DNA of 64,000 nt from a virus: IMG/VR virus record IMGVR_UViG_3300027917_000021, positions 1 through 64,000 of that record. One strand, 5' to 3'. Below, one piece after another: positions 1 through 64,000 of this stretch (positions are counted from its first letter, which is position 1; every line of letters starts with the position of its first letter). The notes beneath the pieces were generated by a model. The model saw only the letters and a program-made list of their open reading frames with translations, was not told the DNA's origin and did not search any database. Made by a program: the position numbers and the translations under genes.

Positions 1-156
1 AAACCTTTCGGACAACTTTGCTTGGATTTACATACAATTGCTCTACCTGTTGAGCTACATCATGTGCACAATGCCCATGACGACGGGACTCGAACCCGCA
101 ACCCATTGTTCCTGGTTGTAGTTAAGTGCTGTAAGTTGTTTATTTTGTACTCAGCA
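1..156 (-). ncRNA. Y RNA (YrlA-like) with permuted tRNA-like domain, cut by window edge
   Basis: On the minus strand a T-arm (83-99, TTCGAGT loop, 5-bp stem) is followed by an acceptor 3' strand (76-82). Then come an 11-base connecting loop (65-75), the matching acceptor 5' strand (58-64, 7 pairs including one G-U), TA, and a D-arm (GCTC/GAGC, 40-55). So the two tRNA halves are in swapped order with the acceptor end closed, as known for bacterial YrlA RNAs. A bulged outer helix (ACAA..TT with AATTGT, then ACAAC with GTTGT) replaces the anticodon arm. It lies directly downstream of the TROVE gene, behind its own promoter, which matches known rsr-yrl loci. The 3' end is outside the window. Confidence 0.65.
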
Positions 157-185
157 AATATACCAAATTTCTGACTGAGTGTCAA
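157..185 (-). promoter_or_regulatory. Class A promoter for the Y-like RNA
   Basis: TTGACA at 180-185 and TATATT at 157-162 (minus strand), with a 17-base spacer. Transcription should begin near 150, just before the permuted tRNA domain. Confidence 0.7.
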
Positions 186-223
186 GTATTTATTCAACGC
201 GGCAAAGCGTAATAACTACTTTC

Positions 224-1606
224 TCATAGTTCTGGGTCGAACTTGTCGAAATTAATATTATACCCGTCTACTGCATCCTTCAAAACGCCTATTGGATCAA
301 TGGCAGTATTCTTAAGAACGGCCTTAAGAATTGTCGGACTAAACCCGGATACCAGAGCTACATTATCCCTGTTATCGATCGGACTACCTTTGTATCCACC
401 TACCAGGTTCCAAAATACTAGCTTTGGAGCTTCATACCCATATTGTTTATATTTCTTTTGTATGTTGTCCAAATGTGTCGTATTGCTGGCGCATGCATCG
501 AATTGCATATCTGATAAGATTATTAGTGTAGAAGGCATTTTATCTGCTGGTACAGAAGCTGCGTTTGCTAACTTTAAAATCAATTCATATGTACGCTCTA
601 CATTGGTATTACCTCCAACTTGAGCATGCCATAGTTGCATAATCTTCTGGTGAAGATTATGTGCTGGATCAATCTCAATCCATTGAGGACGATCAGAAAA
701 AGTGATCACTTTATGTGAGAAAGGTCCAACGTTTCTTTCTGCAAGATAAAGCCCAAGAGCTAATGCTACATCAATGGGCTGACTACCTGCTTTATCAATA
801 GCTACCCAAGTCATTGATGCTGACACATCAATCACGGCCAAAAAATATTGGCCCGAATCTGTGAACTCTGGTAGATTTGTCCACATTTTATCGCCTACAT
901 CAACGTCTTTTCGTGCGTGTCTTACTACTTCATGAGGATAATTTACTGCGGTATTAATTTTTTGAGTAGAATCGCCTAAAAAATCCGCGAAACGCTGGGC
1001 ATCATTTTTACGAAAAGCACGGCTGTACTTTCTCATTGCTACTGATGGAACAGTAGAATAATTAATCGATTCCCAGTCTTTTGAGCACATTGCTTGCTCC
1101 ACTGTTTCAGAATTATTTTTTAATAACTGACGATACCCCGCATTGGTTATCCCAAGCTCATCTCGGATAGCTCTTGCCAAATTACCTTTGCGTGGTGCCC
1201 ATTTTGAGGCTAAGCGATCGCCTTTTTTAATCGCTGCTCCCCACTCCTTTACTACATCATTTAGATGTGTATCGGTTATATTTTCCAGATCTTTCCAGCG
1301 CCCATATTCTGCAATCTGGACGAGGTTGTCTGAAATAAAACTTGGTTGTGTTTCTGCCAAATGCTTTAGCAGTTTTATTCCTGCCGCTCTTTCTCCCGCC
1401 CCGGTGCGAGGATCACGAAGCCAAAACACTGTTTTAGTTGCTAAAACATAATCTTCGTTTTTTGCTTTTGTATACAGATGCACCAAATCATCTTTTCCTT
1501 CTAACACCTGCATTCTCTGTACTGCAGCCTGTGAGAAAAAATCAATCAGTGGCCCAGCACTTTCATATTGAAGTGCTTCGTTTTCTGTTTTCATGTAATT
1601 AGGCAC
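224..1606 (-). CDS. TROVE/vWA RNA-binding protein (Ro60/Rsr-like)
   Basis: 460 residues. The N-terminal half resembles TROVE/DUF2828 helical repeats (LRDPRTGAGER near residue 64, YGRWKDLENI near 101). The C-terminal half is a von Willebrand A domain with an intact metal site (DVSAS near 260, GGNTNVE near 335, LSDMQFD near 370). Ro60 proteins bind misfolded RNA and Y RNA as a ring and can steer RNA to nucleases. The GTG start is chosen because AGGAGG lies 5 bases upstream; an ATG follows four codons later. A Y-RNA-like gene sits just downstream and rtcB lies about 4 kb away on the same strand. These three genes travel together in some bacteria. Confidence 0.85.
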   Translation of the reverse strand: MPNYMKTENEALQYESAGPLIDFFSQAAVQRMQVLEGKDDLVHLYTKAKNEDYVLATKTVFWLRDPRTGAGERAAGIKLLKHLAETQPSFISDNLVQIAEYGRWKDLENITDTHLNDVVKEWGAAIKKGDRLASKWAPRKGNLARAIRDELGITNAGYRQLLKNNSETVEQAMCSKDWESINYSTVPSVAMRKYSRAFRKNDAQRFADFLGDSTQKINTAVNYPHEVVRHARKDVDVGDKMWTNLPEFTDSGQYFLAVIDVSASMTWVAIDKAGSQPIDVALALGLYLAERNVGPFSHKVITFSDRPQWIEIDPAHNLHQKIMQLWHAQVGGNTNVERTYELILKLANAASVPADKMPSTLIILSDMQFDACASNTTHLDNIQKKYKQYGYEAPKLVFWNLVGGYKGSPIDNRDNVALVSGFSPTILKAVLKNTAIDPIGVLKDAVDGYNINFDKFDPEL

Positions 1607-1637
1607 AATTACCTCCTAAATATAAAGTTTGTCATTC

Positions 1638-1653
1638 TATATTTTTATTCCAT
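1638..1653 (-). promoter_or_regulatory. Class B promoter motif
   Basis: Minus strand reads ATGGAATAAAAATATA, a one-base variant of the GGNATAAGAAT core, 32 bases before the GTG start of the TROVE gene. Confidence 0.5.
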
Positions 1654-1898
1654 AAAAATTATGAAACAGTCCAGATACGATGGAATGCACCGCAAGGACC
1701 ACATAGGGAAGCATCACAACCGTTTCATAACTTCGAAAGATGCCATGGAGTTCGTCAACTCTGCCTAATCATGGACCGGTCTACATCTTTCTATTTCAGT
1801 CTCATCTAATTATTCACTGTAACCAGTGAATCATCTATTAGTAGTTAGTCGGGTTATAACCTTGCTATACTTCTACCCGAAGAAGTTTTGTGGGATGA

Positions 1899-1960
1899 TG
1901 GTGGGGACAGGACTCGAACTCGCAACCTTCCGATTATCAGTCGGACGATCTACCTTGATC
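1899..1960 (-). tRNA. tRNA-Ile(GAT)-like, 5' end lost
   Basis: D-arm (GATC/GATC), anticodon arm with GAT, T-arm and the acceptor 3' strand CCCCACC with A73 are present. The expected 5' acceptor strand is missing where it should be. A partial match (GTGGGA) lies about 60 bases further upstream near 2022-2028, next to a second T-arm-like hairpin near 1985. Probably a degenerate or rearranged tRNA, since an intact tRNA-Ile(GAT) exists at 17081-17153. Confidence 0.45.
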
Positions 1961-2031
1961 GGTTTTGAATTCGACATGGCCATGGTATCGAACACCTTTA
2001 CCCGTAGTTGTCTATTGATCTATCCCACTCG

Positions 2032-2116
2032 TGGAGAGTGATGGATTTGAACCACCGTAGCCCTGTGGGCGCCAGATTTACAGTCTAGTGCAATTGAACC
2101 TCTCTGCCAACTCTCC
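2032..2116 (-). tRNA. tRNA-Tyr(GTA)
   Basis: Acceptor GGAGAGT/ACTCTCC is fully paired, the anticodon loop is CTGTAAA, a long variable arm is present, and the discriminator is A. Confidence 0.93.
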
Positions 2117-2117
2117 A

Positions 2118-2345
2118 TTAACCTATACATCTGATAAAATACTCGCCATTAACCCATGGACTGGCGTAGGCTTTCAATACTCTTTTTCCATCATAATTTT
2201 TAGTCTTTTTTATTTTTGCAAGCTCTTTATAATCCGTAGTATCCCAAGTTGTGCCGTCTGGTAACGTTATCGTTATGTTTTCAGCTTTTCTCCTTAATTT
2301 AGTTAATGAAAAGCATTCTGATTCTACTATGTTTAAGTGTTTCAT
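2118..2345 (-). CDS. Small protein, paralogue of the next gene
   Basis: 75 residues. It aligns end to end with the product of 2359-2586: shared start MK.LNI.ESE, central TLPDG, and C-terminal NGKRVLKAY.SPW followed by EYFIRC. SD GGAGAG lies 6 bases before the ATG. The stop is one base outside the 5' end of tRNA-Tyr. No family recognised; the pair looks like a local tandem duplication. The start MKHLNIVES fits the recurring MK-strand N-terminus seen in many mini-genes here. Confidence 0.75.
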   Translation of the reverse strand: MKHLNIVESECFSLTKLRRKAENITITLPDGTTWDTTDYKELAKIKKTKNYDGKRVLKAYASPWVNGEYFIRCIG

Positions 2346-2358
2346 GTCATTCTCTCCA

Positions 2359-2586
2359 TTACATAAAACACCTTATAAAATATTCTTTCCATTTCCAAGG
2401 GCTAGAATATGCTTTCAATACTCTTTTTCCATTATATTGTTTGGTTCTTTTTATTTTCCACATTTCTTCAAAGTTGGGACTATCAAATTTCTGGCCATCA
2501 GGAAGTGTTATTGGTGCTGTTGGGACTTTCCTTCTTAATCTTGTTATACCAGGAGTTTCCGATTCTATTATATTTAATTGTTTCAT
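2359..2586 (-). CDS. Small protein, tandem paralogue of the gene at 2118-2345
   Basis: 75 residues; see the preceding entry for the alignment. The ATG overlaps the stop of the upstream gene (ATGA at 2583-2586), so translation is probably coupled; GGGAG lies 9 bases upstream. Function unknown. Confidence 0.75.
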   Translation of the reverse strand: MKQLNIIESETPGITRLRRKVPTAPITLPDGQKFDSPNFEEMWKIKRTKQYNGKRVLKAYSSPWKWKEYFIRCFM

Positions 2587-2942
2587 GCTGATAAACTCCC
2601 TATATATTCTAAAAATTTTTTAGATGCCTCTATGTCTACTACTTTCTTATAGGCTCGTGTAATTATAGGATCGGTGTCTGGTACGTCACTTAAAAATACT
2701 AATTCTCTTTCTACTTTTATGAAAAATTTACGTTCTTGAAAATATGTAATACGCATATGGCGTCCATGGGGCAATGTTTGCACTTTAAGTGTTTTTTGAC
2801 CATTATACAACATTGCCTTACGAATCTCGTCTATTTCATCATATCTTTTATAAGAAGTTGCTTCTGTTTCAATGTCTTCTTTATTTATAGAATTTGCTGG
2901 TAAAATACAAAATCTTTTCTTTAATCGTTTTTTCTTGCTCAT
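2583..2942 (-). CDS. Hypothetical basic protein, 119 aa
   Basis: Lysine/arginine-rich N-terminus (MSKKKRLKKRF), then a mixed region with the segment AMLYNGQKTLKV. That segment weakly echoes the YNGKRVLKAY stretch of its two downstream neighbours, so it may be a longer relative. It starts 4 bases after the discriminator of tRNA-Cys and has no SD. Function unknown. Confidence 0.65.
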   Translation of the reverse strand: MSKKKRLKKRFCILPANSINKEDIETEATSYKRYDEIDEIRKAMLYNGQKTLKVQTLPHGRHMRITYFQERKFFIKVERELVFLSDVPDTDPIITRAYKKVVDIEASKKFLEYIGSLSA

Positions 2943-2946
2943 AATG

Positions 2947-3019
2947 AGATCCCGGTCAGATTTGAACTGACGTACGAGGATTTGCAGTCCCCTGCTTAGC
3001 CAGACTCAGCCACAGGATC
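2947..3019 (-). tRNA. tRNA-Cys(GCA)
   Basis: Acceptor GATCCTG/CGGGATC, anticodon loop CTGCAAA, normal T-loop TTCAAAT. 73 bases. Confidence 0.93.
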
Positions 3020-3027
3020 ATAAAATT

Positions 3028-3334
3028 GGTGGGCGATTATCATCTTTACTGGATGAAGGGTCTCTCAGCGTACTGCGAAAAATTTCGTAACGATATTCTT
3101 CGCAATGACGGGTTACGATACAAGCGTCCCCTTAGGCTCTACTAAGATTTAATTGGTTTATAACCAAACCACATTACTTCAAGAAGCTTCCAAACATCTC
3201 CTCGAAGTGAACGCTCCAAGGTCCGGGTGATATTTTCTAATGCGCGCTCCGGACAGTTTCAAATCTCATCGCACAATCCTCGTAGGTTATGGCAACGTAT
3301 CTTGTGCTATATGATGCTCCTTACGGAACCCACC
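3028..3334 (-). ncRNA. Candidate structured RNA of unknown family
   Basis: About 307 bases without a convincing ORF between tRNA-Pro and tRNA-Cys. The ends pair (GGTGGG with CCCACC) and an internal GTCCGG/CCGGAC hairpin is visible. Strand is assumed from the flanking tRNAs. It does not show RNase P, tmRNA or group I core motifs. Confidence 0.35.
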
Positions 3335-3341
3335 AATTTAG

Positions 3342-3414
3342 TAGGGAATACCGGAATTGAACCGATCGCCTCCTGGTCCCAAACCAGGCGTCTCACCATT
3401 AAGACTTATTCCCT
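3342..3414 (-). tRNA. tRNA-Pro(TGG)
   Basis: Acceptor AGGGAAT/ATTCCCT, anticodon arm CCTGG-TTTGGGA-CCAGG, discriminator A. Confidence 0.92.
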
Positions 3415-3425
3415 GTGAGGTGGAA

Positions 3426-3857
3426 TTACTTCCACCAAGATTTAAGTAACATACCACCATAAACATAGTGGGTGTGTGTCATATAATTGCTTATTCCAAA
3501 TAATACAATACCTAACCAAAAATTAAATTCTATGCCGCTATGTACTCCTGTAAATATGGTTAGATATTGAAATATTTGTCTAATAAATTTTGCTCCATGC
3601 CAACCGTCAAAAAACAAAGCTGGAATAACTAATCCTGCTATTTTTTTACGCCCTTGGCTTGGATCACCATTTACATATTTTCTTGTCCATGTTTCTTTTG
3701 GATCCATCAAGTACCATGACAACCAATCATTCTTCGGGAGCCAATCAAATACTGAATCCTTATAATGATATGCCAAAGTATCCTCTACATCATTAAATAC
3801 TATGGAAATAATCCAAAGCACCAATAATAGTAAAATCCAAAGTATTATTTCTATCAT
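3426..3857 (-). CDS. Membrane protein, 143 aa
   Basis: A strongly hydrophobic N-terminal segment (residues 3-20) is followed by a soluble stretch (DVEDTLAYHYKDS..., KNDWLSWYL). Two more hydrophobic segments lie around 78-105 and 108-135. An SD-like AAGGAG lies 6 bases before the ATG. No family recognised. The C-terminus ends 12 bases before tRNA-Pro. Confidence 0.75.
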   Translation of the reverse strand: MIEIILWILLLLVLWIISIVFNDVEDTLAYHYKDSVFDWLPKNDWLSWYLMDPKETWTRKYVNGDPSQGRKKIAGLVIPALFFDGWHGAKFIRQIFQYLTIFTGVHSGIEFNFWLGIVLFGISNYMTHTHYVYGGMLLKSWWK

Positions 3858-3873
3858 TTATTTCTCCTTAGTA

Positions 3874-4119
3874 TTAAGATTCATTTATTGCAGTCCTTCT
3901 AAAAAGTTCTAGTATAAATGGATCATTCGGATGCCTTTCACATATTACTTCATACAATTCTTCCTGTGGTAATTGCTCTAACTCTCTTGGATCAGGTTTT
4001 TCCTGCTGTGCCAACAGATGTAACCTCTTTTGACGCTGATTTACCTGTTCGAAATGTTGTAAATATAGCTTTATTTTTGTTAATATAGCTTTATTTTTGT
4101 TAATATTATTCTGTCCCAT
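3874..4119 (-). CDS. Hypothetical protein, 81 aa
   Basis: Gln/Leu/Glu-rich and mostly helical, with QEKPDPRELEQLPQEELYEVI in the middle. Its 5' end contains a perfect 20-base tandem repeat (4062-4101), so residues 3-17 are partly duplicated (INKNKAI, LTKIKLY). SD AGGAGAT precedes the ATG. Function unknown. Confidence 0.65.
   Translation of the reverse strand: MGQNNINKNKAILTKIKLYLQHFEQVNQRQKRLHLLAQQEKPDPRELEQLPQEELYEVICERHPNDPFILELFRRTAINES
4062..4101. repeat. 20-base perfect tandem duplication
   Basis: Two adjacent exact 20-base copies (4062-4081 and 4082-4101) plus a partial third, inside the 5' end of the 81-residue gene. The length is not a multiple of three, so copy-number change would shift the frame. 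Confidence 0.9.
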
Positions 4120-4159
4120 TTAATATCTCCTGTTTTTTTCTTTTTTGCTGATAGCAGTG

Positions 4160-4231
4160 AGCGGGCAGTGAGGCTCGAACTCACGGCATTTTCCTTGGCA
4201 AGGAAACATTCTACCACTGAATTATGCCCGC
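4160..4231 (-). tRNA. tRNA-Gly(GCC)
   Basis: Acceptor GCGGGCA/TGCCCGC, anticodon loop TTGCCAA. Confidence 0.94.
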
Positions 4232-4235
4232 GTGG

Positions 4236-4310
4236 AGCGTCATGTCAGGCTTGAACTGACCACCTGTAGCTTGGAAGGCTACCGCTCTACCCACGATGAG
4301 CTAATGACGC
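4236..4310 (-). tRNA. tRNA-Gly(TCC)
   Basis: Acceptor GCGTCAT/ATGACGC, anticodon arm GTAGC-CTTCCAA-GCTAC. Only 4 bases from the next tRNA. Confidence 0.94.
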
Positions 4311-4313
4311 GTT

Positions 4314-4389
4314 GAGCCACCTCCAGGAATCGAACCCGGGACCCGCTGCTTACAAGGCAGCCGCTCTGGCCTGCTGAGCTAAGGTGGCT
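4314..4389 (-). tRNA. tRNA-Thr(TGT)
   Basis: Acceptor AGCCACC/GGTGGCT, anticodon arm GCTGC-CTTGTAA-GCAGC. Confidence 0.94.
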
Positions 4390-4446
4390 GGAGCGGACTG
4401 GTTTATTCGTTCCCTTAAGGCACGCCCGCAATGCCTGTTTTGCTAG

Positions 4447-4674
4447 CTATTCGTAATGACGTTTAGGAATTAATCCGTCGTCATGCATTTCTAATGCTGC
4501 TACTGTTAATGCAGCTACTTTGATCATCATTTTACGATATTCGGCTGAACCGGTAGGCATTGTCACAGCATTACCTACATAGGTATTAATATATGCGGCC
4601 CAATCATTTGCATTGCCATCCTGATATTTTCTCTCTTCTTTGATATCATCAAAGATTTTTTGTTGATTTGCCAT
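4447..4674 (-). CDS. Small conserved phage protein, possibly MazG-like
   Basis: 75 residues. The pattern IKEERKYQDG near the start and IKVAALTVAALEMHDDG near the end resembles short phage proteins related to MazG-type nucleotide pyrophosphohydrolases. The usual acidic helix pair is not obvious, so the function is uncertain. Confidence 0.55.
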   Translation of the reverse strand: MANQQKIFDDIKEERKYQDGNANDWAAYINTYVGNAVTMPTGSAEYRKMMIKVAALTVAALEMHDDGLIPKRHYE

Positions 4675-4824
4675 ACTTCTCTTTATATTTTCCTCTGATT
4701 CTTTTTTTATTTGCCTGATAATATCTTTTATTTACTATAGATCTACATTCAGGACAAAGATTAGTGGTGCTTTTTTCTGTATCAAACATTCTAAAACAAC
4801 CACCACACTGATTTAAGTATTCAT
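4649..4824 (-). pseudogene. Frameshifted zinc-ribbon mini-gene
   Basis: After AGGAGA and an ATG at 4824 the frame stops after three codons (M-N-T). One base away it runs to 4649 with two Cys pairs, CGGC and CPEC, about 18 residues apart, then a Lys/Arg-rich tail. The ATG overlaps the upstream stop (ATGA), as for real neighbours here. This reads as a zinc-ribbon gene with a single-base indel, a programmed shift, or a sequencing error. Confidence 0.45.
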
Positions 4825-5027
4825 TTCTCCTCCCTCGCTTTCATCATTGCATCGGCAATTTGATAACAATTAGCCGATATAAATTGATCAATCGACAAGT
4901 TATGTTGTTCGGCTGCTTCCCCTGCTGCAAATCTATAAGTTTCGTTTGATAACATACCATTCAATGCCAGCCCGGCAAACCAATCACGTAGTGTTATACT
5001 ATATTGTGGAAATACCGCATCTTTCAT
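4821..5027 (-). CDS. Small conserved phage protein
   Basis: 68 residues with the pattern SITLRDWFAGLALNGML...YQIADAMMKAREE. This is often seen in small phage proteins of unknown function. Strong SD GGGAGGGG before the ATG. The stop overlaps the next start as ATGA. Confidence 0.75.
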   Translation of the reverse strand: MKDAVFPQYSITLRDWFAGLALNGMLSNETYRFAAGEAAEQHNLSIDQFISANCYQIADAMMKAREEK

Positions 5028-5039
5028 TTCCCCTCCCTT

Positions 5040-5354
5040 TTAGTCTATCCAAACATAACCTTGTTCTGGTACTTCGCCTTCATATTCTTCTGATTTTATT
5101 TGTTCTGCGTAAATAATTAATATATCTTTTCTTTTTTCAAAACGGGATGGTAACCTTAATTGTTTAATTGATTCGCCTTCACTAATATCATAATCCTCGC
5201 CGCAGCAAGTACAAGTAATTCTTTCGGGATTATGCCCAAACCGATTATAAAAAACAATTTTTGCTTTTTCTACCGGGGCTTCAATATAAATATATTGCCA
5301 TTTTTCTTTTAAATTGCCGCCGGAATGCATATCCATAAATTTCGTCCAAGTCAT
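5040..5354 (-). CDS. Conserved hypothetical with CTCCG motif
   Basis: 104 residues from the ATG that follows GGAGGGGAGA; longer starts lack an SD. Recognisable blocks are MTWTKFMDMHSGG, YIEAPVEKAKIVFYNRFGHNPERITCTCCGEDY and YAEQI. These match a family found in phages and bacteria whose function I do not know. The Cys cluster could bind metal. Confidence 0.75.
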   Translation of the reverse strand: MTWTKFMDMHSGGNLKEKWQYIYIEAPVEKAKIVFYNRFGHNPERITCTCCGEDYDISEGESIKQLRLPSRFEKRKDILIIYAEQIKSEEYEGEVPEQGYVWID

Positions 5355-5423
5355 TCTCCCCTCCATTCTTTCTTTTTGATTTAACAATAACAATATATGG
5401 TTTTTACCATTTACTATTTTTGG

Positions 5424-5666
5424 TTAAATGCGTTCTACAAACCACTGTGTATCCCATGTGTTTGGTAGATTTCTTATTTGTCGTACAAATGCATTTGCTT
5501 CTTTAGTAGTTGCAAATATTTTTCTTTTACATTCTTTTCTTACTTTCTGCTCATTTCCGCCTGTATACCACACATTGCCTAAATCTGTAGTGTCTTCATT
5601 TAACATATAAAAAACACCATTAATTTTGTTGCGGCCAGTTATAATACATTTTCTGGCTATTCCCAT
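5424..5666 (-). CDS. Hypothetical protein, 80 aa
   Basis: SD AAGGAGA before the ATG. Beta-rich N-terminus and a helical stretch TTKEANAFVRQIRN near the end. No family recognised. Confidence 0.65.
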   Translation of the reverse strand: MGIARKCIITGRNKINGVFYMLNEDTTDLGNVWYTGGNEQKVRKECKRKIFATTKEANAFVRQIRNLPNTWDTQWFVERI

Positions 5667-5690
5667 AACAATTCTCCTTCTGTTAATTGG

Positions 5691-5764
5691 TAGGCCCGGA
5701 AGGACTTGAACCTATCACTATCTCGATTAAAAGTCGAGTGCTTTACCAGCTAAGCTACGGACCC
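5691..5764 (-). tRNA. tRNA-Lys(TTT)
   Basis: Acceptor GGGTCCG/CGGGCCT (two wobble pairs), anticodon arm CTCGA-CTTTTAA-TCGAG, discriminator A. Confidence 0.93.
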
Positions 5765-5766
5765 AA

Positions 5767-5955
5767 TTACGTTTTTCTAGGTGCTTGATCCCCAAAATCT
5801 ACATCTTCCATGAATATGAATCTTCCATCTTCAAATTCTAAGGAAGTTCCAAAAAGCGTTATGCAGCTTTTTCTTTTGTCATAATGTCCAGTTTCATAGT
5901 CAACGCCATGCTTATCAAAAAATTCTTTGAACTCTTCAAATTCAGTTTTATCCAT
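5767..5955 (-). CDS. Hypothetical acidic protein, 62 aa
   Basis: Starts 5 bases after rtcB, using AAAGGGA that overlaps the rtcB stop. Begins MDKTEFEEFKEFFDKHGV and is rich in Asp/Glu/Phe. Ends 2 bases before tRNA-Lys. Function unknown. Confidence 0.65.
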   Translation of the reverse strand: MDKTEFEEFKEFFDKHGVDYETGHYDKRKSCITLFGTSLEFEDGRFIFMEDVDFGDQAPRKT

Positions 5956-5959
5956 GAAA

Positions 5960-7129
5960 TTATCCCTTTATGTTTATAATTGGTTTAATGTGATGAATGA
6001 CTTCTACCAAGTCTTTTTGTTGTTCCATCACTTCAAAAATATTTTTATATGCGGCCGGCGATTCATCTATGGTAGCTGTCTCTACACGTGCCTTGATGCC
6101 ATTCATAGACTTCTTGAAATCTTCCATCTTCAGACTTTCTTTCGCTGCTCGGCGGCCAAGTACTCGTCCAGCCCCGTGTGAAGAGGAGTATAGAGATTCT
6201 GGATTACCTTTACCTTTTACAATAAAGGATCCATCACGCATATTGCCAGGAATTACTCCCATCATGTCTTTTTCTGCATGGGTGGCACCTTTACGATGTA
6301 TCCATAAGCCATCTTTTAATTCAGCATGATTATGGTTACGATTAATTAATCCATCCCAGTCTCCATGTCCTTTTGAATGGCGTTTAACTACTTTTTCCAC
6401 ACGACGGATCATTTCGGCACGGTTCAATAAAGCAAACTCTAAGGCATAATTAATGTCTGTGATGTAGTCTTGTCCGTTTTGAGAGTTTATGTCCAAAACA
6501 AAATATCCTTCTCGAGCTTTGCCATCTCCTGATGCTGCCTTCATATAATGAGTCGCTATATTGTGTCCAAAATTTCTGGATCCGGAATGGATGATTACCC
6601 ATATTTTTTCATCCTCATCATAGCCTATTTCAATAAAATGATTTCCTCCACCTAATGAACCAATTTGATATACTCCCTTCTCCGAGTAAATTTTTCCAAA
6701 ATGCTGAGTAATTGGCATCTGTTCCAGATGTTTGGTTGTATCAAAAGACACTCGTTTTTTATTCCAATCAAACCCAACTGGAATTACCTCGTATATTTCC
6801 TTGAAAATATTTTCTGTGGACGACTGTATTTGGTCTTTATGAAACGATGTAGGCAATGCACACATGCCACATCCAATATCATATCCTACAGCCGCCGGCC
6901 ATATAACATCTTTCATGGCAACAACTGCACCAATTGGAAGTGCATATCCAGTATGTGCGTCTGGCATTAGTGCGCCTTGTACTACTGTATCTTGCTTCAT
7001 TGCTTCATAAAATTGATCTAATGCTTGCCCTTCCACGTATTCGGCATAAATTTTATAAGGCTTATTTTTTGTAGATTTTACCTTTTCAGATATTTCTTTA
7101 TCTAAAAGATTGTCTTTCAATAGTGACAT
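5960..7129 (-). CDS. rtcB: RNA-splicing/repair ligase RtcB
   Basis: 389 residues, full length for a compact RtcB. It joins 2',3'-cyclic phosphate and 5'-OH RNA ends using GTP and Mn2+. Visible motifs in order: MPDAHTGYALPIG, YDIGCGMC, GSLGGGNHFIE, HSGSRNFGH, NHNHAE, RKGATHA, SSSHGAGR and ESPAAYK, which together include the metal ligands and the guanylylated His region. The start overlaps the upstream stop (TAATG), with AAGGAG inside that gene. In a tRNA-rich phage it could repair tRNAs cut by host anticodon nucleases. Confidence 0.97.
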   Translation of the reverse strand: MSLLKDNLLDKEISEKVKSTKNKPYKIYAEYVEGQALDQFYEAMKQDTVVQGALMPDAHTGYALPIGAVVAMKDVIWPAAVGYDIGCGMCALPTSFHKDQIQSSTENIFKEIYEVIPVGFDWNKKRVSFDTTKHLEQMPITQHFGKIYSEKGVYQIGSLGGGNHFIEIGYDEDEKIWVIIHSGSRNFGHNIATHYMKAASGDGKAREGYFVLDINSQNGQDYITDINYALEFALLNRAEMIRRVEKVVKRHSKGHGDWDGLINRNHNHAELKDGLWIHRKGATHAEKDMMGVIPGNMRDGSFIVKGKGNPESLYSSSHGAGRVLGRRAAKESLKMEDFKKSMNGIKARVETATIDESPAAYKNIFEVMEQQKDLVEVIHHIKPIINIKG

Positions 7130-7389
7130 TATATCTCCTTGAATTCTTTTATCATTTGTTCAAGTTTATCAGCATCATCTTGATTCATTGTCCAATTGCC
7201 AAAATACCCATAACGACTTTTATATCCAAATGTATATTTTATGGCCAACCACAGGCGCTGAAAAAAGTTTCTATGATTTCCAAGAAATACTGATACATAT
7301 ATTTCTTTTTCTTCTTTATCAAGTGTAAATCTTATTGTATGTTCATCATGTGCACAAATGCATTCAAAAAAATAAGAACCATCTAACAT
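7129..7389 (-). CDS. Conserved phage hypothetical, 86 aa
   Basis: Start chosen at the ATG after AGGAGA. The frame is open further upstream only because it crosses tRNAs. Pattern FFECICAHDEHTIRF...LWLAIKYTFGYKSRYGYFGNW...DADKLEQMI is a family I have seen in phages, function unknown. Overlaps the rtcB start by one base. Confidence 0.75.
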   Translation of the reverse strand: MLDGSYFFECICAHDEHTIRFTLDKEEKEIYVSVFLGNHRNFFQRLWLAIKYTFGYKSRYGYFGNWTMNQDDADKLEQMIKEFKEI

Positions 7390-7409
7390 TTTTTTCTCCT
7401 GTTTTTTAG

Positions 7410-7482
7410 TGGAGAGTAAGAGGGTCGAACTCTTAACCTTCGCCGTGCAAGGGCGGTGCTCTCCCAATTGAGCTAACTCCCC
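7410..7482 (-). tRNA. tRNA-Ala(TGC)
   Basis: Acceptor GGGGAGT/ACTCTCC, including a G3-U70 wobble, the alanine identity element. Anticodon loop CTTGCAC. Confidence 0.93.
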
Positions 7483-7813
7483 ATGTGTGCGCCCTGAAAG
7501 ATTTGAACTTCCGATCTCCTGGATGTAAGCCAGGCGCCTTACCAACTTGACCAAGGGCGCTACCCCGCGAGAGACTCGAACTCCCGACACCCACGTCCGT
7601 AGCGTGGTGCTCTGATTCCAGCTGAGCTAGCGGGGCTTTAGATATTAAAATATATAAAAATATATCCCGGGTATATAGGCTAGTTCCTAATTGTATTCTA
7701 GGATATAATACTTGTTTGCCTATTAATTTTCTTCCATCATTGATTAGAAATACATCAACATCAATACTGCTAGTTGCTTCTATGTAAGGGTATTGTAATA
7801 TGTTTATTTCCAT
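7433..7813 (-). CDS. MK-strand mini-gene running into the tRNA cluster without a stop
   Basis: Starts MEINILQYPYIEAT with its ATG overlapping the stop of the upstream gene. About 58 plausible residues are encoded before tRNA-Arg(ACG) at 7636. The frame then stays open through three tRNAs to 7433. The tRNA-encoded tail is probably not real protein. If RNase P cuts at 7636 the mRNA ends without a stop codon. Confidence 0.45.
   Translation of the reverse strand: MEINILQYPYIEATSSIDVDVFLINDGRKLIGKQVLYPRIQLGTSLYTRDIFLYILISKAPLAQLESEHHATDVGVGSSSLSRGSALGQVGKAPGLHPGDRKFKSFRAHTWGVSSIGRAPPLHGEG
7488..7560 (-). tRNA. tRNA-Val(TAC)
   Basis: Acceptor GCGCCCT/AGGGCGC, anticodon arm CCTGG-CTTACAT-CCAGG. 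Confidence 0.94.
7561..7636 (-). tRNA. tRNA-Arg(ACG)
   Basis: Acceptor GCCCCGC/GCGGGGT, anticodon arm CCACG-CTACGGA-CGTGG. Abuts tRNA-Val directly. A34 would need the host TadA deaminase. Confidence 0.93.
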
Positions 7814-7998
7814 TTTGTATTTTCTATAACTATATAAATATTATGATTCCAAATAGTACTATCCGTACTTAATATAAGATTTCCTTTGTCATCGGGAATT
7901 ATGGCTGCTTTTGCTAAAATTGTGCAATCGCTGTATGATTTTGCGTTTCTTTCTCGTGTAGTAACCACAGAAGCTCTTTTAATTTTAAATCTTATCAT
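7804..7998 (-). CDS. tRNA-following mini-protein, 64 aa
   Basis: The ATG is 2 bases after the discriminator of tRNA-Arg(TCT), with no SD. Starts MIRFKIKRASVV, a hydrophobic/basic beta strand. The middle (SDCTILAKAAIIPD, NLILSTDSTIW) alternates strands and turns. Function unknown. Its stop overlaps the next start. Confidence 0.6.
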   Translation of the reverse strand: MIRFKIKRASVVTTRERNAKSYSDCTILAKAAIIPDDKGNLILSTDSTIWNHNIYIVIENTKWK

Positions 7999-8000
7999 TG

Positions 8001-8074
8001 TACCCCTCCAGGAATTTGAATCCCGACCTTTGAAATTAGAAGTTTCATGCTCTATCCAGTTAAGCTAGAGGGGC
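8001..8074 (-). tRNA. tRNA-Arg(TCT)
   Basis: Acceptor GCCCCTC/GAGGGGT, anticodon arm TGAAA-CTTCTAA-TTTCA. Confidence 0.93.
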
Positions 8075-8364
8075 TATTTCATATATTTATAATTTTTATT
8101 TTTAAAAAATTCTTTTGCCATGTCTATTACTTCTTCTAAAGACATATCTGTTCCAAGCTTTTCGTAAATTTCTGAATTGTCAACAAGTTTAGACCAATCT
8201 TCATCAAATTTCTTTAATTCTTTTTCATCCCATCCTTGAGATCCAAGATAAATTATTGTGACTTCTTCGGTTGCGCCTGATGCTGCCATATGAAAAATAA
8301 TATCGACCACCATAGATGCACTAATACGCAAAATAATATATTTGTCTGTGAACTTTACTTGCAT
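8074..8364 (-). CDS. MK-strand mini-protein, 96 aa
   Basis: Start chosen at MQVKFTDKYIILR, after AAGGAG. It has an acidic helical C-terminal half (WDEKELKKFDEDWSKL). The first residues match MEVKFTDCYFIRA of the gene at 13703-13900, so the two are likely paralogues. The stop codon shares its last base with the 5' end of tRNA-Arg(TCT). Confidence 0.7.
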   Translation of the reverse strand: MQVKFTDKYIILRISASMVVDIIFHMAASGATEEVTIIYLGSQGWDEKELKKFDEDWSKLVDNSEIYEKLGTDMSLEEVIDMAKEFFKNKNYKYMK

Positions 8365-8380
8365 ATATTCTCCTTTTTTG

Positions 8381-8452
8381 CACGCCCACAAGGATTTGAA
8401 CCTCGAGTCTCGGATTTGGAGTCCGATGGTTTACCAATTAACCGATAGGCGC
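8381..8452 (-). tRNA. tRNA-Trp(CCA)
   Basis: Acceptor GCGCCTA/TGGGCGT (wobbles at 1-72 and 6-67), anticodon arm TCGGA-CTCCAAA-TCCGA, G73. Confidence 0.92.
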
Positions 8453-8641
8453 GTCTAAATCCCACTCTTCGTCAACTAAAAAAATATCTCCTGAAAACCA
8501 GAATGTGCCGCCTTGATTAACTCCTTTTTCGGCATATTGATTTTTGCCAATAAGAATTCCTTCTTGTTCTTCTTTAGGAGTTACGTCTGGTGTTCCTTTT
8601 AGAACTGGCCGGGATGCCACTATAATATTGATCGATTTCAT
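8438..8641 (-). CDS. MK-strand mini-protein ending inside tRNA-Trp
   Basis: 67 residues, starting MKSINIIVASRPV; glycine-rich middle (GGTFWFSGDIFLV). Overlaps the upstream gene by 68 bases in another frame. The stop is 15 bases inside tRNA-Trp, so tRNA processing would remove it. No SD. Function unknown. Confidence 0.5.
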   Translation of the reverse strand: MKSINIIVASRPVLKGTPDVTPKEEQEGILIGKNQYAEKGVNQGGTFWFSGDIFLVDEEWDLDAPIG

Positions 8642-8819
8642 CTGTTAATATGACCTCCGTGTTGTATGTGGTTACAGTACAGTCGTGTGAAAATGTTACT
8701 ATAACTTCTCCTATTCTTTTTCCTTCCGGATAAGGTATCACGGTTTCTGCTTGTGTTGCACTATACCAATAAACTGGAGTTGTTATTACTTGTTTGTTAA
8801 TTAAATTTATATTTTTCAT
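8574..8819 (-). CDS. tRNA-following mini-protein, 81 aa
   Basis: ATG 2 bases after tRNA-Glu (CT spacer), no SD. Starts MKNINLINKQVITT and continues as a probable beta-rich domain (VYWYSATQAETVIPY, GEVIVTFSHD, VILTDE). The layout resembles the gene at 12730-12957 (MRKINLIDGQTLTWIRMS). Function unknown. Confidence 0.6.
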   Translation of the reverse strand: MKNINLINKQVITTPVYWYSATQAETVIPYPEGKRIGEVIVTFSHDCTVTTYNTEVILTDEIDQYYSGIPASSKRNTRRNS

Positions 8820-8821
8820 AG

Positions 8822-8894
8822 TGGTCCCGGGGAGAATTGAACTCGCCGTTTTCTGGTTGAAAGCCAGATATCCTAACCATTAGATGACGGGACC
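8822..8894 (-). tRNA. tRNA-Glu(TTC)
   Basis: Acceptor GGTCCCG/CGGGACC, anticodon arm TCTGG-CTTTCAA-CCAGA. Confidence 0.93.
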
Positions 8895-9116
8895 TCTGGG
8901 TGCTTTTTTAATTTTTCTTTGTGGAAAAGGAAAAATAAAAAATACTGTAGCGTGTACTACATTTGAAGGCATTCCTTCGTAACCTTTAATATTTTTTGCT
9001 GTGATAATTTTACTTGCATTAAATTGGGTTGGGGAAGGATTTTGTGTTTTTAAATCAACCTGTATTGTTCCATTAAACATTCCCAAACCTGTACCTTTTA
9101 TTATATATGCTTTCAT
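8880..9116 (-). CDS. tRNA-following mini-protein ending inside tRNA-Glu
   Basis: 78 residues, ATG 2 bases after tRNA-His. Starts MKAYIIKGTGLGMF, then NGTIQVDLKTQNP...KIITAKNIKGYEG...HATVFFIFPFP, a beta-strand pattern. The stop lies 15 bases inside tRNA-Glu. Function unknown. Confidence 0.55.
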   Translation of the reverse strand: MKAYIIKGTGLGMFNGTIQVDLKTQNPSPTQFNASKIITAKNIKGYEGMPSNVVHATVFFIFPFPQRKIKKAPRGPVI

Positions 9117-9118
9117 AG

Positions 9119-9194
9119 AGGGTCGTCAGGGAGTCGAACCCTACCTATACGAGCCACAATCGTACGTGCTTCTGCCCATATACACTACCGACCC
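9119..9194 (-). tRNA. tRNA-His(GTG)
   Basis: Anticodon arm TACGA-TTGTGGC-TCGTA, T-arm TAGGG-TTCGACT-CCCTG. Acceptor GGGTCGG/ACGACCC has one mismatch at 7-66 and an irregular D-arm. The exact ends, including the extra 5' G of tRNA-His, are uncertain by a base. Confidence 0.8.
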
Positions 9195-9421
9195 TTAAGT
9201 ACTCTTTTTAATTTTTTGCAGTCTATGCATATCTGCTCTTTCCTTCTAAATGTTTCAAATATTTCTCCACATGCTTTACATGCTTTGTCTCGCAAGCCTT
9301 CTGGCCTGTCATCAATCTCTGCAGTACATATATCTGTGCTGTCTGCTGTATCTGTTATTCTTATCCAGGTAGTTCCTGCTGTAGAAGTATCGCCTGTATA
9401 TTCTAATGTTGCAAATCCCAT
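9185..9421 (-). CDS. Small zinc-ribbon protein, 78 aa
   Basis: Beta-rich N-terminus (TTWIRITDTADSTDIC) followed by a zinc-ribbon-like tail: CKACGEIFETFRRKEQICIDC, with Cys pairs spaced 17 apart. The stop is 10 bases inside tRNA-His. Function unknown; nucleic-acid binding is possible. Confidence 0.6.
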   Translation of the reverse strand: MGFATLEYTGDTSTAGTTWIRITDTADSTDICTAEIDDRPEGLRDKACKACGEIFETFRRKEQICIDCKKLKRVLKGR

Positions 9422-9429
9422 AAATTATT

Positions 9430-9674
9430 ACCTTAATAAAACAAAAATAGGGTGCTGTCCAGGTCGCTCATTTCTACGCCGTTGGTTAGTGCGGACTTAA
9501 AGCCAGTACGCGAGCCTCTAGCCGAACGTTATGACTAGAATATCTTCTCGATCACCAACATTATGTCTCTTTCTCTAGGAGTATTCTCACTACGAAATGC
9601 CCTCGATGCAGCACCTCTAATTAAAGGGAGGATGTGCCGGCTGAGGACGCATTGCGTCCTCTATCCTCCCGTAG
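9430..9674 (-). ncRNA. Candidate structured RNA downstream of tRNA-fMet
   Basis: Non-coding 245 bases. The 5' part holds a nested hairpin: GGGAGGAT pairs with ATCCTCCC and encloses GAGGACGC/GCGTCCTC. No known family recognised and no T-run at the end. Confidence 0.35.
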
Positions 9675-9748
9675 TAGCGCGGACGGGATTTGAACCCGTG
9701 ACCTGTTGGTTATGAGCCAACTGAGCTACCGGACTGCTCTACCGCGCG
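9675..9748 (-). tRNA. tRNA-fMet(CAT), initiator
   Basis: Anticodon loop CTCATAA. D-arm GAGCAGTCCGGTAGCTC is of initiator type. Acceptor CGCGCGG/CCGCGCT has a C1-T72 mismatch, the hallmark of bacterial initiator tRNA. Confidence 0.9.
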
Positions 9749-9754
9749 ATATAG

Positions 9755-9828
9755 TTGCGGGGGCGGGATTTGAACCCGCGACCTACAGGTTATGAGCCTG
9801 CCGAGCTACCAGACTGCTCCACCCCACA
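9755..9828 (-). tRNA. tRNA-Met(CAT), initiator-like
   Basis: Similar D-arm and anticodon loop to its neighbour, but the acceptor TGTGGGG/CCCCGCA is fully paired (T1-A72). A second initiator, an elongator derived from one, or a tRNA-Ile(CAT) are all possible. Confidence 0.85.
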
Positions 9829-9836
9829 TTAACCAT

Positions 9837-10049
9837 CATAATTTATTTTCTATAACCAGGATTCTGTATTTAACGTACGTTAAATGTCCGTGATTTATCT
9901 GTTGGCCCCTACCTTGTCATTATAGAGCTGCTCTCCCTCTAGACTATTTTGGGTCGCATCCTTGGTGGTATAATGGATATTCCTCCCACCGTGAGCAGCG
10001 ATGTCCTGAGTTTCCTCTCCGTAGAGCCACGAACCAAAAATAAATTATG
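9837..10049 (-). ncRNA. rnpB: RNase P RNA, compact
   Basis: The ends form a 13-bp helix (10037-10049 with 9837-9849), as P1. A CR-I-like block GAGAGGAAACTCAGGAC lies at 10002-10018. A CR-V-like block ACAGAATCCTGG lies at 9856-9867. P4 is CAGGA (10004-10008) with TCCTG (9857-9861). A central stretch CCAAGGATGCGACCCAAAATAG partly recalls the conserved CAAG..CCAAAUAG region. It is about 213 nt against 350-400 in bacteria, so the specificity domain seems reduced or lost. The 18-base ACGTACGT palindrome (9868-9885) forms a hairpin just before CR-V. The 5' P1 strand overlaps the end of the purA-like gene. Confidence 0.65.
9868..9885. repeat. ACGTACGT-centred palindrome, 18 bp
   Basis: Perfect inverted repeat ATTTAACGT/ACGTTAAAT inside the RNase P RNA. 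Confidence 0.9.
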
Positions 10050-11229
10050 AAAATTTGTAAATAGTGCCTTCCGGAGACCTACTGATATAAACTTTTGATG
10101 TTTCCAGTACATGTGCTATCATCTCAACAAATTCTTTGAGGGTATCAAATTCATAATCAATATCACAATATGTAAGACAATATTTCTTTAAATTGTCAAC
10201 ACATGTTATTACCAATCTCCTATCAGCAACATTTTTTAATTTGTGAATATTAAAACTATATTCCAACAGTGATAAATCCAAAACTGTTTTTCTAAAATTT
10301 CCCTGCCATACATGCATTTTATTCTGCTCATATTTATTTTCCAGTATGAATTCATTGTTGTAGTGGTCCAGATTTGTCATTGGTCCGGTACCATGCCTAG
10401 TTTGATAAGCACGCGTAACTATCCAAACAGTAGGTTCTGCACTCTCTGGCAATGATATGTTTTTCATTCCTGTATTAGATCGTGTTACATGTGGAAAAAA
10501 TCCCAAATCTTGATCTAACAATAATCCTTGTGCACTTTCATAAATATAAGAATCAAAACCATCCGGAATATCTGTGCCTATATGTAGTCGCACGGCATAA
10601 TCATAGAAGTCTTCTCTTAATTCTTCACAAGCACCAAGAAATTTTTTCCAATCAGTTTTTTTGTTATAATATTTTTCCACCATACGAATTTTATACAACA
10701 AAATAGGTTCATAAAAAATATCTAGAAATTTAAAACTATAATGATCTTGTTCTCTTTTAATTGTAGTTCCGAATCCAACACCAACGCTTCCATGTTTAGT
10801 TATCAATTCCTGATTTTGATTAAATTCCTTATCAAGTGGAGTAGTAACCGGTGCATGAGAAGAAATAAATATTTCTGGGTCAATACCTTTCCCTATCAAA
10901 ATACCAAGTTCTTTTAGTAGTCCTTCTGGATCAACGGTGCAATGTTTACTCCAATAGGTGGGCACCCCGCGAAGAGTGCCCGAACCAAAATTGGAGAATA
11001 CATGTGATATTTTATTATGAATTACATGGTGCCCTGCTTGATGGCCACCATTAAAACGTATAACAAGAGGATTTTTCCTCTCACCGCTTAGCCAATCAAC
11101 TACTCTACCTTTTCCGTTATCCCCAAAACTTAAATCGAGGACAACATCATAAGATGACTTCTTCTTGAGGTTTTTCAACTTCCTCTTTAGGTTTTGTAGT
11201 ATCATCTGAAAATTTTCCTTGTTTGACAT
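10045..11229 (-). CDS. Adenylosuccinate synthetase family (PurA/PurZ-like)
   Basis: 394 residues from the first ATG. An ATG eight codons later (11205) has AAGGA upstream and may be the true start. Motifs: FGDNGKGRVVD (P-loop-like, catalytic Asp kept), RFNGGHQAGHHVI (catalytic His), TTPLDK, TRAYQTRHGTGPM, and WQGNFRKTVLDLS. PurA joins Asp to IMP using GTP. Phage PurZ uses dGMP to make 2-aminoadenine and usually lacks the Asp, which is kept here. No DatZ partner is visible. The gene overlaps the vWA gene upstream by 83 bases and the RNase P RNA downstream. Confidence 0.85.
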   Translation of the reverse strand: MSNKENFQMILQNLKRKLKNLKKKSSYDVVLDLSFGDNGKGRVVDWLSGERKNPLVIRFNGGHQAGHHVIHNKISHVFSNFGSGTLRGVPTYWSKHCTVDPEGLLKELGILIGKGIDPEIFISSHAPVTTPLDKEFNQNQELITKHGSVGVGFGTTIKREQDHYSFKFLDIFYEPILLYKIRMVEKYYNKKTDWKKFLGACEELREDFYDYAVRLHIGTDIPDGFDSYIYESAQGLLLDQDLGFFPHVTRSNTGMKNISLPESAEPTVWIVTRAYQTRHGTGPMTNLDHYNNEFILENKYEQNKMHVWQGNFRKTVLDLSLLEYSFNIHKLKNVADRRLVITCVDNLKKYCLTYCDIDYEFDTLKEFVEMIAHVLETSKVYISRSPEGTIYKFS

Positions 11230-12046
11230 TTGAAAGAATTGTATCTCGAATTATTTTTGATACATCTTCATGTCTATCCGCAATGAACAATCGATCGCCC
11301 ATTAATTGTTTCCATCCATCAACTGTTTCTTTACGTGCTCCGGCTGCAGTTTCAGCAATATGAATATGAAAAACATCATACGTTTTCATTGCTTGTGCCA
11401 ATAGTTCATTTGCTGTTGTATCTGAATATTGCCCTGGACCCATGATACCTTCCAAGTGTCTTTTAGAAATAGACTCGAGTACCGGCTCGTCACCAATTGT
11501 GAATAGAAAGCCTTTTTGGCTACGCTTCTCAAAACAATCAATTGATGTATGTTTACTGGCAAAATACCATGCCAAATGATAGCTTTCGCCGACATTGCCT
11601 CCACCGCCGCCTTCTAAATAAACAGCAGTAAGCCATTTATCTAAAAGCTCATCACTTGATTCGAATTGTCCAACTTGTAATGGAGCACTATCGAAATTTG
11701 AATCTCCCACAGCCACAAACATAATTTGTGGGTCTGGAATTCCTGCCTGGATAATGCCTTCCATAATCTTTGGCAGGCCATCTTTAACCAGGAAATGTGG
11801 AACTGATCCCATGGAGCCGGTAACATCCAGACCTATAACAATAGCCAGGCTATTTGGATGTTCATCTGAATCCCGAGATTCTCTTACTGTTACACCATGA
11901 GGACTCATGGCATTATTTATAGAACGCTGTTTAAAAACGTTCTCTTTGTGGGATAAATACTCTTCAGTATCCTTATACCCTTCTGTTGTGGCCATGAACG
12001 CAATGCGTTCCGTGCGGGATTCGCTGGAATATCTTCCGCCACCCAT
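11147..12046 (-). CDS. Metal-binding vWA-domain protein
   Basis: 299 residues. A vWA domain spans roughly 65-275 with the MIDAS motif DVTGSMG, a Gly-rich GGGGGNVGES loop and TIGDEP. The C-terminal tail is Lys/Glu/Pro-rich. The start overlaps the stop of the 129-residue gene (TAATG), so the two are co-translated. This is a second vWA protein besides the TROVE protein. Partner and role are unknown. Confidence 0.85.
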   Translation of the reverse strand: MGGGRYSSESRTERIAFMATTEGYKDTEEYLSHKENVFKQRSINNAMSPHGVTVRESRDSDEHPNSLAIVIGLDVTGSMGSVPHFLVKDGLPKIMEGIIQAGIPDPQIMFVAVGDSNFDSAPLQVGQFESSDELLDKWLTAVYLEGGGGGNVGESYHLAWYFASKHTSIDCFEKRSQKGFLFTIGDEPVLESISKRHLEGIMGPGQYSDTTANELLAQAMKTYDVFHIHIAETAAGARKETVDGWKQLMGDRLFIADRHEDVSKIIRDTILSNVKQGKFSDDTTKPKEEVEKPQEEVIL

Positions 12047-12435
12047 TAAGTCACCTCGCCTTCCAATTCACCAACTGGTATGTTTCCCGGTTTTTTTGAG
12101 GAATCAACGAATTGATATTCGTATTCCTGTTTAGCTAACATAAGGCGAATTTTTTCGTTCCTGATTTTCATAGCCAGCTCCAGATTTTTTTCAACGTATG
12201 CTGCTGCGTCAAAATCTGAAGGAACTTTAAGGCTCAATGCATTATCAGGAGATAAATCAAGCATATTCTCTTTATCTCTTAGGAGTTGCTTAATTTTCAC
12301 CTCAATGTCTTCCACCTTACGTTTATATAAAAGCTCGGCGGACTCGACCAGTGCTTCTGCACGGTCTTTTCGAATACCTTGATTGGTTCTCGTTAGAGAC
12401 TCAACAAAGGCTCCTTTAGCTTGTTGATTAGCCAT
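12046..12435 (-). CDS. Coiled-coil protein upstream of the vWA gene
   Basis: 129 residues, Lys/Glu-rich, probably helical over residues 20-110 (AEALVESAELLYKRKVEDIEVKIKQL). SD GAGAGGAAA before the ATG. Tight coupling suggests a complex with the vWA protein. No family recognised. Confidence 0.75.
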   Translation of the reverse strand: MANQQAKGAFVESLTRTNQGIRKDRAEALVESAELLYKRKVEDIEVKIKQLLRDKENMLDLSPDNALSLKVPSDFDAAAYVEKNLELAMKIRNEKIRLMLAKQEYEYQFVDSSKKPGNIPVGELEGEVT

Positions 12436-12451
12436 TTTCTTTCCTCTCTGT

Positions 12452-12643
12452 TTAATGGTTTAATTTGCTATTTACCATAGCTTTATAATATAGATGTTTT
12501 TGATTTTCCAAAAAATTGTCTAAAGCATGAAGCTTAGTTTCTAATGCACAAATCCACGCATATGTGTTAATGGGATCCTTAGATGCATTTAAATTCTTTT
12601 CTATTATTTTTAATTCTTTTAAATATTCACTTAAATTGACCAT
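12452..12643 (-). CDS. Small helical protein, 63 aa
   Basis: Leu/Lys-rich and helical (LSEYLKELKIIEKNLN, ALETKLHALDNFLENQK). The ATG is only 7 bases after the class B core, so its leader is very short; no SD. Function unknown. Confidence 0.65.
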   Translation of the reverse strand: MVNLSEYLKELKIIEKNLNASKDPINTYAWICALETKLHALDNFLENQKHLYYKAMVNSKLNH

Positions 12644-12650
12644 ATTTACT

Positions 12651-12662
12651 TTCTTATTCCAT
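12651..12662 (-). promoter_or_regulatory. Class B promoter motif
   Basis: Minus strand ATGGAATAAGAA, 7 bases before the ATG at 12643 and just downstream of tRNA-Ser. Confidence 0.6.
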
Positions 12663-12667
12663 ATTTG

Positions 12668-12753
12668 CGGTAGGAGAAGGATTCGAACCTTCGTGCCCCG
12701 TAGGACGACGGTTTAGCAAACCGTTGCAATTAGCCTGACTCTGCCATCCTACC
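12668..12753 (-). tRNA. tRNA-Ser(GCT)
   Basis: Acceptor GGTAGGA/TCCTACC, anticodon arm ACGGT-TTGCTAA-ACCGT, long variable arm. Confidence 0.93.
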
Positions 12754-12957
12754 TATTCCTGGTAAAAAATGGTCTATAATTGTAGTACCATCTATTTTTA
12801 CTTCCCGAACCCGAACCATTCCAGTACCTGTTCTGCCTAAAATCACACTTGGCAGTTCAATATTAGTAGTAGCACTGTGCCCGTGTATTCCGTTTTCTTC
12901 ATGGCTCATTCTTATCCATGTCAATGTTTGACCATCAATTAAATTTATTTTTCTCAT
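12730..12957 (-). CDS. MK-strand mini-protein ending inside tRNA-Ser
   Basis: 75 residues, SD AGGAGG 3 bases before the ATG, 14 bases after tRNA-Phe. Starts MRKINLIDGQTLTWIRMS; beta-rich. The stop is 24 bases inside tRNA-Ser. Function unknown. Confidence 0.6.
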   Translation of the reverse strand: MRKINLIDGQTLTWIRMSHEENGIHGHSATTNIELPSVILGRTGTGMVRVREVKIDGTTIIDHFLPGIGRMAESG

Positions 12958-12970
12958 AGTCCTCCTTTTG

Positions 12971-13044
12971 TGGGGACAGTTGGAGTTGAACCAACGACCA
13001 GAAAATTTTCAGTTTTCCACTCTACCACACTGAGTTACATCCCC
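12971..13044 (-). tRNA. tRNA-Phe(GAA)
   Basis: Acceptor GGGGATG/TGTCCCC, anticodon arm GAAAA-CTGAAAA-TTTTC, A73. Confidence 0.92.
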
Positions 13045-13632
13045 ATTACGTCTACAGAAAGTTGATTGTTGGCTATTACAATTTGGACAAAGTAATCTTA
13101 AATTTTTTATTCTGTAATCATCATTTTTACCATTTATATGGTCCAGTATTAGAACAAGTGGCTTTTCATTCCAAATAGGTTTTAATTTACAGATATTACA
13201 TTCATTATTTAAAAGATTTTTTTCTACCAACCTTTTCTTTAACCGTGTATTATTTTTATATGACGAATTATCAACCAATATTTCTTCTAAAGTTTTTCTT
13301 ACTACTTCCCCAGTTCTTCCGTGTGCTTTGCCCAAAAAATGATCTGTAGATATTTTTAATTTTTTTATATGGCGATTCAACGTGTCATAATTACCAGGTC
13401 TCGAACTTAACCCCAATTTTCGTAAAACCTCTGCTTTAGAAATACTAGTTTTAATTGCTTCTTTTAGATCAGTGTCGCTCCAGGTTCTTTGACCAGATCG
13501 TCTATATTGAGTTTTCAATCCATATTTATCTAACCAATACTTTGCAGATGTATACGATATTTGTTCTTTTGCTGCTATGTTTCTTATAGATAATCCAGCT
13601 TCTATATACTTAATTAAATTTTGTTTTTTCAT
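13009..13632 (-). CDS. HNH homing endonuclease
   Basis: 207 residues. The N-terminus looks like two helix-turn-helix DNA-binding repeats (residues 1-40 and 48-75). The C-terminal third is an HNH nuclease: CNICKL, LILDHINGKNDDYRIKNLRLLCPNCNSQQ with the Cys pairs and central DH/N. Its promoter is 5 bases upstream, so the mRNA is leaderless. The 3' end overlaps tRNA-Phe by 36 bases, and a tRNA 5' fragment lies behind its promoter. This indicates insertion into the tRNA array. Confidence 0.9.
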   Translation of the reverse strand: MKKQNLIKYIEAGLSIRNIAAKEQISYTSAKYWLDKYGLKTQYRRSGQRTWSDTDLKEAIKTSISKAEVLRKLGLSSRPGNYDTLNRHIKKLKISTDHFLGKAHGRTGEVVRKTLEEILVDNSSYKNNTRLKKRLVEKNLLNNECNICKLKPIWNEKPLVLILDHINGKNDDYRIKNLRLLCPNCNSQQSTFCRRNGDVTQCGRVEN

Positions 13633-13637
13633 ACTAT

Positions 13638-13666
13638 AATATACTAAAATTATTACAGTATGTCAA
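13638..13666 (-). promoter_or_regulatory. Class A promoter of the HNH gene
   Basis: TTGACA at 13661-13666, TATATT at 13638-13643, 17-base spacer. Five bases separate the -10 from the ATG. Confidence 0.8.
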
Positions 13667-13670
13667 TAGT

Positions 13671-13698
13671 TCGCTCTACCAACTGAGCTACAGTCCCC
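13671..13698 (-). tRNA. tRNA 5' fragment
   Basis: GGGGACT, TA or GTA, and a perfect D-arm (GCTC..GAGC) are present; nothing of the anticodon or T-arm follows. It is a truncated tRNA remnant next to the HNH gene. Confidence 0.6.
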
Positions 13699-13702
13699 TT
13701 AA

Positions 13703-13900
13703 TTATTCTTTTGGTCTATTATGTTTATGATATTCTTTTAAAGTCCATCCTAATGATCTAAGCCTTTTATCTGCTAATTCTAACATTTCTTTTTCGGACA
13801 TGTATGATGCTAATCCTTCATTGATGACTTTCATCATGAGTTCATCAACTTCTTTTAATCCTGCTCTTATAAAGTAGCAGTCTGTGAATTTAACTTCCAT
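13703..13900 (-). CDS. tRNA-following mini-protein, 65 aa
   Basis: ATG 2 bases after tRNA-Leu(TAG). Starts MEVKFTDCYFIRAGL, like the gene at 8074-8364; helical middle (EKEMLELADKRLRSL). Function unknown. Confidence 0.6.
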   Translation of the reverse strand: MEVKFTDCYFIRAGLKEVDELMMKVINEGLASYMSEKEMLELADKRLRSLGWTLKEYHKHNRPKE

Positions 13901-13902
13901 AG

Positions 13903-13987
13903 TAGGAGCGGAGGGACTTGAACCCCCACGGTATTTCTACCACTAGATCCTAAGTCTAGCGCGCCTGCCAAATTTCGCCACGCTCCC
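13903..13987 (-). tRNA. tRNA-Leu(TAG)
   Basis: Acceptor GGGAGCG/CGCTCCT, anticodon arm CTAGA-CTTAGGA-TCTAG, long variable arm. Confidence 0.93.
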
Positions 13988-13998
13988 ATTTAGGACAG

Positions 13999-14202
13999 CT
14001 ATGCTGTCCTAATATGTTTATATTGTGTTTTACGTTTTTGTTTCCAGGATCTTTTAGGATACCTGCTTATTCCCACTCCTGAATTGCAGCCTTTGCCTAG
14101 TGGACATATAGGACATAATCCACCAAGCAGCACGTAATACCTTGCTGCGCGATATATTCTATTGTTTGTTGTTGTATGTAGAATTTGATAAGCTTTGTGC
14201 AT
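13999..14202 (-). CDS. Small Cys-rich basic protein, 67 aa
   Basis: Core RYYVLLGGLCPICPLGKGC with three clustered Cys, then a basic tail (YPKRSWKQKRKTQYK). Overlaps the end of the dimer-glycosylase gene by 44 bases. Possibly metal-binding; function unknown. Confidence 0.55.
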   Translation of the reverse strand: MHKAYQILHTTTNNRIYRAARYYVLLGGLCPICPLGKGCNSGVGISRYPKRSWKQKRKTQYKHIRTA

Positions 14203-14632
14203 AGTTTACAGGCCATATATAAGGTAAATTATTAGGTTCTGTCCAATCATATTGAGAATAGAAAGAAAAATCTTTTCTTAATAGATTGGATCTATGACTC
14301 GCATGAAAATTTTCATCCCCTAACCAATGTGGAAGATGTATGACATCTGCTATGATAAAACGTGGCATATTATTTTTATATCCTTTAAGTATCCATGTAT
14401 CTACTACGACATTATAATATTTCGTAAGAGCGTCCTCATATCCTTCCCACATTAAAACAGCTGGATGGTTTATCCACCCCTTAGGTACATTTTTGTCTCC
14501 TTTTTGAATAGCTTTTCTTCTTTCTAGGACATTCAAAATTTGATATGCCTCTACTCGCTGTTTTCCAAGCCTTCTGTAATCTAATATTTTTGCACTTACA
14601 TTAAAATCCGGATAAGGTAAAAAAGTTTGCAT
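14159..14632 (-). CDS. Pyrimidine-dimer DNA glycosylase family protein
   Basis: 157 residues. Start MQTFLPYPDFNVSAKILDYRRLGKQRVEAYQIL, then INHPAVLMWEGYEDAL and FHASHRSNLLRKDFSFY. These are the conserved blocks of the T4 DenV-related pyrimidine-dimer glycosylase family (PF03013 type). The likely role is base-excision repair of UV damage or a related activity. A long interior insertion is present compared with T4 DenV. Confidence 0.7.
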   Translation of the reverse strand: MQTFLPYPDFNVSAKILDYRRLGKQRVEAYQILNVLERRKAIQKGDKNVPKGWINHPAVLMWEGYEDALTKYYNVVVDTWILKGYKNNMPRFIIADVIHLPHWLGDENFHASHRSNLLRKDFSFYSQYDWTEPNNLPYIWPVNYAQSLSNSTYNNKQ

Positions 14633-14635
14633 AAT

Positions 14636-14857
14636 TTATCTGGGTTTATAAGCACGTATAAACTCAAAACGTCCACTTCTCATAGGAGGCCCTCCTGGAT
14701 ATGCGTGCTTTATTTGTTTATTGAAAAATAAACTCATAGAAAAATCTTGGGTTTCCCATTTTTTCTTCAATTTTTCTAAAGCTTCGGTGACTTTAACTTT
14801 ATCAGTTATTTCATCGAATACTGTTTCTTGTGTAACGTGAACTATACGTTTTTTCAT
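14636..14857 (-). CDS. tRNA-following mini-protein, 73 aa
   Basis: ATG 2 bases after tRNA-Leu(CAA). Starts MKKRIVHVTQETVF, helical middle (VTEALEKLKKKWE), C-terminus GRFEFIRAYKPR. Function unknown. Confidence 0.6.
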   Translation of the reverse strand: MKKRIVHVTQETVFDEITDKVKVTEALEKLKKKWETQDFSMSLFFNKQIKHAYPGGPPMRSGRFEFIRAYKPR

Positions 14858-14859
14858 TG

Positions 14860-14945
14860 TAGGCAAGGTAGGGTTTGAACCTACACCCCATCACGGTGGG
14901 ACTAGAGTTTGAACCTAGCGCGTCTTCCAATTCCGCCACTTGCCC
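14860..14945 (-). tRNA. tRNA-Leu(CAA)
   Basis: Acceptor GGGCAAG/CTTGCCT, anticodon arm CTAGG-TTCAAAC-TCTAG, long variable arm. Confidence 0.92.
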
Positions 14946-15163
14946 TAAGCATCGAAAAAGATTTTTAATATTATAGATGCTATTTCATTTGATTTTTTAA
15001 GTGAAAGATCACTATTATCTTTTATAGCCATGGCTAAATTAGCTCTCCAGCCTACATGATATCCTTTATCTGTTTTTAGTGCTTTTCCTAATGTGTCCAT
15101 TGCGTCTTCGATATGGTTCTTTTTTACAAGAACTTCTTTTCTTACAAATTTTACTTTTTTCAT
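14945..15163 (-). CDS. tRNA-following mini-protein, 72 aa
   Basis: ATG 2 bases after tRNA-Leu(TAA). Starts MKKVKFVRKEVLVKK, then a helical domain (IEDAMDTLGKALKTDKGYHVGWRANLAMAIKDN). The last base of its TAG stop is the first base of tRNA-Leu(CAA). Function unknown. Confidence 0.65.
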   Translation of the reverse strand: MKKVKFVRKEVLVKKNHIEDAMDTLGKALKTDKGYHVGWRANLAMAIKDNSDLSLKKSNEIASIILKIFFDA

Positions 15164-15165
15164 AG

Positions 15166-15249
15166 TAGGGATGGAAGGGGTCGAACCTTCACGATATTTC
15201 TATCACGGAATTTTAGGTCCCGCGCGCCTGCCGATTACGCCACATCCCC
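15166..15249 (-). tRNA. tRNA-Leu(TAA)
   Basis: Acceptor GGGGATG/CATCCCT, long variable arm, anticodon TAA in loop CCTAAAA. Position 33 reads C rather than U, so its activity is less certain. Confidence 0.85.
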
Positions 15250-15425
15250 AAAAAAAAGAGGTAGTTATCAGCTATAAGCATTAGTCTTATGTGGCCGGAA
15301 ACATTTGAGTTCTGCTCGGGTTAGCCTATTATGTTCGAGCCTTTAGCTACCAGAATGTTCACATAACCATCATTTCCCCTGCCAGGTAGGAATACCAAAC
15401 ACTATTATTGTAACTACCTCTCTCC
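15250..15425 (-). ncRNA. Rod-like RNA with closing terminator helix
   Basis: GAGGTAGTTA at the 5' end (15411-15420) pairs with TAACTACCTC (15258-15267), followed by eight T. Inside, TTATGTG/CACATAA, AACATT/AATGTT and GCTCG/CGAGC pair in nested order. The result is one long imperfect hairpin of about 165 nt. The shape recalls 6S RNA or Y RNA, but no family motif is recognised. It follows the 174-residue gene by 7 bases. Confidence 0.45.
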
Positions 15426-15431
15426 CACTAC

Positions 15432-15956
15432 TTACCGGCCAAAATTGACCAGAGCAGCAGGAATATCAATATCTACTTTTGTCGCATTGGCAAGTGCAAC
15501 AGTCTGTCGTATATCCGCTGCATGTTTATTGGCAGCATTACGAACTTTTGTCGCATCTTCTTTGGCAATACTTCTTTTTGCATGTACCTCATCTTTATTA
15601 CGTACACGATCATATGTATCACCCCACCCACGGCGTGATGTTTCTTTGTCAACAGTAAGTATTTTCCATGTAGACGCAAAACGGCTAGCCATGCCAATTG
15701 CCTTAATCGCATATGCTAAAGTTTTTTCTTCTCCAGCAATTTCTACTTTGACATAAAGATTGTATCTTTGCTGTGCTTCTTCAAGTTTAGCTACAGCATC
15801 TTCTGCTTTTTTATAATCCTCTGCAACTACTATAGGATCCACTTTATCATTATCATCAAAATAGTAAAGTGAATTTTTCAAATCAGTTGCAGCTCCATCT
15901 AGCACTGTACGCCAATGACGTAGTGCTTCTCTTAACTGATATCCAGTTACTTTCAT
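15432..15956 (-). CDS. Helical protein, 174 aa
   Basis: Almost entirely predicted helix, Ala/Lys/Asp-rich (DYKKAEDAVAKLEEAQQRYNLYV, AKRSIAKEDATKVRNAANKHAADI). Start MKVTGYQLREALRHWR; overlaps the upstream stop (ATGA). No signal peptide, no family recognised. It could be a structural or scaffold protein. Confidence 0.75.
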   Translation of the reverse strand: MKVTGYQLREALRHWRTVLDGAATDLKNSLYYFDDNDKVDPIVVAEDYKKAEDAVAKLEEAQQRYNLYVKVEIAGEEKTLAYAIKAIGMASRFASTWKILTVDKETSRRGWGDTYDRVRNKDEVHAKRSIAKEDATKVRNAANKHAADIRQTVALANATKVDIDIPAALVNFGR

Positions 15957-16150
15957 TGTTTTCCTTCCGTTAAAATTATTTCTTTTGGTAATACTTGGCT
16001 ACGAACAAATACCCAGCTTAAATGATTTTCTCTGGCTGTTAATATCCAACCTGAGCCTGAGCCTTCATCCATAGATCTAGGAATTACCTGACTACTATCA
16101 ACACTTTTTATAATTAGTTGATTTCTAGAATGTACTTTTATTTGCTTCAT
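15953..16150 (-). CDS. tRNA-following mini-protein, 65 aa
   Basis: ATG 2 bases after tRNA-Ser(TGA). Starts MKQIKVHSRNQLIIKS; includes GSGSGWILTARENHLSWVFV, beta-rich. Function unknown. Coupled to the next gene by ATGA. Confidence 0.6.
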   Translation of the reverse strand: MKQIKVHSRNQLIIKSVDSSQVIPRSMDEGSGSGWILTARENHLSWVFVRSQVLPKEIILTEGKQ

Positions 16151-16152
16151 AG

Positions 16153-16244
16153 AGGTGGGTTAGAGATTCGAACTCTAAAACCGCTTTTCAACGGCCACGC
16201 TGTTTTCAAGACAGGTCCCCGCGCCAAATGAGGTCAGACCCACC
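16153..16244 (-). tRNA. tRNA-Ser(TGA)
   Basis: Acceptor GGTGGGT/ACCCACC, anticodon TGA in loop CTTGAAA, long variable arm; discriminator T. Confidence 0.9.
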
Positions 16245-16327
16245 TAGTTGGCGAGAGCTTTATAAACATTAACTCATAATCACTATCTACTCTCGCTTAG
16301 AGTAGTGAATAGACCTAATGCCATAAG

Positions 16328-16403
16328 CGGGGCATAACGGATTTGAACCGATGGTCTCCTGCGTGACAGGCAGGCGCTTTAAGCCAAGCTAAGCTAATAC
16401 CCC
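16328..16403 (-). tRNA. tRNA-Asp(GTC)
   Basis: Acceptor GGGGTAT/ATGCCCC, anticodon arm CCTGC-CTGTCAC-GCAGG, G73. Confidence 0.93.
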
Positions 16404-16409
16404 GTTTTT

Positions 16410-16832
16410 TTATTTTTGATACTCATAGATTTCAAATGCCGAATTCTTTATAAATGATTTATATGGTAAATGTACAACTCTCTGTGAATATGTTTTATAA
16501 TGTATGTCTTCCTTGATATCTCGACGTACTGTAAAATACGCTTTTCCATTTTTTGTTAATAATTTATTTATGTGCTTGATTATCTTTTCTTGTTCTTCTT
16601 CTGTTACAACACATAATATGTAATTACAAATTATGACATCATATTTACCTGTTGGTGTAATGTTGTGCCAGTGTGGATCATATCGTTCCAAATTATTTAT
16701 AAATTGGTAATCTATTGATTTTCCACATCCATAATCAAGCATTCTTTTCCCAGTCAATACTCCATAAACTAATAGCATTGCTGTTGGACTAGATATTTTT
16801 TTTCTCACTATTGCAGTTCGCGCGTTTGACAA
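16410..16832 (-). CDS. Class I SAM-dependent methyltransferase
   Basis: 140 residues. SAM-binding motif I is MLDYGCGKSIDYQF and motif IV-like is YDVIICNYILCVV. Together with LTKNGKAYFTVRRD this fits a short Rossmann methyltransferase. Substrate unknown; tRNA or nucleic acid is possible given the location. Shorter than the family norm (about 200), so peripheral elements may be missing. Confidence 0.75.
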   Translation of the reverse strand: MSNARTAIVRKKISSPTAMLLVYGVLTGKRMLDYGCGKSIDYQFINNLERYDPHWHNITPTGKYDVIICNYILCVVTEEEQEKIIKHINKLLTKNGKAYFTVRRDIKEDIHYKTYSQRVVHLPYKSFIKNSAFEIYEYQK

Positions 16833-16992
16833 GATCTTTCATGGTTAAATCATATATTCCTATATGATTAATGTATTCATATTTTGTGCCTTGTTCTGTC
16901 GTATAAAATAAAACCTGTTTAAACAGCCCAAGGACTTCTAAATCAGTACTCCACGTAGTGCTTAGTACTGATGGATATGTTCTCACTATCAT
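16789..16992 (-). CDS. tRNA-following mini-protein, 67 aa
   Basis: ATG 2 bases after the tRNA-Met at 16995; an upstream extension would be read from the tRNA itself. Starts MIVRTYPSVLSTT; beta-rich (LEVLGLFKQVLFYTTEQG). Overlaps the methyltransferase start by 44 bases. Function unknown. Confidence 0.55.
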   Translation of the reverse strand: MIVRTYPSVLSTTWSTDLEVLGLFKQVLFYTTEQGTKYEYINHIGIYDLTMKDLVKRANCNSEKKNI

Positions 16993-16994
16993 AG

Positions 16995-17067
16995 TTGGCC
17001 CAACAGGGCTTGAACCTGTGACCGGTGCATTATGAGTGCACTGCTCTACCAACTGAGCTATGGGCCA
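16995..17067 (-). tRNA. tRNA-Met(CAT), elongator type
   Basis: Acceptor TGGCCCA/TGGGCCA fully paired, anticodon arm GTGCA-CTCATAA-TGCAC, elongator D-arm. Lysidine-type tRNA-Ile(CAT) cannot be excluded. Confidence 0.88.
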
Positions 17068-17080
17068 TAATAAAACATAG

Positions 17081-17153
17081 TGGTACCGCCTGGACTTGAA
17101 CCAGGGACCATTCGGATATCAGCCGAATGCTCCACCAACTGAGCTACGGTACC
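17081..17153 (-). tRNA. tRNA-Ile(GAT)
   Basis: Acceptor GGTACCG/CGGTACC, anticodon arm TTCGG-CTGATAT-CCGAA. Followed after CT by an ATG that opens a frame of only six codons into tRNA-Met, a likely remnant of a mini-gene. Confidence 0.94.
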
Positions 17154-17162
17154 GCCGGACAA

Positions 17163-17543
17163 TTACTTGTCCAGTTTGCACAGATATTTCTCAAAATCCG
17201 TTGGCGTGGCTTCCAGGTCAATTTTTTTAACTTCTGGTGCTTCGAACAGATCCTCATAGTTTCTGTTTTCATTCCGGTCGTTACCAAATAGACGATCCAT
17301 AATATCATCTGCACGACGAGGAAATATTTCATTTATATATCCTTCACGTGACATGATTTTAACCGCATTATCAAAACGGGCATTGACCATCTTGAAGCCT
17401 TGCTTTTTGTTTAGAGGATGAATCTCACCTTCTCCATAAACGGAAATAGTACGAGCAAACTTCACCCCATTTTCATTTGAGAAAACACCTACTGTTACGA
17501 TAGGGTGGTTACCCTCATCATACAGGTAATATACACGTCTCAT
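17163..17543 (-). CDS. Hypothetical protein, 126 aa
   Basis: Beta-rich first half (MRRVYYLYDEGNHPIVTVGVF, FARTISVYGEGEI), acidic second half. Overlaps the upstream stop by 4 bases (ATGA). No family recognised. Confidence 0.75.
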   Translation of the reverse strand: MRRVYYLYDEGNHPIVTVGVFSNENGVKFARTISVYGEGEIHPLNKKQGFKMVNARFDNAVKIMSREGYINEIFPRRADDIMDRLFGNDRNENRNYEDLFEAPEVKKIDLEATPTDFEKYLCKLDK

Positions 17544-17788
17544 GACGGGTCTCCTTCTTTAATGGTTTCTTCCAGTTCTTCCATTATTTCTTGTTGTAAT
17601 CTTTCAAAGGCATAATCTGGAACCTTATGCCCTGCTTTTATATGCTCCACTAAGTGATTTAATGCATCAAGCCTAGTTTTAAATATATCTTTACCATATT
17701 TATCAAAACCACACCAACAACACTGGAAGCCTTCACCGGTGGCCAAAAAATAAATGTCGCTGTCTTCACCAAATCTACAATATGACAT
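17540..17788 (-). CDS. Conserved small Cys protein, 82 aa
   Basis: MSYCRFGEDSDIYFLATGEGFQCCWCGF, then a helical DALNHLVEHIKAGHKVPDYAFERL. This layout is common in small proteins of phages and actinobacteria and probably binds metal. SD AGGAGG lies in the end of the upstream mini-gene. Confidence 0.75.
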   Translation of the reverse strand: MSYCRFGEDSDIYFLATGEGFQCCWCGFDKYGKDIFKTRLDALNHLVEHIKAGHKVPDYAFERLQQEIMEELEETIKEGDPS

Positions 17789-17792
17789 TTTA

Positions 17793-17948
17793 TTAACAAC
17801 CTCCTATAAAATGATTTTCTTTTATATCAGTAAAATCGGTGAATAGTTTATTTTGATATAAGTAAATAGTACAAAATAATACATCATTTCTTGTCATATC
17901 ATGATATATTTCTGTTACAGCGTTCGCTGTCATAATTTTTATTTTCAC
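17793..17948 (-). CDS. tRNA-following mini-protein with GTG start, 51 aa
   Basis: The GTG is one base after the tRNA-Gln discriminator. Starts MKIKIMTANAV, then EIYHDMTRNDVLFCTIYLY. Ends GGC with AGGAGG forming the SD of the next gene. Too short for most gene finders, but it fits the neighbouring pattern. Function unknown. Confidence 0.5.
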   Translation of the reverse strand: MKIKIMTANAVTEIYHDMTRNDVLFCTIYLYQNKLFTDFTDIKENHFIGGC

Positions 17949-17949
17949 G

Positions 17950-18022
17950 CTGGGGCGGAAGGGCTCGAACCTCCGACATTCGGGTCCAAGGCCCGACGTT
18001 CCACCAACTGAACTACACCCCA
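17950..18022 (-). tRNA. tRNA-Gln(TTG)
   Basis: Acceptor TGGGGTG/CGCCCCA with G73, typical of Gln. Anticodon stem TCGGG/CCCGA with loop CCTTGGA, so position 33 is C. Confidence 0.8.
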
Positions 18023-18023
18023 G

Positions 18024-18473
18024 TTAGTCTATCATTAAAGGTACTACGTTCTCATACCAATATGATTGATTACCTATTTTATTTTTTCTTATTTCAGGAT
18101 GTTCATGAAATATTTTAAGAATTAATTTGGATCTTTCTTTGCTTTCTTCCACATCAAAGCCCTGATAATCATCTCCTACCATCATCCATTTATGATGATA
18201 TATGGGGCCAGTATCATTACGATACCAGAGTTGTCTTAAATCTGTCCACACCATTTGAATAGCCGGCTCTGCATGCCCATCAAAATTAAAGCAGCTAATA
18301 ACAGATGTATGCTGAAGAGTCATATCATATTTTAGTATATCCATGCCAGGCATGTCTTTACCATCCATTCGTAATGCTCTGGTTATATAAAGCCAGTCTG
18401 GTATGTCCCAATGATCTATATAATCTTTATGAATGTAAAGATTATTTCTTACAATTTTTCCTGGTTTTCTCAT
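18024..18473 (-). CDS. Hypothetical protein, 149 aa
   Basis: Trp/His/Asp-rich (YIDHWDIPDWLYITRALRMDGK, MVWTDLRQLWYRND), soluble. No SD; preceded by about 180 bases of non-coding sequence. No family recognised. Confidence 0.7.
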   Translation of the reverse strand: MRKPGKIVRNNLYIHKDYIDHWDIPDWLYITRALRMDGKDMPGMDILKYDMTLQHTSVISCFNFDGHAEPAIQMVWTDLRQLWYRNDTGPIYHHKWMMVGDDYQGFDVEESKERSKLILKIFHEHPEIRKNKIGNQSYWYENVVPLMID

Positions 18474-18656
18474 AATTAATGACGGTAGTCGCGCGGATTA
18501 CGTGCCAAAATTCACCAATATTGGCGCTTTCGTAGCACAACGCGCTTTCCCGCCCATTTTTTGCAAATACATTTCGGATTACGCACTCACCCGGATGAAC
18601 CCGGTAATCACCAACGTCAGAAGTCAGTTAACGGAGTACAACGTTTTCTAAGCAAG
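18474..18656 (-). other. Non-coding leader/spacer, 183 bases
   Basis: No ORF. GC-richer than its surroundings, with AAAGCGC/GCGCTTT and GGATTACG repeats that could fold. It could be a 5' leader of the 149-residue gene or the 3' trailer of tRNA-Asn. Confidence 0.4.
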
Positions 18657-18729
18657 CTCACGAGGAAGGAATCGAACCTACAACCGTTGCCTTAACAGGG
18701 CACAGCTCTGCCTATTGAGCTACTCGTGA
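18657..18729 (-). tRNA. tRNA-Asn(GTT)
   Basis: Acceptor TCACGAG/CTCGTGA, anticodon loop CTGTTAA, G73. Confidence 0.92.
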
Positions 18730-18836
18730 GTATTCTGAATGTATAGGGCGTAAACACTAGCTTTTGGCGTATTGCAATACCCCACAAACTCCTAAATTTC
18801 AAAGAACCTACATTAACAATTTATTGTTTTCATACA

Positions 18837-18879
18837 ATAAAAAAGGGGAAAGTCGCTATTGGGTTGGCGGCTTCCCCCT
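18837..18879 (-). terminator. Rho-independent terminator
   Basis: Minus strand GGGGGAAG..CTTTCCCC hairpin followed by TTTTTTATT. Confidence 0.7.
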
Positions 18880-19032
18880 ATTACAGAAAGGAGAGAAAAT
18901 GAAAGCGAGAATGAACCGCCTACTGCATAATAGGATCTCCATTATTGCTAAATTGTGGACGTTCGTATCCTGTGCCCACGTGGAGCCTATTACATAAGGA
19001 GGACCATGATATGGTTGCAGTGCGTTTCATGT
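18845..19032 (-). ncRNA. Candidate small RNA with anti-SD segments
   Basis: It lies between a class A promoter (19037-19065) and a terminator (18837-18879) on the minus strand and has no minus-strand ORF. It contains GGTCCTCCTTATG and TCTCTCCTTTCTG, complementary to SD-start regions. Read on the plus strand, the same bases are two short frames with good SD sites (18899-18997 and 19006-19038). Either reading may be the real one. Confidence 0.4.
18899..18997 (+). CDS. Possible 32-residue peptide
   Basis: AAAGGAGAG lies 4 bases before the ATG; product begins MKARMNRLLHNRIS and is basic and hydrophobic. A second 10-codon frame after AAGGAGG follows at 19006. No plus-strand promoter is visible, and the region may instead be a minus-strand RNA. 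Confidence 0.25.
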   Translation: MKARMNRLLHNRISIIAKLWTFVSCAHVEPIT

Positions 19033-19036
19033 CTAT

Positions 19037-19065
19037 AATATAATATAATTATACCAAAAAAGCAA
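19037..19065 (-). promoter_or_regulatory. Class A promoter
   Basis: TTGCTT at 19060-19065, TATATT at 19037-19042, 17-base spacer. Confidence 0.6.
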
Positions 19066-19072
19066 CAATAAT

Positions 19073-19300
19073 TTATTCGCTTTCAAGAATTGGTAATGCT
19101 TCTTCTGCTATTTCTCTTGCTTGTTTAATGGATTTTGCTTTAACGATAGAATATAATGCGTTTTCATACGAAGCAAGTTGATTCTCCAATTCGGGATCTA
19201 TTTTTGCATATGGTTCTTTGACAACTTTTGCTTTTTTGCGAAATGCAAAATACAAAGTAGTTCCAAGAAATATTACTGTGGTAATAACAAAAAAGTCCAT
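19073..19300 (-). CDS. Membrane-anchored small protein, 75 aa
   Basis: N-terminal transmembrane helix (FFVITTVIFLGTTLYFAF) then a Lys-rich linker and an acidic helix (QAREIAEEALPILESE). SD AAGGAGA before the ATG. Function unknown. Confidence 0.75.
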   Translation of the reverse strand: MDFFVITTVIFLGTTLYFAFRKKAKVVKEPYAKIDPELENQLASYENALYSIVKAKSIKQAREIAEEALPILESE

Positions 19301-19509
19301 CTATTCTCCTTGTTATGATTTATTTGTACAAATAAAAAAGCAGAATGCGGGCATATCCCAATCGCTCACGAAAAATATCATTCATGAAATGATATCCAAC
19401 TACAACCTCGAAAATCGTAGTGAGCCCCTGGTGGTTTTCAGTCATGCCAGACTGCGAGGTTCTCATGGGTTGGTCTTCCTTGCGAAGATCCGGGCACATC
19501 CTGCTCTTG

Positions 19510-20108
19510 TGGAGCTGCCGGTCAAATGTTTTAAAAGATCCTCCTTCTGTTTCCAGTAGGTATCGGACTATCTCTTCATCTTCTATTTCTATTTAGAAGA
19601 GTTGGACGCTCTTGCTGGTAATTAAGAGGATTTACCTCTCCAGTAGTCTCTGCACCTTATGAAGATTTATCTTCATCTTGGCTCAGGGTTGCCATATACA
19701 CTGTACTTAGGTTTCCCTGAATTCATCCAATTTAATCGAAAAGTTCACACTTTAAGTCGACATTTTTTGAAATATCGAAACCGGGTCCGAACATATACAT
19801 TAAATTATTCTTTTACATTCATATCCGTTTAGGTATCATAAGCGTTGGCATGCTCTGCAAACGGATAAGGCCTGCATGCTCGCCTGATCTCCTTGATTTA
19901 AGCTCACTGACGGATCAGTCCAGATCGCCGAGTCAAACATTTACGACCATTGCATGCCGTGACATAACATGCTAGTCGTGGCTGTTAAGCAGCCATGCGG
20001 TATGTATTGCCAGTTATTCTGACAGTTGTAACTTGTTCTACGGCCATGTTACAGTAACGCCGGAATGAAATAATTTAACTTTTACATCCGTCGAATCCAT
20101 TCAGCCCC
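19510..20108 (-). ncRNA. ssrA: tmRNA (ssrA), interrupted by a group I intron
   Basis: The 5' end GGGGCTGAATGGATTCGACGG (20108 downward) is the canonical tmRNA start. The 3' end CAGCTCC with A73 (19510-19517) pairs with GGGGCTG and gives G3-U70, the alanine identity pair. T-stem CCGGT/ACCGG flanks the intron. The tag frame at 19985-20020 reads RITGNTYRMAA then TAA, ending in the AA needed for proteolysis. Spliced length is about 350 nt. CCA is not encoded. It rescues ribosomes on stop-less mRNA. Confidence 0.88.
19524..19773 (-). other. Small group I intron in the tmRNA T-loop
   Basis: About 250 bases, no ORF. P1 pairs exon UCGAU (ending 19774) with GUCGA in the intron, with a U-G pair at the 5' splice site. 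The core has CAGGGAAACCT and GCAACCCTGAGCC (P4 to P6), GGTGCAGAGACTA and GATAGTCC (P7, guanosine site). The 3' splice site is near 19522-19523; the exact base is uncertain. Confidence 0.85.
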
Positions 20109-20110
20109 AA

Positions 20111-20128
20111 AATTGACGTACGTCAATT
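20111..20128. repeat. ACGTACGT-centred palindrome, 18 bp
   Basis: AATTGACGT/ACGTCAATT, perfect, between the class B motif and the tmRNA 5' end; overlaps the stop of the 50-residue gene. Confidence 0.9.
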
Positions 20129-20275
20129 ATTATTCTTATACCAACGCCCATAGAAAATAAAAGCAGCAACACAAACTAACAGAACAACGCCTGCTACGAG
20201 TCCGCTTTGTGCTAATAATCCTATGCCGGCCGGTATAACTAATACCAATGGTAAAAGCCAACGTGGTTGTATCAT
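20123..20275 (-). CDS. Small two-helix membrane protein, 50 aa
   Basis: SD AGAGGA before the ATG. Two hydrophobic helices (WLLPLVLVIPAGIGLLA and VAGVVLLVCVAAFIFY), C-terminus GRWYKNNN. Shorter than common annotation cut-offs. Could be holin-like or an accessory membrane peptide. Confidence 0.6.
   Translation of the reverse strand: MIQPRWLLPLVLVIPAGIGLLAQSGLVAGVVLLVCVAAFIFYGRWYKNNN
20131..20142 (-). promoter_or_regulatory. Class B promoter motif upstream of tmRNA
   Basis: Minus strand GGTATAAGAATA, 22 bases before the tmRNA 5' end, inside the 3' end of the membrane gene. Confidence 0.6.
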
Positions 20276-20349
20276 TTTTTTCCTCTGGTTAACATCTATA
20301 ATATAACTAAATTGCTTATAGTATTCAATATCCTTATTCCAAGTTTTTA

Positions 20350-20379
20350 TTGACTTATAGGTCTTTTATTGATTATATT
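20350..20379 (+). promoter_or_regulatory. Class A promoter of the structural operon
   Basis: TTGACT at 20350, TATATT at 20374, 18-base spacer; the ATG is at 20390. Confidence 0.65.
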
Positions 20380-20389
20380 TATAGTACTT

Positions 20390-21550
20390 ATGGAATTTTA
20401 CAAAGCAACAATTGTTGACAGAAATCAAGAAACCTATGAACTTTTAATAGATTTTGATCTATCAGGAAAAGACCAAGAAACTGCAAAATTCTTGAGTCCG
20501 TCCACGTGTGATCCAGTAGGAGGTGGGTTTTTTACATTACCGCCCGTTGGTACTAAATGTATTGTAATGGGAGATTCCTTTAATGACTATTGGGTAATAG
20601 GCTATTATAATGTTACTAATCCTGGGTCTATAAACGGATGGATCTTAAGCAATTTATATCCAAGACCTATATTAGGCGATGGTGATACTATTTTACGGCA
20701 TGGTAGCGGAAATTATATACTTCAAACTGATGGAGAGTTGAGAATTCAGCAGGGCTTGTCTGCAAGAATGGCATTGACTGGTAAAACAAATAATACATTT
20801 GATCTATATGCACTCCGTATTAATATGAATAACTCAGCCGGATATCTATCATGGCAGACCACCAGTAATAAGCCTAATATTGATACTCCATCAAAATTTG
20901 AATGGAAAATACAAAAGAATTTTGAGCAATTCGCAGATATTACTCCGAGTGACTTCGTCATTATGCGAGCTGGTACTATTACAGAAAATGAAGAAACTGA
21001 AGCTAATATGTGCATATTAGATCTAGCAACTACCCAGTATGTACCAGGAACACTTACAGAATCTGCAACAACATATTTTTCCTTAAGTCGTGATGATGAT
21101 GACAATTTGTTAAAGCTTGAAATATCAGATATTGACAATCAGGGAAATACTTCGTATACTATAAAGAGTGGTTATTACCACAACTGGACAATAACAGACC
21201 CGGGCAGAGAGGTCATCTTTGATTTAATGTCCGAAGATGGTGAAACCAATTTGAAATTAGATTTGAATGGATCCGTTGTGATAACGAGTAAAGATGATGG
21301 AAATCTGGAAGTTAAGGCAGACACTAACGTATACTTTGTTAGCCCTCTGGTTAATTTAGGAAATGAATCCGCCGCAGAACCACTAGCACTTGGTGAAAGC
21401 TTGATGGCAAAACTAAATGAATTAATAGGTGTATTTAATATGCATTTTCATCCAACACCTGCCGGCCCAAGTGGCCCATCACCAGATGCCCAGTCTTATC
21501 AAAAATACAAAAAATCAGATTTTCTATCAGAAGTGAGTTTTAGTGATTAA
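20390..21550 (+). CDS. Baseplate/spike OB-fold protein (gpV/gp5-like)
   Basis: 386 residues. The N-terminal 90 residues resemble the OB domain of phage baseplate hub or spike proteins (GGGFFTLPPVGTKCIVMGDSFNDYWVIGYY). The middle is beta-rich and the end MHFHPTPAGPSGPSP is typical of such spikes. ATG 20390 chosen over an upstream TTG because the promoter lies just before it; no SD, near-leaderless. First gene of the structural operon. Confidence 0.75.
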   Translation: MEFYKATIVDRNQETYELLIDFDLSGKDQETAKFLSPSTCDPVGGGFFTLPPVGTKCIVMGDSFNDYWVIGYYNVTNPGSINGWILSNLYPRPILGDGDTILRHGSGNYILQTDGELRIQQGLSARMALTGKTNNTFDLYALRINMNNSAGYLSWQTTSNKPNIDTPSKFEWKIQKNFEQFADITPSDFVIMRAGTITENEETEANMCILDLATTQYVPGTLTESATTYFSLSRDDDDNLLKLEISDIDNQGNTSYTIKSGYYHNWTITDPGREVIFDLMSEDGETNLKLDLNGSVVITSKDDGNLEVKADTNVYFVSPLVNLGNESAAEPLALGESLMAKLNELIGVFNMHFHPTPAGPSGPSPDAQSYQKYKKSDFLSEVSFSD

Positions 21551-22092
21551 TGGCACTAGTTAAATCAACATTAAAAAGCACTATAGAGGCTAACTTACAT
21601 AACGAGCCAGGATCAGAGAATGATTTTGCGACTAGTCTTTTTGATGCTTATGAAAGCTATGCCAGTGCAGCTGCAGATGCAAGCCAGGACATGCCAACCG
21701 GATTTCCTAATAAAAGCTCTGCTGTTTCAACATTAGCGTCTGCAATGACAGGCGTTAATAAAGAAGGCATTAGTAATTCTCAGGCCGCACAACAGCTAGG
21801 GTCCGCACTTGGAAACGCTTTAGTTACTTTTTGGACAGGAATAGCGTTTAGTACAGGAATACCGCTAGCACCCATGATTTCAGAAATAACAGCACTAGTA
21901 TCTATGCCAGGAGTTCCTTCTGCGGCAACAATATCTAAATTAGACCCTACAGAGGATCGAAGTGTAGCAGCCAGCGTATGGGCAGACGCTATGGATGCGT
22001 TCACTAAAACAGTGCAAGTAACAATAACAGGAATGATGGCCGGGCCGTCAGGTCCTGTGCCGGCGCCACCAATTACAGCGCCAATTACATAA
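21550..22092 (+). CDS. Virion structural protein, 180 aa
   Basis: Starts on the stop of the baseplate gene (TAATG). Ala/Ser-rich helical N-terminus, central ALGNALVTFWTGIAFSTGIPLAP, Gly/Pro-rich C-terminus. Position and composition suggest a baseplate or tail accessory protein; no exact family recognised. Confidence 0.65.
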   Translation: MALVKSTLKSTIEANLHNEPGSENDFATSLFDAYESYASAAADASQDMPTGFPNKSSAVSTLASAMTGVNKEGISNSQAAQQLGSALGNALVTFWTGIAFSTGIPLAPMISEITALVSMPGVPSAATISKLDPTEDRSVAASVWADAMDAFTKTVQVTITGMMAGPSGPVPAPPITAPIT

Positions 22093-22115
22093 TAAAAACA
22101 ACACAGAGGTTATAA

Positions 22116-24023
22116 ATGGAAGATTTGTTTGTTAAACAACCAGAATTTGAAAAGACTTCGACGGCTCCACTGAGTCAAGAGAGTGGCAAATGGACTAAAG
22201 AAATCATAAGCCATTTTCACGAAGAATTTCCACAACTTGTCCATTTACCCGTAAGACTTACATTTACAACTAAAGATGAAAGCCGTGGCTATGCCATAGG
22301 CTCTATCTCAGTTGGAGAGAATAATATTCATGTTCCAGTCGTGGTAGAGGATTTCAGTCTGAAAGATTTAGATGTAGCAGTGGTAAATGGTAATCTGGTG
22401 CCATTAACAGAAGAATCTGTCGGAATGCTTTTTACACATGGCTCAGCTTTCTCTAAGGTTGTACCTAATGAAGAAGTAGATGAGACAATACGTTTGTTCA
22501 GTAAATCACTACACGTACCGTGGACAGTTGATAAATACGCGAGTGTACTGGATGATGTTGCTGCAGGCATTACTAAGAAAGCACAGCAAGCATTATTAGA
22601 TGAGGTTGAATCAAATCCTCAATTAAAAGAAAATTTTATTCAAAATAACACATACGATGTTATTGAAAAAATTGCTGAGCTGGAATGTGATGACACGGTT
22701 ATAGAAAAAGAACAACTCGAAAAACTATTGCCGAGAAATATCTATACTATAGAGAAAACAGGTAAATTTGAATATACGGCCTATCTAGGAAATTCTGATG
22801 TAGATAACAGAGTCGCCGTTAAGCTAAAAGAGGAAGATGTAAAAGATGCTTACAACACTTTAGAAAAAAGTGCTGCTGTAAGAGAATATAAAGATTTCGT
22901 ACTAGCAAGTAAAATTACTTCGGAGGCGCCTGTTGTTGATTTTGAAGGAAAAGACACAAACGTAGCAATATTTGCAGACGATGCGGGCAATTATTTTGTC
23001 AAAGAAGCCCGTGGAATTACCACACAGGTAACTCCTACTGGCAAATTTGCAATAAAAATGCCACAAAAATTACCTTCAACTAACGCAACCAAAGCAGAAA
23101 CAGGGCAAGCATTACCACCGGCAGACGGTTCAGTTAAGACAGCAGAATGCAAAACACCAGCAAAAGTAGATAAAAAGAAGAAAAAAATGCTTAAAAAAGC
23201 AGATTTTGGTGTATTTTTATTCGAAAATGGTGTTACAAAACCAATTTTTCTCGAAAAAGTTTCAAATATTAACGGAAAAATTGACATCGAGGCTTTTGAT
23301 GGCCTGAATTCTATAAAAATAGGCATGTGGGACGGCATTAAAAGCCCAGCATATGATAAAGAAAAAGATACATATTTCCTACCAAAATCAACCGATTTTG
23401 TAAAATTGGGTGATTGGAAAGAAAATATGGTAGATTTTCCAGAAAAAACACCGTCTGGTGACTGGGTTTTGAATATAGACGGCAATTCTTACGCATTTGG
23501 CGGACCAAATTTTGAAAAATATGGTCAATTAGGACACAGCTTAAATGATGTAAGTCACCAAGATGCAAAGTGGTATATGGTACAAATGGGTGCCGCGCCT
23601 TCTGAAATAGAAAAAATCGCTTTAAAAGAAGGCCAAAGGTATTATTTTAAATCTGATTTATCATGTCCGCGGTCATTTGATTCGTACGTCGAAGAATGGA
23701 ACAAAAAGGTAGCAAATTTTACAGATATGGTTGATGATAAATTAACTAATATGGTAAAACATGCCGCCGTTATGAATGATAATTTAACAGTTGATGCTGT
23801 TTTATCACTAAAATTTCTCAACAAAAAGAATGTCGCAGAATTCTTTAAAGTTATACCAGTTTATGAACATGTAATAATGAGTTTATCACGCCTATTACTG
23901 GCTGTGCGTTTGGGAATGGAATCTGTTCCGGAAACAGCCGTAAAAGAAGCAATGGAAAACCTGACAATAGTGACTTCCAAGTTGCATGAACTTCAATCAA
24001 TTGCGAAAAGAACGAAAAATTAA
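22116..24023 (+). CDS. Large probable virion protein, 635 aa
   Basis: AGAGG 6 bases before the ATG. Acidic, no signal or membrane segment. Includes repeated beta-like stretches (TLTEESVGMLF, NVAIFADDAGNYFVKEARG), a Lys-rich linker near 340-355, and a helical C-terminus. It follows the baseplate genes and ends at a terminator, so it is probably structural or a morphogenesis factor. Function unknown. Confidence 0.7.
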   Translation: MEDLFVKQPEFEKTSTAPLSQESGKWTKEIISHFHEEFPQLVHLPVRLTFTTKDESRGYAIGSISVGENNIHVPVVVEDFSLKDLDVAVVNGNLVPLTEESVGMLFTHGSAFSKVVPNEEVDETIRLFSKSLHVPWTVDKYASVLDDVAAGITKKAQQALLDEVESNPQLKENFIQNNTYDVIEKIAELECDDTVIEKEQLEKLLPRNIYTIEKTGKFEYTAYLGNSDVDNRVAVKLKEEDVKDAYNTLEKSAAVREYKDFVLASKITSEAPVVDFEGKDTNVAIFADDAGNYFVKEARGITTQVTPTGKFAIKMPQKLPSTNATKAETGQALPPADGSVKTAECKTPAKVDKKKKKMLKKADFGVFLFENGVTKPIFLEKVSNINGKIDIEAFDGLNSIKIGMWDGIKSPAYDKEKDTYFLPKSTDFVKLGDWKENMVDFPEKTPSGDWVLNIDGNSYAFGGPNFEKYGQLGHSLNDVSHQDAKWYMVQMGAAPSEIEKIALKEGQRYYFKSDLSCPRSFDSYVEEWNKKVANFTDMVDDKLTNMVKHAAVMNDNLTVDAVLSLKFLNKKNVAEFFKVIPVYEHVIMSLSRLLLAVRLGMESVPETAVKEAMENLTIVTSKLHELQSIAKRTKN

Positions 24024-24051
24024 ATAATTCAGATAATTGGAAAATATATAG

Positions 24052-24076
24052 GGGGACGTACGTCCCCTTTTTTTTA
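24052..24076 (+). terminator. Terminator built on an ACGTACGT palindrome
   Basis: GGGGACGT/ACGTCCCC (24052-24067) followed by a run of T. Confidence 0.85.
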
Positions 24077-24077
24077 T

Positions 24078-24106
24078 TTGACATGAATTATTAATTTTCG
24101 TATATT
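24078..24106 (+). promoter_or_regulatory. Class A promoter of the Hsp20 gene
   Basis: TTGACA at 24078, TATATT at 24101, 17-base spacer; 70-base leader follows. Confidence 0.75.
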
Positions 24107-24176
24107 AGACATGGTTAAGCAATAGTGCTGGCCATCAAATCAACTATTCATAGATGAAAGTTGAGGGAGAAATATA

Positions 24177-24638
24177 ATGACCTTATTAATTAAACGCCCT
24201 ACGCGTGATTTTTTCGATACTAACCTTCAGAGAACTTTCGACAAGTTCTATAACGAATTCTTTTCCGACTTTGATCCTTTTAAACAACTAGGTAATGCTA
24301 GTTATCCCAAGTGCAATGTTATAGATAAAAAAGATGTAGTAGTTGTTCAAGCAGCTATTCCTGGTTTAAATAAGGATGATGTAGAATTAGAAATAAATGA
24401 TAAAGATCGCGTAATAACATTAAGAGCTAATAAAGCTTCCTCAGAAGAACATTATGCAGAAGAAGATTATGTCCGTAGAGAAATTAAATTTTCTTCATTT
24501 TCAAGAAGTTTTTCTGTAACAGATACAAATCTAGATTTGGTGAGCATTGAAGCCAAATATGAAAACGGTGTATTGGAATTAAATATTCCAAAAAAAGAAC
24601 CTGTCGAGATAGAGCCAATAAGAATTAAAATTCAATAA
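24177..24638 (+). CDS. Hsp20/alpha-crystallin small heat-shock protein
   Basis: 153 residues. Alpha-crystallin domain about 45-140 (VVVQAAIPGLNKDDVELEI, ITLRANK, YVRREIKFSSFSRSFSV, ENGVLELNIPKKE) with a C-terminal IRIKI tail motif. ATP-independent holdase, likely aiding virion or phage protein folding. SD GAGGGAGAAA before the ATG. Similar genes are known from large myophages. Confidence 0.93.
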   Translation: MTLLIKRPTRDFFDTNLQRTFDKFYNEFFSDFDPFKQLGNASYPKCNVIDKKDVVVVQAAIPGLNKDDVELEINDKDRVITLRANKASSEEHYAEEDYVRREIKFSSFSRSFSVTDTNLDLVSIEAKYENGVLELNIPKKEPVEIEPIRIKIQ

Positions 24639-24648
24639 AGGAGAACAA

Positions 24649-24984
24649 ATGGCATTAGGTATTAAAGAGACTAAAGAACTTATTAAGTTCGCGTCTGATC
24701 TTGGAGAGGGCATTGGTAAGTCTCTGGAAGATAATAAATGGACCATCGGTGACATTTATAATTTCATTCCAGCGGCACAATCTGCTTTTGCCGGTATTAG
24801 TGGCGTAGACCAAGTTCTTGAAGAGCTTAAAGACCTTGACGAAGCAGAAAAAGAAGAGTTAAAGAATTATGTAGTTGAAGAGTTCGATATACCTCAGGAT
24901 AACGCTGAGGAATACGTCGAAAAAGCTATTTCTATAGCATTAGATATCTGGTTCTTCATAAAGGAATTCTTCGTCAAAAAATAA
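24649..24984 (+). CDS. Hypothetical acidic protein, 111 aa
   Basis: SD AAAGGAGA before the ATG. Helical; begins MALGIKETKELIKFASDLGEGIGKSLED and contains EEVLEELKDLDEAEKEELK-like acidic repeats; hydrophobic C-terminal helix (ALDIWFFIKEFFV). Co-transcribed with Hsp20. Function unknown. Confidence 0.75.
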   Translation: MALGIKETKELIKFASDLGEGIGKSLEDNKWTIGDIYNFIPAAQSAFAGISGVDQVLEELKDLDEAEKEELKNYVVEEFDIPQDNAEEYVEKAISIALDIWFFIKEFFVKK

Positions 24985-25027
24985 CCAAGCTAATATAGCT
25001 TAGACATAAATATATACAACAAAAATA

Positions 25028-25053
25028 GGGTCGGCACATGTCGGCCCTTTTTG
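25028..25053 (+). terminator. Rho-independent terminator
   Basis: GGGTCGGC/GTCGGCCC hairpin then TTTTTG, after the acidic-protein gene. Confidence 0.8.
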
Positions 25054-25064
25054 TTTATAAATCA

Positions 25065-25093
25065 TTGACATTATATTCCTGTCTATTTATATT
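25065..25093 (+). promoter_or_regulatory. Class A promoter, leaderless HD-GYP gene
   Basis: TTGACA at 25065, TATATT at 25088, 17-base spacer; five bases to the ATG. Confidence 0.85.
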
Positions 25094-25098
25094 TTATC

Positions 25099-26118
25099 AT
25101 GCGAAATGAAATAGGGGCTTTGGTATACAATATCATGGATCTTCTTGATCCATGTTTGGTTATAAAGAAAGCAGAAGCAGAATTACAAGTTTTATTTCCA
25201 AATTCTGATGTAGTAATTTATATTTATCATGAATCTACAGAGGTATTTACTGTTGGATGTGAAGAGCCAATAGGGTATACGAATCCTATAATAAAAATAC
25301 CTAAAGGTATTGGGCTTTTCTACGAGGCATTTAAAAATAAAAAAGAAATAATAGCAGATAATTCTATATTTATTCCTTTTATAAGTCATAGAGGGGACAT
25401 GATAGGCGTGCTTCAAGTTACACCAGAAGATATATTTGGAAGAAAAGAAAAAAATATTCTTAGAGAAGCCGCAAAAACTATTGCTACTGTATACCAAAAT
25501 GCCCAGGTTCATTTGGCATTACAAGAAACATTCGAGTCATTTGTAGATACACTTAGTTCTGCTATAGATGCTCGAGATTTCGTAACCAGTGGACATTCAA
25601 AAAGAACCGCATTATATGCTCTCGAATTATGCAATATACTAAACTTAGGTCCAACTGCTTGTATAAAAGTTAAATATGCTGCATTACTACATGATATTGG
25701 TAAGATTGGTGTTTCAGAAAAACTTCTACAAAAAAGTGGGCGGCTAGACGAAACTCAGTTTATAGAAGTAAAAAAACATGCCATAATTGGTAGAGAAATA
25801 TTAGACAAAACCAAACTTCCAAAAGAATTTAAAGACATACCACAAATTGTAGAAGCACACCACGAACGTTGGGACGGCAGCGGATATCCTTTTGGATTAA
25901 AAGGACAGGAAATACCGCTTGAATCTCGAATTTTAGCTATATGTGATGTATTTGATGCTTTAACCTCCCATCGGCAATACCGCCCAGAAATGCAGTTTGA
26001 AGAGGCCATACAATTAATGTTAGGTGAAAAGGGACAATTCGATCAAAAACTTCTAAAAGCATTTACAAAAATCTCGCCTGAAAATCTTCTGGAAATACAT
26101 AGAAGTCACAGAATATAA
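25099..26118 (+). CDS. GAF plus HD-GYP phosphodiesterase
   Basis: 339 residues. Residues about 15-145 form a GAF-like sensor domain; about 150-330 form an HD-GYP domain. It has the metal/substrate motifs LLHDIGKIGVSEKLLQK, HAIIGREIL, AHHERWDGSGYPFGLKGQEIP and ICDVFDALTSHRQYR. HD-GYP enzymes usually hydrolyse cyclic di-GMP, some cGAMP. In a phage it could shift host biofilm state or remove a defence signal. Leaderless start. Confidence 0.92.
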   Translation: MRNEIGALVYNIMDLLDPCLVIKKAEAELQVLFPNSDVVIYIYHESTEVFTVGCEEPIGYTNPIIKIPKGIGLFYEAFKNKKEIIADNSIFIPFISHRGDMIGVLQVTPEDIFGRKEKNILREAAKTIATVYQNAQVHLALQETFESFVDTLSSAIDARDFVTSGHSKRTALYALELCNILNLGPTACIKVKYAALLHDIGKIGVSEKLLQKSGRLDETQFIEVKKHAIIGREILDKTKLPKEFKDIPQIVEAHHERWDGSGYPFGLKGQEIPLESRILAICDVFDALTSHRQYRPEMQFEEAIQLMLGEKGQFDQKLLKAFTKISPENLLEIHRSHRI

Positions 26119-26128
26119 AATGTTTTAT

Positions 26129-26157
26129 TTGCTTTTCCTTGTTTTATTTGGTAAATT
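26129..26157 (+). promoter_or_regulatory. Class A promoter, leaderless GTG gene
   Basis: TTGCTT at 26129, TAAATT at 26152, 17-base spacer; six bases to the GTG. Confidence 0.7.
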
Positions 26158-26163
26158 GTTGAC

Positions 26164-26838
26164 GTGGAAGCGAGCGAACAGTTTAAAAAGAATATTAAGG
26201 ATTATGTAGAAATAATTCTTAGTATGCCTTTCTCCGGGAAACTCAATGGTGAAAGCTGGGAATACCTTGTAGCATACGCGTACAACTTACCACATGTACC
26301 CACCAAATTATTGTATGATGTAGTAGATATTCAAAATGGAATAGGCAGATCAGTAAAAACTATCCGAGGAAATACTACACGTGGATCCAGAGTAGAACCT
26401 ATTATAGCACGTGCGGATATTTATGGCAAAGCAGAACTGCTAGGTTATGAAGAACTCAGCGAAAAGGATCACCCACAATATTTAGGTAATGCTTTAATAC
26501 GATTTTGGAATCACAAAATGCAAAATCATGCAGATTTGCTAGGAATTAAAGATAAAAAAATAAGTATACTTGTTAAATCGTACGATTTAATACAATTTGC
26601 ATATTTCGAAAAAGATTTAGAGCCATACAATGAAGATGACTTTGTTTGGCAATGGACAGATGATCAGAGGGTTGGGTTGGTGGGAATTCCAAAAAACAAA
26701 GACTATTGGAAATTTAAATGGAATCCAAAAGGACAGCAGTTATTCGAACGGTGGTTAATTCCCAGAGATGCATACATATTCGAGGTAGAACCGCACTATC
26801 TCAGCATGGACGCACTAAAAAAGGCCCTGAATATTTAG
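26164..26838 (+). CDS. Hypothetical protein, 224 aa, possible nuclease
   Basis: GTG start 6 bases after the -10. Blocks: GESWEYLVAYAYN, DIQNGIGRSVKTIRG, ISILVKSYDLIQFAYFEKDL, FKWNPKGQQLFERWLIP. The conserved-looking polar segments recall type II restriction-like proteins, but I cannot place a PD-(D/E)XK site firmly. Ends in a terminator hairpin. Confidence 0.55.
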   Translation: MEASEQFKKNIKDYVEIILSMPFSGKLNGESWEYLVAYAYNLPHVPTKLLYDVVDIQNGIGRSVKTIRGNTTRGSRVEPIIARADIYGKAELLGYEELSEKDHPQYLGNALIRFWNHKMQNHADLLGIKDKKISILVKSYDLIQFAYFEKDLEPYNEDDFVWQWTDDQRVGLVGIPKNKDYWKFKWNPKGQQLFERWLIPRDAYIFEVEPHYLSMDALKKALNI

Positions 26839-26847
26839 GGCCTTTTT
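26816..26847. terminator. Bidirectional terminator between convergent genes
   Basis: AAAAAGGCCCT/AGGGCCTTTTT hairpin. The stop codons of both convergent genes lie inside it. Confidence 0.85.
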
Positions 26848-27230
26848 GTGTTCAGTATTATCCCTAAAATTCTCCATATTACTACAATAATTGCTAAAAC
26901 TAACAATACGTCCAAACTATTAAATCCGGTTTTTTGTAAATGGTAATACAATCCGTCGTTTTGTGTCATTGATAAATAACTCAGCATAGCAATATATAAT
27001 GCCGGAAAGATAGCTAATAAGGATTCCAGAACTGGTCTACGAGATAGCACATGATATAAAACGAAAAATATTGTGATTGTCATTGCAGTACAATAAAAAA
27101 GTACCATCATAACCAAATTATAGTTATTTATAGGCTCATTTGTTATAAAACTTACTACAAATGCAATTAACAAGCCTATTAACACTCCCATTATGCTAAT
27201 TGCCATTGTTCTTTTTGTTCGGTAATACAT
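26835..27230 (-). CDS. Four-helix membrane protein, 131 aa
   Basis: SD AGGAGG before the ATG. Hydrophobic helices near 9-30, 38-60, 68-88 and 103-125. No family recognised. Confidence 0.75.
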   Translation of the reverse strand: MYYRTKRTMAISIMGVLIGLLIAFVVSFITNEPINNYNLVMMVLFYCTAMTITIFFVLYHVLSRRPVLESLLAIFPALYIAMLSYLSMTQNDGLYYHLQKTGFNSLDVLLVLAIIVVIWRILGIILNTKRP

Positions 27231-27247
27231 ACTAACCTCCTACATTT

Positions 27248-27475
27248 TTAAGGATTGTATTTAATTTTTGTTTTTCCGTTTTCTTTTATTATAGTTGTAC
27301 TATCTGCGGCATGCAGTATCAGCATTATAAATGTTATCGGAGCAAGTGCAATTGAGACGATCAAAGTAAATAGATCTATCTCCCAGTTGTCTTTGTCCTT
27401 GTTAAGTTTTGTTATTATCAGATAATTCAGTATGCTAAAACATATCCATATGAATAAAAGTATTAAAGTTTTCAC
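27248..27475 (-). CDS. Two-helix membrane protein, 75 aa
   Basis: GTG start after AGGAGAAGAGTT. Helices near 3-20 and 37-56, Lys-rich end. Behind a class B promoter motif. Function unknown. Confidence 0.7.
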   Translation of the reverse strand: MKTLILLFIWICFSILNYLIITKLNKDKDNWEIDLFTLIVSIALAPITFIMLILHAADSTTIIKENGKTKIKYNP

Positions 27476-27504
27476 AACTCTTCTCCTAAATTAAATTGAT
27501 CTGT

Positions 27505-27518
27505 ATTATTCTTATTCC
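27505..27518 (-). promoter_or_regulatory. Class B promoter motif
   Basis: Minus strand GGAATAAGAATAAT, about 30 bases before the GTG at 27475. Confidence 0.65.
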
Positions 27519-27575
27519 TGATTTCTGATAAATTCTGGATATTTTAAATCACTCATTATGCTATTTTAAACTAAA

Positions 27576-27597
27576 AAAGGTAACGTACGTTACCTTT
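27576..27597. repeat. ACGTACGT-centred palindrome, 22 bp
   Basis: Left arm AAAGGTAACGT, right arm ACGTTACCTTT, the longest perfect copy; sits after the 124-residue gene and is followed by T-rich sequence, so it can act as a terminator. Confidence 0.9.
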
Positions 27598-27604
27598 AAT
27601 TTTG

Positions 27605-27979
27605 TTAATTTAACATACGTTCATCATCGTCCATTTTGCGGGCCATCATTTTAAAAAGGGCAGGACCAATGTGTTTCTTAAGTTCATCCATATGAAGTTC
27701 CGCAAAATCACCAATTAATGCATCAATGGCCTTATAAGCTTTTTCCATTTCCATATCTTTGATATATTGGATTATGGTCGGATATTCTTTTTTAACTCGT
27801 TTCCTCAGAGCATCCATTTTTTTCTGTACTTCTATGCATCCACAGTCTTCAATGGACTCTTTGATATGCATTAATCCATCAGCAAGATGTCCCAAAAAGG
27901 AACAGTCTTCCAAAAATTCTTCATCGGATACATCTTCCTCAGTTTCGATTTTGGTAATTTTACACTTTGGAATATCCAT
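27605..27979 (-). CDS. Hypothetical acidic protein, 124 aa
   Basis: Helical, Asp/Glu/Lys-rich, with two Cys (DCGC) near 46. Its SD lies in a run of nine G (27982-27990), a homopolymer that could vary in length. Ends 8 bases before the long palindrome. Function unknown. Confidence 0.7.
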   Translation of the reverse strand: MDIPKCKITKIETEEDVSDEEFLEDCSFLGHLADGLMHIKESIEDCGCIEVQKKMDALRKRVKKEYPTIIQYIKDMEMEKAYKAIDALIGDFAELHMDELKKHIGPALFKMMARKMDDDERMLN

Positions 27980-27991
27980 GATACCCCCCCC

Positions 27992-28114
27992 CTATTCTGA
28001 AAATTTATGATTTGAGCGTTTTTCAGCATCTTTATTTATATTTTTCAATACTTTCTTGTATATAATGATATTCATGCCAATGAATATTGCCAACAGTATT
28101 ATGGCAGTTAACAT
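27992..28114 (-). CDS. Tiny membrane peptide, 40 aa
   Basis: One transmembrane helix (LTAIILLAIFIGMNIIIY), then a Lys-rich tail. GAGG lies 11 bases before the ATG. Consistent spacing with both neighbours, but short. Confidence 0.5.
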   Translation of the reverse strand: MLTAIILLAIFIGMNIIIYKKVLKNINKDAEKRSNHKFSE

Positions 28115-28119
28115 ATTTA

Positions 28120-28323
28120 TTACATCCTCTCTAATTTTCTAGCTTTTAGTTTTTTCCTGCATAGCTTGCAGTTGTCCGGAGAGCTGTCATTGCCCTCTTC
28201 CAGATCATTCATCGAAAATGTAAACCACCGGCCACATAGTGACCGATGATCTACAAAATAATGCCACTTAGTGGAGTTGAACAGCCATTTCCAGCCTTCT
28301 GTTGGCGTATCATTGTTACTCAA
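28120..28323 (-). CDS. Small Cys-containing protein, 67 aa
   Basis: TTG start overlapping the upstream stop, AGGAG 9 bases before it. Trp/His-rich (GWKWLFNSTKWHYFVDHRSLCGRW), CKLC near the end, basic tail. Possible zinc site; function unknown. Confidence 0.6.
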   Translation of the reverse strand: MSNNDTPTEGWKWLFNSTKWHYFVDHRSLCGRWFTFSMNDLEEGNDSSPDNCKLCRKKLKARKLERM

Positions 28324-28549
28324 AGAAACTTGCTCCTATGTAACCAAAAAACCAAAAAAGGAACCAGCCCACGACACCAGATATACTAAATTTGATGAAG
28401 CCCCACAAAGTTGTCCAAAAACTCATTTCAGGGCCAGCAATGCCATGGTACATACTGACGATGCCACCCCAAAATAATATGTATACTCCAATATACAGCC
28501 CGATGCCAATACCCAATAAAATTAAAAGAAGTCCAAGAAGTGTTTTCAT
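28316..28549 (-). CDS. Membrane protein, 77 aa
   Basis: Start at MKTLLGLLLILLG, after GGAG. Three hydrophobic segments. Function unknown. Confidence 0.65.
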   Translation of the reverse strand: MKTLLGLLLILLGIGIGLYIGVYILFWGGIVSMYHGIAGPEMSFWTTLWGFIKFSISGVVGWFLFWFFGYIGASFFE

Positions 28550-28550
28550 T

Positions 28551-28846
28551 TTAAATCTCCAAATTATTAGATTGTTCTGTATTATTCTTATTCCCATTTT
28601 CTTTTAAAAACTCTTGGAACTCAGTGATAATTTTTGATGTTACTTCCGGGTGTTGACTGTCTGTTATTATATCCCGCGTTGATAATACCAGAGATATGTC
28701 TGGTAAATTCTTTTTTAAGCTCTTGGCTGAGCTCTTTTTCGAGCTTTGCTTTTTGTCTCTCAATGTATTCAATGGTTAAAAAATAAATAATCTGATGTTA
28801 CAATTTTTAATTTAGCACCACATACACAATTCTCTTCAAAAATCAT
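28551..28846 (-). pseudogene. Frameshifted small gene (Cys-motif N-terminus plus coiled coil)
   Basis: The ATG at 28846 is coupled to the upstream stop (TAATG) with AGGAG in place and encodes MIFEENCVCGAKLKI before stopping after 25 codons at a T-rich run. The next stretch is coil-like in another frame (IEYIERQKAKLEKELSQELKK). The final part is open to 28551 in a third frame (TSKIITEFQEFLKEN). One gene with one or two shifts, or sequencing errors, explains this best. Confidence 0.4.
28581..28595 (-). promoter_or_regulatory. Class B promoter motif
   Basis: Minus strand GGGAATAAGAATAAT, about 32 bases before the ATG at 28549. Confidence 0.65.
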
Positions 28847-29202
28847 TATATACTCCTATTAGACAATTCCCGGCTATGCCCGGCTGTACCACAAGCTGTG
28901 TCTGAACTATTTCCGGCGTCGCTGTTAGAAAGGACACCAGTGTCCTTTTCTTTTTTCTCCGGAGGATTTGGATCTGTGAGTGGCGATTGGTTATAAAATA
29001 GCTCTATTCCGGCCAAATGTTCTTCTGCACGTAGTATGTGGTGCGTTAAAATCCTGCGTTCCTCAGCCAGTATCTCATGTATTTTTTCTGCATTCATATT
29101 ACGGGTAACATACTCATAATAATTAGCCCATGTTTGTACCCAGTCATGTTTCAACTTTTTTTCCATTTTACATTCTCCGTGAAGTAAGCTGTCTGATATC
29201 AT
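28846..29202 (-). CDS. Hypothetical protein, 118 aa
   Basis: The ATG at 29202 overlaps the upstream stop (ATGA); an internal ATG at 29166 (MEKKLKHDW) has its own GGAG. Helical N-terminal half (AEKIHEILAEERRILTHHILRAEEHLAGI), low-complexity polar C-terminus. Function unknown. Confidence 0.65.
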   Translation of the reverse strand: MISDSLLHGECKMEKKLKHDWVQTWANYYEYVTRNMNAEKIHEILAEERRILTHHILRAEEHLAGIELFYNQSPLTDPNPPEKKEKDTGVLSNSDAGNSSDTACGTAGHSRELSNRSI

Positions 29203-29342
29203 TTATCTACTTTTTTCACTAAATTTAAATAATAATTCTTTATTTCCAAATTATTGATCTTATATTGTTGTTTGACAATTATAGCAAGTTCAATAAGTGC
29301 CAACACAAAAAAGAATAATCCAAAAAAAGTACACAAACTCAT
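29199..29342 (-). CDS. Tiny membrane peptide, 47 aa
   Basis: AGGAGG 5 bases before the ATG. One hydrophobic helix (FFGLFFFVLALIELAIIV), Lys-rich tail. Its leader carries the repeated CGAGCA hairpin element. Confidence 0.55.
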   Translation of the reverse strand: MSLCTFFGLFFFVLALIELAIIVKQQYKINNLEIKNYYLNLVKKVDK

Positions 29343-29384
29343 TTTACCTCCTTAAATATTGATGGCTTCCTGATAGTAATCCAT

Positions 29385-29506
29385 CGAGCAGAGCAGGGCA
29401 AGGATTTGATGCCTTCATGCCGCGATTAACTGACTTGACAAGTAATCATCTTGTCTCGACACCCTTGACCTAATTCGGCAACCCTCACCCTGTGCTCGGT
29501 TATTTA
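29385..29506 (-). promoter_or_regulatory. Repeated leader hairpin element, copy 1
   Basis: Minus strand CCGAGCACAGGGTGAGG near the 5' side pairs with CCTTGCCCTGCTCTGCTCG at the 3' side, around a variable insert. Related copies lie at 31493-31560 and 31755-31778, always before a small gene. Confidence 0.5.
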
Positions 29507-29585
29507 AAGTGGAATCTTTCATATGACTGTCCGCCGTTCGACCTTTCTCGGGGCTGATTTAATTATACTAAGATTCCACCATATT

Positions 29586-29600
29586 TCTATTCTTATTCCC
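29586..29600 (-). promoter_or_regulatory. Class B promoter motif
   Basis: Minus strand GGGAATAAGAATAGA upstream of the leader element at 29385-29506. Confidence 0.6.
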
Positions 29601-29602
29601 TA

Positions 29603-29890
29603 TTACCACCCCAGTTTTTCCGGTAGTCGCTGTTTTACTTCTTCCAATGAATAAAATTTTGAAGCATGGTCAAGATATTGTTTTTTAGCTGCTTCTTCCA
29701 TTGTGGGTCCACCCTTATCGATGAAGTCGGATTCTTCATCATCAATTTCATTATTAAGCTCTTCACGAATTTCCTGTAATAATGCTAATTTTTGATCTCT
29801 ATCCAGTTGATTCAGGATATCATACATACAGACAGATACGTTTGCTATTATGTCAGTAGTAAATTCAAATGTAGTCATTAACAATTCCAT
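29603..29890 (-). CDS. Hypothetical acidic protein, 95 aa
   Basis: Start overlaps the upstream stop (TAATG). Helical, Asp/Glu-rich (ALLQEIREELNNEIDDEESDF). No family recognised. Confidence 0.7.
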   Translation of the reverse strand: MELLMTTFEFTTDIIANVSVCMYDILNQLDRDQKLALLQEIREELNNEIDDEESDFIDKGGPTMEEAAKKQYLDHASKFYSLEEVKQRLPEKLGW

Positions 29891-30189
29891 TATAAATTTT
29901 CCTTGCCACTAGTATACGTAAACTTCTCTGGTCCTCTCCATATATCGCTTTTACCGGGCTTGTAGTTGTCCCACTCTTCCACCTGGATATGTGCTCGCAC
30001 CCACTCTTCACCATACTTCATAATCGCATATTTAATCAACTCACATGATTCTTTATGCCCTTTAACCACGTGTCCACCACAGTGGGCACACCAATGGCTC
30101 CGAGTGTTTCCGTAGGCAGAAAGTGCCATTTGAAACCAGTCTGCTTCACCTTTCTTTTGGCGAAATCCGATACTCTTTTTTGTTGCCAT
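29890..30189 (-). CDS. Small Cys/His protein, 99 aa
   Basis: AAAGGAGG before the ATG. Zinc-site candidate WCAHCGGHVVKGHKESC near 33-49, then amphipathic helix and aromatic tail. Function unknown. Confidence 0.7.
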   Translation of the reverse strand: MATKKSIGFRQKKGEADWFQMALSAYGNTRSHWCAHCGGHVVKGHKESCELIKYAIMKYGEEWVRAHIQVEEWDNYKPGKSDIWRGPEKFTYTSGKENL

Positions 30190-30239
30190 TTTAAACCTCC
30201 TTTTGTTTTATATAGGCAAAAAATAGTTATATGTTTCCA

Positions 30240-30407
30240 TCACTTTTCCTTCCCACAACGAATACATTTACGTTTGCGTGGTATAAAAAGCGTTGTCAAA
30301 ACATAAAAAATCTCTGCAGCCGGACTACCACAATGAGGGTCAGAAATTATTTTCCATTTGTGCCAACCAATTTTGCATTTCCAGTTTGTTGTCAATGGAT
30401 TTCTCAT
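30240..30407 (-). CDS. Small zinc-motif protein, 55 aa
   Basis: ATG coupled to the upstream stop (ATGA) with AAAGGA. Pattern WKCKIGWHKWKI...PHC...RKCIRCGKEK, a common small phage zinc protein layout. Too short for routine gene calls. Confidence 0.6.
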   Translation of the reverse strand: MRNPLTTNWKCKIGWHKWKIISDPHCGSPAAEIFYVLTTLFIPRKRKCIRCGKEK

Positions 30408-30772
30408 TTACTTTCCTTTAACTCTTTTAATCTTTCAATAATGCATGGTTTTTCACTATGATAATGTGTTTGGCAATATCCATGATGGTCATAAACACAT
30501 GGATCATCATCAACGAATATATCAATTATTTCATTTAAAAAATCATTTAACCGCTTATTTTCAGCTTCCAGTTTATCAAGCCGCTCAACGTGGTTACTTA
30601 TATGATTTAAATTAGCAGTTGTGGAGATATTACATATCTCACCATCTACCTCAATATCTACACTGCCATCAGCATTTTCATGTTTGTGGCTTAATGTATA
30701 CTCTATTAATTTTTTTGAGGCATCTGGATTATCTAATATTTTTCTTAATTCCTGAGACATTCTTACTTTCAT
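30404..30772 (-). CDS. Hypothetical protein, 122 aa
   Basis: Contains a leucine-zipper-like helix (ERLDKLEAENKRLNDFLNEI) and a Cys/His-rich end (CVYDHHGYCQTHYHSEKPC). Overlaps the upstream stop by one base. Function unknown. Confidence 0.7.
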   Translation of the reverse strand: MKVRMSQELRKILDNPDASKKLIEYTLSHKHENADGSVDIEVDGEICNISTTANLNHISNHVERLDKLEAENKRLNDFLNEIIDIFVDDDPCVYDHHGYCQTHYHSEKPCIIERLKELKESK

Positions 30773-30960
30773 TACTCCCCCTTAAAATAAACCACTATGC
30801 ATTCAGATAAAGATTCATTGTAATTATAAGATTCTATTGTCAGTCTAAAGCCTGAACGCTCGGCTCCATGATCCACAAACCACTGATCTATTCTTGCAAC
30901 AAATTCCGAAGTTGTTTCTGATTCGTTCTTCTTAAACATCTTTTGTTTTAAAATACTCAT
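30772..30960 (-). CDS. Hypothetical protein, 62 aa
   Basis: Short alpha/beta protein (SEFVARIDQWFVDHGAE, CIVVYFKGE). Coupled to both neighbours by overlapping codons. Function unknown. Confidence 0.65.
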   Translation of the reverse strand: MSILKQKMFKKNESETTSEFVARIDQWFVDHGAERSGFRLTIESYNYNESLSECIVVYFKGE

Positions 30961-31259
30961 TTTTCTTCCAACTGCCGCTCACGGATTTCGGCGGCTTTGG
31001 TTATGGCTTGTTGGGGCGATTGGAACCCAATAACATGACCATCTTCATCGTGTACCCAATCATTGCCATCCTTAACAGCAAAACTTCCATCGGTGTAGCA
31101 TCCAATTTTTATCCCATGCTTCGGGAAGTATTCAAGCACGAGATAGCCGAAACATTCCAAAAAAGTAAAATTATGAAAATGAGCATACCCGTGCTCAGTC
31201 TTCATATACTCATAAAAGTCTTCCCAAAACTTCGGGAAGCGTCCACCGATTTCTTTCAT
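30957..31259 (-). CDS. Hypothetical protein, 100 aa
   Basis: ATG 31259 chosen because GGAGG precedes it. Aromatic N-terminal half (FWEDFYEYMKTEHGYAHFHNF), C-terminal QAITKAAEIRERQLEEK helix. Function unknown. Confidence 0.7.
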   Translation of the reverse strand: MKEIGGRFPKFWEDFYEYMKTEHGYAHFHNFTFLECFGYLVLEYFPKHGIKIGCYTDGSFAVKDGNDWVHDEDGHVIGFQSPQQAITKAAEIRERQLEEK

Positions 31260-31480
31260 TTGTCCTCCAACCAATTAACATAAGCCCTATCTTCATTATC
31301 ACCATCGTCAACCACAGAAATTTGTAATTTCGCACCACATCTACCCAAACAACGTACTTCATCGCCATCAAAATAATAACCGCCATTATCGTTTGGGTTT
31401 TCATCAGAGAAAACTTCTAAATCATTTCCGCAATTTGGGCATTGATCAAAATCTGATGGGATTTCATACCATTTTTTCAT
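31256..31480 (-). CDS. Zinc-ribbon-like protein, 74 aa
   Basis: Cys pairs CPNCGND and CLGRCG about 30 residues apart; acidic. SD GGAGGAATAG. The repeated hairpin leader ends right before this SD. Confidence 0.7.
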   Translation of the reverse strand: MKKWYEIPSDFDQCPNCGNDLEVFSDENPNDNGGYYFDGDEVRCLGRCGAKLQISVVDDGDNEDRAYVNWLEDK

Positions 31481-31492
31481 CTATTCCTCCAT

Positions 31493-31560
31493 TCGAGCAG
31501 AGCAGGGCAAGGTCATCTCGTCAACAAGCCGCCAACCCTCACCCTGTCGCTCGGTTATTT
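31493..31560 (-). promoter_or_regulatory. Repeated leader hairpin element, copy 2
   Basis: Same arms as copy 1 with a shorter insert. It ends 6 bases before the GGAGG of the 31256-31480 gene, so it could control translation. Confidence 0.5.
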
Positions 31561-31749
31561 AATTCTCTGGTTTACTGGCAAGACTATTGCCATCCATTCA
31601 GGTTTTTCACACTTACAACGGGTATAATGCTTCCCGCATTTATTACATTTTTTATAAATAAAATAATCGTTTCCGATACTGGCAAGCTTTTCATCTATAT
31701 CATCACAAACACATTCTGATAAATCATTTTGACATTTTGAACAAAACAT
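31555..31749 (-). CDS. Double zinc-motif protein, 64 aa
   Basis: Start MFCSKCQNDLSECVC chosen after AGGGGGTAATA. Second cluster CNKCGKHYTRCKC. Nucleic-acid or protein binding possible; function unknown. Confidence 0.65.
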   Translation of the reverse strand: MFCSKCQNDLSECVCDDIDEKLASIGNDYFIYKKCNKCGKHYTRCKCEKPEWMAIVLPVNQRIK

Positions 31750-31754
31750 TATTA

Positions 31755-31778
31755 CCCCCTCACCCTGTGCTCGGTTAT
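31755..31778 (-). promoter_or_regulatory. Repeated leader element, half copy 3
   Basis: Only the 5' arm (ACCGAGCACAGGGTGAGGG) is present and merges with the SD of the 31555-31749 gene. Confidence 0.4.
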
Positions 31779-31822
31779 CTTTTAATTTATCAACTAATTG
31801 ATCACTTGTCAAATGTTTTTAT

Positions 31823-32161
31823 TTACTCTACATAATCAATAATTTCCCAGGGACCCACTATAGGAATCCCTAGTTTTGTTAATATCTGCTCCCATTCTTT
31901 AAGAAGCGCGGAAACTTTGTTTTTATCTACTTCATAGCTTGTATAACCAATTGCTTCATATATATTGATATCGTCTGTCTGATTAGTGTTAAAATCATGA
32001 ATACCAAAGCGAGTTTCCAATCGACGTACGTCGATTTCATCATACAAACGCTCTACAAAATCTTCATCTTCCGGCATGATCCAGCGAATTGGGAGCTCAC
32101 AACGACGACTGGTGTCATCTGGGAAGTGAAATTCGAAAACAAATAAGGCTTTTGATGCCAT
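31823..32161 (-). CDS. Hypothetical protein, 112 aa
   Basis: Start MASKALFVFEFHF after AGGAGG. Contains an ACGTACGT palindrome in codons near residue 43 (32019-32036). Alpha/beta composition; no family recognised. Confidence 0.7.
   Translation of the reverse strand: MASKALFVFEFHFPDDTSRRCELPIRWIMPEDEDFVERLYDEIDVRRLETRFGIHDFNTNQTDDINIYEAIGYTSYEVDKNKVSALLKEWEQILTKLGIPIVGPWEIIDYVE
32019..32036. repeat. ACGTACGT-centred palindrome, 18 bp, inside a gene
   Basis: AATCGACGT/ACGTCGATT, perfect, in coding sequence, so it is unlikely to be only a terminator. Confidence 0.9.
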
Positions 32162-32179
32162 CACCGTTAACCTCCTTTT

Positions 32180-32698
32180 GTTGTTTGTATATTGCATAAA
32201 TACTGCATAAATATGCAATATTCTGTATATTTATGCATACCCAATTCTATAACAACTCAATATTAGTTTGTGAATTATATCCCAAGGCTTATTATTATGT
32301 GGTTATAGAATAGCTTTTTTCATTATATTGACTCTTTTTTATAAAGCCTTATTTTTATTGTAATTAGGCCTGTATTTGCGTAAAACGTTGTTTTTATTTG
32401 ACGTACGTCAAAAAAGTGTTAAAAAAGAGTGATTTTCCCGAGACAGGAACTAAGAAACATATAATTATAAAGTATTATATTTAAATTATATATATATCTA
32501 TATCTATACTAAATTGTATTGTATATTTTTTTGTATAAAGGGTAAATCAGAGATTCACCCTTGGTTAAAGTCATTTAACCTTTGGTATGACTGATATCAG
32601 CCATATATTCTCATCTAGTCGATGTATGTCAAATATGACGTATATCGTATCTATCTGCGGCCAATTGTATTTAGTTATTATCATAGGAACAGTCGTTA
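32180..32698. other. AT-rich intergenic region with short repeats
   Basis: About 520 bases without a gene. It holds three or four copies of GCATAAATA in both orientations (32195-32245), a 16-bp ACGTACGT palindrome (32397-32412), a very AT-rich block (32460-32540) and a GGTTAAA/TTTAACC hairpin near 32563. The combination would suit a replication origin or regulatory region; neither is shown. Confidence 0.4.
32397..32412. repeat. ACGTACGT-centred palindrome, 16 bp
   Basis: TTTGACGT/ACGTCAAA, perfect, intergenic. Confidence 0.9.
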
Positions 32699-32866
32699 TT
32701 AATACGTGCGTTTTTTGCCCCATAAATCCCTGATTATTATAGTAGCATTCATGTTTGATGTATTATAGTCTATATTATATGCCCGGGTTGCAAATGCTAA
32801 GCCTTTGACAAGTCCAAGGTCATATAACTTTATCAAATAAGGTTGTGTAAAAAATCTTACTTTCAT
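32699..32866 (-). CDS. MK-strand mini-protein, 55 aa
   Basis: Starts MKVRFFTQPYLIK. A truncated copy of the same N-terminus (KIRFFNQPYLL then stop) is encoded just upstream at 32865-32911. Function unknown. Confidence 0.55.
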   Translation of the reverse strand: MKVRFFTQPYLIKLYDLGLVKGLAFATRAYNIDYNTSNMNATIIIRDLWGKKRTY

Positions 32867-32893
32867 AGATATAAATACAACAAATAGGGTTGA

Positions 32894-33079
32894 TTAAAGA
32901 ATCTTATTTTCAATATAAACTCCATAGATGTATTTATTATTAGTATTATCTGCGATAACACTAATGCCAATTTGCTTACGCCACTTATCTTCCCAGTATG
33001 TAAGACATCCCAGAGGACGGCCAACACGACCATAACACAACAAAATAGGGTTATTGAAAAAAACAATTTTCTGTTTCAT
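32894..33079 (-). CDS. MK-strand mini-protein, 61 aa
   Basis: GGAG before the ATG. Starts MKQKIVFFNNPILL; middle GRVGRPLGCLTYW. Similar N-terminus to its neighbours; function unknown. Confidence 0.6.
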   Translation of the reverse strand: MKQKIVFFNNPILLCYGRVGRPLGCLTYWEDKWRKQIGISVIADNTNNKYIYGVYIENKIL

Positions 33080-33107
33080 TGTACTCCTTAAAACAACAAA
33101 AATAAGG

Positions 33108-33329
33108 TTAAGGTTCAGCATCAACACGTACATTACGAGGCCATTGTGCTATTGATGTACCATTTACACGTGATGCCATTATTATTTTTTCATGTACATT
33201 ACGGATTACTTTGAATTGTTGGCGCTTTTGTAAATTTGTATAAATTTGCTTTTTTAAGTCTGCAAGTGGAAAGACATATAGTTTGTTAATAAATTTAAAT
33301 TTTCTTTGGTATTTTTTATTTAAAGTCAT
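33108..33329 (-). CDS. MK-strand mini-protein, 73 aa
   Basis: ATG coupled to the upstream stop (ATGA). Lys-rich start, then RKFKFINKLYVFPL and KVIRNVHEKIIMASRVNG. Function unknown. Confidence 0.6.
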   Translation of the reverse strand: MTLNKKYQRKFKFINKLYVFPLADLKKQIYTNLQKRQQFKVIRNVHEKIIMASRVNGTSIAQWPRNVRVDAEP

Positions 33330-33532
33330 GTTTCCCAAGCATAAAGGACATTAGCTAAATACGCAGGACTAGTCCTCCAAATTTTCATTTTTCTCGACTC
33401 ACACACATGTACCTGTGTAAACACTTGTCCAATTGGACCCCAGGTCATACGTGCTACCGGATCTTCTTGTGTGGGTATGTTGGTATATTTCTCTAAAAGC
33501 AAATATGGCACGTTAAAGAATCTTATTCGCAT
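33326..33532 (-). CDS. MK-strand mini-protein, 68 aa
   Basis: AAGGA before the ATG. Starts MRIRFFNVPYLLLEKY; contains ARMTWGPIGQVF, close to YITFAPIGRSC in the next gene. Paralogue of 33563-33778. Confidence 0.65.
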   Translation of the reverse strand: MRIRFFNVPYLLLEKYTNIPTQEDPVARMTWGPIGQVFTQVHVCESRKMKIWRTSPAYLANVLYAWET

Positions 33533-33562
33533 AATGTGTCCTTATCATATCTGATCCTTTTC

Positions 33563-33778
33563 TCAGCTAAACATCGCATAAACTAGAAAAAGTCGAGTGT
33601 ATACTAAAATAGGATTCTTTATACTTCCATAATCGTGTTTTGCACAAGAACGCCCAATAGGAGCAAAAGTTATATAAACAATAGAATCTTTTCTTATATC
33701 AATAAAATTTTTTGTAAAGAGATTATTTTTTCCAATCTCATCAACTAAAAGTGGAACGTTAAAAAAGCGTATCTTCAT
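33563..33778 (-). CDS. MK-strand mini-protein, 71 aa
   Basis: Starts MKIRFFNVPLLVDE, sharing its first residues with the gene at 33326-33532. Overlaps the upstream gene by 20 bases; TAGGA before the ATG. Function unknown. Confidence 0.65.
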   Translation of the reverse strand: MKIRFFNVPLLVDEIGKNNLFTKNFIDIRKDSIVYITFAPIGRSCAKHDYGSIKNPILVYTRLFLVYAMFS

Positions 33779-33971
33779 AATGTGGTCCTATGATATCAAA
33801 TATTAATATTTCTTCGAATACATATTGTCCCGCAAGGGTACCGGGAATTAAAGATAACAGGGATCGTTGAACTCCGATAGTGCGATTATTGATATTGAGA
33901 AGATAATATTTTGGATCATCATAAATTTTGTTTATTATGTGAGGATTTGTAAACAAGTTTACTGATCTCAT
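33759..33971 (-). CDS. MK-strand mini-protein, 70 aa
   Basis: Start MRSVNLFTNPHIINK after GGAGAATT. Contains RTIGVQRSLLSLIPG. Function unknown. Confidence 0.6.
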   Translation of the reverse strand: MRSVNLFTNPHIINKIYDDPKYYLLNINNRTIGVQRSLLSLIPGTLAGQYVFEEILIFDIIGPHYEDTLF

Positions 33972-34155
33972 AATTCTCCAGAGTATATAATTTATCTGTA
34001 TAAGGCGCATCGCTCAGATCTATCGGCTCAACAGATACCAAATTATTACCTAATAGATTTCTTTTGCTGAGCTCCGTTATAGTTTTTATTAGGGCAAATC
34101 TCCATGCCTCACTGCGAGCCATGATAAATCTGCCATGAATTATTTTAGTTTTCAT
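33919..34155 (-). CDS. MK-strand mini-protein, 78 aa
   Basis: Starts MKTKIIHGRFIMARSEAW; helical middle. AAGG before the ATG; overlaps the downstream gene by 53 bases. Function unknown. Confidence 0.6.
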   Translation of the reverse strand: MKTKIIHGRFIMARSEAWRFALIKTITELSKRNLLGNNLVSVEPIDLSDAPYTDKLYTLENYEISKLVYKSSHNKQNL

Positions 34156-34337
34156 ATAATTACCTTATATTTGTATTTTTGTCCAACCTTATCATATGAT
34201 ACAATACGTTGTACAGTAGTAGTAAATGCACCATTTCTGTATTTAATCTTGGCAGGTTTTTGTAATTCTTTTGACATGTATCTCCAAATGCTATCATATT
34301 CCATGAGTATTGTATGTGTTACTATTTTAAATTTCAT
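34152..34337 (-). CDS. MK-strand mini-protein, 61 aa
   Basis: Starts MKFKIVTHTILMEYDS within the end of the upstream gene. Basic C-terminus (VGQKYKYKVII). Function unknown. Confidence 0.55.
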   Translation of the reverse strand: MKFKIVTHTILMEYDSIWRYMSKELQKPAKIKYRNGAFTTTVQRIVSYDKVGQKYKYKVII

Positions 34338-34599
34338 CTTTGTATTTAATATTGCCTTTTTTATCTTTGTATTTAATATTACCTTTTTTATCATATATCA
34401 TGCGTATTTTACCGGTATTTGTTTCAACTGCTACATATTCAGTAGCTAAAACAGCAAAAATGTCAAAAGCAGTTTCGTCTTCTTTATATGCATGATGTGG
34501 TTGGTATTGTAATTGTCCCACAATCATATTAATAACATCATCATCATGTACTTCTTTTGATTCAAAAAAGAAAATATATGGATCTATATTAACTTTCAT
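34327..34599 (-). CDS. MK-strand mini-protein with duplicated tail, 90 aa
   Basis: Starts MKVNIDPYIFFFESKEV, ATG coupled to the upstream stop. The C-terminus repeats KKGNIKYKD twice, from a 27-base tandem duplication near 34330-34391. Function unknown. Confidence 0.6.
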   Translation of the reverse strand: MKVNIDPYIFFFESKEVHDDDVINMIVGQLQYQPHHAYKEDETAFDIFAVLATEYVAVETNTGKIRMIYDKKGNIKYKDKKGNIKYKDEI

Positions 34600-34805
34600 T
34601 CTAGTACCTGGTACATTTGACGTACGTCAGAATTGTGAGTAGCCATCATATGAGGCTTTAATTTTGTAGTTAATACTATATCCAGATATCTTTGAATCCC
34701 ATCATTTTCACCTATAGTATAACAACTAATATAATCATAACCACTGCCAGCAAATATTTCTGCACGATATAACATAAAAAAGCCTCTTACGAATTTAACT
34801 TCCAT
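34596..34805 (-). CDS. MK-strand mini-protein, 69 aa
   Basis: Starts MEVKFVRGFFMLYRAEI. A 12-bp TGACGT/ACGTCA palindrome (34618-34629) lies in its last codons. Function unknown. Confidence 0.6.
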   Translation of the reverse strand: MEVKFVRGFFMLYRAEIFAGSGYDYISCYTIGENDGIQRYLDIVLTTKLKPHMMATHNSDVRQMYQVLE

Positions 34806-35134
34806 AATTGTTCTCTGATATGGTTGATATAGTTTTCTGTTTTACGTATACTGCCACGTGCTGCAGGACGTACGATAGGAATAAAAGAAATGCCCTCATT
34901 GCTAAGGGCATTCTGCACTTTGTTGCCCATGACTACTATTGGCATAGTAGAGCTACGGATTGTTTCGCGCTGTGCCTCATCCTCAAACCAATTGGCAAAT
35001 TTACAATGATCAGGATTTATTCCAACTGCACGCAGAGCACGAAACAGAGTTTTCGCACAAAGAATACCATCTTTCCACGTCCCTTCCATTTCAATGGCTC
35101 TGTTGCTTCTTTTTTCTCCAACAAATAATATCAT
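34787..35134 (-). CDS. Possible uracil-DNA-glycosylase-like protein
   Basis: 115 residues. MILFVGEKRSNRA at the start, KFANWFED, PIVVMGNKVQNALSNEGI and VRPAARGSIRKTENYI resemble a compact phage branch of the UDG superfamily (substrate-pocket start, NW, and late HP(A)xRG-type motif). Catalytic residues are not certain. Confidence 0.5.
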   Translation of the reverse strand: MILFVGEKRSNRAIEMEGTWKDGILCAKTLFRALRAVGINPDHCKFANWFEDEAQRETIRSSTMPIVVMGNKVQNALSNEGISFIPIVRPAARGSIRKTENYINHIREQLWKLNS

Positions 35135-35421
35135 GTGATTCTTTGCTCCTCTATCGCTGAAAAATCTTCATTGAATACATAATGCACAGTCAAATGGTCA
35201 GTACATACACATGCATATTGCTCTGCCCGGGAAATCAGATATTGTTCATTATCCGAATAAGAAAGAATAATATCTTCGTTACCATCTTCTTCCAAAAATT
35301 TTTGAATCCGAGTGAGATGACGCATACTTGTACCCTCAGCGCCGGCCGGATCTTCACCACGATTTTCTGCAGCTTGCTTTTTCAATTGGTTTAATATTTC
35401 ATCAAACTTATCGTTTTCCAT
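35131..35421 (-). CDS. Hypothetical acidic protein, 96 aa
   Basis: ATG 35421 chosen for AAAGGA spacing. Helical N-terminus (FDEILNQLKKQAAENRG), then mixed. Function unknown. Confidence 0.65.
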   Translation of the reverse strand: MENDKFDEILNQLKKQAAENRGEDPAGAEGTSMRHLTRIQKFLEEDGNEDIILSYSDNEQYLISRAEQYACVCTDHLTVHYVFNEDFSAIEEQRIT

Positions 35422-35704
35422 ATTCATCCTTTCCGAAAGAATCCTTCATATCTTTTATAAGCTGTTCCATATCTTTTTCTGAGTCGATTGAATATTTACT
35501 TTTTTTATAAATTTGTTTTTTGTGATAGAGGAATTCTGATTGGCAATGATTGCAAATGAGTTTGCCACCGGTCTTTTTTATTTTTTGTAAAGAATTTATT
35601 AAAATTAAATGGGCTATAAACCCACCAAAAATTCCTTTTGTATGAATGATCAATTCACGATGACAATTAGGGCAAATGATCCCTGATTCAGTAGTTAATT
35701 TCAT
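35408..35704 (-). CDS. Zinc-ribbon protein, 98 aa
   Basis: AAAGGAG before the ATG. CPNCHREL and CNHCQSEF flank a short hydrophobic stretch (GGFIAHLILINSL); Lys-rich tail. A membrane-proximal zinc ribbon is possible. Confidence 0.7.
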   Translation of the reverse strand: MKLTTESGIICPNCHRELIIHTKGIFGGFIAHLILINSLQKIKKTGGKLICNHCQSEFLYHKKQIYKKSKYSIDSEKDMEQLIKDMKDSFGKDEYGKR

Positions 35705-35725
35705 AGTAAACTCCTTTATAATCAT

Positions 35726-35739
35726 TTATCTTATACCAT
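35726..35739 (-). promoter_or_regulatory. Class B promoter motif
   Basis: Minus strand ATGGTATAAGATAA, about 20 bases before the ATG at 35704. Confidence 0.6.
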
Positions 35740-35743
35740 AAAG

Positions 35744-35768
35744 AAAAAGGCCCATTTTCATGGACCTT
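35744..35768 (-). terminator. Rho-independent terminator
   Basis: AAGGTCC/GGGCCTT hairpin then TTTTTC; contains the stop codon of the 122-residue gene. Confidence 0.7.
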
Positions 35769-36126
35769 CGAGTACTGCTGCGCGGTTGTACAGTTTTTGG
35801 ACAAGTTGTCGGCAGATATTTTCATAGGCATCCCTAAAGGGTATAACATTGTCCCATGATGCATTGAGAACCGTGAATAATTTCATGTATTTCCACCAGA
35901 TTGTCCACAAACCGCTAAATATATTGGATTGTGGATCTGTCCCAAATACATTGTCAGCTACCGAGTATGCTTCTCCAAATTGATGGCGTGAATATTGTGT
36001 GAAATCCTTTATTTGACGGTCAGGAATAAACTCGATATAATCATCTGTATGCAGATAAAATTCTATGAGTTCTTTTTTACCTTTTTCTATCAAATAATTG
36101 ATTGCCGTTATATCTTTCATAGACAT
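35758..36126 (-). CDS. Hypothetical protein, 122 aa
   Basis: Overlaps the upstream stop. Trp/Phe-rich (SGLWTIWWKYMKLFTVLNASWDN), probably soluble. No family recognised. Confidence 0.7.
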   Translation of the reverse strand: MSMKDITAINYLIEKGKKELIEFYLHTDDYIEFIPDRQIKDFTQYSRHQFGEAYSVADNVFGTDPQSNIFSGLWTIWWKYMKLFTVLNASWDNVIPFRDAYENICRQLVQKLYNRAAVLEGP

Positions 36127-36398
36127 CGCTCGGTTTCCTTTCTTAGTTGTTGAATGGTTTTACCTGTTCTTAAACTTGTTCTGACATACCATTTTTCATG
36201 TTCCTGATCTAATTTGTATTGAATATGATTTATCCAACGATTTGCAAGGAGAAATACTTTAGAAGGATCTTTGTATTTGTCAGAGAGTTTTCCAATTACA
36301 ACTAAATGGAGATAACGATACTTTAGATATATACAGATACCCCACACCCAAAAATAGAAATTCATTATGGATTTTATTAAAATTTTAAGTAATTGCAT
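36117..36398 (-). CDS. Membrane-anchored basic protein, 93 aa
   Basis: TTAGGAGG before the ATG. N-terminal hydrophobic region (12-35), then a Lys/Arg-rich helical domain. Function unknown. Confidence 0.7.
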   Translation of the reverse strand: MQLLKILIKSIMNFYFWVWGICIYLKYRYLHLVVIGKLSDKYKDPSKVFLLANRWINHIQYKLDQEHEKWYVRTSLRTGKTIQQLRKETERCL

Positions 36399-36420
36399 AT
36401 TACCTCCTAAGTAATGTATA

Positions 36421-36433
36421 TTGTTCTTATGCC
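36421..36433 (-). promoter_or_regulatory. Class B promoter motif
   Basis: Minus strand GGCATAAGAACAA, 22 bases before the ATG at 36398; overlaps the stop of the upstream gene. Confidence 0.65.
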
Positions 36434-36651
36434 AAATTAATGACTTTTATTGGACGCTTTGAATATTTTAAATCTGTACGTTTCAATCTTCGTGTCATAA
36501 AGACGAGTTGTGGTGGTTTTGTTTCGTCACCTTTAAAGTCCTTAACAATACGATACCGTTTACTCATTTTAATATCATTGATGGAATAAACGCTGTGCCG
36601 TGGTGCATGATCAAGAAATTGCATTCTTATTATATTAACTTTCATTTGCAT
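36427..36651 (-). CDS. MK-strand mini-protein, 74 aa
   Basis: AGGAGA before the ATG. Starts MQMKVNIIRMQFLD; basic. Function unknown. Confidence 0.65.
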   Translation of the reverse strand: MQMKVNIIRMQFLDHAPRHSVYSINDIKMSKRYRIVKDFKGDETKPPQLVFMTRRLKRTDLKYSKRPIKVINLA

Positions 36652-36676
36652 AAAATCTCCTATTTTGATATTATAT

Positions 36677-36705
36677 TTGTCTTATCCCAAATAATTTTGT
36701 ATATT
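36677..36705 (+). promoter_or_regulatory. Overlapping divergent promoters (class A plus, class B minus)
   Basis: Plus strand TTGTCT (36677) and TATATT (36700), 17-base spacer, 6 bases to the ATG. The -35 region read backward is GGGATAAGACAA (36677-36688), a class B core for the minus gene at 36651. Confidence 0.7.
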
Positions 36706-36711
36706 TGTGCT

Positions 36712-37386
36712 ATGAAAGCTACAGTAATTATAACCAGCTACAATAGACCACATTTATTACCACAGGCAGTTGATTCAGCACTAAATCAGAAATATGACAA
36801 TATACAAATAATCATAGCAGACGACGGATCCAATGAAGAGACTCGTAAGGTATGTGAGGATTATAATGCCAAGTATGACAATATAACATATTATCAATCA
36901 GATCGTAAAGATGAGGACAGATTAAAGAGTACAGAGTTTGCGGAAAATATAAATGCTTGTATACCATTGATAGAAGGAGAAATAGTATTTTATCTTACTG
37001 ATGATGATTATTATTATCCTAATCATGTATCAGAGATTATGTCTGCATTTAAAGAACATCCGGATTGGATGATGGCGTATGGTCCACAGAAACAGAATAA
37101 ATATGATGATGACACAGGCGAAGAATGGACTGCGTTCATACGTGCACCTGGTTATAAAGTTTCACAAGCATCATGTCAATTAGATCATAATCAAGTAGCA
37201 CATAGAAAATCAGTATTCGATATAGTTGGTGGTTGGCCAACCGAACCTGAGCATCGAGGAGCAGGAGATGCAGCGATGTGGGTAAAAATAAATGCTCACT
37301 GGCCAGCATATAGAGCAACTGATCAGATTACTAATGTGCACAGGCATCACAGGGATTCAATTCAAGGACCTGTAGTATGGCCGTAG
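36712..37386 (+). CDS. Family 2 glycosyltransferase
   Basis: 224 residues, leaderless ATG. GT-A fold: VIITSYNRPHLLPQAVDSALNQ, IIIADDGSNE, the metal-binding FYLTDDDYYYPN, and GGWPTEPEHRGAGDAAMW. Transfers a sugar from a nucleotide donor. First gene of the glycan cluster; acceptor unknown. Confidence 0.9.
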   Translation: MKATVIITSYNRPHLLPQAVDSALNQKYDNIQIIIADDGSNEETRKVCEDYNAKYDNITYYQSDRKDEDRLKSTEFAENINACIPLIEGEIVFYLTDDDYYYPNHVSEIMSAFKEHPDWMMAYGPQKQNKYDDDTGEEWTAFIRAPGYKVSQASCQLDHNQVAHRKSVFDIVGGWPTEPEHRGAGDAAMWVKINAHWPAYRATDQITNVHRHHRDSIQGPVVWP

Positions 37387-37387
37387 G

Positions 37388-37416
37388 TTGTATTAGTTTT
37401 AATAATTTATTATATT
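37388..37416 (+). promoter_or_regulatory. Class A promoter of gmd, leaderless
   Basis: TTGTAT at 37388, TATATT at 37411, 17-base spacer, 6 bases to the ATG. Confidence 0.75.
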
Positions 37417-37422
37417 TTATTT

Positions 37423-38421
37423 ATGAATGAACAGGTAAGAAAACAAAAGAAAGCACTGATAACAGGAATTAATGGCATGGATGGATCTCACATGGCAGAC
37501 CTATTGTTATCTAAAGGCTATAAAGTTTATGGTTTGGAGCGCCATAGAACAGGCGTTGATAGAGCTAATATAGCTCATATATTTGACCAAATAGAAATAG
37601 TAAAAGGAGATTTGTCTGATATAGGATCCATACACCGTGTGATGCATGTAGCTCAACCAGATGAAGTATATAATTTTGCAGCACAATCATTTGTTGGTGA
37701 TAGCTGGTCATTACCAGAGCATACAGGAAATATTACCGGACTTGGGGTATTGCGTGTATTGGAGGCTATGCGTAGTTATCCGGATACTAAAATGGTACAA
37801 GCATCTACTTCTGAAATGTTTGGTAAATTGAATGTAGATATAGCGAATGAGTCCTCTAGATTTTTTCCACAGAATCCTTATGGAGTAGCTAAATTATTTG
37901 CACACCATATAGTTGAAAATTATCGTGATTCATATGGTATGTTTGCCTGTGCATCTATTTCATTTAACCATGAATCAGAACGCAGAGGAATGCAGTTTGT
38001 TACTCGTAAAATTACACATCATGTGGCAAAGATACATCTTGGATGGTCCAAAGAAATAAGGCTTGGTAATTTGGAGCCTAGACGAGACTGGGGCTATGCA
38101 CCTGACTATGTTGAAGGCATATGGAAGATGCTGCAGCAAGATAAGCCTGATGATTATGTATTGGCAACTGGAATATCACATTCGGTAGAAGATTTTGTTC
38201 GCGAGGCTTTTGCAGTTGTAGGAATAAAAGATTGGCAGAAGTATATAGTGAAAGATCCACGCTTTATTCGTCCTGTGGAGGTAGATTATTTACGTGGTGA
38301 TTATTCTAAAGCAAAGGAGATTTTAGAATGGGAACCAAAAGTACATTTCAAAGAAATAATTAGAAGAATGGTTTTAAATGATATTAGACTATTAACCGGT
38401 GATAGAAATTATGAGTTATAA
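37423..38421 (+). CDS. gmd: GDP-mannose 4,6-dehydratase
   Basis: 332 residues, SDR fold. NAD(P) site TGINGMDGSHMAD, NFAAQSFVGDSW, STSEMFG, catalytic YGVAK, and the Gmd-specific FNHESERRGMQFVTRKI and LGNLEPRRDWGYAPDYV. Converts GDP-mannose to GDP-4-keto-6-deoxymannose, precursor of fucose, rhamnose, perosamine and related sugars. Confidence 0.95.
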   Translation: MNEQVRKQKKALITGINGMDGSHMADLLLSKGYKVYGLERHRTGVDRANIAHIFDQIEIVKGDLSDIGSIHRVMHVAQPDEVYNFAAQSFVGDSWSLPEHTGNITGLGVLRVLEAMRSYPDTKMVQASTSEMFGKLNVDIANESSRFFPQNPYGVAKLFAHHIVENYRDSYGMFACASISFNHESERRGMQFVTRKITHHVAKIHLGWSKEIRLGNLEPRRDWGYAPDYVEGIWKMLQQDKPDDYVLATGISHSVEDFVREAFAVVGIKDWQKYIVKDPRFIRPVEVDYLRGDYSKAKEILEWEPKVHFKEIIRRMVLNDIRLLTGDRNYEL

Positions 38422-39667
38422 TGAACATTACAAAGAAAGATTGACTTGCAGATTATGTGGGTTAGAATTAGAAACAGTTTTAGATTTAGGTGACATATAT
38501 CTAAATAATTTCGTTGATGATGGACAGCAAATATTGTCTGCACCTCTTACACTTGTCAAATGTAGGAAGTGTGAATTAGTACAATTAAAACATACAGCAA
38601 ACTTAGATTTATTATATAGACAATATTGGTATAAATCAGCACTTAATAAATCTATGATTGCAGCATTGCAAGATGTGGTTGATAATGTAGAAGCACGTGT
38701 AACATTAGAAGCAGGCGATGTTGTAATAGATATAGGATGTAACGATGGTACAATGCTGGGTCAATATAAAGAACCAGGATTATATAAAATAGGATTTGAT
38801 CCTGCACTTAACTTGGCAGATGAAGCTAAAAAATATTGTACGGTGTTTCATAATACATATTTTGGAGACACATCAATTGAAACTCCAAAAGCTAAAGCTA
38901 TAACTTCCATAGCCATGTTTTATGATTTGGAAGACCCACACACATTTGTAGAATTGGTTAAAAGGTCACTACATGAAGATGGTATATGGGTTGTGCAATT
39001 TACAGATTTACTTTCCATGTTTAGAATAAATGCATTTGATAATATATGCCATGAACATCTAGAATATTATTCATTTAAAGTACTTCGTAATTTATTTGAA
39101 CAACATGATTTAGAAGTATTTGATGTAGAAACTAATGATGTAAATGGAGGTAGTATAAGAATGTATATATGCTGGAAAGACAAACGTCGCATTGATGTAT
39201 CGGTAGAAAAATTATCTAAAGAAGAACAAGAATATATGGATAGCTTTGATGATCCATTTAAAGCATTTGCCGAAAGAGTAGAAAAGATAAGAGAGAAACT
39301 AATGAAGTTTCTACACGAAGAGAAAGAAAAAGGTCGCACATTTTTTGGAATGGGTGCATCTACAAAAGGCAATACACTGCTGCAATATTTTGGAATTTCA
39401 ACTGGATTGATAAGTTACATTGCAGAAGTTAATAAAGACAAATTTGGTAAAAAAACAGTGGCCACTAATATTCCGATAATTAGTGAAACTTCAGCATTAT
39501 CATTAAAACCTGATTACTTTATAGTGTTACCATGGCATTTCATTGATATACTAATTAAAATTCATGAACAATATTTACGAAATGGTGGTAAATTGATGGT
39601 GCCAATGCCACAACCAACTATATATGAATATAATGAGAATAGAATAATTGAACGTCCTATTTTTTAA
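38411..39667 (+). CDS. Sugar C-methyltransferase with zinc-binding N-terminus
   Basis: 418 residues from MSYNEHYK; overlaps gmd by 11 bases. Zinc motif CRLCGLELETVLDLGD...CRKCELVQL, SAM motif VIDIGCNDGTML, then a C-terminal domain with FFGMGASTKGNTLLQ and VLPWHF. This is the three-part layout of C-methyltransferases acting on keto-deoxy sugars (TylC3 type). It could methylate the Gmd product. Confidence 0.88.
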   Translation: MSYNEHYKERLTCRLCGLELETVLDLGDIYLNNFVDDGQQILSAPLTLVKCRKCELVQLKHTANLDLLYRQYWYKSALNKSMIAALQDVVDNVEARVTLEAGDVVIDIGCNDGTMLGQYKEPGLYKIGFDPALNLADEAKKYCTVFHNTYFGDTSIETPKAKAITSIAMFYDLEDPHTFVELVKRSLHEDGIWVVQFTDLLSMFRINAFDNICHEHLEYYSFKVLRNLFEQHDLEVFDVETNDVNGGSIRMYICWKDKRRIDVSVEKLSKEEQEYMDSFDDPFKAFAERVEKIREKLMKFLHEEKEKGRTFFGMGASTKGNTLLQYFGISTGLISYIAEVNKDKFGKKTVATNIPIISETSALSLKPDYFIVLPWHFIDILIKIHEQYLRNGGKLMVPMPQPTIYEYNENRIIERPIF

Positions 39668-40547
39668 TACACAAAAGGCAAATTGTAGCATTTATGAAAG
39701 TGGACGTATGGTATATGATGCCCTGAAATACGGGCATCAGTCGTACCATATAGATTATATGGAACATCCAGATCCGGTATATGAATATTTTGATAAATAT
39801 GATGTTATAATTGTTAATTATCATCATCAAACTACACCATATATAAATCCTCGTGTTTTTGGTGATATCAAAGTTCCTGTATATACTATAGTGACGGAAT
39901 GTTTACCAAATGATCCCTTACCATTAACTCCTAAGTGGTTTGATGGTTATTTGATATTGGATCCAACAGTAAAAGACCATGATAATATTTATGGAATGCC
40001 AAGACCATTGGAACCGTATGTGCCAAAAAAACGGTCTAGTAGAGAAATACCTGTAATTGGATCATTTGGATTTGCTACTGCTGGCAAAAGATTTGATTTG
40101 GTAGTTGAAGAAGTAAATAAAAATTTCGAACAGGCAAAAATAAGATTTAACTTTCCAACTGCTACATATGTACCAGGAAATGCAGAAATAAGTTTAGCCA
40201 ATAGTTTAAAAAATAAAGCTAAATCAGGGATTGATTTAGAAATTACACATGAGTACTTTTCTAAGCGTGAATTAATTGAATGGTGTGATGATAATGATCT
40301 TAATGTATTCTTTTATTATCGTAACATGACAGGATTAGCAGCTGTTACAGACCAAGCGATAAGTGCGCGGAGACCTATATTAGTAACAGATGATTATACA
40401 TTTCGACATATACATGCGTATATGAAACCTTATCCTGAGATATCAATTAAAGAAGCATTACATATGATAGAGCCAGTTAAACAAATGTACAACGATTGGC
40501 ATCCTATGAATTTTGCAGAAAAATTTGAATCCATTATTAAAAAATGA
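39648..40547 (+). CDS. Glycosyltransferase-like protein A
   Basis: 299 residues, TTG start overlapping the upstream gene. GT-B-like layout: MNVLFFNTQKANCSIYESG start, VIGSFGFATAGKRFDLVVEEV at the domain junction, ALHMIEP region late. Paralogue of the next gene. No exact family. Confidence 0.7.
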   Translation: MNVLFFNTQKANCSIYESGRMVYDALKYGHQSYHIDYMEHPDPVYEYFDKYDVIIVNYHHQTTPYINPRVFGDIKVPVYTIVTECLPNDPLPLTPKWFDGYLILDPTVKDHDNIYGMPRPLEPYVPKKRSSREIPVIGSFGFATAGKRFDLVVEEVNKNFEQAKIRFNFPTATYVPGNAEISLANSLKNKAKSGIDLEITHEYFSKRELIEWCDDNDLNVFFYYRNMTGLAAVTDQAISARRPILVTDDYTFRHIHAYMKPYPEISIKEALHMIEPVKQMYNDWHPMNFAEKFESIIKK

Positions 40548-41497
40548 ATAAAGTATTATTTGTAAACAGTAAAATTACAGCATGTGGTGTACATCAATAT
40601 GGTTATAATATTGCAAATACTATTTCAAAGCATTCCAAAAAGTTTGAATATATTTATGTGGAATGTGTTAATGAGCAGGAATTTGTACGTAAATTTAACG
40701 CTGATCAATACTTGGCTGTTATTTATAATTATCATCCTTCTACTATTGGATGGGCGAAGCAAAGACTAGAAACTCATGTATTTCCGCATGTTCCCCATAT
40801 AGCAATAGTGCATGAACCAGAACAACATGGTGCACCTTTTACTTATAAGGTGAGCCAGGATCCTAGTTTTGAGGAAAAACCTCCATACTTCAAACAGTAT
40901 AGCAGGAACATATTTACATATGAGAATACACACCCATCACCTGAAATACCAACTATTGGATCATTTGGTTTTGCGTGGACCGATAAAGGATATGAAAAAT
41001 TAGTTGAACAGGTTAAAAAAGAATTTGATGTAGCCAAAATAAGACTTCATCTTCCTAAATCTCATTTTGGAGATCCACACGGTGCTCTTGCTAATCAGAT
41101 GGTACAGAGATGTAGTATGTTATTACATGATACAAACATTGAATTAGAAATATCCAGAGAATGGATGGAGCTGTATGATTTAATAGATTGGTTGGCACAA
41201 AATACTATAAATGCTTTCTTTTATGATTATAAACAGGGCAGAGGCATTTCAGGACCACCTGACTTTGCTATGGCCGCACGTAGGCCAATGATACTAACTA
41301 AATCATACATGTTTAAACATTTGTGGAAAGCACGACCTTCTATATTCATAGAAGATGTATCTATAAAACAAGTAATTGAAACAGGAATGCAATCATTACA
41401 GCCGTTTTATGACAAATGGTCAGAAGAAAATTTGACCAAAGATTATGACAGAATAGTTAAGGCAGCCATAATAGATAGAGAAAGAAATGATAGATAA
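40544..41497 (+). CDS. Glycosyltransferase-like protein B
   Basis: 317 residues. Aligns with protein A in order (MNKVLFVNSKITACGVHQYG; TIGSFGFAWTDKGYEKLVEQV; IDWLAQNTINAFFYDY). Overlaps both neighbours by a few bases. Probably another GT-B enzyme. Confidence 0.7.
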   Translation: MNKVLFVNSKITACGVHQYGYNIANTISKHSKKFEYIYVECVNEQEFVRKFNADQYLAVIYNYHPSTIGWAKQRLETHVFPHVPHIAIVHEPEQHGAPFTYKVSQDPSFEEKPPYFKQYSRNIFTYENTHPSPEIPTIGSFGFAWTDKGYEKLVEQVKKEFDVAKIRLHLPKSHFGDPHGALANQMVQRCSMLLHDTNIELEISREWMELYDLIDWLAQNTINAFFYDYKQGRGISGPPDFAMAARRPMILTKSYMFKHLWKARPSIFIEDVSIKQVIETGMQSLQPFYDKWSEENLTKDYDRIVKAAIIDRERNDR

Positions 41498-42833
41498 ATA
41501 TTTAGATAAAAAATATAATCAGTATAAAAATAGATCATTAACTTTCGTTAATCCATCAATAGGATTTTGTCCCGGTCTTATGCCGTTAGGAATAGCATCA
41601 CTGTCTTCTTATCTGAAACAGCATGGATTTCATAATATTGATTTTTTAGACGCGAACTGTGAACATATTGAAAATAATTATGAGTATTCTGACATAGTTG
41701 GCATAACAGCAGTTACACAAAATATGGGAGCTGCTATCAGGTACGCACAATGGTTAAAGAGGAAACAACCCAATGTTGTAATTATTTTAGGTGGAGTCCA
41801 TATTACTACATCTAAACAACTGCCAGAGCCTTTTGATATTGGTGTGATAGGGGAAGGAGAAATAACATTATTAGAGCTTATGGTGACTCCTGAATTTATA
41901 CCAGAGCATTTAAAAAATGTATCAGGTATTTGTTATAGAGAGAATAGTGAACTGAAGTTTACCCCTCCTAGACCATTGGTTCCTCAATTGGACGAGTTTC
42001 CAATACCAGACCGTGAAATCATGAATGTAAATTACTATGTTTCTCCAAAGATGCTCATACCATATAATCACGGCAGGACATTATCGTTGCTTACTTCGCG
42101 TGGATGCCCCTTTTCATGTAGCTTTTGTAGTACAAAAGTGCATTGGAATAGATTTAGAGCACATTCTGCAGAACGTGTGGTAGAGGAAATGGAATTGGTA
42201 GTTAATAAATATAATGTAGAGATTCTCCATTTGTTTGATGATTTGTTTACTGCAAACAAGAAAAGATTATTTAAGATAAGAGATCTCATGGTTGAAAAAG
42301 GATTAAATAAACGTGTACGAATGATGTGTTTAGTTCGAAGTGATACTACAGATGATGAGATAATGCAAGCACTTAAAGAAATGAATATAGTAGTTATTGG
42401 AGCAGGCTTTGAAAGCATGTCAAAGAAAATGTTAAAATATATTAAAAAAGACACAACAACTGTAGAACAACACAAACGTCTAGCGGATCTGGCAATAAAA
42501 TATCAAATACCATTAATGGCCAGTTTCTTGATTGGGAATCCAGGAGAAACTATGGAAGATCTACAGGAAACGCTCGAGTTTATAAGATCATATCGACATA
42601 CTAGGATGTTTCAACCACTGTCATATGTTGCTGCAGTGTTTCCTGGAACTGAGTATTATGATATAGCCAAACAGCGTAATTTGCCAGTTGATGATTATGA
42701 ACGCATACTGATGGATATTGTACCAGATATTAATGCATTTAAAAATGCTCCATTGCTAACTGATTTGCCGTTAGAAGATTTTTACAAGATAGCACAAGAA
42801 TTCCAATATGAAACTGTGCTCAAAATAACATAA
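41487..42833 (+). CDS. B12-binding-type radical SAM protein 1
   Basis: 448 residues. N-terminal Rossmann-like cobalamin domain (GLMPLGIASLSSYLKQHG, IILGGVHITT, GVIGEGE), then the radical SAM cluster site RGCPFSCSFCS with a following TIM-barrel region (HLFDDLFTANKKR, GFESMSKKMLKYIKK). Likely performs a methylation or rearrangement on a sugar intermediate. Confidence 0.88.
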   Translation: MIDKYLDKKYNQYKNRSLTFVNPSIGFCPGLMPLGIASLSSYLKQHGFHNIDFLDANCEHIENNYEYSDIVGITAVTQNMGAAIRYAQWLKRKQPNVVIILGGVHITTSKQLPEPFDIGVIGEGEITLLELMVTPEFIPEHLKNVSGICYRENSELKFTPPRPLVPQLDEFPIPDREIMNVNYYVSPKMLIPYNHGRTLSLLTSRGCPFSCSFCSTKVHWNRFRAHSAERVVEEMELVVNKYNVEILHLFDDLFTANKKRLFKIRDLMVEKGLNKRVRMMCLVRSDTTDDEIMQALKEMNIVVIGAGFESMSKKMLKYIKKDTTTVEQHKRLADLAIKYQIPLMASFLIGNPGETMEDLQETLEFIRSYRHTRMFQPLSYVAAVFPGTEYYDIAKQRNLPVDDYERILMDIVPDINAFKNAPLLTDLPLEDFYKIAQEFQYETVLKIT

Positions 42834-42843
42834 GTTAAAGAAT

Positions 42844-43680
42844 ATGAATGTAAGTGTTGTACTCTGTAGTAGAAATGACAATTATGGTGGTAGTAGAACA
42901 ATAGAAATGGGGACGGCGTGTTTGCAAACCATGTCCAGGACATTTGAGGAAATTATAGTTGTTGATTTTGGTTCAAAAGCCCAATTATATCCTGTATTTA
43001 AAAATACCATACCGGAAAATTTAGGAAATCTTCGATTCATACATGTACCACAACAATGGGTGTTGGACATCACCAAAGACCCTAAAGTGATGGCAGATGT
43101 TATCGGACGAAATATAGGAATTAGGAGAACTTCTCATGATATCATATTATCTTCAAATATAGACATTATTCCAGCTGAGAGAAGTAAATTTAATTTTAGC
43201 AGTTTTGATAAAGAAGTAATGTATACTTCAGGAAAATATATGGTTGACATTTTATTACTTGCGAAACTTAGGGCACAGGGAAATACATGGGAAGCCATAC
43301 AAAATCATCTGTTTGATACCAGAGGAAATTATTATAGGCAAGGCCCCGTAAATGCAGAGCCATGGTCTATAATGAGTGCTTGTGGTGATTTTCAGCTGGG
43401 ACATCGTGATTTATGGTTTCATCCTGAAGTTAGAGGATTTGAAGAATCTTTAATATACAAAGATTATACGGACACTAATTTGAATAAAAAAATAATAGAG
43501 AATGCTAAAAAAAAGGTAAGAATAGCACCAGATTGGCATATATTTCATCAATCCCATGAAAATAATAGAGGAAAAGTCAAAAGAAATGATATAAATACGG
43601 CGGCCTGGAATTTTAAAAAAACAACTAATACAGAAAATTGGGGATATCCTGATATAAAATTTGAGGAAAATTTAATATGA
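42844..43680 (+). CDS. Glycosyltransferase-like protein (GT-A)
   Basis: 278 residues. VSVVLCSRNDNYGG start, IIVVDFGSKAQ, DIILSSNIDIIPAE, GDFQLGHRDLWFHPEVRGFEE. Resembles GT-A enzymes with a modified DXD (SNID). Acceptor unknown. Confidence 0.7.
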   Translation: MNVSVVLCSRNDNYGGSRTIEMGTACLQTMSRTFEEIIVVDFGSKAQLYPVFKNTIPENLGNLRFIHVPQQWVLDITKDPKVMADVIGRNIGIRRTSHDIILSSNIDIIPAERSKFNFSSFDKEVMYTSGKYMVDILLLAKLRAQGNTWEAIQNHLFDTRGNYYRQGPVNAEPWSIMSACGDFQLGHRDLWFHPEVRGFEESLIYKDYTDTNLNKKIIENAKKKVRIAPDWHIFHQSHENNRGKVKRNDINTAAWNFKKTTNTENWGYPDIKFEENLI

Positions 43681-44678
43681 AAAAGATTGTGGTAGCGGGT
43701 GCGGGTGGTTTCATAGGTGGGCATCTAGTAAATTACTTGAGAAAATTATATCCAAACAGTTTAATTCGTGCAGTGGATATTAAACCATTGAATCAATGGT
43801 ATCAAATTTCTGATCACAGTTTGACAGAAAATTTGGTATTAGATTTAAAAGAATTGGATAATTGTTATAAAGCAGTTAATGGATTTAATGAAGTATATAA
43901 TTTAGCAGCTGATATGGGAGGTATGGGATTTATAGAAAATAACAAAGCTTTATGTATGATAAGTGTACTAATAAATACTCATTTATTAATAGCATCGAGA
44001 GATGTAGGAATTTCTAGATATTTTTACTCATCCTCTGCGTGTGTATATAATGCAGCCAAGCAATTAGATGTAAACAATCCTGGTTTAAAAGAAGAAGATG
44101 CTTATCCAGCAATGCCTGAAGATGGATATGGTTGGGAAAAATTATTTAGTGAAAGAATGTGTAGACACTTCAGTGAAGATTATGGAATGACTGTAAGAGT
44201 TGCTCGTTTTCATAATGTATATGGACCGTATGGAACATATGATGGAGGACGAGAGAAAGCACCCGCAGCTATATGTAGAAAAGTAATTCTCGCAAAAAGA
44301 AATAATGAAGAAACTATATCTATTTGGGGAGATGGTCAACAGACGCGTAGTTTTATGTATATTGATGATTGTCTACAAGGTATTACAAGAATAATGCATA
44401 GCGATATAGAAGAACCTATAAATTTAGGCAGTAGAGAAATGGTGTCTATCAATCAATTGGTGGACATAGTACAGGATATTGCAGAAATAACTTTAACGAA
44501 GAAATATGAGCTGTCTGCCCCAAAAGGAGTAAGAGGTAGAAATAGTGATAATACCTTGTTACGCAAATATTTTGGGTGGGAACCTTCCATTAGTCTAAAA
44601 GAGGGCTTAAAATGGACTTATATTTGGATAGAAAACATGTTAGCAAAAGCTGATAGTAAAAATAAATTTAATTTATGA
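43677..44678 (+). CDS. GDP-mannose 3,5-epimerase-like SDR
   Basis: 333 residues. GAGGFIGGHLVNYL, AADMGGMGFIENNKA, SSACVYN, EEDAYPAMPEDGYGWEKLFSERMCRHFSEDYG, RFHNVYGPYGTYDGGREKAPAA, all characteristic of GDP-mannose 3,5-epimerase (GME). Converts GDP-mannose to GDP-L-galactose and GDP-L-gulose in plants; bacterial homologues are less studied. Confidence 0.85.
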   Translation: MKKIVVAGAGGFIGGHLVNYLRKLYPNSLIRAVDIKPLNQWYQISDHSLTENLVLDLKELDNCYKAVNGFNEVYNLAADMGGMGFIENNKALCMISVLINTHLLIASRDVGISRYFYSSSACVYNAAKQLDVNNPGLKEEDAYPAMPEDGYGWEKLFSERMCRHFSEDYGMTVRVARFHNVYGPYGTYDGGREKAPAAICRKVILAKRNNEETISIWGDGQQTRSFMYIDDCLQGITRIMHSDIEEPINLGSREMVSINQLVDIVQDIAEITLTKKYELSAPKGVRGRNSDNTLLRKYFGWEPSISLKEGLKWTYIWIENMLAKADSKNKFNL

Positions 44679-45979
44679 AATCTGTATTATTTATAGAAAA
44701 AAAATTGAGAATAGATAAAATAGGATTTTTGTATTTATCAGCCATCATGAAAAATGCTGGACATAAAGTCGATATGATACAAGATGACGTAGAAAATGCA
44801 GAGAAATATTTAGAAAACAATTCTGTTGATTTTATAATGTATTCTGTGATGACTGGGGAACATTTGTGGTTTATTCAGAAAAATCAAGAATTAAAAAAGA
44901 AGCATAATTTCATATCAGTAATGGGAGGCCCACATTTTACATTTTTTCCTGAACAAGGAATAAGTGATCCAAATATAGATTATGTGGTGAGAGGACCTGG
45001 AGAAAATATTATATTAGATATTATAGATGGTAAAATTAATAATAAATTTATTGTAGGTTCTATGCCTGACGTAGAATCCTTACCACATCCTGATAGGGAA
45101 CCATTGTATAAATATGAAGAGTTTGGCAATTCTAGCATGAAAAGGTTTATTGCATGTCGTTATTGCTTATATAGTTGTAAATATTGTTTTAATCATGCAT
45201 ATAAAAAATTATATAAAAATGATAAAAGCAAAATGTCACAACGTGTGTCCCCACATAAAATGGTGGATGAGATATTACAAGTTAAATTAAAATATGGATT
45301 AGAAACAGTATATTTTAATGATGATGATTTGGCGGGAGACCATGATTGGTTAGAAGTATTTTGTGACTTATATAAAAAGAAAATAAATTTACCATTCTGT
45401 GGATCTATGAGAGCTAATAGTGCTACTAGAGAAATAATAGCTATGTTAGCAGACGCAGGCGCTACATTTATGAATCTTGCTTTAGAGTCAGCTAATCCAA
45501 AAACACAGAAAATATTAGGACGTGGATTTATTACCAATGAGCAAGTCAAACAAGCTTGCGAAGATTGTGCAAATTTTGGAATAAAAGTTCGATTACAAAA
45601 TATGATTGGATTACCTGTAGAAAATCCATTGCAGGATGCATTAGATACTTTAGAGTTTAATATGGAAATAAATCCAACAGATTCTTGGGCTTCAATTTTT
45701 CAACCATTCCCTGGAACCGAATTATGGCAATATTGTGTAGATAAGGAACTGATTAGTATAGATACACAGAGTGTAAATTTTTATGAAGGAACACAATTAA
45801 AGATAAATGATTCAGAAAAAATCAATAGATTGCATAAATGGTGGTTTTTTATAGTTAAATATCAAATACCAGTACAGTTAGTAAACATACTATTAGATTT
45901 GCCTTTAACGGACGATCAAAAAATGGAAATGCAAAATTTCAGATGGGATATAGCAAAGGAATTATTATATGGAATGTAA
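44675..45979 (+). CDS. B12-binding-type radical SAM protein 2
   Basis: 434 residues. Cobalamin-like domain (SVMGGPHFTFFPEQGI, VVRGPGENIILDII), cluster site CRYCLYSCKYCFN, then FNDDDLAGDHDWL and LALESANPKTQKILGRG. Overlaps the epimerase stop (ATGA). Role likely in the same glycan. Confidence 0.86.
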   Translation: MKSVLFIEKKLRIDKIGFLYLSAIMKNAGHKVDMIQDDVENAEKYLENNSVDFIMYSVMTGEHLWFIQKNQELKKKHNFISVMGGPHFTFFPEQGISDPNIDYVVRGPGENIILDIIDGKINNKFIVGSMPDVESLPHPDREPLYKYEEFGNSSMKRFIACRYCLYSCKYCFNHAYKKLYKNDKSKMSQRVSPHKMVDEILQVKLKYGLETVYFNDDDLAGDHDWLEVFCDLYKKKINLPFCGSMRANSATREIIAMLADAGATFMNLALESANPKTQKILGRGFITNEQVKQACEDCANFGIKVRLQNMIGLPVENPLQDALDTLEFNMEINPTDSWASIFQPFPGTELWQYCVDKELISIDTQSVNFYEGTQLKINDSEKINRLHKWWFFIVKYQIPVQLVNILLDLPLTDDQKMEMQNFRWDIAKELLYGM

Positions 45980-46889
45980 GTACATAGTAACAACTACTAT
46001 TAATTCTCCTACTGAGGCAACTATGAAGTTTCTTCAAAAGAAAAATTGGAAAATGACCATTGTGGGTGATAAAAAAACTCCACATATGGCTTATCGTGAA
46101 TTAGAAAAAATTTATCCACAATTGCATTATATGGATCCGGATGAACAAGATGCATTATATCCAGAGTTAAGTAAAGCTATAGGATGGAATAAAATAATGA
46201 GGCGTAATTTAGGTTTTGTGTATTCTTATCAGCAAGGCGCCGATGTAATAGCAAGCATAGATGATGATAATATTCCATATGAAGAATGGGGAAATGATGT
46301 ATATATTGGCGAGGAAATAGTACTCGATTGTTGGAGTGCAGATAATGGTGTTTTTGATCCTTTAAGTGTGACTAATGCCAATTATATGTGGCACCGAGGA
46401 TATCCATCTGAACTAATACCAACCAGAAATAATATTAAGTATGTGGGAAGAATAAAAAGGAAAGTATTAGTACAGGCTGATTTATGGGATGGCGTTCCGG
46501 ATGTTGATGCTATGAATAGGATTATTCATAATCCTCGTATAAAATTACATGTTGATGGTCCATTTTGTAGTGATAACATTGCGCCGTTTAACAGTCAAAA
46601 TACATTTTTACATAGGGACGTAATACCATATTATATGGTGTTACCTTATGCTGGTAGAATGGATGATATTTGGGCTTCTTATATATTGCAAAAAGAATTT
46701 CCAAATTCTGTTATATTTAATAAACCAACCGTGTATCAAGAGAGGCATGAACCACATTATAGAAATATGAAGGATTTAAAGGATGAGACAATGGGATATG
46801 AATATACATTGAAATTTATCCACGACCAATATCAATTGCCGAAGGAATCTGCAAAAGCGTATCAAATATATAGAGATTCTTTTAAATAA
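45969..46889 (+). CDS. DUF288/STELLO-like glycosyltransferase
   Basis: 306 residues. YIVTTTINSPTEATMKFLQKKNWKMTIVGDKKTP, GWNKIMRRNLGFVYSYQQGADVIASIDDDNIPYEEWG, with the DDDN metal motif. Matches proteins of the STELLO/DUF288 group related to reversibly glycosylated polypeptides. Confidence 0.72.
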   Translation: MECKYIVTTTINSPTEATMKFLQKKNWKMTIVGDKKTPHMAYRELEKIYPQLHYMDPDEQDALYPELSKAIGWNKIMRRNLGFVYSYQQGADVIASIDDDNIPYEEWGNDVYIGEEIVLDCWSADNGVFDPLSVTNANYMWHRGYPSELIPTRNNIKYVGRIKRKVLVQADLWDGVPDVDAMNRIIHNPRIKLHVDGPFCSDNIAPFNSQNTFLHRDVIPYYMVLPYAGRMDDIWASYILQKEFPNSVIFNKPTVYQERHEPHYRNMKDLKDETMGYEYTLKFIHDQYQLPKESAKAYQIYRDSFK

Positions 46890-46904
46890 ATTTTATAATA
46901 AACT

Positions 46905-47141
46905 ATGGAAGATGATATAACAAAAAAATCAACAGCCACATTAATAGATGAATTAATAACTACATCTATGAAATGCTGGTTTGCACAAGAAGCTGTCATG
47001 AATGGCGGAGATGATGCCAAAGTGGCAGAAGCTGCCAAAATGGCACAAATTACTAATGCTAGAAGAAATAAACTGATTCGAGCTATAGATGATAGACTTG
47101 GAGAATCAGACAATACCCAATTGAGTAAAACTTATGCTTAA
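46905..47141 (+). CDS. Small helical protein, 78 aa
   Basis: ATG 6 bases after TATAAT, a possible leaderless start though no -35 is clear. Mostly helix (AEAAKMAQITNARRNKLIRAID). Function unknown; inside the glycan cluster. Confidence 0.65.
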   Translation: MEDDITKKSTATLIDELITTSMKCWFAQEAVMNGGDDAKVAEAAKMAQITNARRNKLIRAIDDRLGESDNTQLSKTYA

Positions 47142-47922
47142 ATATGCTTTTTCACATCCAGGAAAAATAGGAGACTTTCTTTATATACTTCCTACTGCAC
47201 GATATATTTGTGAACGCGATGGAGCAATAGCAGATATTTATACTAGTGAAATGTGTGCTTCAACAAAAAAATTAGTAGAATTTCAAAGTTATGTAAATGA
47301 ATTTATAATACCAAAAGACTATAAGATTCAGCATTTTAATATGGGAGTACAGCCATGGAAAATGCCAATAGATGAAAGTAAATATGATAAAGTGTTTCAA
47401 TTAGGGTTTCAGGGGCCTCCACATGGTCCTTTACATGCATGGATAGCTAAAACTGCGGGCTTGGATATAATTCCTCCTGTAACATATGATTATCCAGATT
47501 TAGTTAATCCTGATAAACCTTATATTGTTTTAGCACATTGTGGATATCATACTTTGCCAAATTTAAAAAAGGCTTACGAATATTTTTTACTTAATAGTCC
47601 AATTACTTGTGCTGTAGTAGGCATTGAGGGTGATCGAATTCATGCCCAGGGTGGATATTATGATTTAATTGGGTTGGATTTTCTATATTTGGCAGGATTA
47701 ATAAGTGATGCCGTAGCGTATGTTGGATTTTATTCTGGACAGTTAGCAATAGCTAATGGATTTCCAGGATTATTGAAAGTTTTAACAAGTTCTCGTAGTG
47801 GTGGAGAAACAGAAGGATTAAATATTCCAATAACTATAAATTTGCCTTCTACTACACAAGGACCACAGTTGTTGGATACCGTTATGAGAAATGTAGATAG
47901 AAAATACGGAGGAAGTAAATAA
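47134..47922 (+). CDS. Heptosyltransferase-like (GT9) protein
   Basis: 262 residues. HPGKIGDFLYILPTARYIC at the start, GPPHGPLHAWIAKTAGLD in the middle, LAGLISDAVAYVGFYSGQLAIANGFPGL late, as in GT9 ADP-heptose transferases. Shorter than typical (about 340). Confidence 0.72.
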   Translation: MLKYAFSHPGKIGDFLYILPTARYICERDGAIADIYTSEMCASTKKLVEFQSYVNEFIIPKDYKIQHFNMGVQPWKMPIDESKYDKVFQLGFQGPPHGPLHAWIAKTAGLDIIPPVTYDYPDLVNPDKPYIVLAHCGYHTLPNLKKAYEYFLLNSPITCAVVGIEGDRIHAQGGYYDLIGLDFLYLAGLISDAVAYVGFYSGQLAIANGFPGLLKVLTSSRSGGETEGLNIPITINLPSTTQGPQLLDTVMRNVDRKYGGSK

Positions 47923-48360
47923 ATGCCTACAACAACTAAAAAACCCGTTGCAGAAAGACGCACAAATAATAAAAAAAGAAAACATAGAACATGGATTTGG
48001 TGGATTTTGGTTATATCCCCGATTTTGGTTAGTATGTGGCTTTTTATCTTGCCTGAGTTAGGCGTAGACGCGATTTCTCTTAAAACTGTTTCTGTAGAAG
48101 AAGCTACAAAAGTGCCTTCTTCTGAGAAAAAAGCAATTCGTAGATCACCGGCCGCAGGTGCAGATAGGGAAGCCTATGCTAGACCTAATACTACACAACC
48201 TACAAAACCAGAAAATGGTGATAATGACTCCGACGGAATAAGTGAAGATACCAAAGATGATATAGATTGGGCACTTGGCCATTTATATAAATTGTTGCCT
48301 TTAATTATTTCTTTGGTTGCTATATTCAAAAAAGGTTCTATTATGGGACGAGCTTCTTAA
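47923..48360 (+). CDS. Two-helix membrane protein, 145 aa
   Basis: Basic N-terminus, helix near 25-45 (WIWWILVISPILVSMWLFIL), polar Pro/Asp-rich linker, second helix near 123-137. A holin or spanin-like role is possible; no family recognised. Confidence 0.6.
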   Translation: MPTTTKKPVAERRTNNKKRKHRTWIWWILVISPILVSMWLFILPELGVDAISLKTVSVEEATKVPSSEKKAIRRSPAAGADREAYARPNTTQPTKPENGDNDSDGISEDTKDDIDWALGHLYKLLPLIISLVAIFKKGSIMGRAS

Positions 48361-48555
48361 ATGGATGGCTGTTTACCCTGTATTTGTGGTAGTATTAGAT
48401 TAATTCCTAATGTTTATATAGGTAATCCCACGTGTATATCCGTATACTGTATTGATTGTGAACGAGAGGGTGGCCGTGGTGAAGATGATAAAAAGGCTAT
48501 TTTAGCATGGAATTCTATGATTGTAGAGCTTATCAAGCCAAAAATCACGCCATAA
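48361..48555 (+). CDS. Lar-type zinc-ribbon protein, 64 aa
   Basis: CICGSIRLIP...ISVYCIDCEREGG...KKAILAWN follows the pattern of restriction-alleviation (Lar) family zinc ribbons. Whether it alleviates restriction here is unknown. Confidence 0.6.
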   Translation: MDGCLPCICGSIRLIPNVYIGNPTCISVYCIDCEREGGRGEDDKKAILAWNSMIVELIKPKITP

Positions 48556-48631
48556 TGGCGGAATAGCTGCTTTTTTGCCCGTGTAAATGGTTCGCCGAAG
48601 AAACGTTACTTTTTGGGAGTGTGATAACTTT

Positions 48632-48796
48632 ATGATTATTTGTATTGATGTAAGTGTTGATGAAAATGGAACTGAAAAAGAAACATTGGAAGAGATTAGA
48701 AAAAAGATTAAAGATGCATTGAAAGATTGTAAAAGTGCAAAACTTATAAAACGGTTTGGTAATGTAGGAATAACTTTTTGGGAAATGTATTATTGA
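48632..48796 (+). CDS. Hypothetical protein, 54 aa
   Basis: Start MIICIDVSVDENG, GGGAG about 10 bases upstream. One acidic helix (TLEEIRKKIKDALKD) and strands. Function unknown. Confidence 0.5.
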   Translation: MIICIDVSVDENGTEKETLEEIRKKIKDALKDCKSAKLIKRFGNVGITFWEMYY

Positions 48797-48808
48797 TATT
48801 TTTATTTT

Positions 48809-48841
48809 GCGCGATGGTATAGTGGTAACATCGAAAACGCG
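48809..48841 (+). tRNA. tRNA-like 5' fragment
   Basis: GCGCGATGGTATAGTGGTAACATCG resembles a tRNA acceptor 5' strand and D-arm; no anticodon or T-arm follows. Probably a remnant. Confidence 0.3.
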
Positions 48842-48907
48842 TTTATGCAACTTTTTTACCCGCGTACAGAGCTAACCCTACTTTTTTTATTTTGCATATG
48901 TAAGACA

Positions 48908-49159
48908 ATGGGACAGAACATACGACAAAGTGACATATCAAACCTTAATATTGTTGAGGTTAACGATAAAAAATATCATGTCAAACGTGTCATTCCTTCT
49001 GACAACATGACAGACGACAAGATCAATGCAATCAAGGAACTATGGGCATGCGACACAGTGTTGAAAAAGCAGGGAAATCACTACTTTTGTGTCGAAATAT
49101 CCGACACTACATGGGAGGATGTGTATGAAAATGTGCCACAAGTGCGGGAAAATGTATAA
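48908..49159 (+). CDS. Hypothetical protein, 83 aa
   Basis: Start MGQNIRQSDISNLNIVEV chosen over an upstream ATG in the tRNA-like remnant. Contains KYHVKRVIPSDNMTDDKINAIKELW. Function unknown. Confidence 0.6.
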   Translation: MGQNIRQSDISNLNIVEVNDKKYHVKRVIPSDNMTDDKINAIKELWACDTVLKKQGNHYFCVEISDTTWEDVYENVPQVRENV

Positions 49160-49328
49160 AAATACGTGGGTTGCACCCAGTTTTTTGTTTAAGGTAGTAG
49201 ACCTAGATGAAAAATCAACACCAGGAACCCTATGTGTGTTGTGTTTCGAACGTGCTTGTGCTGAATTAGGCATTGATGTGTATGTTAGTGTTAGTATTCA
49301 TCCCTCATACAACCATAATGGGGATTAA
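49125..49328 (+). CDS. Zinc-motif protein, 67 aa
   Basis: GGAGG 6 bases before the ATG. CHKCGKMY near the N-terminus and CVLCFERAC about 35 residues later. The last codons lie in the first copy of a direct repeat (49298-49320). Function unknown. Confidence 0.65.
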   Translation: MKMCHKCGKMYKNTWVAPSFLFKVVDLDEKSTPGTLCVLCFERACAELGIDVYVSVSIHPSYNHNGD

Positions 49329-49358
49329 TATTTATTCCTCATACAACCATAATAGGGG
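49298..49358 (+). repeat. Direct repeat, two copies
   Basis: CTCATACAACCATAATGGGG and CTCATACAACCATAATAGGGG, about 33 bases apart; a shorter relative (CTCATACAACCATCA) occurs near 54432. They flank the promoter at 49359. Confidence 0.7.
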
Positions 49359-49387
49359 TTGACATTTATATAAAAATTGTGTAAGTT
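49359..49387 (+). promoter_or_regulatory. Class A promoter of a small RNA
   Basis: TTGACA at 49359, TAAGTT at 49382, 17-base spacer. Confidence 0.7.
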
Positions 49388-49393
49388 AGACTA

Positions 49394-49506
49394 GATCTTT
49401 TAAAAAAATTGCATAGAATCTCATCTATGTGCAACCTATCTAGAGCTTCCTTATCTTTAGATAGTATCGTTCAGTCAAGGGGCTACGCATGTGGCCCCTT
49501 TTTTTA
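49394..49506 (+). ncRNA. Small RNA, about 110 nt
   Basis: No ORF with SD between the promoter and a strong terminator. Contains a GCATAGA/TCTATGTGC hairpin. Family unknown. Confidence 0.5.
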
Positions 49507-49621
49507 AGCTAAAAAAAGAAAGGCTATGTATTGATCTTATACCATAGCCTATCTGTCCAGACATCCCGGGCCAGTTTCTAAGCGTGGCGTATGGGATTCG
49601 CACGATTGATAGAACTTTCAT
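49475..49621 (-). CDS. Possible MK-strand mini-gene, 48 codons
   Basis: AGGAGC before the ATG, behind a class B motif. Starts MKVLSIVRIPYATL, like the family elsewhere, but the frame crosses a terminator hairpin (49511-49549), so it may be decayed or attenuated. Confidence 0.3.
   Translation of the reverse strand: MKVLSIVRIPYATLRNWPGMSGQIGYGIRSIHSLSFFSLKKGATCVAP
49478..49506 (+). terminator. Rho-independent terminator of the small RNA
   Basis: AGGGGC/GCCCCT hairpin followed by TTTTTTT. Confidence 0.85.
49511..49549 (-). terminator. Rho-independent terminator, minus strand
   Basis: GGCTATG/CATAGCC hairpin followed by TTTCTTTTTTT. Confidence 0.75.
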
Positions 49622-49671
49622 AGCTCCTATTTCAATATAGGCAGCTTTAAAGCTTTCTACAATATTCTTAT

Positions 49672-49684
49672 ACCAAAAATATAC
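49672..49684 (-). promoter_or_regulatory. Class B promoter motif
   Basis: Minus strand GGTATAAGAATAT, about 50 bases before the ATG at 49621. Confidence 0.6.
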
Positions 49685-49695
49685 AAAAAAGACGG

Positions 49696-49896
49696 TTATA
49701 TACCTGGCCCTGTATCTTCTATTATTTGTACCTCATATCGTACTATAGTTTGGGTAAATATCTGTGTGCCCTCATCTATTGCCAGGGCAGCAGGCCCATA
49801 AAGTTCCCAACCATGTGATATACGCCATTTAACCAGGTTTTTTAGCTCTGTGATATCAAGAGCTGTTATAATGTCATAATCAACAATTTTACACAT
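49696..49896 (-). CDS. DUF1737-like small protein, 66 aa
   Basis: Start MCKIVDYDII after AAAGGA. ELKNLVKWRISHGWELYGPAALA and IFTQTIVRYEVQ match the short DUF1737 pattern. Function unknown. Confidence 0.65.
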   Translation of the reverse strand: MCKIVDYDIITALDITELKNLVKWRISHGWELYGPAALAIDEGTQIFTQTIVRYEVQIIEDTGPGI

Positions 49897-49911
49897 TTTT
49901 AATCCTTTCAA

Positions 49912-50098
49912 AAACCGAAGGGGGTCAAGTATATAGCAACGCTTTTTGTAACACTACTTAAAACACAAAACGGGTCTCTAGCTAGGGTAATATCTACATT
50001 CCTATATATAAATAGTACTATTTGGGTGAAAAAAAGGCCGGATATTATATATATTCTGGAAATTTTTACTGACCTTTTAAGAAAATCTCAAGTAATAC
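49912..50098. other. Intergenic, 190 bases
   Basis: No gene, promoter motif or hairpin that I can support; AT-rich with short TATATA stretches. Confidence 0.4.
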
Positions 50099-50326
50099 TT
50101 AATATTTTAAGTTATAAAAAACTTTCTGCCTTATTTTAAAACCAATCTTTTTTCTCTTTTTTGTTGCCATATTAGTAGAGATACCTAACTTCTCTCCTAT
50201 TTCTTTGTCAGTCAAATTTTCCACAGTTCGTAATTTAAAAATAAATTTTTCCTGTTGAGTAAGATAATCAGGAATTTTACCTTTTGTAAATTTTTCAGAC
50301 CCATCGAAAATTTCCTTATGTTTCAT
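50099..50326 (-). CDS. Helix-turn-helix protein (sigma region 4-like)
   Basis: 75 residues. LTQQEKFIFKLRTVENLTDKEIGEKLGISTNMATKKRKKIGFKI has the spacing of sigma-70 region 4 or LuxR-type HTH. AAAGGGG before the ATG. Candidate transcription regulator, perhaps linked to the two promoter classes. Confidence 0.7.
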   Translation of the reverse strand: MKHKEIFDGSEKFTKGKIPDYLTQQEKFIFKLRTVENLTDKEIGEKLGISTNMATKKRKKIGFKIRQKVFYNLKY

Positions 50327-50448
50327 AATAATTCCCCTTTAAAAATCTACACACAGTTAGTTATCATTTAATTTAAATTTATTATATATTATATATTATA
50401 TTATATTTAAAAGGCTCCCAAACAATTATTCAGGAGCCACAAAACCAA

Positions 50449-50700
50449 TTAATTAAGAATTACTTCGTCTTCTGCAGCCTCCAGACCATCGTCCATCATA
50501 TCATTGGCCTCATCAATCATACCGGTAATATCGCCTTCGGGATATAGAAAATCATCAGAATTAACTTCCTTTTTGCATGAAGGGCATTTGTAAATGATAG
50601 CATCATCATCCCGACGAACGAAATCATCAGAGCGATCAATTTCATTTTTGCAATGCGGACACATTGCGCGGATATATCCGCTATAACCTAAATTACCCAT
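50449..50700 (-). CDS. Zinc-ribbon protein, 83 aa
   Basis: CPHCKNEI and CPSCKKEV 27 residues apart, then an acidic tail (DEANDMMDDGLEAAEDE). Coupled to the upstream gene. Function unknown. Confidence 0.75.
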   Translation of the reverse strand: MGNLGYSGYIRAMCPHCKNEIDRSDDFVRRDDDAIIYKCPSCKKEVNSDDFLYPEGDITGMIDEANDMMDDGLEAAEDEVILN

Positions 50701-50878
50701 GATACCTCCTTAGTTTTTTAGACAACAAACCAATTATAGTACTAAATACAAACATACTTATCAAAACAGTACCAACATCATTGAGCGTCAAGTTGGTAGT
50801 TACAAAAAATAAAGCAATACCCACAATAGCAAACAGAATTACAAACATTCCACCAATACTTTCTTTTCTTGAACTCAT
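50693..50878 (-). CDS. Two-helix membrane protein, 61 aa
   Basis: The second ATG is chosen for GGAG spacing. Helices near 9-28 and 35-54. Function unknown. Confidence 0.65.
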   Translation of the reverse strand: MSSRKESIGGMFVILFAIVGIALFFVTTNLTLNDVGTVLISMFVFSTIIGLLSKKLRRYHG

Positions 50879-50911
50879 CATACTCTCCTTTATTTAGATG
50901 TTTATACTATC

Positions 50912-50924
50912 ATTCTTATTCCAT
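50912..50924 (-). promoter_or_regulatory. Class B promoter motif
   Basis: Minus strand ATGGAATAAGAAT, about 33 bases before the ATG at 50878. Confidence 0.7.
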
Positions 50925-50941
50925 TTTGTTTATATTAAACC

Positions 50942-51298
50942 ATGAAAAATTTTATATATCCTTTAGAACAGATCCCATATTTACGGGAAAAATTTAAAAA
51001 GTGGCGAAAAATCTACGATTATGCATTTGAATTTCACTTCTGGAAAGAAGTATGGAATACACTTGGCCATGTAATATTTGCCGCGTTATTTGCACACGTG
51101 TGTACGCCTTACCTATCGGTAGGATGGATCACAGGAATACTCTTATTTATTGGTACGGCCCGTGAGGTCTGGCAGAACATACGAGGAAAATACCAACCAT
51201 GGTTAATGTCAACAGTAGATTCTTTATCATTTGGAATAGGCGGATATCTATGGTGGTTGATTATAACTGCTTATAATATTAATGTAGATTTTTTATGA
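50942..51298 (+). CDS. Membrane protein, 118 aa
   Basis: ATG 5 bases after TATATT with no SD, so probably leaderless, although no -35 is clear. Hydrophobic segments near 42-58, 60-72 and 95-112. Divergent from the class B unit upstream. Function unknown. Confidence 0.7.
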   Translation: MKNFIYPLEQIPYLREKFKKWRKIYDYAFEFHFWKEVWNTLGHVIFAALFAHVCTPYLSVGWITGILLFIGTAREVWQNIRGKYQPWLMSTVDSLSFGIGGYLWWLIITAYNINVDFL

Positions 51299-51329
51299 AA
51301 TTAATATTATTCCTTTTGAAGTAAAAAAG

Positions 51330-51345
51330 GGGGACGTACGTCCCC
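51330..51345. terminator. ACGTACGT-palindrome terminator between convergent genes
   Basis: GGGGACGT/ACGTCCCC, identical to the core at 24052, between convergent gene ends; A-rich on the left gives a T-run for the minus strand. Confidence 0.75.
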
Positions 51346-51353
51346 TATAAACC

Positions 51354-52226
51354 TTACTTATGCGGGAGCCCTGCAACACACCCATTGAGAACATAAGCAA
51401 GCTTTATTATCCGCATTGCGATGTTCTCGGAAACTTTAGTAGCTCCGTCGTAAAGGTATTGAGAAGAAATTCTCAATTTTGGAACTTTGTGTGAAAATCG
51501 AAAGAGCGCCCAAGGAGTGACAACTTCTCCACCGTTAGTACGCTGGTGATGAAATATGTGCTGCAGTACCGGGGATACATCATAATAGGTTCTTTCATTT
51601 TCGTATTGCCCGCCTCTTCCGGTTTTGATTTTGTAATATTTGGCATTTAAAATAACCAAATTTTCCAGTTCTTTCACACGGACGTGACCGGCTTCACCGA
51701 AAGGAGCAAAAGATAATTTCTTTCGCATAATTTCTTCATAGCGTCCTCCCTCTGTGCCTGCCGGCTGGCATTCTTCTTCAATTATCTCTGCTTCCTGTAC
51801 TTCCGGTGCTTCCTGTTCATGTTCCAGCATTTCAACTCTTCTGATGACATTTCTCCAAATTTTAAAAACCCGGCCATACCAATCATCCTGAGAAATAATT
51901 CCTCGGGCAAGTTGCTGCTCAAGATTATGTACTTCTGCCTGCGCCGATCCAATTTCCATTTTCATTTCGCGGGAATATTTTCTTGGAGGCTGTGCTTCAT
52001 AACCAGTTCCGGAAAATATTTGATGTAGGATCATAACATCCTCTGCAGTCAATATTTTTGCTGCTTGCGGAGCCGCAGCATCGTCAAAACCTTTAATAAA
52101 AGCTTCGACGATATTTCCGTGGAGATGCTTGTGGTAATGTGCGTAGAAATGCATCATGAGCCCGGCCTTAAATCCAAAAGTTTCATGTAGTTCATTCATT
52201 GAATCACGCAATTTTTGTAAGTCCAT
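51354..52226 (-). CDS. Hypothetical protein, 290 aa
   Basis: AGGAGAG before the ATG. Helical N-terminal half with a His-rich start (MMHFYAHYHKHLHGN) and a long Gln/Glu helix; C-terminal half mixed (YYDVSPVLQHIFHHQRTN). No family recognised. Confidence 0.72.
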   Translation of the reverse strand: MDLQKLRDSMNELHETFGFKAGLMMHFYAHYHKHLHGNIVEAFIKGFDDAAAPQAAKILTAEDVMILHQIFSGTGYEAQPPRKYSREMKMEIGSAQAEVHNLEQQLARGIISQDDWYGRVFKIWRNVIRRVEMLEHEQEAPEVQEAEIIEEECQPAGTEGGRYEEIMRKKLSFAPFGEAGHVRVKELENLVILNAKYYKIKTGRGGQYENERTYYDVSPVLQHIFHHQRTNGGEVVTPWALFRFSHKVPKLRISSQYLYDGATKVSENIAMRIIKLAYVLNGCVAGLPHK

Positions 52227-52257
52227 AATACTCTCCTAAAAGTTAGATGGTTATACA

Positions 52258-52270
52258 ACTCTCTTATGCC
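52258..52270 (-). promoter_or_regulatory. Class B promoter motif
   Basis: Minus strand GGCATAAGAGAGT, about 32 bases before the ATG at 52226. Confidence 0.65.
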
Positions 52271-52332
52271 AAATTAAAGGTAAAAAATAAAGGGCAGCTG
52301 ACAATCAATTGCCCTTTATTTTTTAAAGATAA

Positions 52333-53952
52333 TTATGGTTCGGGAACCCAAGTTCCTTCATTTTCGTAGTATTCCCAGTTACCACCATAATCTTGAGCGC
52401 CAATAAAGATTTCCAAACCATCGCGTTGCTGGAATTCATACCATGCACCACTATTCATATAGAACTGTTTATTATAATAAGTGGTAGAGGATGAATTTCC
52501 CTGTCCATTTTCATAATAGATACTGGCAAGAGTAATTTCTTCATCGTCTTCATAATAGAATAAACCATATCTGTAGCAGTACAATTCGGAATACGATACC
52601 CAATAGCAATGGATTTTTCGATACGAATCGTAATGCGGTGCCGGAGTTGTAAATCCGCCAAAATCCGCAGGCAACGAAATGTCTGATCCACCATAATAAA
52701 ATCGTAGATCATCCAAATATGCACTGTTTGGTGTTTGTCCGATTTGCTGGACACAGAAACGAACATACTTAGGATCATCATATAATATGCTAATGTCAAC
52801 TGTGTTAAGTTTGAATGATGTTGCTCCATTGGATTCCAATTGAGCACCGTAGGAAATAATAAAGTCGTCGTTTTCATCAAACAGTGCTAGATGTAGCATT
52901 AATGTCACGCCGGTCAATGTTCCAGCACACTGAATTGTTGCCGTATAGTCGCCTTCAATACAGGAGTCAGGCAACAGAAAATAGCCACTTGAAGTAACAC
53001 GATTAGAATTACGGGCAAATTTTAGTTGCATAGAATAGGTGCCTAATGTTTTATAACTTGAATTTGCCAATTCGTTCTGTGTAGTGTAATAATTGGAGGT
53101 TGGTGGATCAAAAAAGTCAGGTAAATTCCAACCACCGTCTGGTGAAATATTCCAAGCATAAGGAACACCGGAATTCCAGGTTTCAAAACTTGGATTCAGA
53201 TCGGGATAGTAAAATGCACCAGGAACATCCATTAATTTGTCTTTATTAGTATTTGGTTTGCTCAATCCATAAACCAATAAATTGTTTCCATATCCGGGTG
53301 CTGTGTGGCCGGTATTGTCTTCATCCATACCAGAATCATAAAGAGATGATATTGTCGAATTTGTTGCATACGTTACCAGGAATGCTCGGCATTCGACATA
53401 GTCTGCGCCGTAGTCATCAAAATAATAAGTATTAGCATCCCAAGCATAAGGCGATGGAGAATAATACCATACCATATTTCCCCATACGGAGTTAGCCATG
53501 TCAAAATCTTCATAATCACTAGAACTGTACGAAGTAACATTCCAGAAATAAGTAGCATTCGACACTGCCTGTATGCCAGTAACACTTCTTGGTTTGCCTA
53601 AAGCATCAGAGAACTGAGCAATTCGCAGGGCTTCCAACCCTTCTTTTGTATGTGTTCGATAAAATTCTTTCCGCTCAGATTCTTTGGCTTCTTCTTTTGC
53701 GAGAGTTTCAGCATCCCATTTCGACCGATGTATTCCGCTAATAAACTGACGCTTATAGTCGAGTGGATTCTCTGGATACTTGAAATTCTTAAAATAATCT
53801 TCCAAATCTCCAATTTCAACTTTCGACAATTTCTGTCCTGGAAATGAAAAATCAGTACTCTGTGCTTCAACACTCACTGGAGGCTCTTGTTCGCACTGAA
53901 TAAACACAAAGGGCAACAGAAAAATAACCAGAAATGCAAAAAAGATTTTCAT
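52333..53952 (-). CDS. Large secreted lipoprotein
   Basis: 539 residues. Signal peptide FFAFLVIFLLPFVFIQC with a likely lipidated Cys near 20. The body is Tyr/Asp/Ser-rich and beta-like (NATYFWNVTSYSSSDYEDFD, a probable jelly-roll region 270-420). No membrane segments after the signal. Secretion to the host surface during infection would suit superinfection exclusion or surface modification; not demonstrated. Confidence 0.75.
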   Translation of the reverse strand: MKIFFAFLVIFLLPFVFIQCEQEPPVSVEAQSTDFSFPGQKLSKVEIGDLEDYFKNFKYPENPLDYKRQFISGIHRSKWDAETLAKEEAKESERKEFYRTHTKEGLEALRIAQFSDALGKPRSVTGIQAVSNATYFWNVTSYSSSDYEDFDMANSVWGNMVWYYSPSPYAWDANTYYFDDYGADYVECRAFLVTYATNSTISSLYDSGMDEDNTGHTAPGYGNNLLVYGLSKPNTNKDKLMDVPGAFYYPDLNPSFETWNSGVPYAWNISPDGGWNLPDFFDPPTSNYYTTQNELANSSYKTLGTYSMQLKFARNSNRVTSSGYFLLPDSCIEGDYTATIQCAGTLTGVTLMLHLALFDENDDFIISYGAQLESNGATSFKLNTVDISILYDDPKYVRFCVQQIGQTPNSAYLDDLRFYYGGSDISLPADFGGFTTPAPHYDSYRKIHCYWVSYSELYCYRYGLFYYEDDEEITLASIYYENGQGNSSSTTYYNKQFYMNSGAWYEFQQRDGLEIFIGAQDYGGNWEYYENEGTWVPEP

Positions 53953-53982
53953 AATAATTCCTTTCAGTTAAACGATTATACA

Positions 53983-53996
53983 TATTTCTTATGCCA
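53983..53996 (-). promoter_or_regulatory. Class B promoter motif
   Basis: Minus strand ATGGCATAAGAAAT, about 30 bases before the ATG at 53952. Confidence 0.7.
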
Positions 53997-54106
53997 TTTA
54001 TTAATAAAAAACTACGTACGCAATCCTTTTTCAAGAAAATTTAAAACCTATTTGTTTTTTTAAGGTTTGATGAATCAAATTTGTTTTTTAAGGTTTGATA
54101 AATCAA

Positions 54107-54325
54107 TTAAAAAAATAGTAGTTTAACAATATCAATTACTACATTTAGAGTTACAATCAGGGCTATTAAAAACCAGGCGCCCCGGGCTTCGCCATAGCCA
54201 AACACACCATCCTTATTATAAGGAATACCGATACGTACCCGTTTTAGATGTTTATTACAATCGATTACCATAAGCCAGGAAAAGAAGCTGGCAACAATGC
54301 CAAGAATTATCCAGAAAATAAGCAT
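54107..54325 (-). CDS. Two-helix membrane protein, 72 aa
   Basis: AGGAGG before the ATG. Helices near 2-22 and 51-70. Function unknown. Confidence 0.7.
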   Translation of the reverse strand: MLIFWIILGIVASFFSWLMVIDCNKHLKRVRIGIPYNKDGVFGYGEARGAWFLIALIVTLNVVIDIVKLLFF

Positions 54326-54474
54326 TTATTATTCCTCCTATATATCTGGGCGAACTTATCGCCCGACTGGTCGAATTATACATTCTACCCTATTGTTTTT
54401 ATTTAGTTTACAGGTTTGGCACGATATGTGCTCATACAACCATCAAACAACCTTAGTGGGAAAGGAAACAAACA

Positions 54475-54837
54475 ATGAAGAATTTATTATTAGTAACAAC
54501 CTTATTTTTGTTTTTTGCAGGTATAACTCTGGCACAGGACACAACTAAAGCCCAGGTACAAGAGAAAAAACAAACACAAACGCAAACACAAACACAAACG
54601 CAAACACAAAATAGATTCATAGACCTCGACGGCGATGGAATCAATGATGCAGTTATGGAACAGTGGCGTAAAATGATTCGCACTCAAGATGGACAGGGTG
54701 AAATGAATCAGGAACAAAATCGCGAACAAAACCGCATCCATACCGGCGAACCTCTAGGCCCCAAGGGCAATTCAGAAAAAGGTTCAACAAACGACCCAAC
54801 AAAAAGCAAATCCAAGGGCGACAAAGGTAAAAAATAA
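54475..54837 (+). CDS. Secreted protein with TQ repeats and EF-hand-like motif
   Basis: 120 residues. Signal peptide MKNLLLVTTLFLFFAGITLA, then a Thr-Gln dipeptide repeat (six or more), then FIDLDGDGINDAVM with a calcium-loop-like DLDGDGIND, and a Lys/Gly-rich tail. AAAGGA before the ATG. Similar secreted proteins are common in FCB-group bacteria, suggesting acquisition from such a host. Confidence 0.7.
   Translation: MKNLLLVTTLFLFFAGITLAQDTTKAQVQEKKQTQTQTQTQTQTQNRFIDLDGDGINDAVMEQWRKMIRTQDGQGEMNQEQNREQNRIHTGEPLGPKGNSEKGSTNDPTKSKSKGDKGKK
54571..54609 (+). repeat. ACAAAC/GCAAAC microsatellite
   Basis: About six 6-base units encoding the TQ repeat; in-frame length change is possible. Confidence 0.85.
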
Positions 54838-54867
54838 TTAAGGCTTACTCTGTTACAAATATAAAGA

Positions 54868-54890
54868 GGGGACGTGTGTCCCCTTTTTTA
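54868..54890 (+). terminator. Rho-independent terminator
   Basis: GGGGACGTGTGTCCCC followed by TTTTTT, a near-match to the ACGTACGT stems. Confidence 0.8.
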
Positions 54891-56288
54891 TTATTTCTTT
54901 TGAATACCGATTATGTCGTACACCACATAGGTTTCCATTGGTTGTGGATCCCCTCCGTAGTAATCTCTCAGGCGCTTGAATTCCTCCAATTCCGGAGTTT
55001 TCACTCCATAATTAATTTTTACCGGCCGGCCTTTTGGATAGCGTTGCATTGTAAAGCCTTTTGGAAAATCCTCCGGATAAACATAGATTTTGTGCTTTGA
55101 ATTGTCATCAGAAGTGAAAACAAATTGATGGCTTCCGGCTGGTACTAACATACCGCTTTCGGTAAATTCGGCAATAAAATCGATTGGCGGACAATGGTTG
55201 CTTATGGTCTCCGTCGCCAGCGACCATATTACCACGAGGAAATCACCGAACTTTTTTAGTATCCAGCAAATGCCACTAGCAACCCATTGTAGACCTTCAA
55301 ATATCCAGAGAATTATATGGGCAATCCATTTCAAAGGTTGTCCGGGAAATATAACCAAAACTTTCCAGATGCCACTAAAAAGGTTCCATACGTATACATC
55401 CAGTGGGCTTTCTTTTTCCTTTTTTCTTCCTTTTTTGGCCAGAAATTCCAGACGCAGCCGTTCAAGTTCACGCTTCGCGGCCGCCTTTTCAGCTTCTCGC
55501 ATCTTTTTCTGTTTTTGGCGCTCGAAAAGAACATCTTTAAATTTTTCCCGTCTTTTTTCCTGCCAATCGCGTACTTTGCATGATTGTGTAATTGTCCAGC
55601 GGGTCAAACGACAGCGGAAAAACCAGACGCCGATTTTATATAGAATGATCATAACCAAACCAAAAGCCACGATACATCCAAGTCCCAGGCCAATCGCAAA
55701 TAGAATGCTTAACCATGGCAAATCGATAAAGGCCCATATCAAATCACCTAAAGTGAATATTAGCCAACCGATGCCGTACAATACCAAAGGAATACCATCC
55801 AGTACGAGCCATACCAGGCCTGCCCATACCCCGGTTAATATCCACCATGGAATCGAATAGATCCAGAAAATGCCAAATCCGATCCAGGCCAGAAGATTTG
55901 AATAGAGAAACAAAGATACAATTCCAGAAACAACCATAAGAATTCCTGCGAAAACCCATGATGCCATTAATTTACTCTTCTCTATGAGGTCAAAGATGTC
56001 ATCAATAGCCTCCGGCCAAATCCAGGATAATGGTTTCAATACTAATATTTCCACCAGTTTTAATACCAGGAATGGTATTAAAGTGACCAATAATAGCAAA
56101 CTGCCCCAGAACATGAACTGGTAGAAAGGACACTTGTTGGTGGCTTCTTTTTTATTGAAACCATACCACATGCGGAGCCACTGATAATACCGATATCGGG
56201 CATCACTGGTACCCATTATGATATTATCTTCATGGCCCAGATATCGATCAGCAAACTCCGCACCAACGCGAGCTGCTTTATTTCTCAT
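54891..56288 (-). CDS. Large multi-span membrane protein, 465 aa
   Basis: ATG at 56288 after GGAGGAGG in the upstream gene. About seven to nine Trp/Ile-rich membrane helices between 45 and 225, a charged coiled coil near 235-290 (EKRREKFKDVLFERQKQKKMREAEKAAAKRELERL), two more helices near 305-365, then a soluble beta C-terminus. No family recognised. Confidence 0.75.
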   Translation of the reverse strand: MRNKAARVGAEFADRYLGHEDNIIMGTSDARYRYYQWLRMWYGFNKKEATNKCPFYQFMFWGSLLLLVTLIPFLVLKLVEILVLKPLSWIWPEAIDDIFDLIEKSKLMASWVFAGILMVVSGIVSLFLYSNLLAWIGFGIFWIYSIPWWILTGVWAGLVWLVLDGIPLVLYGIGWLIFTLGDLIWAFIDLPWLSILFAIGLGLGCIVAFGLVMIILYKIGVWFFRCRLTRWTITQSCKVRDWQEKRREKFKDVLFERQKQKKMREAEKAAAKRELERLRLEFLAKKGRKKEKESPLDVYVWNLFSGIWKVLVIFPGQPLKWIAHIILWIFEGLQWVASGICWILKKFGDFLVVIWSLATETISNHCPPIDFIAEFTESGMLVPAGSHQFVFTSDDNSKHKIYVYPEDFPKGFTMQRYPKGRPVKINYGVKTPELEEFKRLRDYYGGDPQPMETYVVYDIIGIQKK

Positions 56289-56517
56289 CAGTATCCTCCT
56301 CCTGCATGTCTTCAATTTGTTCTTTCAAAGCGGAATTCTGCTCTCTTAATTCCGAGATCTTTGTTTCCAGGCTGTCATTTGCCGCTTCCACCGCTTTGAC
56401 ATGTTCCGGCTCGTTAAGAAGATAAGAATCGTTAATTGCGTTATGTGCCCAGTACGCCAGAAGAAAAATCAGCACAAATGCTGCCAATACAAAAAAAGAA
56501 CGTGTTCTGTCGTTCAT
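56278..56517 (-). CDS. Membrane-anchored coiled coil, 79 aa
   Basis: AGGAG before the ATG. Helix near 8-24, then a coiled coil (AANDSLETKISELREQNSALKEQIEDM). Co-translated with the large membrane protein. Spanin-like topology is possible. Confidence 0.7.
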   Translation of the reverse strand: MNDRTRSFFVLAAFVLIFLLAYWAHNAINDSYLLNEPEHVKAVEAANDSLETKISELREQNSALKEQIEDMQEEDTDEK

Positions 56518-56578
56518 GTTAAATACTCCTGTAATTAATTAAAGGTTTGGTTGATTAAAAAATAAACATCTATTCTAA

Positions 56579-56589
56579 TTTCTTATGCC
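56579..56589 (-). promoter_or_regulatory. Class B promoter motif
   Basis: Minus strand GGCATAAGAAA, about 60 bases before the ATG at 56517. Confidence 0.6.
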
Positions 56590-56600
56590 AAATTTGAGAT

Positions 56601-56626
56601 AAAAAAGCCATCAAAAGTTGATGGCT
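56601..56626 (-). terminator. Rho-independent terminator
   Basis: AGCCATCA/TGATGGCT then TTTTTT; holds the stop of the 33-residue gene. Confidence 0.8.
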
Positions 56627-56712
56627 ATAAGATAATAAATACATAAACAGGTAATGGCAGCTGATACCAGGAATGGTATCAAAACTTCCCATCGAACGCG
56701 ATTTTTAAACAT
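56611..56712 (-). CDS. Tiny membrane peptide, 33 aa
   Basis: GGGAGG 5 bases before the ATG. Basic start, one helix (LIPFLVSAAITCLCIYYLIAI). Confidence 0.5.
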   Translation of the reverse strand: MFKNRVRWEVLIPFLVSAAITCLCIYYLIAINF

Positions 56713-56725
56713 AAGACCTCCCAGG

Positions 56726-56974
56726 TTAATCCGGATAAAAGTCCTGTGCCGATCCCGGCCCGCCAACTTTACGTGTATCAAAATAATAGCCAATTAATCG
56801 AGGGTGAGTATCTTTGTAATATTCCCATTTTATGTCATGCAGTGTCTGGGTCTTATTAAGATGTCGCTTCAAATGATCATTACAGCAAAATGGACCACCC
56901 ACGTAGTTTATGGTTTTCTGTGTAATAAATTTTCCACAAAATAAACAATATTGAGCATCAGGAATAGTTGTCAT
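56726..56974 (-). CDS. Zinc-motif protein, 82 aa
   Basis: AAGGAGAG before the ATG. CLFCGKFI and FCCNDHLKRH suggest one zinc site; aromatic C-terminus. Function unknown. Confidence 0.7.
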   Translation of the reverse strand: MTTIPDAQYCLFCGKFITQKTINYVGGPFCCNDHLKRHLNKTQTLHDIKWEYYKDTHPRLIGYYFDTRKVGGPGSAQDFYPD

Positions 56975-57003
56975 AACACTCTCCTTAAATTAGATTGCTA
57001 TAC

Positions 57004-57015
57004 TATTCTTATACC
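57004..57015 (-). promoter_or_regulatory. Class B promoter motif
   Basis: Minus strand GGTATAAGAATA, about 30 bases before the ATG at 56974. Confidence 0.7.
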
Positions 57016-57022
57016 TTATTTT

Positions 57023-57232
57023 TTATTCTTCCCGCTCTTCCAAAAATACTATTTCCACAAACTCTCCGCTGTCATCACTGCTCCAGTTAATAATTTTTGC
57101 ATTTGTTGGAACATGGTTTATTATGTTTCTTGCATCACCGGCCAGCGTGTTTATTCGAAAACGTACTGTATGTGTAATTTCAACAATTTTGGATTTAACT
57201 TCTTTTTCATAACTTGCAAAATCTTTTCTACC
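57023..57232 (-). CDS. Hypothetical protein, 69 aa
   Basis: Start MGRKDFASYEKEVKSKI; ends in VEIVFLEEREE. Overlaps the upstream gene by 5 bases. Function unknown. Confidence 0.6.
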   Translation of the reverse strand, partial: GRKDFASYEKEVKSKIVEITHTVRFRINTLAGDARNIINHVPTNAKIINWSSDDSGEFVEIVFLEEREE

Positions 57233-57431
57233 CATTTTTATTTGCCCTTTTTCTGGCCTCTTCACAGTTGTGATGCCACTTGTTTATGTGACTGATAAAT
57301 TCAAATCCGGCCTTATTCTTTACCCTGGGACAACCACAGTTAGGATATGGTGTAGTGTAACCACGCAATCCGCATTCCGGACACGTTTCTTTACTATCGG
57401 ATGGTAATTGATCAAACTCTTCTTTTGTCAT
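57228..57431 (-). CDS. Zinc-ribbon protein, 67 aa
   Basis: AAAGGA before the ATG. CPECGLRGYTTPYPNCGCP, then His/Cys (WHHNC). Function unknown. Confidence 0.7.
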   Translation of the reverse strand: MTKEEFDQLPSDSKETCPECGLRGYTTPYPNCGCPRVKNKAGFEFISHINKWHHNCEEARKRANKNG

Positions 57432-57463
57432 TTTATTTATATCCTTTCTATATAAAAAAATAG

Positions 57464-57483
57464 AGGGCTACGTACGTAACCCC
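57464..57483. repeat. Imperfect ACGTACGT palindrome
   Basis: GGGCTACGT/ACGTAACCC, one mismatch; T-rich on the left, so a minus-strand terminator is possible. Confidence 0.7.
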
Positions 57484-57590
57484 CTATAGTTATGGCCCAC
57501 TTCGGGGCGCGCCCTACCGGTTCAGGCAACCATTCAGCTACACATATGTGAACGTCAGTTACACATATGTGAATGCAACGGGCGGGTAGT
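57484..57590. other. Non-coding spacer with paired CACATATGTG sites
   Basis: Two palindromes TACACATATGTGAA (about 57540 and 57561), 21 bases apart, two helical turns. They could be operators for a dimeric regulator. Confidence 0.4.
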
Positions 57591-57809
57591 TTATTTGGCC
57601 TGATTTAAAGTTGCCATGTCAGGTGCCGTTAATAATCTTTGAGGGTTGTAGATTGGATGAACTACCGAATTTTGGCATTCACCTGGCGCGGGGCGGGCTT
57701 TAAGGTGGGAACCGGAGCCCGTCGTGACATGGCATCCACAGGTGCAGTTGGTCGCACGTCCACTGGATAACTGAGCTTCACAATTACAAATTATTACAAA
57801 TTTTTTCAA
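57591..57809 (-). CDS. Cys-rich mini-protein, 72 aa
   Basis: TTG start, GGATC before it, overlapping the upstream gene. Starts MKKFVIICNCEAQ; NCTCGCH near 21-27. Function unknown. Confidence 0.5.
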   Translation of the reverse strand: MKKFVIICNCEAQLSSGRATNCTCGCHVTTGSGSHLKARPAPGECQNSVVHPIYNPQRLLTAPDMATLNQAK

Positions 57810-57975
57810 GATCCATTGACCCCCTTGATAAATGTAATTCAGCTAAGAAATATTCCCAATTTATTTTATGTTCATTTGGGTCAAAGAATACAACGTGAAA
57901 ATTATGATATTTGTCATTCTCGAACAGATCATGGTCTGCAACAAGTACGTGGAAATTTTTTAGTTCTACTTTCAT
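57784..57975 (-). CDS. MK-strand mini-protein, 63 aa
   Basis: Starts MKVELKNFHVLVADHD. No SD: the ATG is 7 bases after the T-run of a terminator hairpin, so expression may depend on read-through of the structured RNA upstream. Function unknown. Confidence 0.6.
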   Translation of the reverse strand: MKVELKNFHVLVADHDLFENDKYHNFHVVFFDPNEHKINWEYFLAELHLSRGSMDLEKICNNL

Positions 57976-57981
57976 ATGAAT

Positions 57982-58016
57982 AAAAAAGAGACCGACCAAA
58001 TTGGGTGCGGTCTCTT
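57982..58016 (-). terminator. Rho-independent terminator
   Basis: AAGAGACCG/CGGTCTCTT with T-run on the minus strand, between the structured RNA and the 63-residue gene. Confidence 0.85.
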
Positions 58017-58305
58017 AAAACAAATTAAGGAGAGTGAATATTATCCCCAGATCGAGCATTCCCTCCACCACATGCTCGAGCAGGCGGCTTACTTGATAAT
58101 GGGACTAGGTAGCTAACCTCCAGCGGATCTGCTTTGTCCGCAGCCCGACCGGCACCCTGACACAACCGGAGGACTGGGGCCGGAGTTATGATCGCGCCTC
58201 CCTTTTAAATGTATAAATTAGCGAAATTCATACATCGATCGTTACTGGCTGGGGATTCCAGTATATTACGACGCCCTCAAAGATGCTGTTAAAAGCTCGC
58301 ATCCA
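57985..58305 (-). ncRNA. Structured RNA of unknown family, about 320 nt
   Basis: Runs from a class B promoter (58307-58318) to a terminator, with no ORF. Many local hairpins: GATGC/GCATC, ACTGG/CCAGT, ATGTAT/ATACAT, CCGG/CCGG, GCGGA/TCCGC and CGAGCAT/ATGCTCG. Could be a free ncRNA or a long regulatory leader. No known riboswitch core recognised. Confidence 0.6.
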
Positions 58306-58306
58306 T

Positions 58307-58318
58307 AATTCTTATGCC
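58307..58318 (-). promoter_or_regulatory. Class B promoter motif
   Basis: Minus strand GGCATAAGAATT; shares bases with the stop of the 45-residue gene. Confidence 0.65.
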
Positions 58319-58449
58319 GGTTTTTTAACATCTTTTTGAGGCTTTCGCCCACCAGCGACAATCCTTTTAATGGGCTTGTCACAATTACCGAGTCCACGCC
58401 CGGCACGCGGCCCTTTACCTTCAGGACCTGTTCCATCTTTTCGTGGCAT
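58312..58449 (-). CDS. DUF5320-like Gly-rich small protein, 45 aa
   Basis: AGGAGG 5 bases before the ATG. MPRKDGTGPEGKGPRAGRGLGNC matches the short MPxxDGTGPxGxGPxxGRGxGxC pattern. Function unknown. Confidence 0.7.
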   Translation of the reverse strand: MPRKDGTGPEGKGPRAGRGLGNCDKPIKRIVAGGRKPQKDVKKPA

Positions 58450-58474
58450 AATAACCTCCTATTATTTTTACCAC

Positions 58475-58488
58475 TATTCTTATGCCAT
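58475..58488 (-). promoter_or_regulatory. Class B promoter motif
   Basis: Minus strand ATGGCATAAGAATA, 25 bases before the ATG at 58449. Confidence 0.75.
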
Positions 58489-58489
58489 T

Positions 58490-59473
58490 TTAGAATTCAT
58501 ACATGGTAGCAAGTACAACCACATCAGCGTAAAATCCCAACTGATTAATTATTGAACGTGCGGTACATGCAAACTTTGATATTGAATCATCCATCAAAAC
58601 AACCAGTGCCTTCTTTCCGGTTTGTTCGTAATGTTGTTTACATTTTAATATTAATTCATCTGGAACCTTGTGGATATAGAGAAGATCTAATCCCGGCACC
58701 CTTCTTATTTTTCCAAATTTATGGGCATACGCACCATAATGAGTTTCATCTTCATCGTGCCACTGCTTTTTGTATTCCTTTATATAGTATCTTAACCATT
58801 CTGCTGCAGTGTCCTTGTATTCAAAAGTAGTGATGAGGTCTTCCGTTACAATGCATAAATGTTTCCAGTAGTTAACGGAATGTCTTTTTGTGGTATGATA
58901 AATGTGATCACCAGACACAGAAAAAGAATTTTCCAGATATTTGGCGCATTCCTTATTGAAATCTCCACTTAGACAATCAGCAAACAGAAAAAAGTTTGCA
59001 TTTTCACTGAAATATTTTAACAGGGCACGATTAAATTCCATGTACAATTGTATAGATGCCGGATCCGTATCAATTTTAAAACCATTAACACCTACAGGAA
59101 ATAATCGGCTGATTATATCCTTTTCTAGTGCTGTTAGACATTTCTTGTCAATGTTATACTTATAATAATAAAAACTCGCAAATGGAGATAACACTAGACC
59201 AGTATATCCCAGAGTGGATTCAATGCTGCGAAAATAATAGGTGCATTTTTTTCCGTAGTGTTTTTTTAATTTTAAAAAATGATTTTCCGCCAAATGCATT
59301 TGGCTTACTGTTGTCTTTAATTCGTCAGAATATAAATTAGAGCCTTCGCTTTGAATTCCGGTTTGTAGGTCACGATTAGCCCACATTAGGGCATCTTGCA
59401 TTAACTCCTTTGTTAGTAATAAGTATGGCAAATGCCATTTTTTGAAGTTTTCCAACTGCTCGCTAAGTTGCAT
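58490..59473 (-). CDS. Hypothetical protein, 327 aa
   Basis: AAGGAA before the ATG. Soluble, helical, Tyr/Lys-rich (FNRALLKYFSENANFFLFADCLSGDF); C-terminal KALVVLMDDSISKFACTARSIINQLGFYADVVVLA looks like a Rossmann-type strand-helix-strand. No family recognised. Confidence 0.72.
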   Translation of the reverse strand: MQLSEQLENFKKWHLPYLLLTKELMQDALMWANRDLQTGIQSEGSNLYSDELKTTVSQMHLAENHFLKLKKHYGKKCTYYFRSIESTLGYTGLVLSPFASFYYYKYNIDKKCLTALEKDIISRLFPVGVNGFKIDTDPASIQLYMEFNRALLKYFSENANFFLFADCLSGDFNKECAKYLENSFSVSGDHIYHTTKRHSVNYWKHLCIVTEDLITTFEYKDTAAEWLRYYIKEYKKQWHDEDETHYGAYAHKFGKIRRVPGLDLLYIHKVPDELILKCKQHYEQTGKKALVVLMDDSISKFACTARSIINQLGFYADVVVLATMYEF

Positions 59474-59510
59474 ATTGGTTTCCTTAAAAAGTAGAATTTT
59501 AGTTAGTTAC

Positions 59511-59524
59511 TTTTCTTATCCCAT
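59511..59524 (-). promoter_or_regulatory. Class B promoter motif
   Basis: Minus strand ATGGGATAAGAAAA, about 38 bases before the ATG at 59473; divergent from the class A promoter at 59530. Confidence 0.65.
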
Positions 59525-59529
59525 AAAAT

Positions 59530-59558
59530 TTGCATTTTCTAATTTTATGCCGTAAATT
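59530..59558 (+). promoter_or_regulatory. Class A promoter, leaderless glycosyltransferase gene
   Basis: TTGCAT at 59530, TAAATT at 59553, 17-base spacer, 5 bases to the ATG. Confidence 0.75.
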
Positions 59559-59563
59559 AAATC

Positions 59564-60322
59564 ATGGTGTTGAGTGTAGTCATACCTTTTTACAAGAAGT
59601 TAGACGAACTTAAGTTTTCGTTCGAAACATACAATCTCCAACAATTCAAAAAACATAATGCACAACTAGTCATAGTTGTAGATGATCCGGAACAATCCGA
59701 AGAACTAAAAAAATATTTATATTACGTTTCTAAAGAGCAAAATTTAAAAATTAAAATGCTGCTCAATCCAAACTCTCACGAGTGGAGAAATCCAGCCAAA
59801 CCATTAAACGTTGGTATTAAAAATGCGGATGGAAAAAAGATCCTTGTGATGTCTCCGGAATCTTGTTTTGCATCGTCAGATGCAATAAGCAAACTAGTCT
59901 CAAATTGCGACCACTATAAATTTTCGCATGGTGACATTAAGTTTTGTACATATAAAGAAAGAAAGGAAATATTAGCAAAAGGGCTTCCACTTTATGAGAA
60001 TATAAATAGCCAAATTATTCCTTATGGATCAATTTGCTTTTTAAAAGAACATGCATGGACTTTGGGTGCCTATGATGAATCCAGAGGCAGTTGGGGTGGA
60101 GAAGATGATAATTTTAGAAACCGCCTAATGAAAGCCGGCATACAAAAAGTATATGTTGAAGCACACCTAATTCATTTTCAGGAACTTCCAAGATCAGAAA
60201 CAGCTAAAAAAATAGATCAGGAATTTCCATCTGATTACTACGAATGGCGTAATAATCCATCAATTATAGCCAATACAGGTGGCTGGGGAAACGATTTTAA
60301 TACCATAGCATTGCTAACATGA
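59564..60322 (+). CDS. Family 2-type glycosyltransferase
   Basis: 252 residues, leaderless. VLSVVIPFYKKLDELKFSFETYN, LVIVVDDPEQSEE, RNPAKPLNVGIKNADGKKILVMSPE, YDESRGSWGGEDDNFRNRL (catalytic GEDD-type motif). Acceptor unknown. Confidence 0.85.
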   Translation: MVLSVVIPFYKKLDELKFSFETYNLQQFKKHNAQLVIVVDDPEQSEELKKYLYYVSKEQNLKIKMLLNPNSHEWRNPAKPLNVGIKNADGKKILVMSPESCFASSDAISKLVSNCDHYKFSHGDIKFCTYKERKEILAKGLPLYENINSQIIPYGSICFLKEHAWTLGAYDESRGSWGGEDDNFRNRLMKAGIQKVYVEAHLIHFQELPRSETAKKIDQEFPSDYYEWRNNPSIIANTGGWGNDFNTIALLT

Positions 60323-61056
60323 ATGAGAAAGATTTCATAGGAGAATTGAATAAATTCACTAATAAAATCGTAACTGGTGAACATTTTTCACTTGTGCGAT
60401 TCTTCGATGGGGAGTGGTATATATTGAGTGATCAGTATATAGACATTACTGAGAAGTGCAATGGTGAATGGAGATATGATCCAACAAATGAAGCAGATGT
60501 AATGCGAAGATCTGCGTTGATAGATTCACTTCGATATAAAGATCCTACATACTATGTAGGCGTCATGACCGATTGTGCATGTCTTCATAAAAAGAAACAT
60601 GGTGGTTTTCAACTTATGAAAGATATGGCCGGCCAAGATGATGATCATCTTACATTTGCAAGTTTATTCATGAATTATAATTATTATGCAATTGTATTAC
60701 CTCGTTTGATTCCAACTTTATACGAAAAAGAAAAAGTTCTTGTGATCAATCAGAAGGCTAACGCCAAGGGAATTCCTCGTACAGAGAAAATTATACGTGT
60801 AGGCACCAATGCCTGGATCCAAGATATAGATTTAGCAAAAGAAATTGCCGAGTATGCTGCTACTGTAAACGGAAAATATTTTCTTATGGCGGCCGGACCG
60901 TTAGCAAATATAATTATTCATAAATGTCACCAGGAAAATAAAAATAATACTTATATTAATATAGGATCAATGCTTGATCCGATGATGTTTGATGAACCAA
61001 CTCGTTGGTATCATCATGACCAACGTCTCAAAAACCATATATGTCAATGGGTTTGA
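60319..61056 (+). CDS. GT-D-type glycosyltransferase
   Basis: 245 residues. HFSLVRFFDGEWYIL matches the RxGDGE-type signature of GT-D enzymes (DUF1792 relatives), with FLMAAGPLANIIIHKC late. Overlaps the upstream stop (ATGA). Likely acts in the same pathway. Confidence 0.72.
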   Translation: MNEKDFIGELNKFTNKIVTGEHFSLVRFFDGEWYILSDQYIDITEKCNGEWRYDPTNEADVMRRSALIDSLRYKDPTYYVGVMTDCACLHKKKHGGFQLMKDMAGQDDDHLTFASLFMNYNYYAIVLPRLIPTLYEKEKVLVINQKANAKGIPRTEKIIRVGTNAWIQDIDLAKEIAEYAATVNGKYFLMAAGPLANIIIHKCHQENKNNTYINIGSMLDPMMFDEPTRWYHHDQRLKNHICQWV

Positions 61057-61754
61057 TTAATATTCCTTCTACTATGCCACAAGATAACTACGAAAAATTT
61101 ATGGATGTTGATAGGCAAATTCCAATATTCGATAAGGCTGATGCTATAAATTTAGGATTGAAATGGTATAAATCTTCTAACAGATGTTTAATTAATCATA
61201 AAGATTTTGACATGGAACATCCTGAATATAGATGGTTATCCGGCGGGTGTATAGTATATTATTTGTTTAAAAGAACACCATGCCCAAGATGTCATGCCCC
61301 AAACAAAATATATAGGACTCATAGAAGTGATCCAGATTATATATGTGAAGATTGTCGAAAGGAATTAAGATGGGCATCACAAGATATTATTGAACAGGCA
61401 AGATCTTATTCGGCGTCTTATGTAAGAAATTATAAAAAACAGATAAATTATACTTGTGAATTTCTTGATATTAAATTAGATACTAGAGTATTAGAAGTTC
61501 ATCATAAATTTTCAGTAAATACACATCCAGAGTTAGCAGCAGAATATGATAATATGATTGGTTTGTATAAGCCAATTCACCAAGATTTTCATAACATATA
61601 TGGAAGAGGAAACAATACACCAGAACAATTAAATGAATACAGAATTAGAAACAAAAAAACACATACAACAAGTAAAAGAAAACCTGCTCAAGGTAATTCA
61701 CGAATTATCTCTACGGGCAGAGAATCACGACAAGAGCAAACTCGAGTCGCCTGA
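61041..61754 (+). CDS. HNH-type nuclease with zinc ribbon
   Basis: 237 residues (ATG 61047 is an alternative start). CPRCHAPN and CEDCRKEL form a zinc ribbon; LEVHHKFSVNTHPELAAEYDNMIGLYKPIHQDFHNIYGRG is an HNH-like core. Gly/Ser/Arg-rich tail overlaps the next gene. May be a homing or host-directed nuclease. Confidence 0.68.
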   Translation: MSMGLINIPSTMPQDNYEKFMDVDRQIPIFDKADAINLGLKWYKSSNRCLINHKDFDMEHPEYRWLSGGCIVYYLFKRTPCPRCHAPNKIYRTHRSDPDYICEDCRKELRWASQDIIEQARSYSASYVRNYKKQINYTCEFLDIKLDTRVLEVHHKFSVNTHPELAAEYDNMIGLYKPIHQDFHNIYGRGNNTPEQLNEYRIRNKKTHTTSKRKPAQGNSRIISTGRESRQEQTRVA

Positions 61755-62082
61755 AAAAGAAATATTTGAGGTGTACATTCCGAAGTTAAAAGGATCCACG
61801 TATGGATCCGAGGAGTATAATCAATTCTTAGAAGAGATGAAACCAGCATTGGATCATCATTATGCTAACAACAGGCATCATCCGGAACATTTCAAGGGAA
61901 AAGGTGGAACAAACGGAATGGACCTGGTGGATTTAATAGAATGTTTTTGTGACTGGGCAGCTGCTACAAAACGTCATGCAAATGGCAGTCTAAAAAAATC
62001 AATTGAATACAACCAAAAAAGATTTGGAATAGGTAATCAACTCACTAAAATTTTTCATAATACCCGGAAATATATGGAGTAG
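61633..62082 (+). CDS. DUF5662-like protein
   Basis: 149 residues. HHYANNRHHPEHFKG, GMDLVDLIECFCDWAAATKRHANGSLKKSIEYNQKRFGI and LTKIFHNT fit DUF5662, an HD-like family common in phages. Overlaps the upstream gene by 122 bases in another frame. Confidence 0.8.
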   Translation: MNTELETKKHIQQVKENLLKVIHELSLRAENHDKSKLESPEKEIFEVYIPKLKGSTYGSEEYNQFLEEMKPALDHHYANNRHHPEHFKGKGGTNGMDLVDLIECFCDWAAATKRHANGSLKKSIEYNQKRFGIGNQLTKIFHNTRKYME

Positions 62083-62092
62083 GACATTTGCC

Positions 62093-62281
62093 CTACTCCA
62101 TAGCCCCTTCCTTGAAAAACGTAATTTCTATAGTATTTAAGTATATAGGTGACACGTCACCCAAAACATAAGACCACGGTTTAGGAAACATTCCTCTAAG
62201 ATCTTTAAAACTTGGATTTCTAAAATTTAAAAAATGCTCTGTGAATAGTCTAATTCTTAGAATTTTTTCTTTTTGACACAC
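62093..62281 (-). CDS. Mini-protein with GTG start, 62 aa
   Basis: Frame open to 62326; the GTG at 62281 gives KILRIRLFTEHFLNF near the start, like the MK-strand family. Ends IEITFFKEGAME. Uncertain start. Confidence 0.45.
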   Translation of the reverse strand: MCQKEKILRIRLFTEHFLNFRNPSFKDLRGMFPKPWSYVLGDVSPIYLNTIEITFFKEGAME

Positions 62282-62600
62282 TGTAATATTGTCTTTCACT
62301 TTCCGGCAATGGCCCCCAATGGTCAAGTGGTGTGGTAATGCCAGTTGGCAATGCTACTACATCTCCGGAAGCGTCTATCAATATAAGATCGCCTTTTACA
62401 CCGCTTCCGGGCACTAGAAAAGCACGCCTGTTTTTGTTTTTCAAACGCCGTGGTATAGAGTTGTGGGTTTCTTTATATCCGTATTCTACAATGAAATGCC
62501 CGAGAACCCAGATATACCCTTTATCTACGAAACCTCTCTCTACTTGACGTTTTTTATAGTGTTGTGTTTTGTATTCCTTCATTGGTTTTAATTTTGACAT
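62250..62600 (-). CDS. Hypothetical basic protein, 116 aa
   Basis: AGGAGA before the ATG. Middle RRAFLVPGSGVKGDLILIDASGDVVALPTG, basic ends. No family recognised. Confidence 0.7.
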   Translation of the reverse strand: MSKLKPMKEYKTQHYKKRQVERGFVDKGYIWVLGHFIVEYGYKETHNSIPRRLKNKNRRAFLVPGSGVKGDLILIDASGDVVALPTGITTPLDHWGPLPESERQYYSVSKRKNSKN

Positions 62601-62618
62601 TGGTATCTCCTTTTTGGT

Positions 62619-62822
62619 TTATAGTCCTCTTAAAAACTTTTTCATTGAAGTGGGAAGGGAATATATAGGAATTCCTGATTCTTCCTTTCCTGTATCCATT
62701 GTATAACCATGTCCCCTGCCAAGAGTTCTAAAAAATTTTAAACATTCATCACTGCCACAACAGTATTGCCACGATTTTTTTGATTTACCACATCTGCATA
62801 TACGAGCAGAATATTTTTTCAT
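62619..62822 (-). CDS. SEC-C-like zinc protein, 67 aa
   Basis: AAAGGAG before the ATG. CRCGKSKKSWQYCCGSDEC has the CxCxSxxxxxxCC-type spacing of SEC-C zinc motifs. Function unknown. Confidence 0.65.
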   Translation of the reverse strand: MKKYSARICRCGKSKKSWQYCCGSDECLKFFRTLGRGHGYTMDTGKEESGIPIYSLPTSMKKFLRGL

Positions 62823-62846
62823 TTTTACTCCTTTTTAAAGGCATCA

Positions 62847-62859
62847 ATATTCTTATGCC
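62847..62859 (-). promoter_or_regulatory. Class B promoter motif
   Basis: Minus strand GGCATAAGAATAT, 24 bases before the ATG at 62822. Confidence 0.75.
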
Positions 62860-62867
62860 TCAAAAAT

Positions 62868-62896
62868 TTGCGTTATGTTTATAATTTTTGTATATT
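62868..62896 (+). promoter_or_regulatory. Class A promoter
   Basis: TTGCGT at 62868, TATATT at 62891 followed by TG, 17-base spacer; 27-base leader. Confidence 0.75.
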
Positions 62897-62923
62897 TGTT
62901 TTAGTAATTAACCAGGAAAAACT

Positions 62924-63625
62924 ATGATACCTATTTGTATGCCAACGTTGAATCGGGGCCACGATATGTTACAAAAGGCAATTGAAACAGCCTTAAGAGA
63001 TGGTAATGACATGATACCCTCCAAAATTGTTATAATGGATAATGGCAACCAATTTCCAGAAGCGATTGATATTGCAGATTATGAAGATGGAGAAGAACAG
63101 TTAATAAAAATACTGTCTGGTCCGGAAAAAGTTGTTTTGGTATCTGCCGGATTAAACATGGGAGTTGCATCTAGTTGGAATTGGTTTATGCGTAATGTTC
63201 CTATGGAACATGGTTTTATGATTATATCAAACGATGATGTAGAATTTTACAAAGACACACTTCGTCTTTTTTATGAAGAAATGCAAAAACCAGGAGTAGA
63301 TATGGTTATTGGTGAGTCTGGCGAATGGTCAATGTATACTTTAAGTAAAAAATTGTTTGATGAGATTGGTGGATTTGATGAAAATTTTTATCCGGCCTAT
63401 TTCGAAGATAATGACTTTTGTTATCGGATGAGACTTATTAACAAAGAATTTGTTCATGCTAAACATATACCATATGGACATCAAACTTCTTCTACACTGG
63501 CAGCTTTTAATGATCAGCAAACTGAACAACACCATATAAATTTTAGAAAAAACCGTGCCTATTATAATAATAAATGGGGCGGCCTTCCTTATCAAGAACG
63601 ATTCACCACACCCTTCGGAAAATAA
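62924..63625 (+). CDS. Family 2 glycosyltransferase, rhamnosyltransferase-like
   Basis: 233 residues, CCAGGA before the ATG. MIPICMPTLNRGHDMLQKAIETAL, VSAGLNMGVASSWNWFM, FMIISNDDVEFY and GGFDENFYPAYFEDNDFCYRMRL are typical of WbbL-like enzymes. Acceptor unknown. Confidence 0.88.
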   Translation: MIPICMPTLNRGHDMLQKAIETALRDGNDMIPSKIVIMDNGNQFPEAIDIADYEDGEEQLIKILSGPEKVVLVSAGLNMGVASSWNWFMRNVPMEHGFMIISNDDVEFYKDTLRLFYEEMQKPGVDMVIGESGEWSMYTLSKKLFDEIGGFDENFYPAYFEDNDFCYRMRLINKEFVHAKHIPYGHQTSSTLAAFNDQQTEQHHINFRKNRAYYNNKWGGLPYQERFTTPFGK

Positions 63626-63645
63626 GGAGACTTGACAGTCTCCTA
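63624..63645 (+). terminator. Hairpin after glycosyltransferase gene
   Basis: AGGAGACT/AGTCTCCT stem-loop; the following T-run is weak. Confidence 0.5.
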
Positions 63646-63683
63646 TCCCACCTTTTCTTGCCGCCTTTTCTTTAAATTAACCC

Positions 63684-63712
63684 TTGACATTTTAATTTTC
63701 AATATCTATATT
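63684..63712 (+). promoter_or_regulatory. Class A promoter
   Basis: TTGACA at 63684, TATATT at 63707, 17-base spacer. Confidence 0.8.
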
Positions 63713-63745
63713 TTCTTATACTGTATTAATTTTTAAGGATAAAAA

Positions 63746-64000
63746 ATGCCAGCAGAATTTAGACGCATAGAAAAATATTGTTTGGAATGCGGCAAAAAAC
63801 TTTTGTTGAAAAATACGAGAGACATAAAAAGAAAAAAATTTTGTTCTAGAAAATGTTTAGGTACATGGACTGTAAAAAGACAACCAGAAGACCATATGCA
63901 AAAAATGATCATATTGGCAAATACACCTGAATCAAATTTAAAAAAATCTTATAAGGGCTCAAGTCATCCTAGATGGATAAAAGACAGAACAAAACTAAAA
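63746..64000 (+). CDS. Homing endonuclease, 5' part only
   Basis: AAGGA before the ATG; open to the window end. CLECGKKLLLKNTRDIKRKKFCSRKC is a zinc finger and SHPRWIKDRTKLK is the typical segment preceding an HNH core in phage homing endonucleases. The nuclease domain lies beyond the window. Confidence 0.75.
   Translation, partial: MPAEFRRIEKYCLECGKKLLLKNTRDIKRKKFCSRKCLGTWTVKRQPEDHMQKMIILANTPESNLKKSYKGSSHPRWIKDRTKLK

Follow-up and report, generated by a model that had tools for sequence, protein, structure and literature searches.

In animal mitochondrial DNA the tRNA genes serve as punctuation: they separate the ORFs, and the messages begin 0-3 nt before the AUG and have no Shine-Dalgarno (SD) sequence. 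Leaderless mRNAs described elsewhere, such as lambda cI and those of actinobacterial genes, arise from promoters or through MazF (PMC4681348, PMC3848588). Phage T4 produces polycistronic tRNA precursors without CCA, the 3' ends of which need processing and CCA addition (PMC11143913). Theta ribozymes are a self-cleaving RNA device tied to phage tRNAs (PMC10879173), and in mycobacteriophage Fionnbharth a tRNA-Lys overlaps the 3' end of gene 37, a case which concerns lysogeny (PMC10865867). The earlier note on the DNA studied here knew of no phage operon with genes starting at tRNA ends, and a search of open-access full texts yielded none; such genes appear to be new to the phage literature.

The window, i.e. 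the whole stretch of 64,000 nucleotides analysed, comes from an uncultivated phage and carries 27 tRNAs detected by ARAGORN, all 27 on the minus strand. Nine ATGs, from 8001 to 17081, had been reported to follow a tRNA discriminator after exactly two bases, nearly always CT. With the discriminators placed by Rfam all nine positions are confirmed, the spacer being CT in seven of the nine and CA at 8001 and 14860. Eight of these ATGs open mini-genes of 64-81 codons, while the ninth, at 17081, opens a frame of six codons only that ends in the next tRNA and was rejected as a gene. The GTG one base past the discriminator at 17950 is where it had been placed, but its status as a gene has no support from the relative described below (L001). 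No function could be assigned to the mini-proteins from Pfam or PHROGs. The features are as follows, the slash in TA/G marking the tRNA 5' end.

7804..7998, minus strand: mini-gene, 64 aa; ATG 2 nt (CA) past the tRNA-Arg(tct) discriminator 8001; SD-like GGAGGGG in the acceptor stem
8000..8074, minus strand: tRNA-Arg(tct); stop TA/G of the upstream ORF spans its 5' end (8076-8074)
8574..8819, minus strand: mini-gene, 81 aa; ATG 2 nt (CT) past the tRNA-Glu discriminator 8822; homologue L001 7224 not tRNA-adjacent
8821..8894, minus strand: tRNA-Glu(ttc), ARAGORN
8880..9116, minus strand: mini-gene, 78 aa; ATG 2 nt (CT) past the tRNA-His discriminator 9119; stop 12 nt within tRNA-Glu
9118..9194, minus strand: tRNA-His(gtg); upstream ORF terminates at tRNA U8A9G10, likewise in L001
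13703..13900, minus strand: mini-gene, 65 aa; ATG 2 nt (CT) past the tRNA-Leu(tag) discriminator 13903
13902..13987, minus strand: tRNA-Leu(tag), ARAGORN
14636..14857, minus strand: mini-gene, 73 aa; ATG 2 nt (CA) past the tRNA-Leu(caa) discriminator 14860; orthologue L001 3818 likewise at +2
14859..14945, minus strand: tRNA-Leu(caa); stop TA/G of the preceding ORF lies across its 5' end, kept in L001
14945..15163, minus strand: mini-gene, 72 aa, with a tRNA at each end (CT-ATG ... TA/G); orthologue L001 3507 has CC-ATG ... TA/G
15165..15249, minus strand: tRNA-Leu(taa), ARAGORN; discriminator 15166
15953..16150, minus strand: mini-gene, 65 aa; ATG 2 nt (CT) past the tRNA-Ser(tga) discriminator 16153; orthologue L001 2332 likewise at +2
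16152..16244, minus strand: tRNA-Ser(tga), ARAGORN
16789..16992, minus strand: mini-gene, 67 aa; ATG 2 nt (CT) past the tRNA-Met discriminator 16995; orthologue L001 836 likewise at +2
16994..17067, minus strand: tRNA-Met(cat), ARAGORN
17058..17078, minus strand: 6-codon frame MFYYGP; ATG 2 nt past the tRNA-Ile discriminator 17081; stops within the next tRNA
17793..17948, minus strand: possible mini-gene, 51 aa; GTG 1 nt past the tRNA-Gln discriminator 17950; without support from the relative

The nine ATGs at position +2 compare with 0.56 expected among 27 tRNAs (p ~2e-9) and, given an A at position 76, TG comes next in 9/20 cases versus 5.9% expected (p 8e-7). In both phages the offsets of the post-tRNA starts are bimodal, either +2 or at least 13 nt, with a single case at +4; for window ORFs of at least 40 codons this means eight starts at +2 and one at +4, the interval from +5 to +12 being empty. 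Offsets of at least 13 nt leave space for an SD.

The earlier note would have been refuted by related phages in which spacing or frames are not conserved. The comparison was made with one diverged relative (G001/L001), whose RtcB is 79% identical to that of the window phage; no further close relative is found in IMG/VR besides G001, nor, at the DNA level, among cultured phages. L001 carries eight ORFs at +2, the same count as the window, with a comparable excess (p about 2e-8), so that 16 supported +2 ORFs are present over both phages, all 16 starting with AUG. Four orthologous mini-genes are at +2 in both, with 43-57% amino acid identity and alignment from Met1; spacing, frames and N-termini are all kept. 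These four, with a pooled pN/pS of 0.54, are under purifying selection. Two further orthologue pairs are at +2 in the window phage and have an ordinary SD start in L001: in the pair 13900/L001 4202 the L001 member has an AGGAGG SD and lies 14 nt from its tRNA, and in the pair 9116/L001 6738 the window member is at +2 without SD and the L001 member is SD-led.

The +2 arrangement extends beyond the window phage, and beyond phages. Ten cultured tRNA-rich phages, in which CCA is mostly encoded, have one +2 start in 248 tRNAs. In IMG/VR the pattern tRNA-CT-ATGAAR occurs in 63 stretches, as compared with five when the spacing is shifted and a sum of 55 for three codons other than ATG; an ORF of at least 40 codons is opened by 52/64 of the IMG/VR sites and by 9/55 of the non-ATG controls. 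Similar tRNA-ATG sites are also found in cellular genomes, among them those of Actinobacteria, Patescibacteria and Bacteroidales.

That no SD can fit in front of these starts is correct for 13 of the 16 ORFs of the two phages, the exceptions being 7998 (GGAGGGG), L001 7049 and L001 9153, where SD-like purines all lie inside the paired acceptor stem. A hidden SD within the tRNA, possible for just 3/16, was rejected as a general explanation. For all 16 ORFs the region from -12 to -3 upstream of the ATG is base-paired within the tRNA precursor. Median anti-SD energy is -0.8 kcal/mol for the +2 ORFs versus -5.65 kcal/mol for the other genes of the array (p 0.001), and array ORFs at least 13 nt past a tRNA mostly have an ordinary SD. 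At 5-13 nt ahead of the presumed 5' end, the best match to a -10 box has 2-4 of six bases and is located within conserved tRNA sequence; lacking a convincing -10 box, promoter-made leaderless mRNA was rejected.

CCA is encoded by 2/27 window tRNAs and 2/25 L001 tRNAs, and 18 tRNAs of the window and 19 of L001 have C, a base other than C, and A after the discriminator. Most tRNAs read C-(T/A)-A here, which makes the A of the ATG position 76. An exception is L001 Leu(taa), which encodes CCA and has CC-ATG, the A being common to CCA and ATG. CC(A) inhibits bacterial RNase Z, and RNase Z of B. subtilis is slowed 1520-fold by CCA (PMC7479834). Since C-(T/A)-A is not CCA, the RNase Z cut should be permitted, giving 5'-CU-AUG leaderless mRNAs; it counts against such a model that these C-(T/A)-A ends are also frequent among uncultivated phages that have no +2 genes. 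Neither phage has a recognisable CCA-adding enzyme (PF01743) or an RNase P protein (PF00825). Each carries one metallo-beta-lactamase-fold protein, which resembles the general phage hydrolase phrog_392 and, weakly, RNase Z, the score being far under the RNase Z cut-off; these proteins stay a lead. A phage RNase P-like RNA was dropped as part of the mechanism, being present in 1/30 records with +2 sites and in 1/30 controls.

From the positions, the conservation, the coding character, the lack of SD, the loss of CCA and the recurrence, all of which are shown, we consider it rather probable that the tRNA genes are punctuation for the downstream mini-genes, by means of a cut at the tRNA 3' end and leaderless translation; the enzyme, the cleavage and the leaderless initiation are what we infer. 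In a long transcript carrying both tRNAs and ORFs, cloverleaves would form and an RNase Z-type 3' endonuclease would cut past each discriminator, the C-(T/A)-A ending allowing the cut. The 3' product would be an mRNA beginning 5'-CU-AUG or 5'-CA-AUG, which ribosomes would read as a leaderless message. The remaining array ORFs, at least 13 nt from a tRNA, are mostly SD-led, and single genes have switched between the two modes. Against this model, a leaderless mRNA with a 5'-monophosphate could be short-lived.

ORF stops overlap the tRNA 5' ends in both phages, at +7, +12, +18 to +33, or as TA/G; the latter is found at 8074, 14945 and L001 3731, and the stops of other ORFs are either ahead of the tRNA or deep within it. 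Many upstream ORFs terminate in or beside the preceding tRNA. Where the stop of an ORF lies within the following tRNA, as is often the case, RNase P cleavage would remove it; these ORFs need translation before the RNase P cut, and processed RNA therefore cannot explain all translation. The mitochondria-like leaderless mRNAs proposed earlier agree with the lack of SD, the offsets, the C-(T/A)-A endings and the recurrence in unrelated phages, but the analogy is incomplete on the upstream side, with its stops inside tRNAs.

The same architecture could result from compaction without punctuation, in which translation of an uncut transcript precedes tRNA folding, the ribosomes either initiating without an SD at an AUG with A-rich sequence behind it or reinitiating past an upstream stop, and the tRNA end is simply the nearest free place. 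The A of the ATG being A76 of C-(T/A)-A, +2 would then be the first ATG position sparing the ending; ORFs ending in or beside the preceding tRNA imply that ribosomes cross uncut tRNA sequence, and the SD-like sequence in the acceptor stem of three ORFs points the same way. Compaction predicts, however, starts spread over 0-12 nt, which the empty interval from +5 to +12 contradicts, reinitiation over 60-75 nt of tRNA leaves the exact spacing unexplained, and T5, similarly interleaved, has no +2 start; we regard this account as unlikely. Clearly less probable still is a competitive overlap, by which tRNA cutting destroys or silences the mini-gene and each transcript copy becomes either tRNA or mRNA, a switch that turns the mini-genes down when tRNAs come to mature fast. 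The ORF 3' ends overlapping tRNA 5' ends in both phages and the A shared by CCA and ATG in L001 Leu(taa) would suit it, but a cut past the discriminator leaves the ORF whole at its 5' end, and since the CCA needed by exonucleolytic trimming is lost in 25/27 window tRNAs, the start codon should not be destroyed.

That the ORFs are spurious, opened by random ATGs through chance or as an annotation artefact, is an extremely improbable explanation: it applies to the frame at 17081, and the GTG is a doubtful case, but for the eight ATG cases chance is refuted by the p values of about 2e-9 and 2e-8 in the two phages, by the purifying selection on the orthologues and by ORFs that are much longer than in the non-ATG control. 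Attachment (att) sites of prophages, which lie at tRNA ends, were rejected as a cause, the ORFs being conserved between phages and recurring after many different tRNAs.

If punctuation by tRNA excision holds, phage tRNA arrays would double as mRNA-processing cassettes, which would give a reason for tRNAs and tiny ORFs travelling together, and phage gene expression would be tied to the host enzyme RNase Z. Gene finders that score SD sequences are likely to miss or mis-start such genes. More tentatively, and with somewhat less than even confidence, we propose that a set of genes may be expressed only as leaderless messages freed when the tRNAs are excised, so that the supply of mini-proteins would follow tRNA maturation, that loss of C75 may have opened the RNase Z site, and that other phages as well as bacteria and archaea with compact genomes may have come to this solution more than once, as a general prokaryotic mode of expression.

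Among the known systems, no theta ribozyme was found in the window by Rfam, the place after the tRNA being taken by an ORF, and ORF starts at tRNA ends are not described in the T4 review (PMC11143913). An ORF runs into a tRNA here as in Fionnbharth, where it is the ORF 3' end and not gene starts that is concerned. As in phage T5 (AY543070), tRNAs alternate with small ORFs on one strand, whereas T5 tRNAs encode CCA (22/23) and T5 ORFs start at least 14 nt from the tRNA. With the leaderless mRNAs of lambda cI and actinobacteria the phage ORFs share the lack of SD and, as proposed, a 5' end that coincides with the start codon or nearly so; they differ in the missing -10 box and in a 5' end that tRNA maturation would produce. 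Unlike in mitochondria, the enzymes would be those of phage or bacterium, the array mixes in SD-led genes, the cleavage is deduced, and for most upstream phage stops, located ahead of the tRNA or within it, completion by poly(A) would be conjecture. As in mitochondria, the phage tRNAs separate ORFs, the starts are 0-3 nt past the tRNA and mostly without SD, and one conserved ORF has UA as its last bases where the following tRNA begins; if true, mitochondrial-type punctuation would extend to free prokaryotes and viruses.

Genes for a terminase, major head protein, head maturation protease and tail sheath mark record G000 (155,895 bases) as a tailed phage. The window, bases 1-64000 of this record, has 27 tRNA genes, which all lie on the minus strand from 2.0 to 18.7 kb. 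The earlier note had claimed mini-genes starting two bases past tRNA 3' ends, and an ATG does stand exactly two bases past the discriminator (+2) at nine tRNAs (8001, 8822, 9119, 13903, 14860, 15166, 16153, 16995 and 17081), where 0.56 would be expected from 27 tRNAs and the local composition (p 2e-9). Eight of them open frames of 64-81 codons; the ninth, after 17081, was discarded as a gene because its frame has six codons and enters the next tRNA. The GTG one base past a discriminator is present (GTG 17948) but is without support from the related phage. Other features of the record are:

9-119 (-), Y RNA-like match (YrlA, 34 bits, under the cut-off), adjoining the following gene
224-1606 (-), Ro60/TROVE-like RNA-binding protein gene; this and the YrlA-like gene are also present in the relative
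5960-7129, RtcB
7560-7561 (-), discriminator of tRNA-Arg(acg) adjoining the first base of tRNA-Val, no gap
9837-10045 (-), within the tRNA array, RNase P RNA-like sequence (class A, 46 bits, E 4e-11, under the Rfam cut-off)
10045-11229 (-), adenylosuccinate synthetase homologue (PHROG 2-aminooxy adenylosuccinate synthetase; PurZ match weak), possibly with a role in base-modified DNA
13009-13700 (-), HNH-type ORF extending into tRNA-Phe, with a truncated tRNA remnant nearby (about 13666-13700)
19543-20101 (-), tmRNA (57 bits) with a group I intron (94 bits) adjoining or inserted
about 126970-127719 of G000 (-; L130 2970-3719), metallo-beta-lactamase-fold hydrolase with weak RNase Z similarity, one per phage in both phages

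IMG/VR holds one close relative, contig 3300037247_001890 (L001, record G001, 169 kb), with an RtcB 79% identical and a nearly unchanged tRNA order. It has eight +2 ATGs against 0.49 expected (p 2e-8). Distances from tRNA to ORF start are bimodal: ORFs of at least 40 codons in the window start at +2 (n=8), +4 (n=1) or at least +13, and those of L001 at +2 (n=8) or at least +14. The eight include the Ser start, placed at +2 by the base-paired acceptor stem and a recount, the Rfam boundary, one base short, having given +3. CT-ATG after tRNA-Cys of L001 (16028-16050) starts a frame of 5 codons (MRRKK), which ends in a TGA overlapping the following gene's ATG; it is possibly a coupled leader peptide.

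Conservation of spacing and frame in a related phage had been set beforehand as the test, and both are kept in four orthologous pairs, after tRNA-Leu(taa) (57% identity), Leu(caa) (46%), Met (48%) and Ser(tga) (43%), whose alignments begin at Met1, at +2 in both phages. Pooled over these pairs pN is 0.33 against a pS of 0.61, with synonymous sites close to saturation, which identifies the mini-genes as protein-coding. G001 has further +2 genes, which follow Asp, Val and Thr; its +2 gene after Glu differs from that of the window. Most telling in this comparison are two Met1-aligned pairs which switch mode: the +2 genes at 13900 and 9116, both without Shine-Dalgarno (SD) sequence, correspond in L001 to genes at 4202 (AGGAGG, +14) and 6738 (CGGAGG, +17).

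The tRNA 3' ends differ from CCA. Among the 27 tRNAs of the window and the 25 of L001, C occupies position 74 in 26 and 25 and position 75 in just 3 and 2, and A occupies position 76 in 20 and 21, so that C-(T/A)-A replaces CCA in most tRNAs of both phages; Leu(taa) of L001 retains CC-ATG. The A of the +2 ATG is position 76, and TG follows A76 at 9/20 and 9/21 tRNAs, against 5-6% expected (p <1e-6 each). B. subtilis RNase Z is 1520-fold slower with CCA past the discriminator, CCA being termed a general RNase Z repressor (PMC7479834), and in the RCCA interaction GGU of RNase P RNA pairs with the tRNA 3' RCC (PMC11143913), a pairing for which C74 may have been retained. We infer that the C-(T/A)-A ending would open an RNase Z site in what would still be an RNase P substrate.

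The earlier note also stated that no SD can fit, which is true of the +2 genes save three (7998, and 7049 and 9153 of L001), where purines of the acceptor stem resemble one. The 16 +2 genes of both phages pair with the 16S tail (-20 to -4) at a median of -0.8 kcal/mol, other genes in the two arrays at -5.65 and random positions at -2.3. In all 16 the bases from -12 to -3 are paired in the folded precursor (computed mean unpaired probability 0.04-0.30), and none is preceded by a good -10 box placed to start transcription at the ATG. Probably, an RNase Z-type enzyme cuts directly 3' of the discriminator, and the product would be a leaderless mRNA with two bases before the AUG. The main rival, expression from the uncut transcript, would account for the missing SD but leaves both the exact spacing and the empty +5 to +12 interval unexplained, and we consider it rather unlikely.

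On the upstream side, ORFs often enter the following tRNA, with stops at U8A9G10 (+7), +12, +18 to +33 or a boundary-straddling TA|G; in both phages tRNAs flank the Leu(taa)-Leu(caa) ORF at either end, and it runs from CT-ATG (or CC-ATG) to TA|G. Since an RNase P cut would remove the stop, such messages would need translation before the cut, completion by adenylation, or rescue. Both phages have a tmRNA (L140 6251-6596 in the relative, no intron detected), which agrees with this and proves nothing. Where tRNA-Arg(acg) touches tRNA-Val, an RNase P cut at Val alone would form the Arg 3' end. A longer homologue of the RNase P RNA-like sequence lies at about 5010-5380 of L001, and others occur on large viral contigs (G010, 57 bits; G038, 146 bits); no association of such sequences with +2 genes was found.

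A complete IMG/VR scan (canonical T-loop, right distance, CT-ATGAAR) gave 63 stretches, fewer as independent events because some contigs are near-duplicates, against 5 with the pattern moved two bases and 55 with AAG, ACG or AGG combined in place of ATG. ORFs of at least 40 codons follow 52 of 64 ATG sites against 9 of the 55 controls (medians 73 and 10). Further lineages carry more than one site: L197 (5 of 14 tRNAs), L186 (3 of 9) and, two each, L118, L170, L176, L184 and L221. The +2 gene of L168 is related to nucleotide-sugar epimerase; those of L183 and L203 we take, from their translations, to be DNA methyltransferases, and those of L180 and L194 DNA polymerases. In GTDB genomes there were at least 116 matches, the shifted-pattern control covering IMG/VR only; among those listed, 42 of 80 sites read have at least 40 codons, a few spurious (frames through another tRNA). 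Those with at least 40 codons include Patescibacteria, archaea, Actinobacteria and Bacteroidales, one gene recurring at one position in several species. Cellular loci where CT-ATG past a tRNA starts a gene include L305, L353, L332, L336, L356 and L334; RNase J-like and 6-phosphogluconolactonase-like proteins are presumably among such genes, as read from translations.

Ten cultured tRNA-rich phages, T5 and KVP40 among them (248 tRNAs), encode CCA in 81-100% of tRNAs per phage and over 90% overall, with one +2 start. A limited search of open-access full texts found no description of a phage that joins leaderless translation to tRNA punctuation and has its tRNA ends modified accordingly and, in line with the earlier note, no phage operon of this design; singly, both are known.
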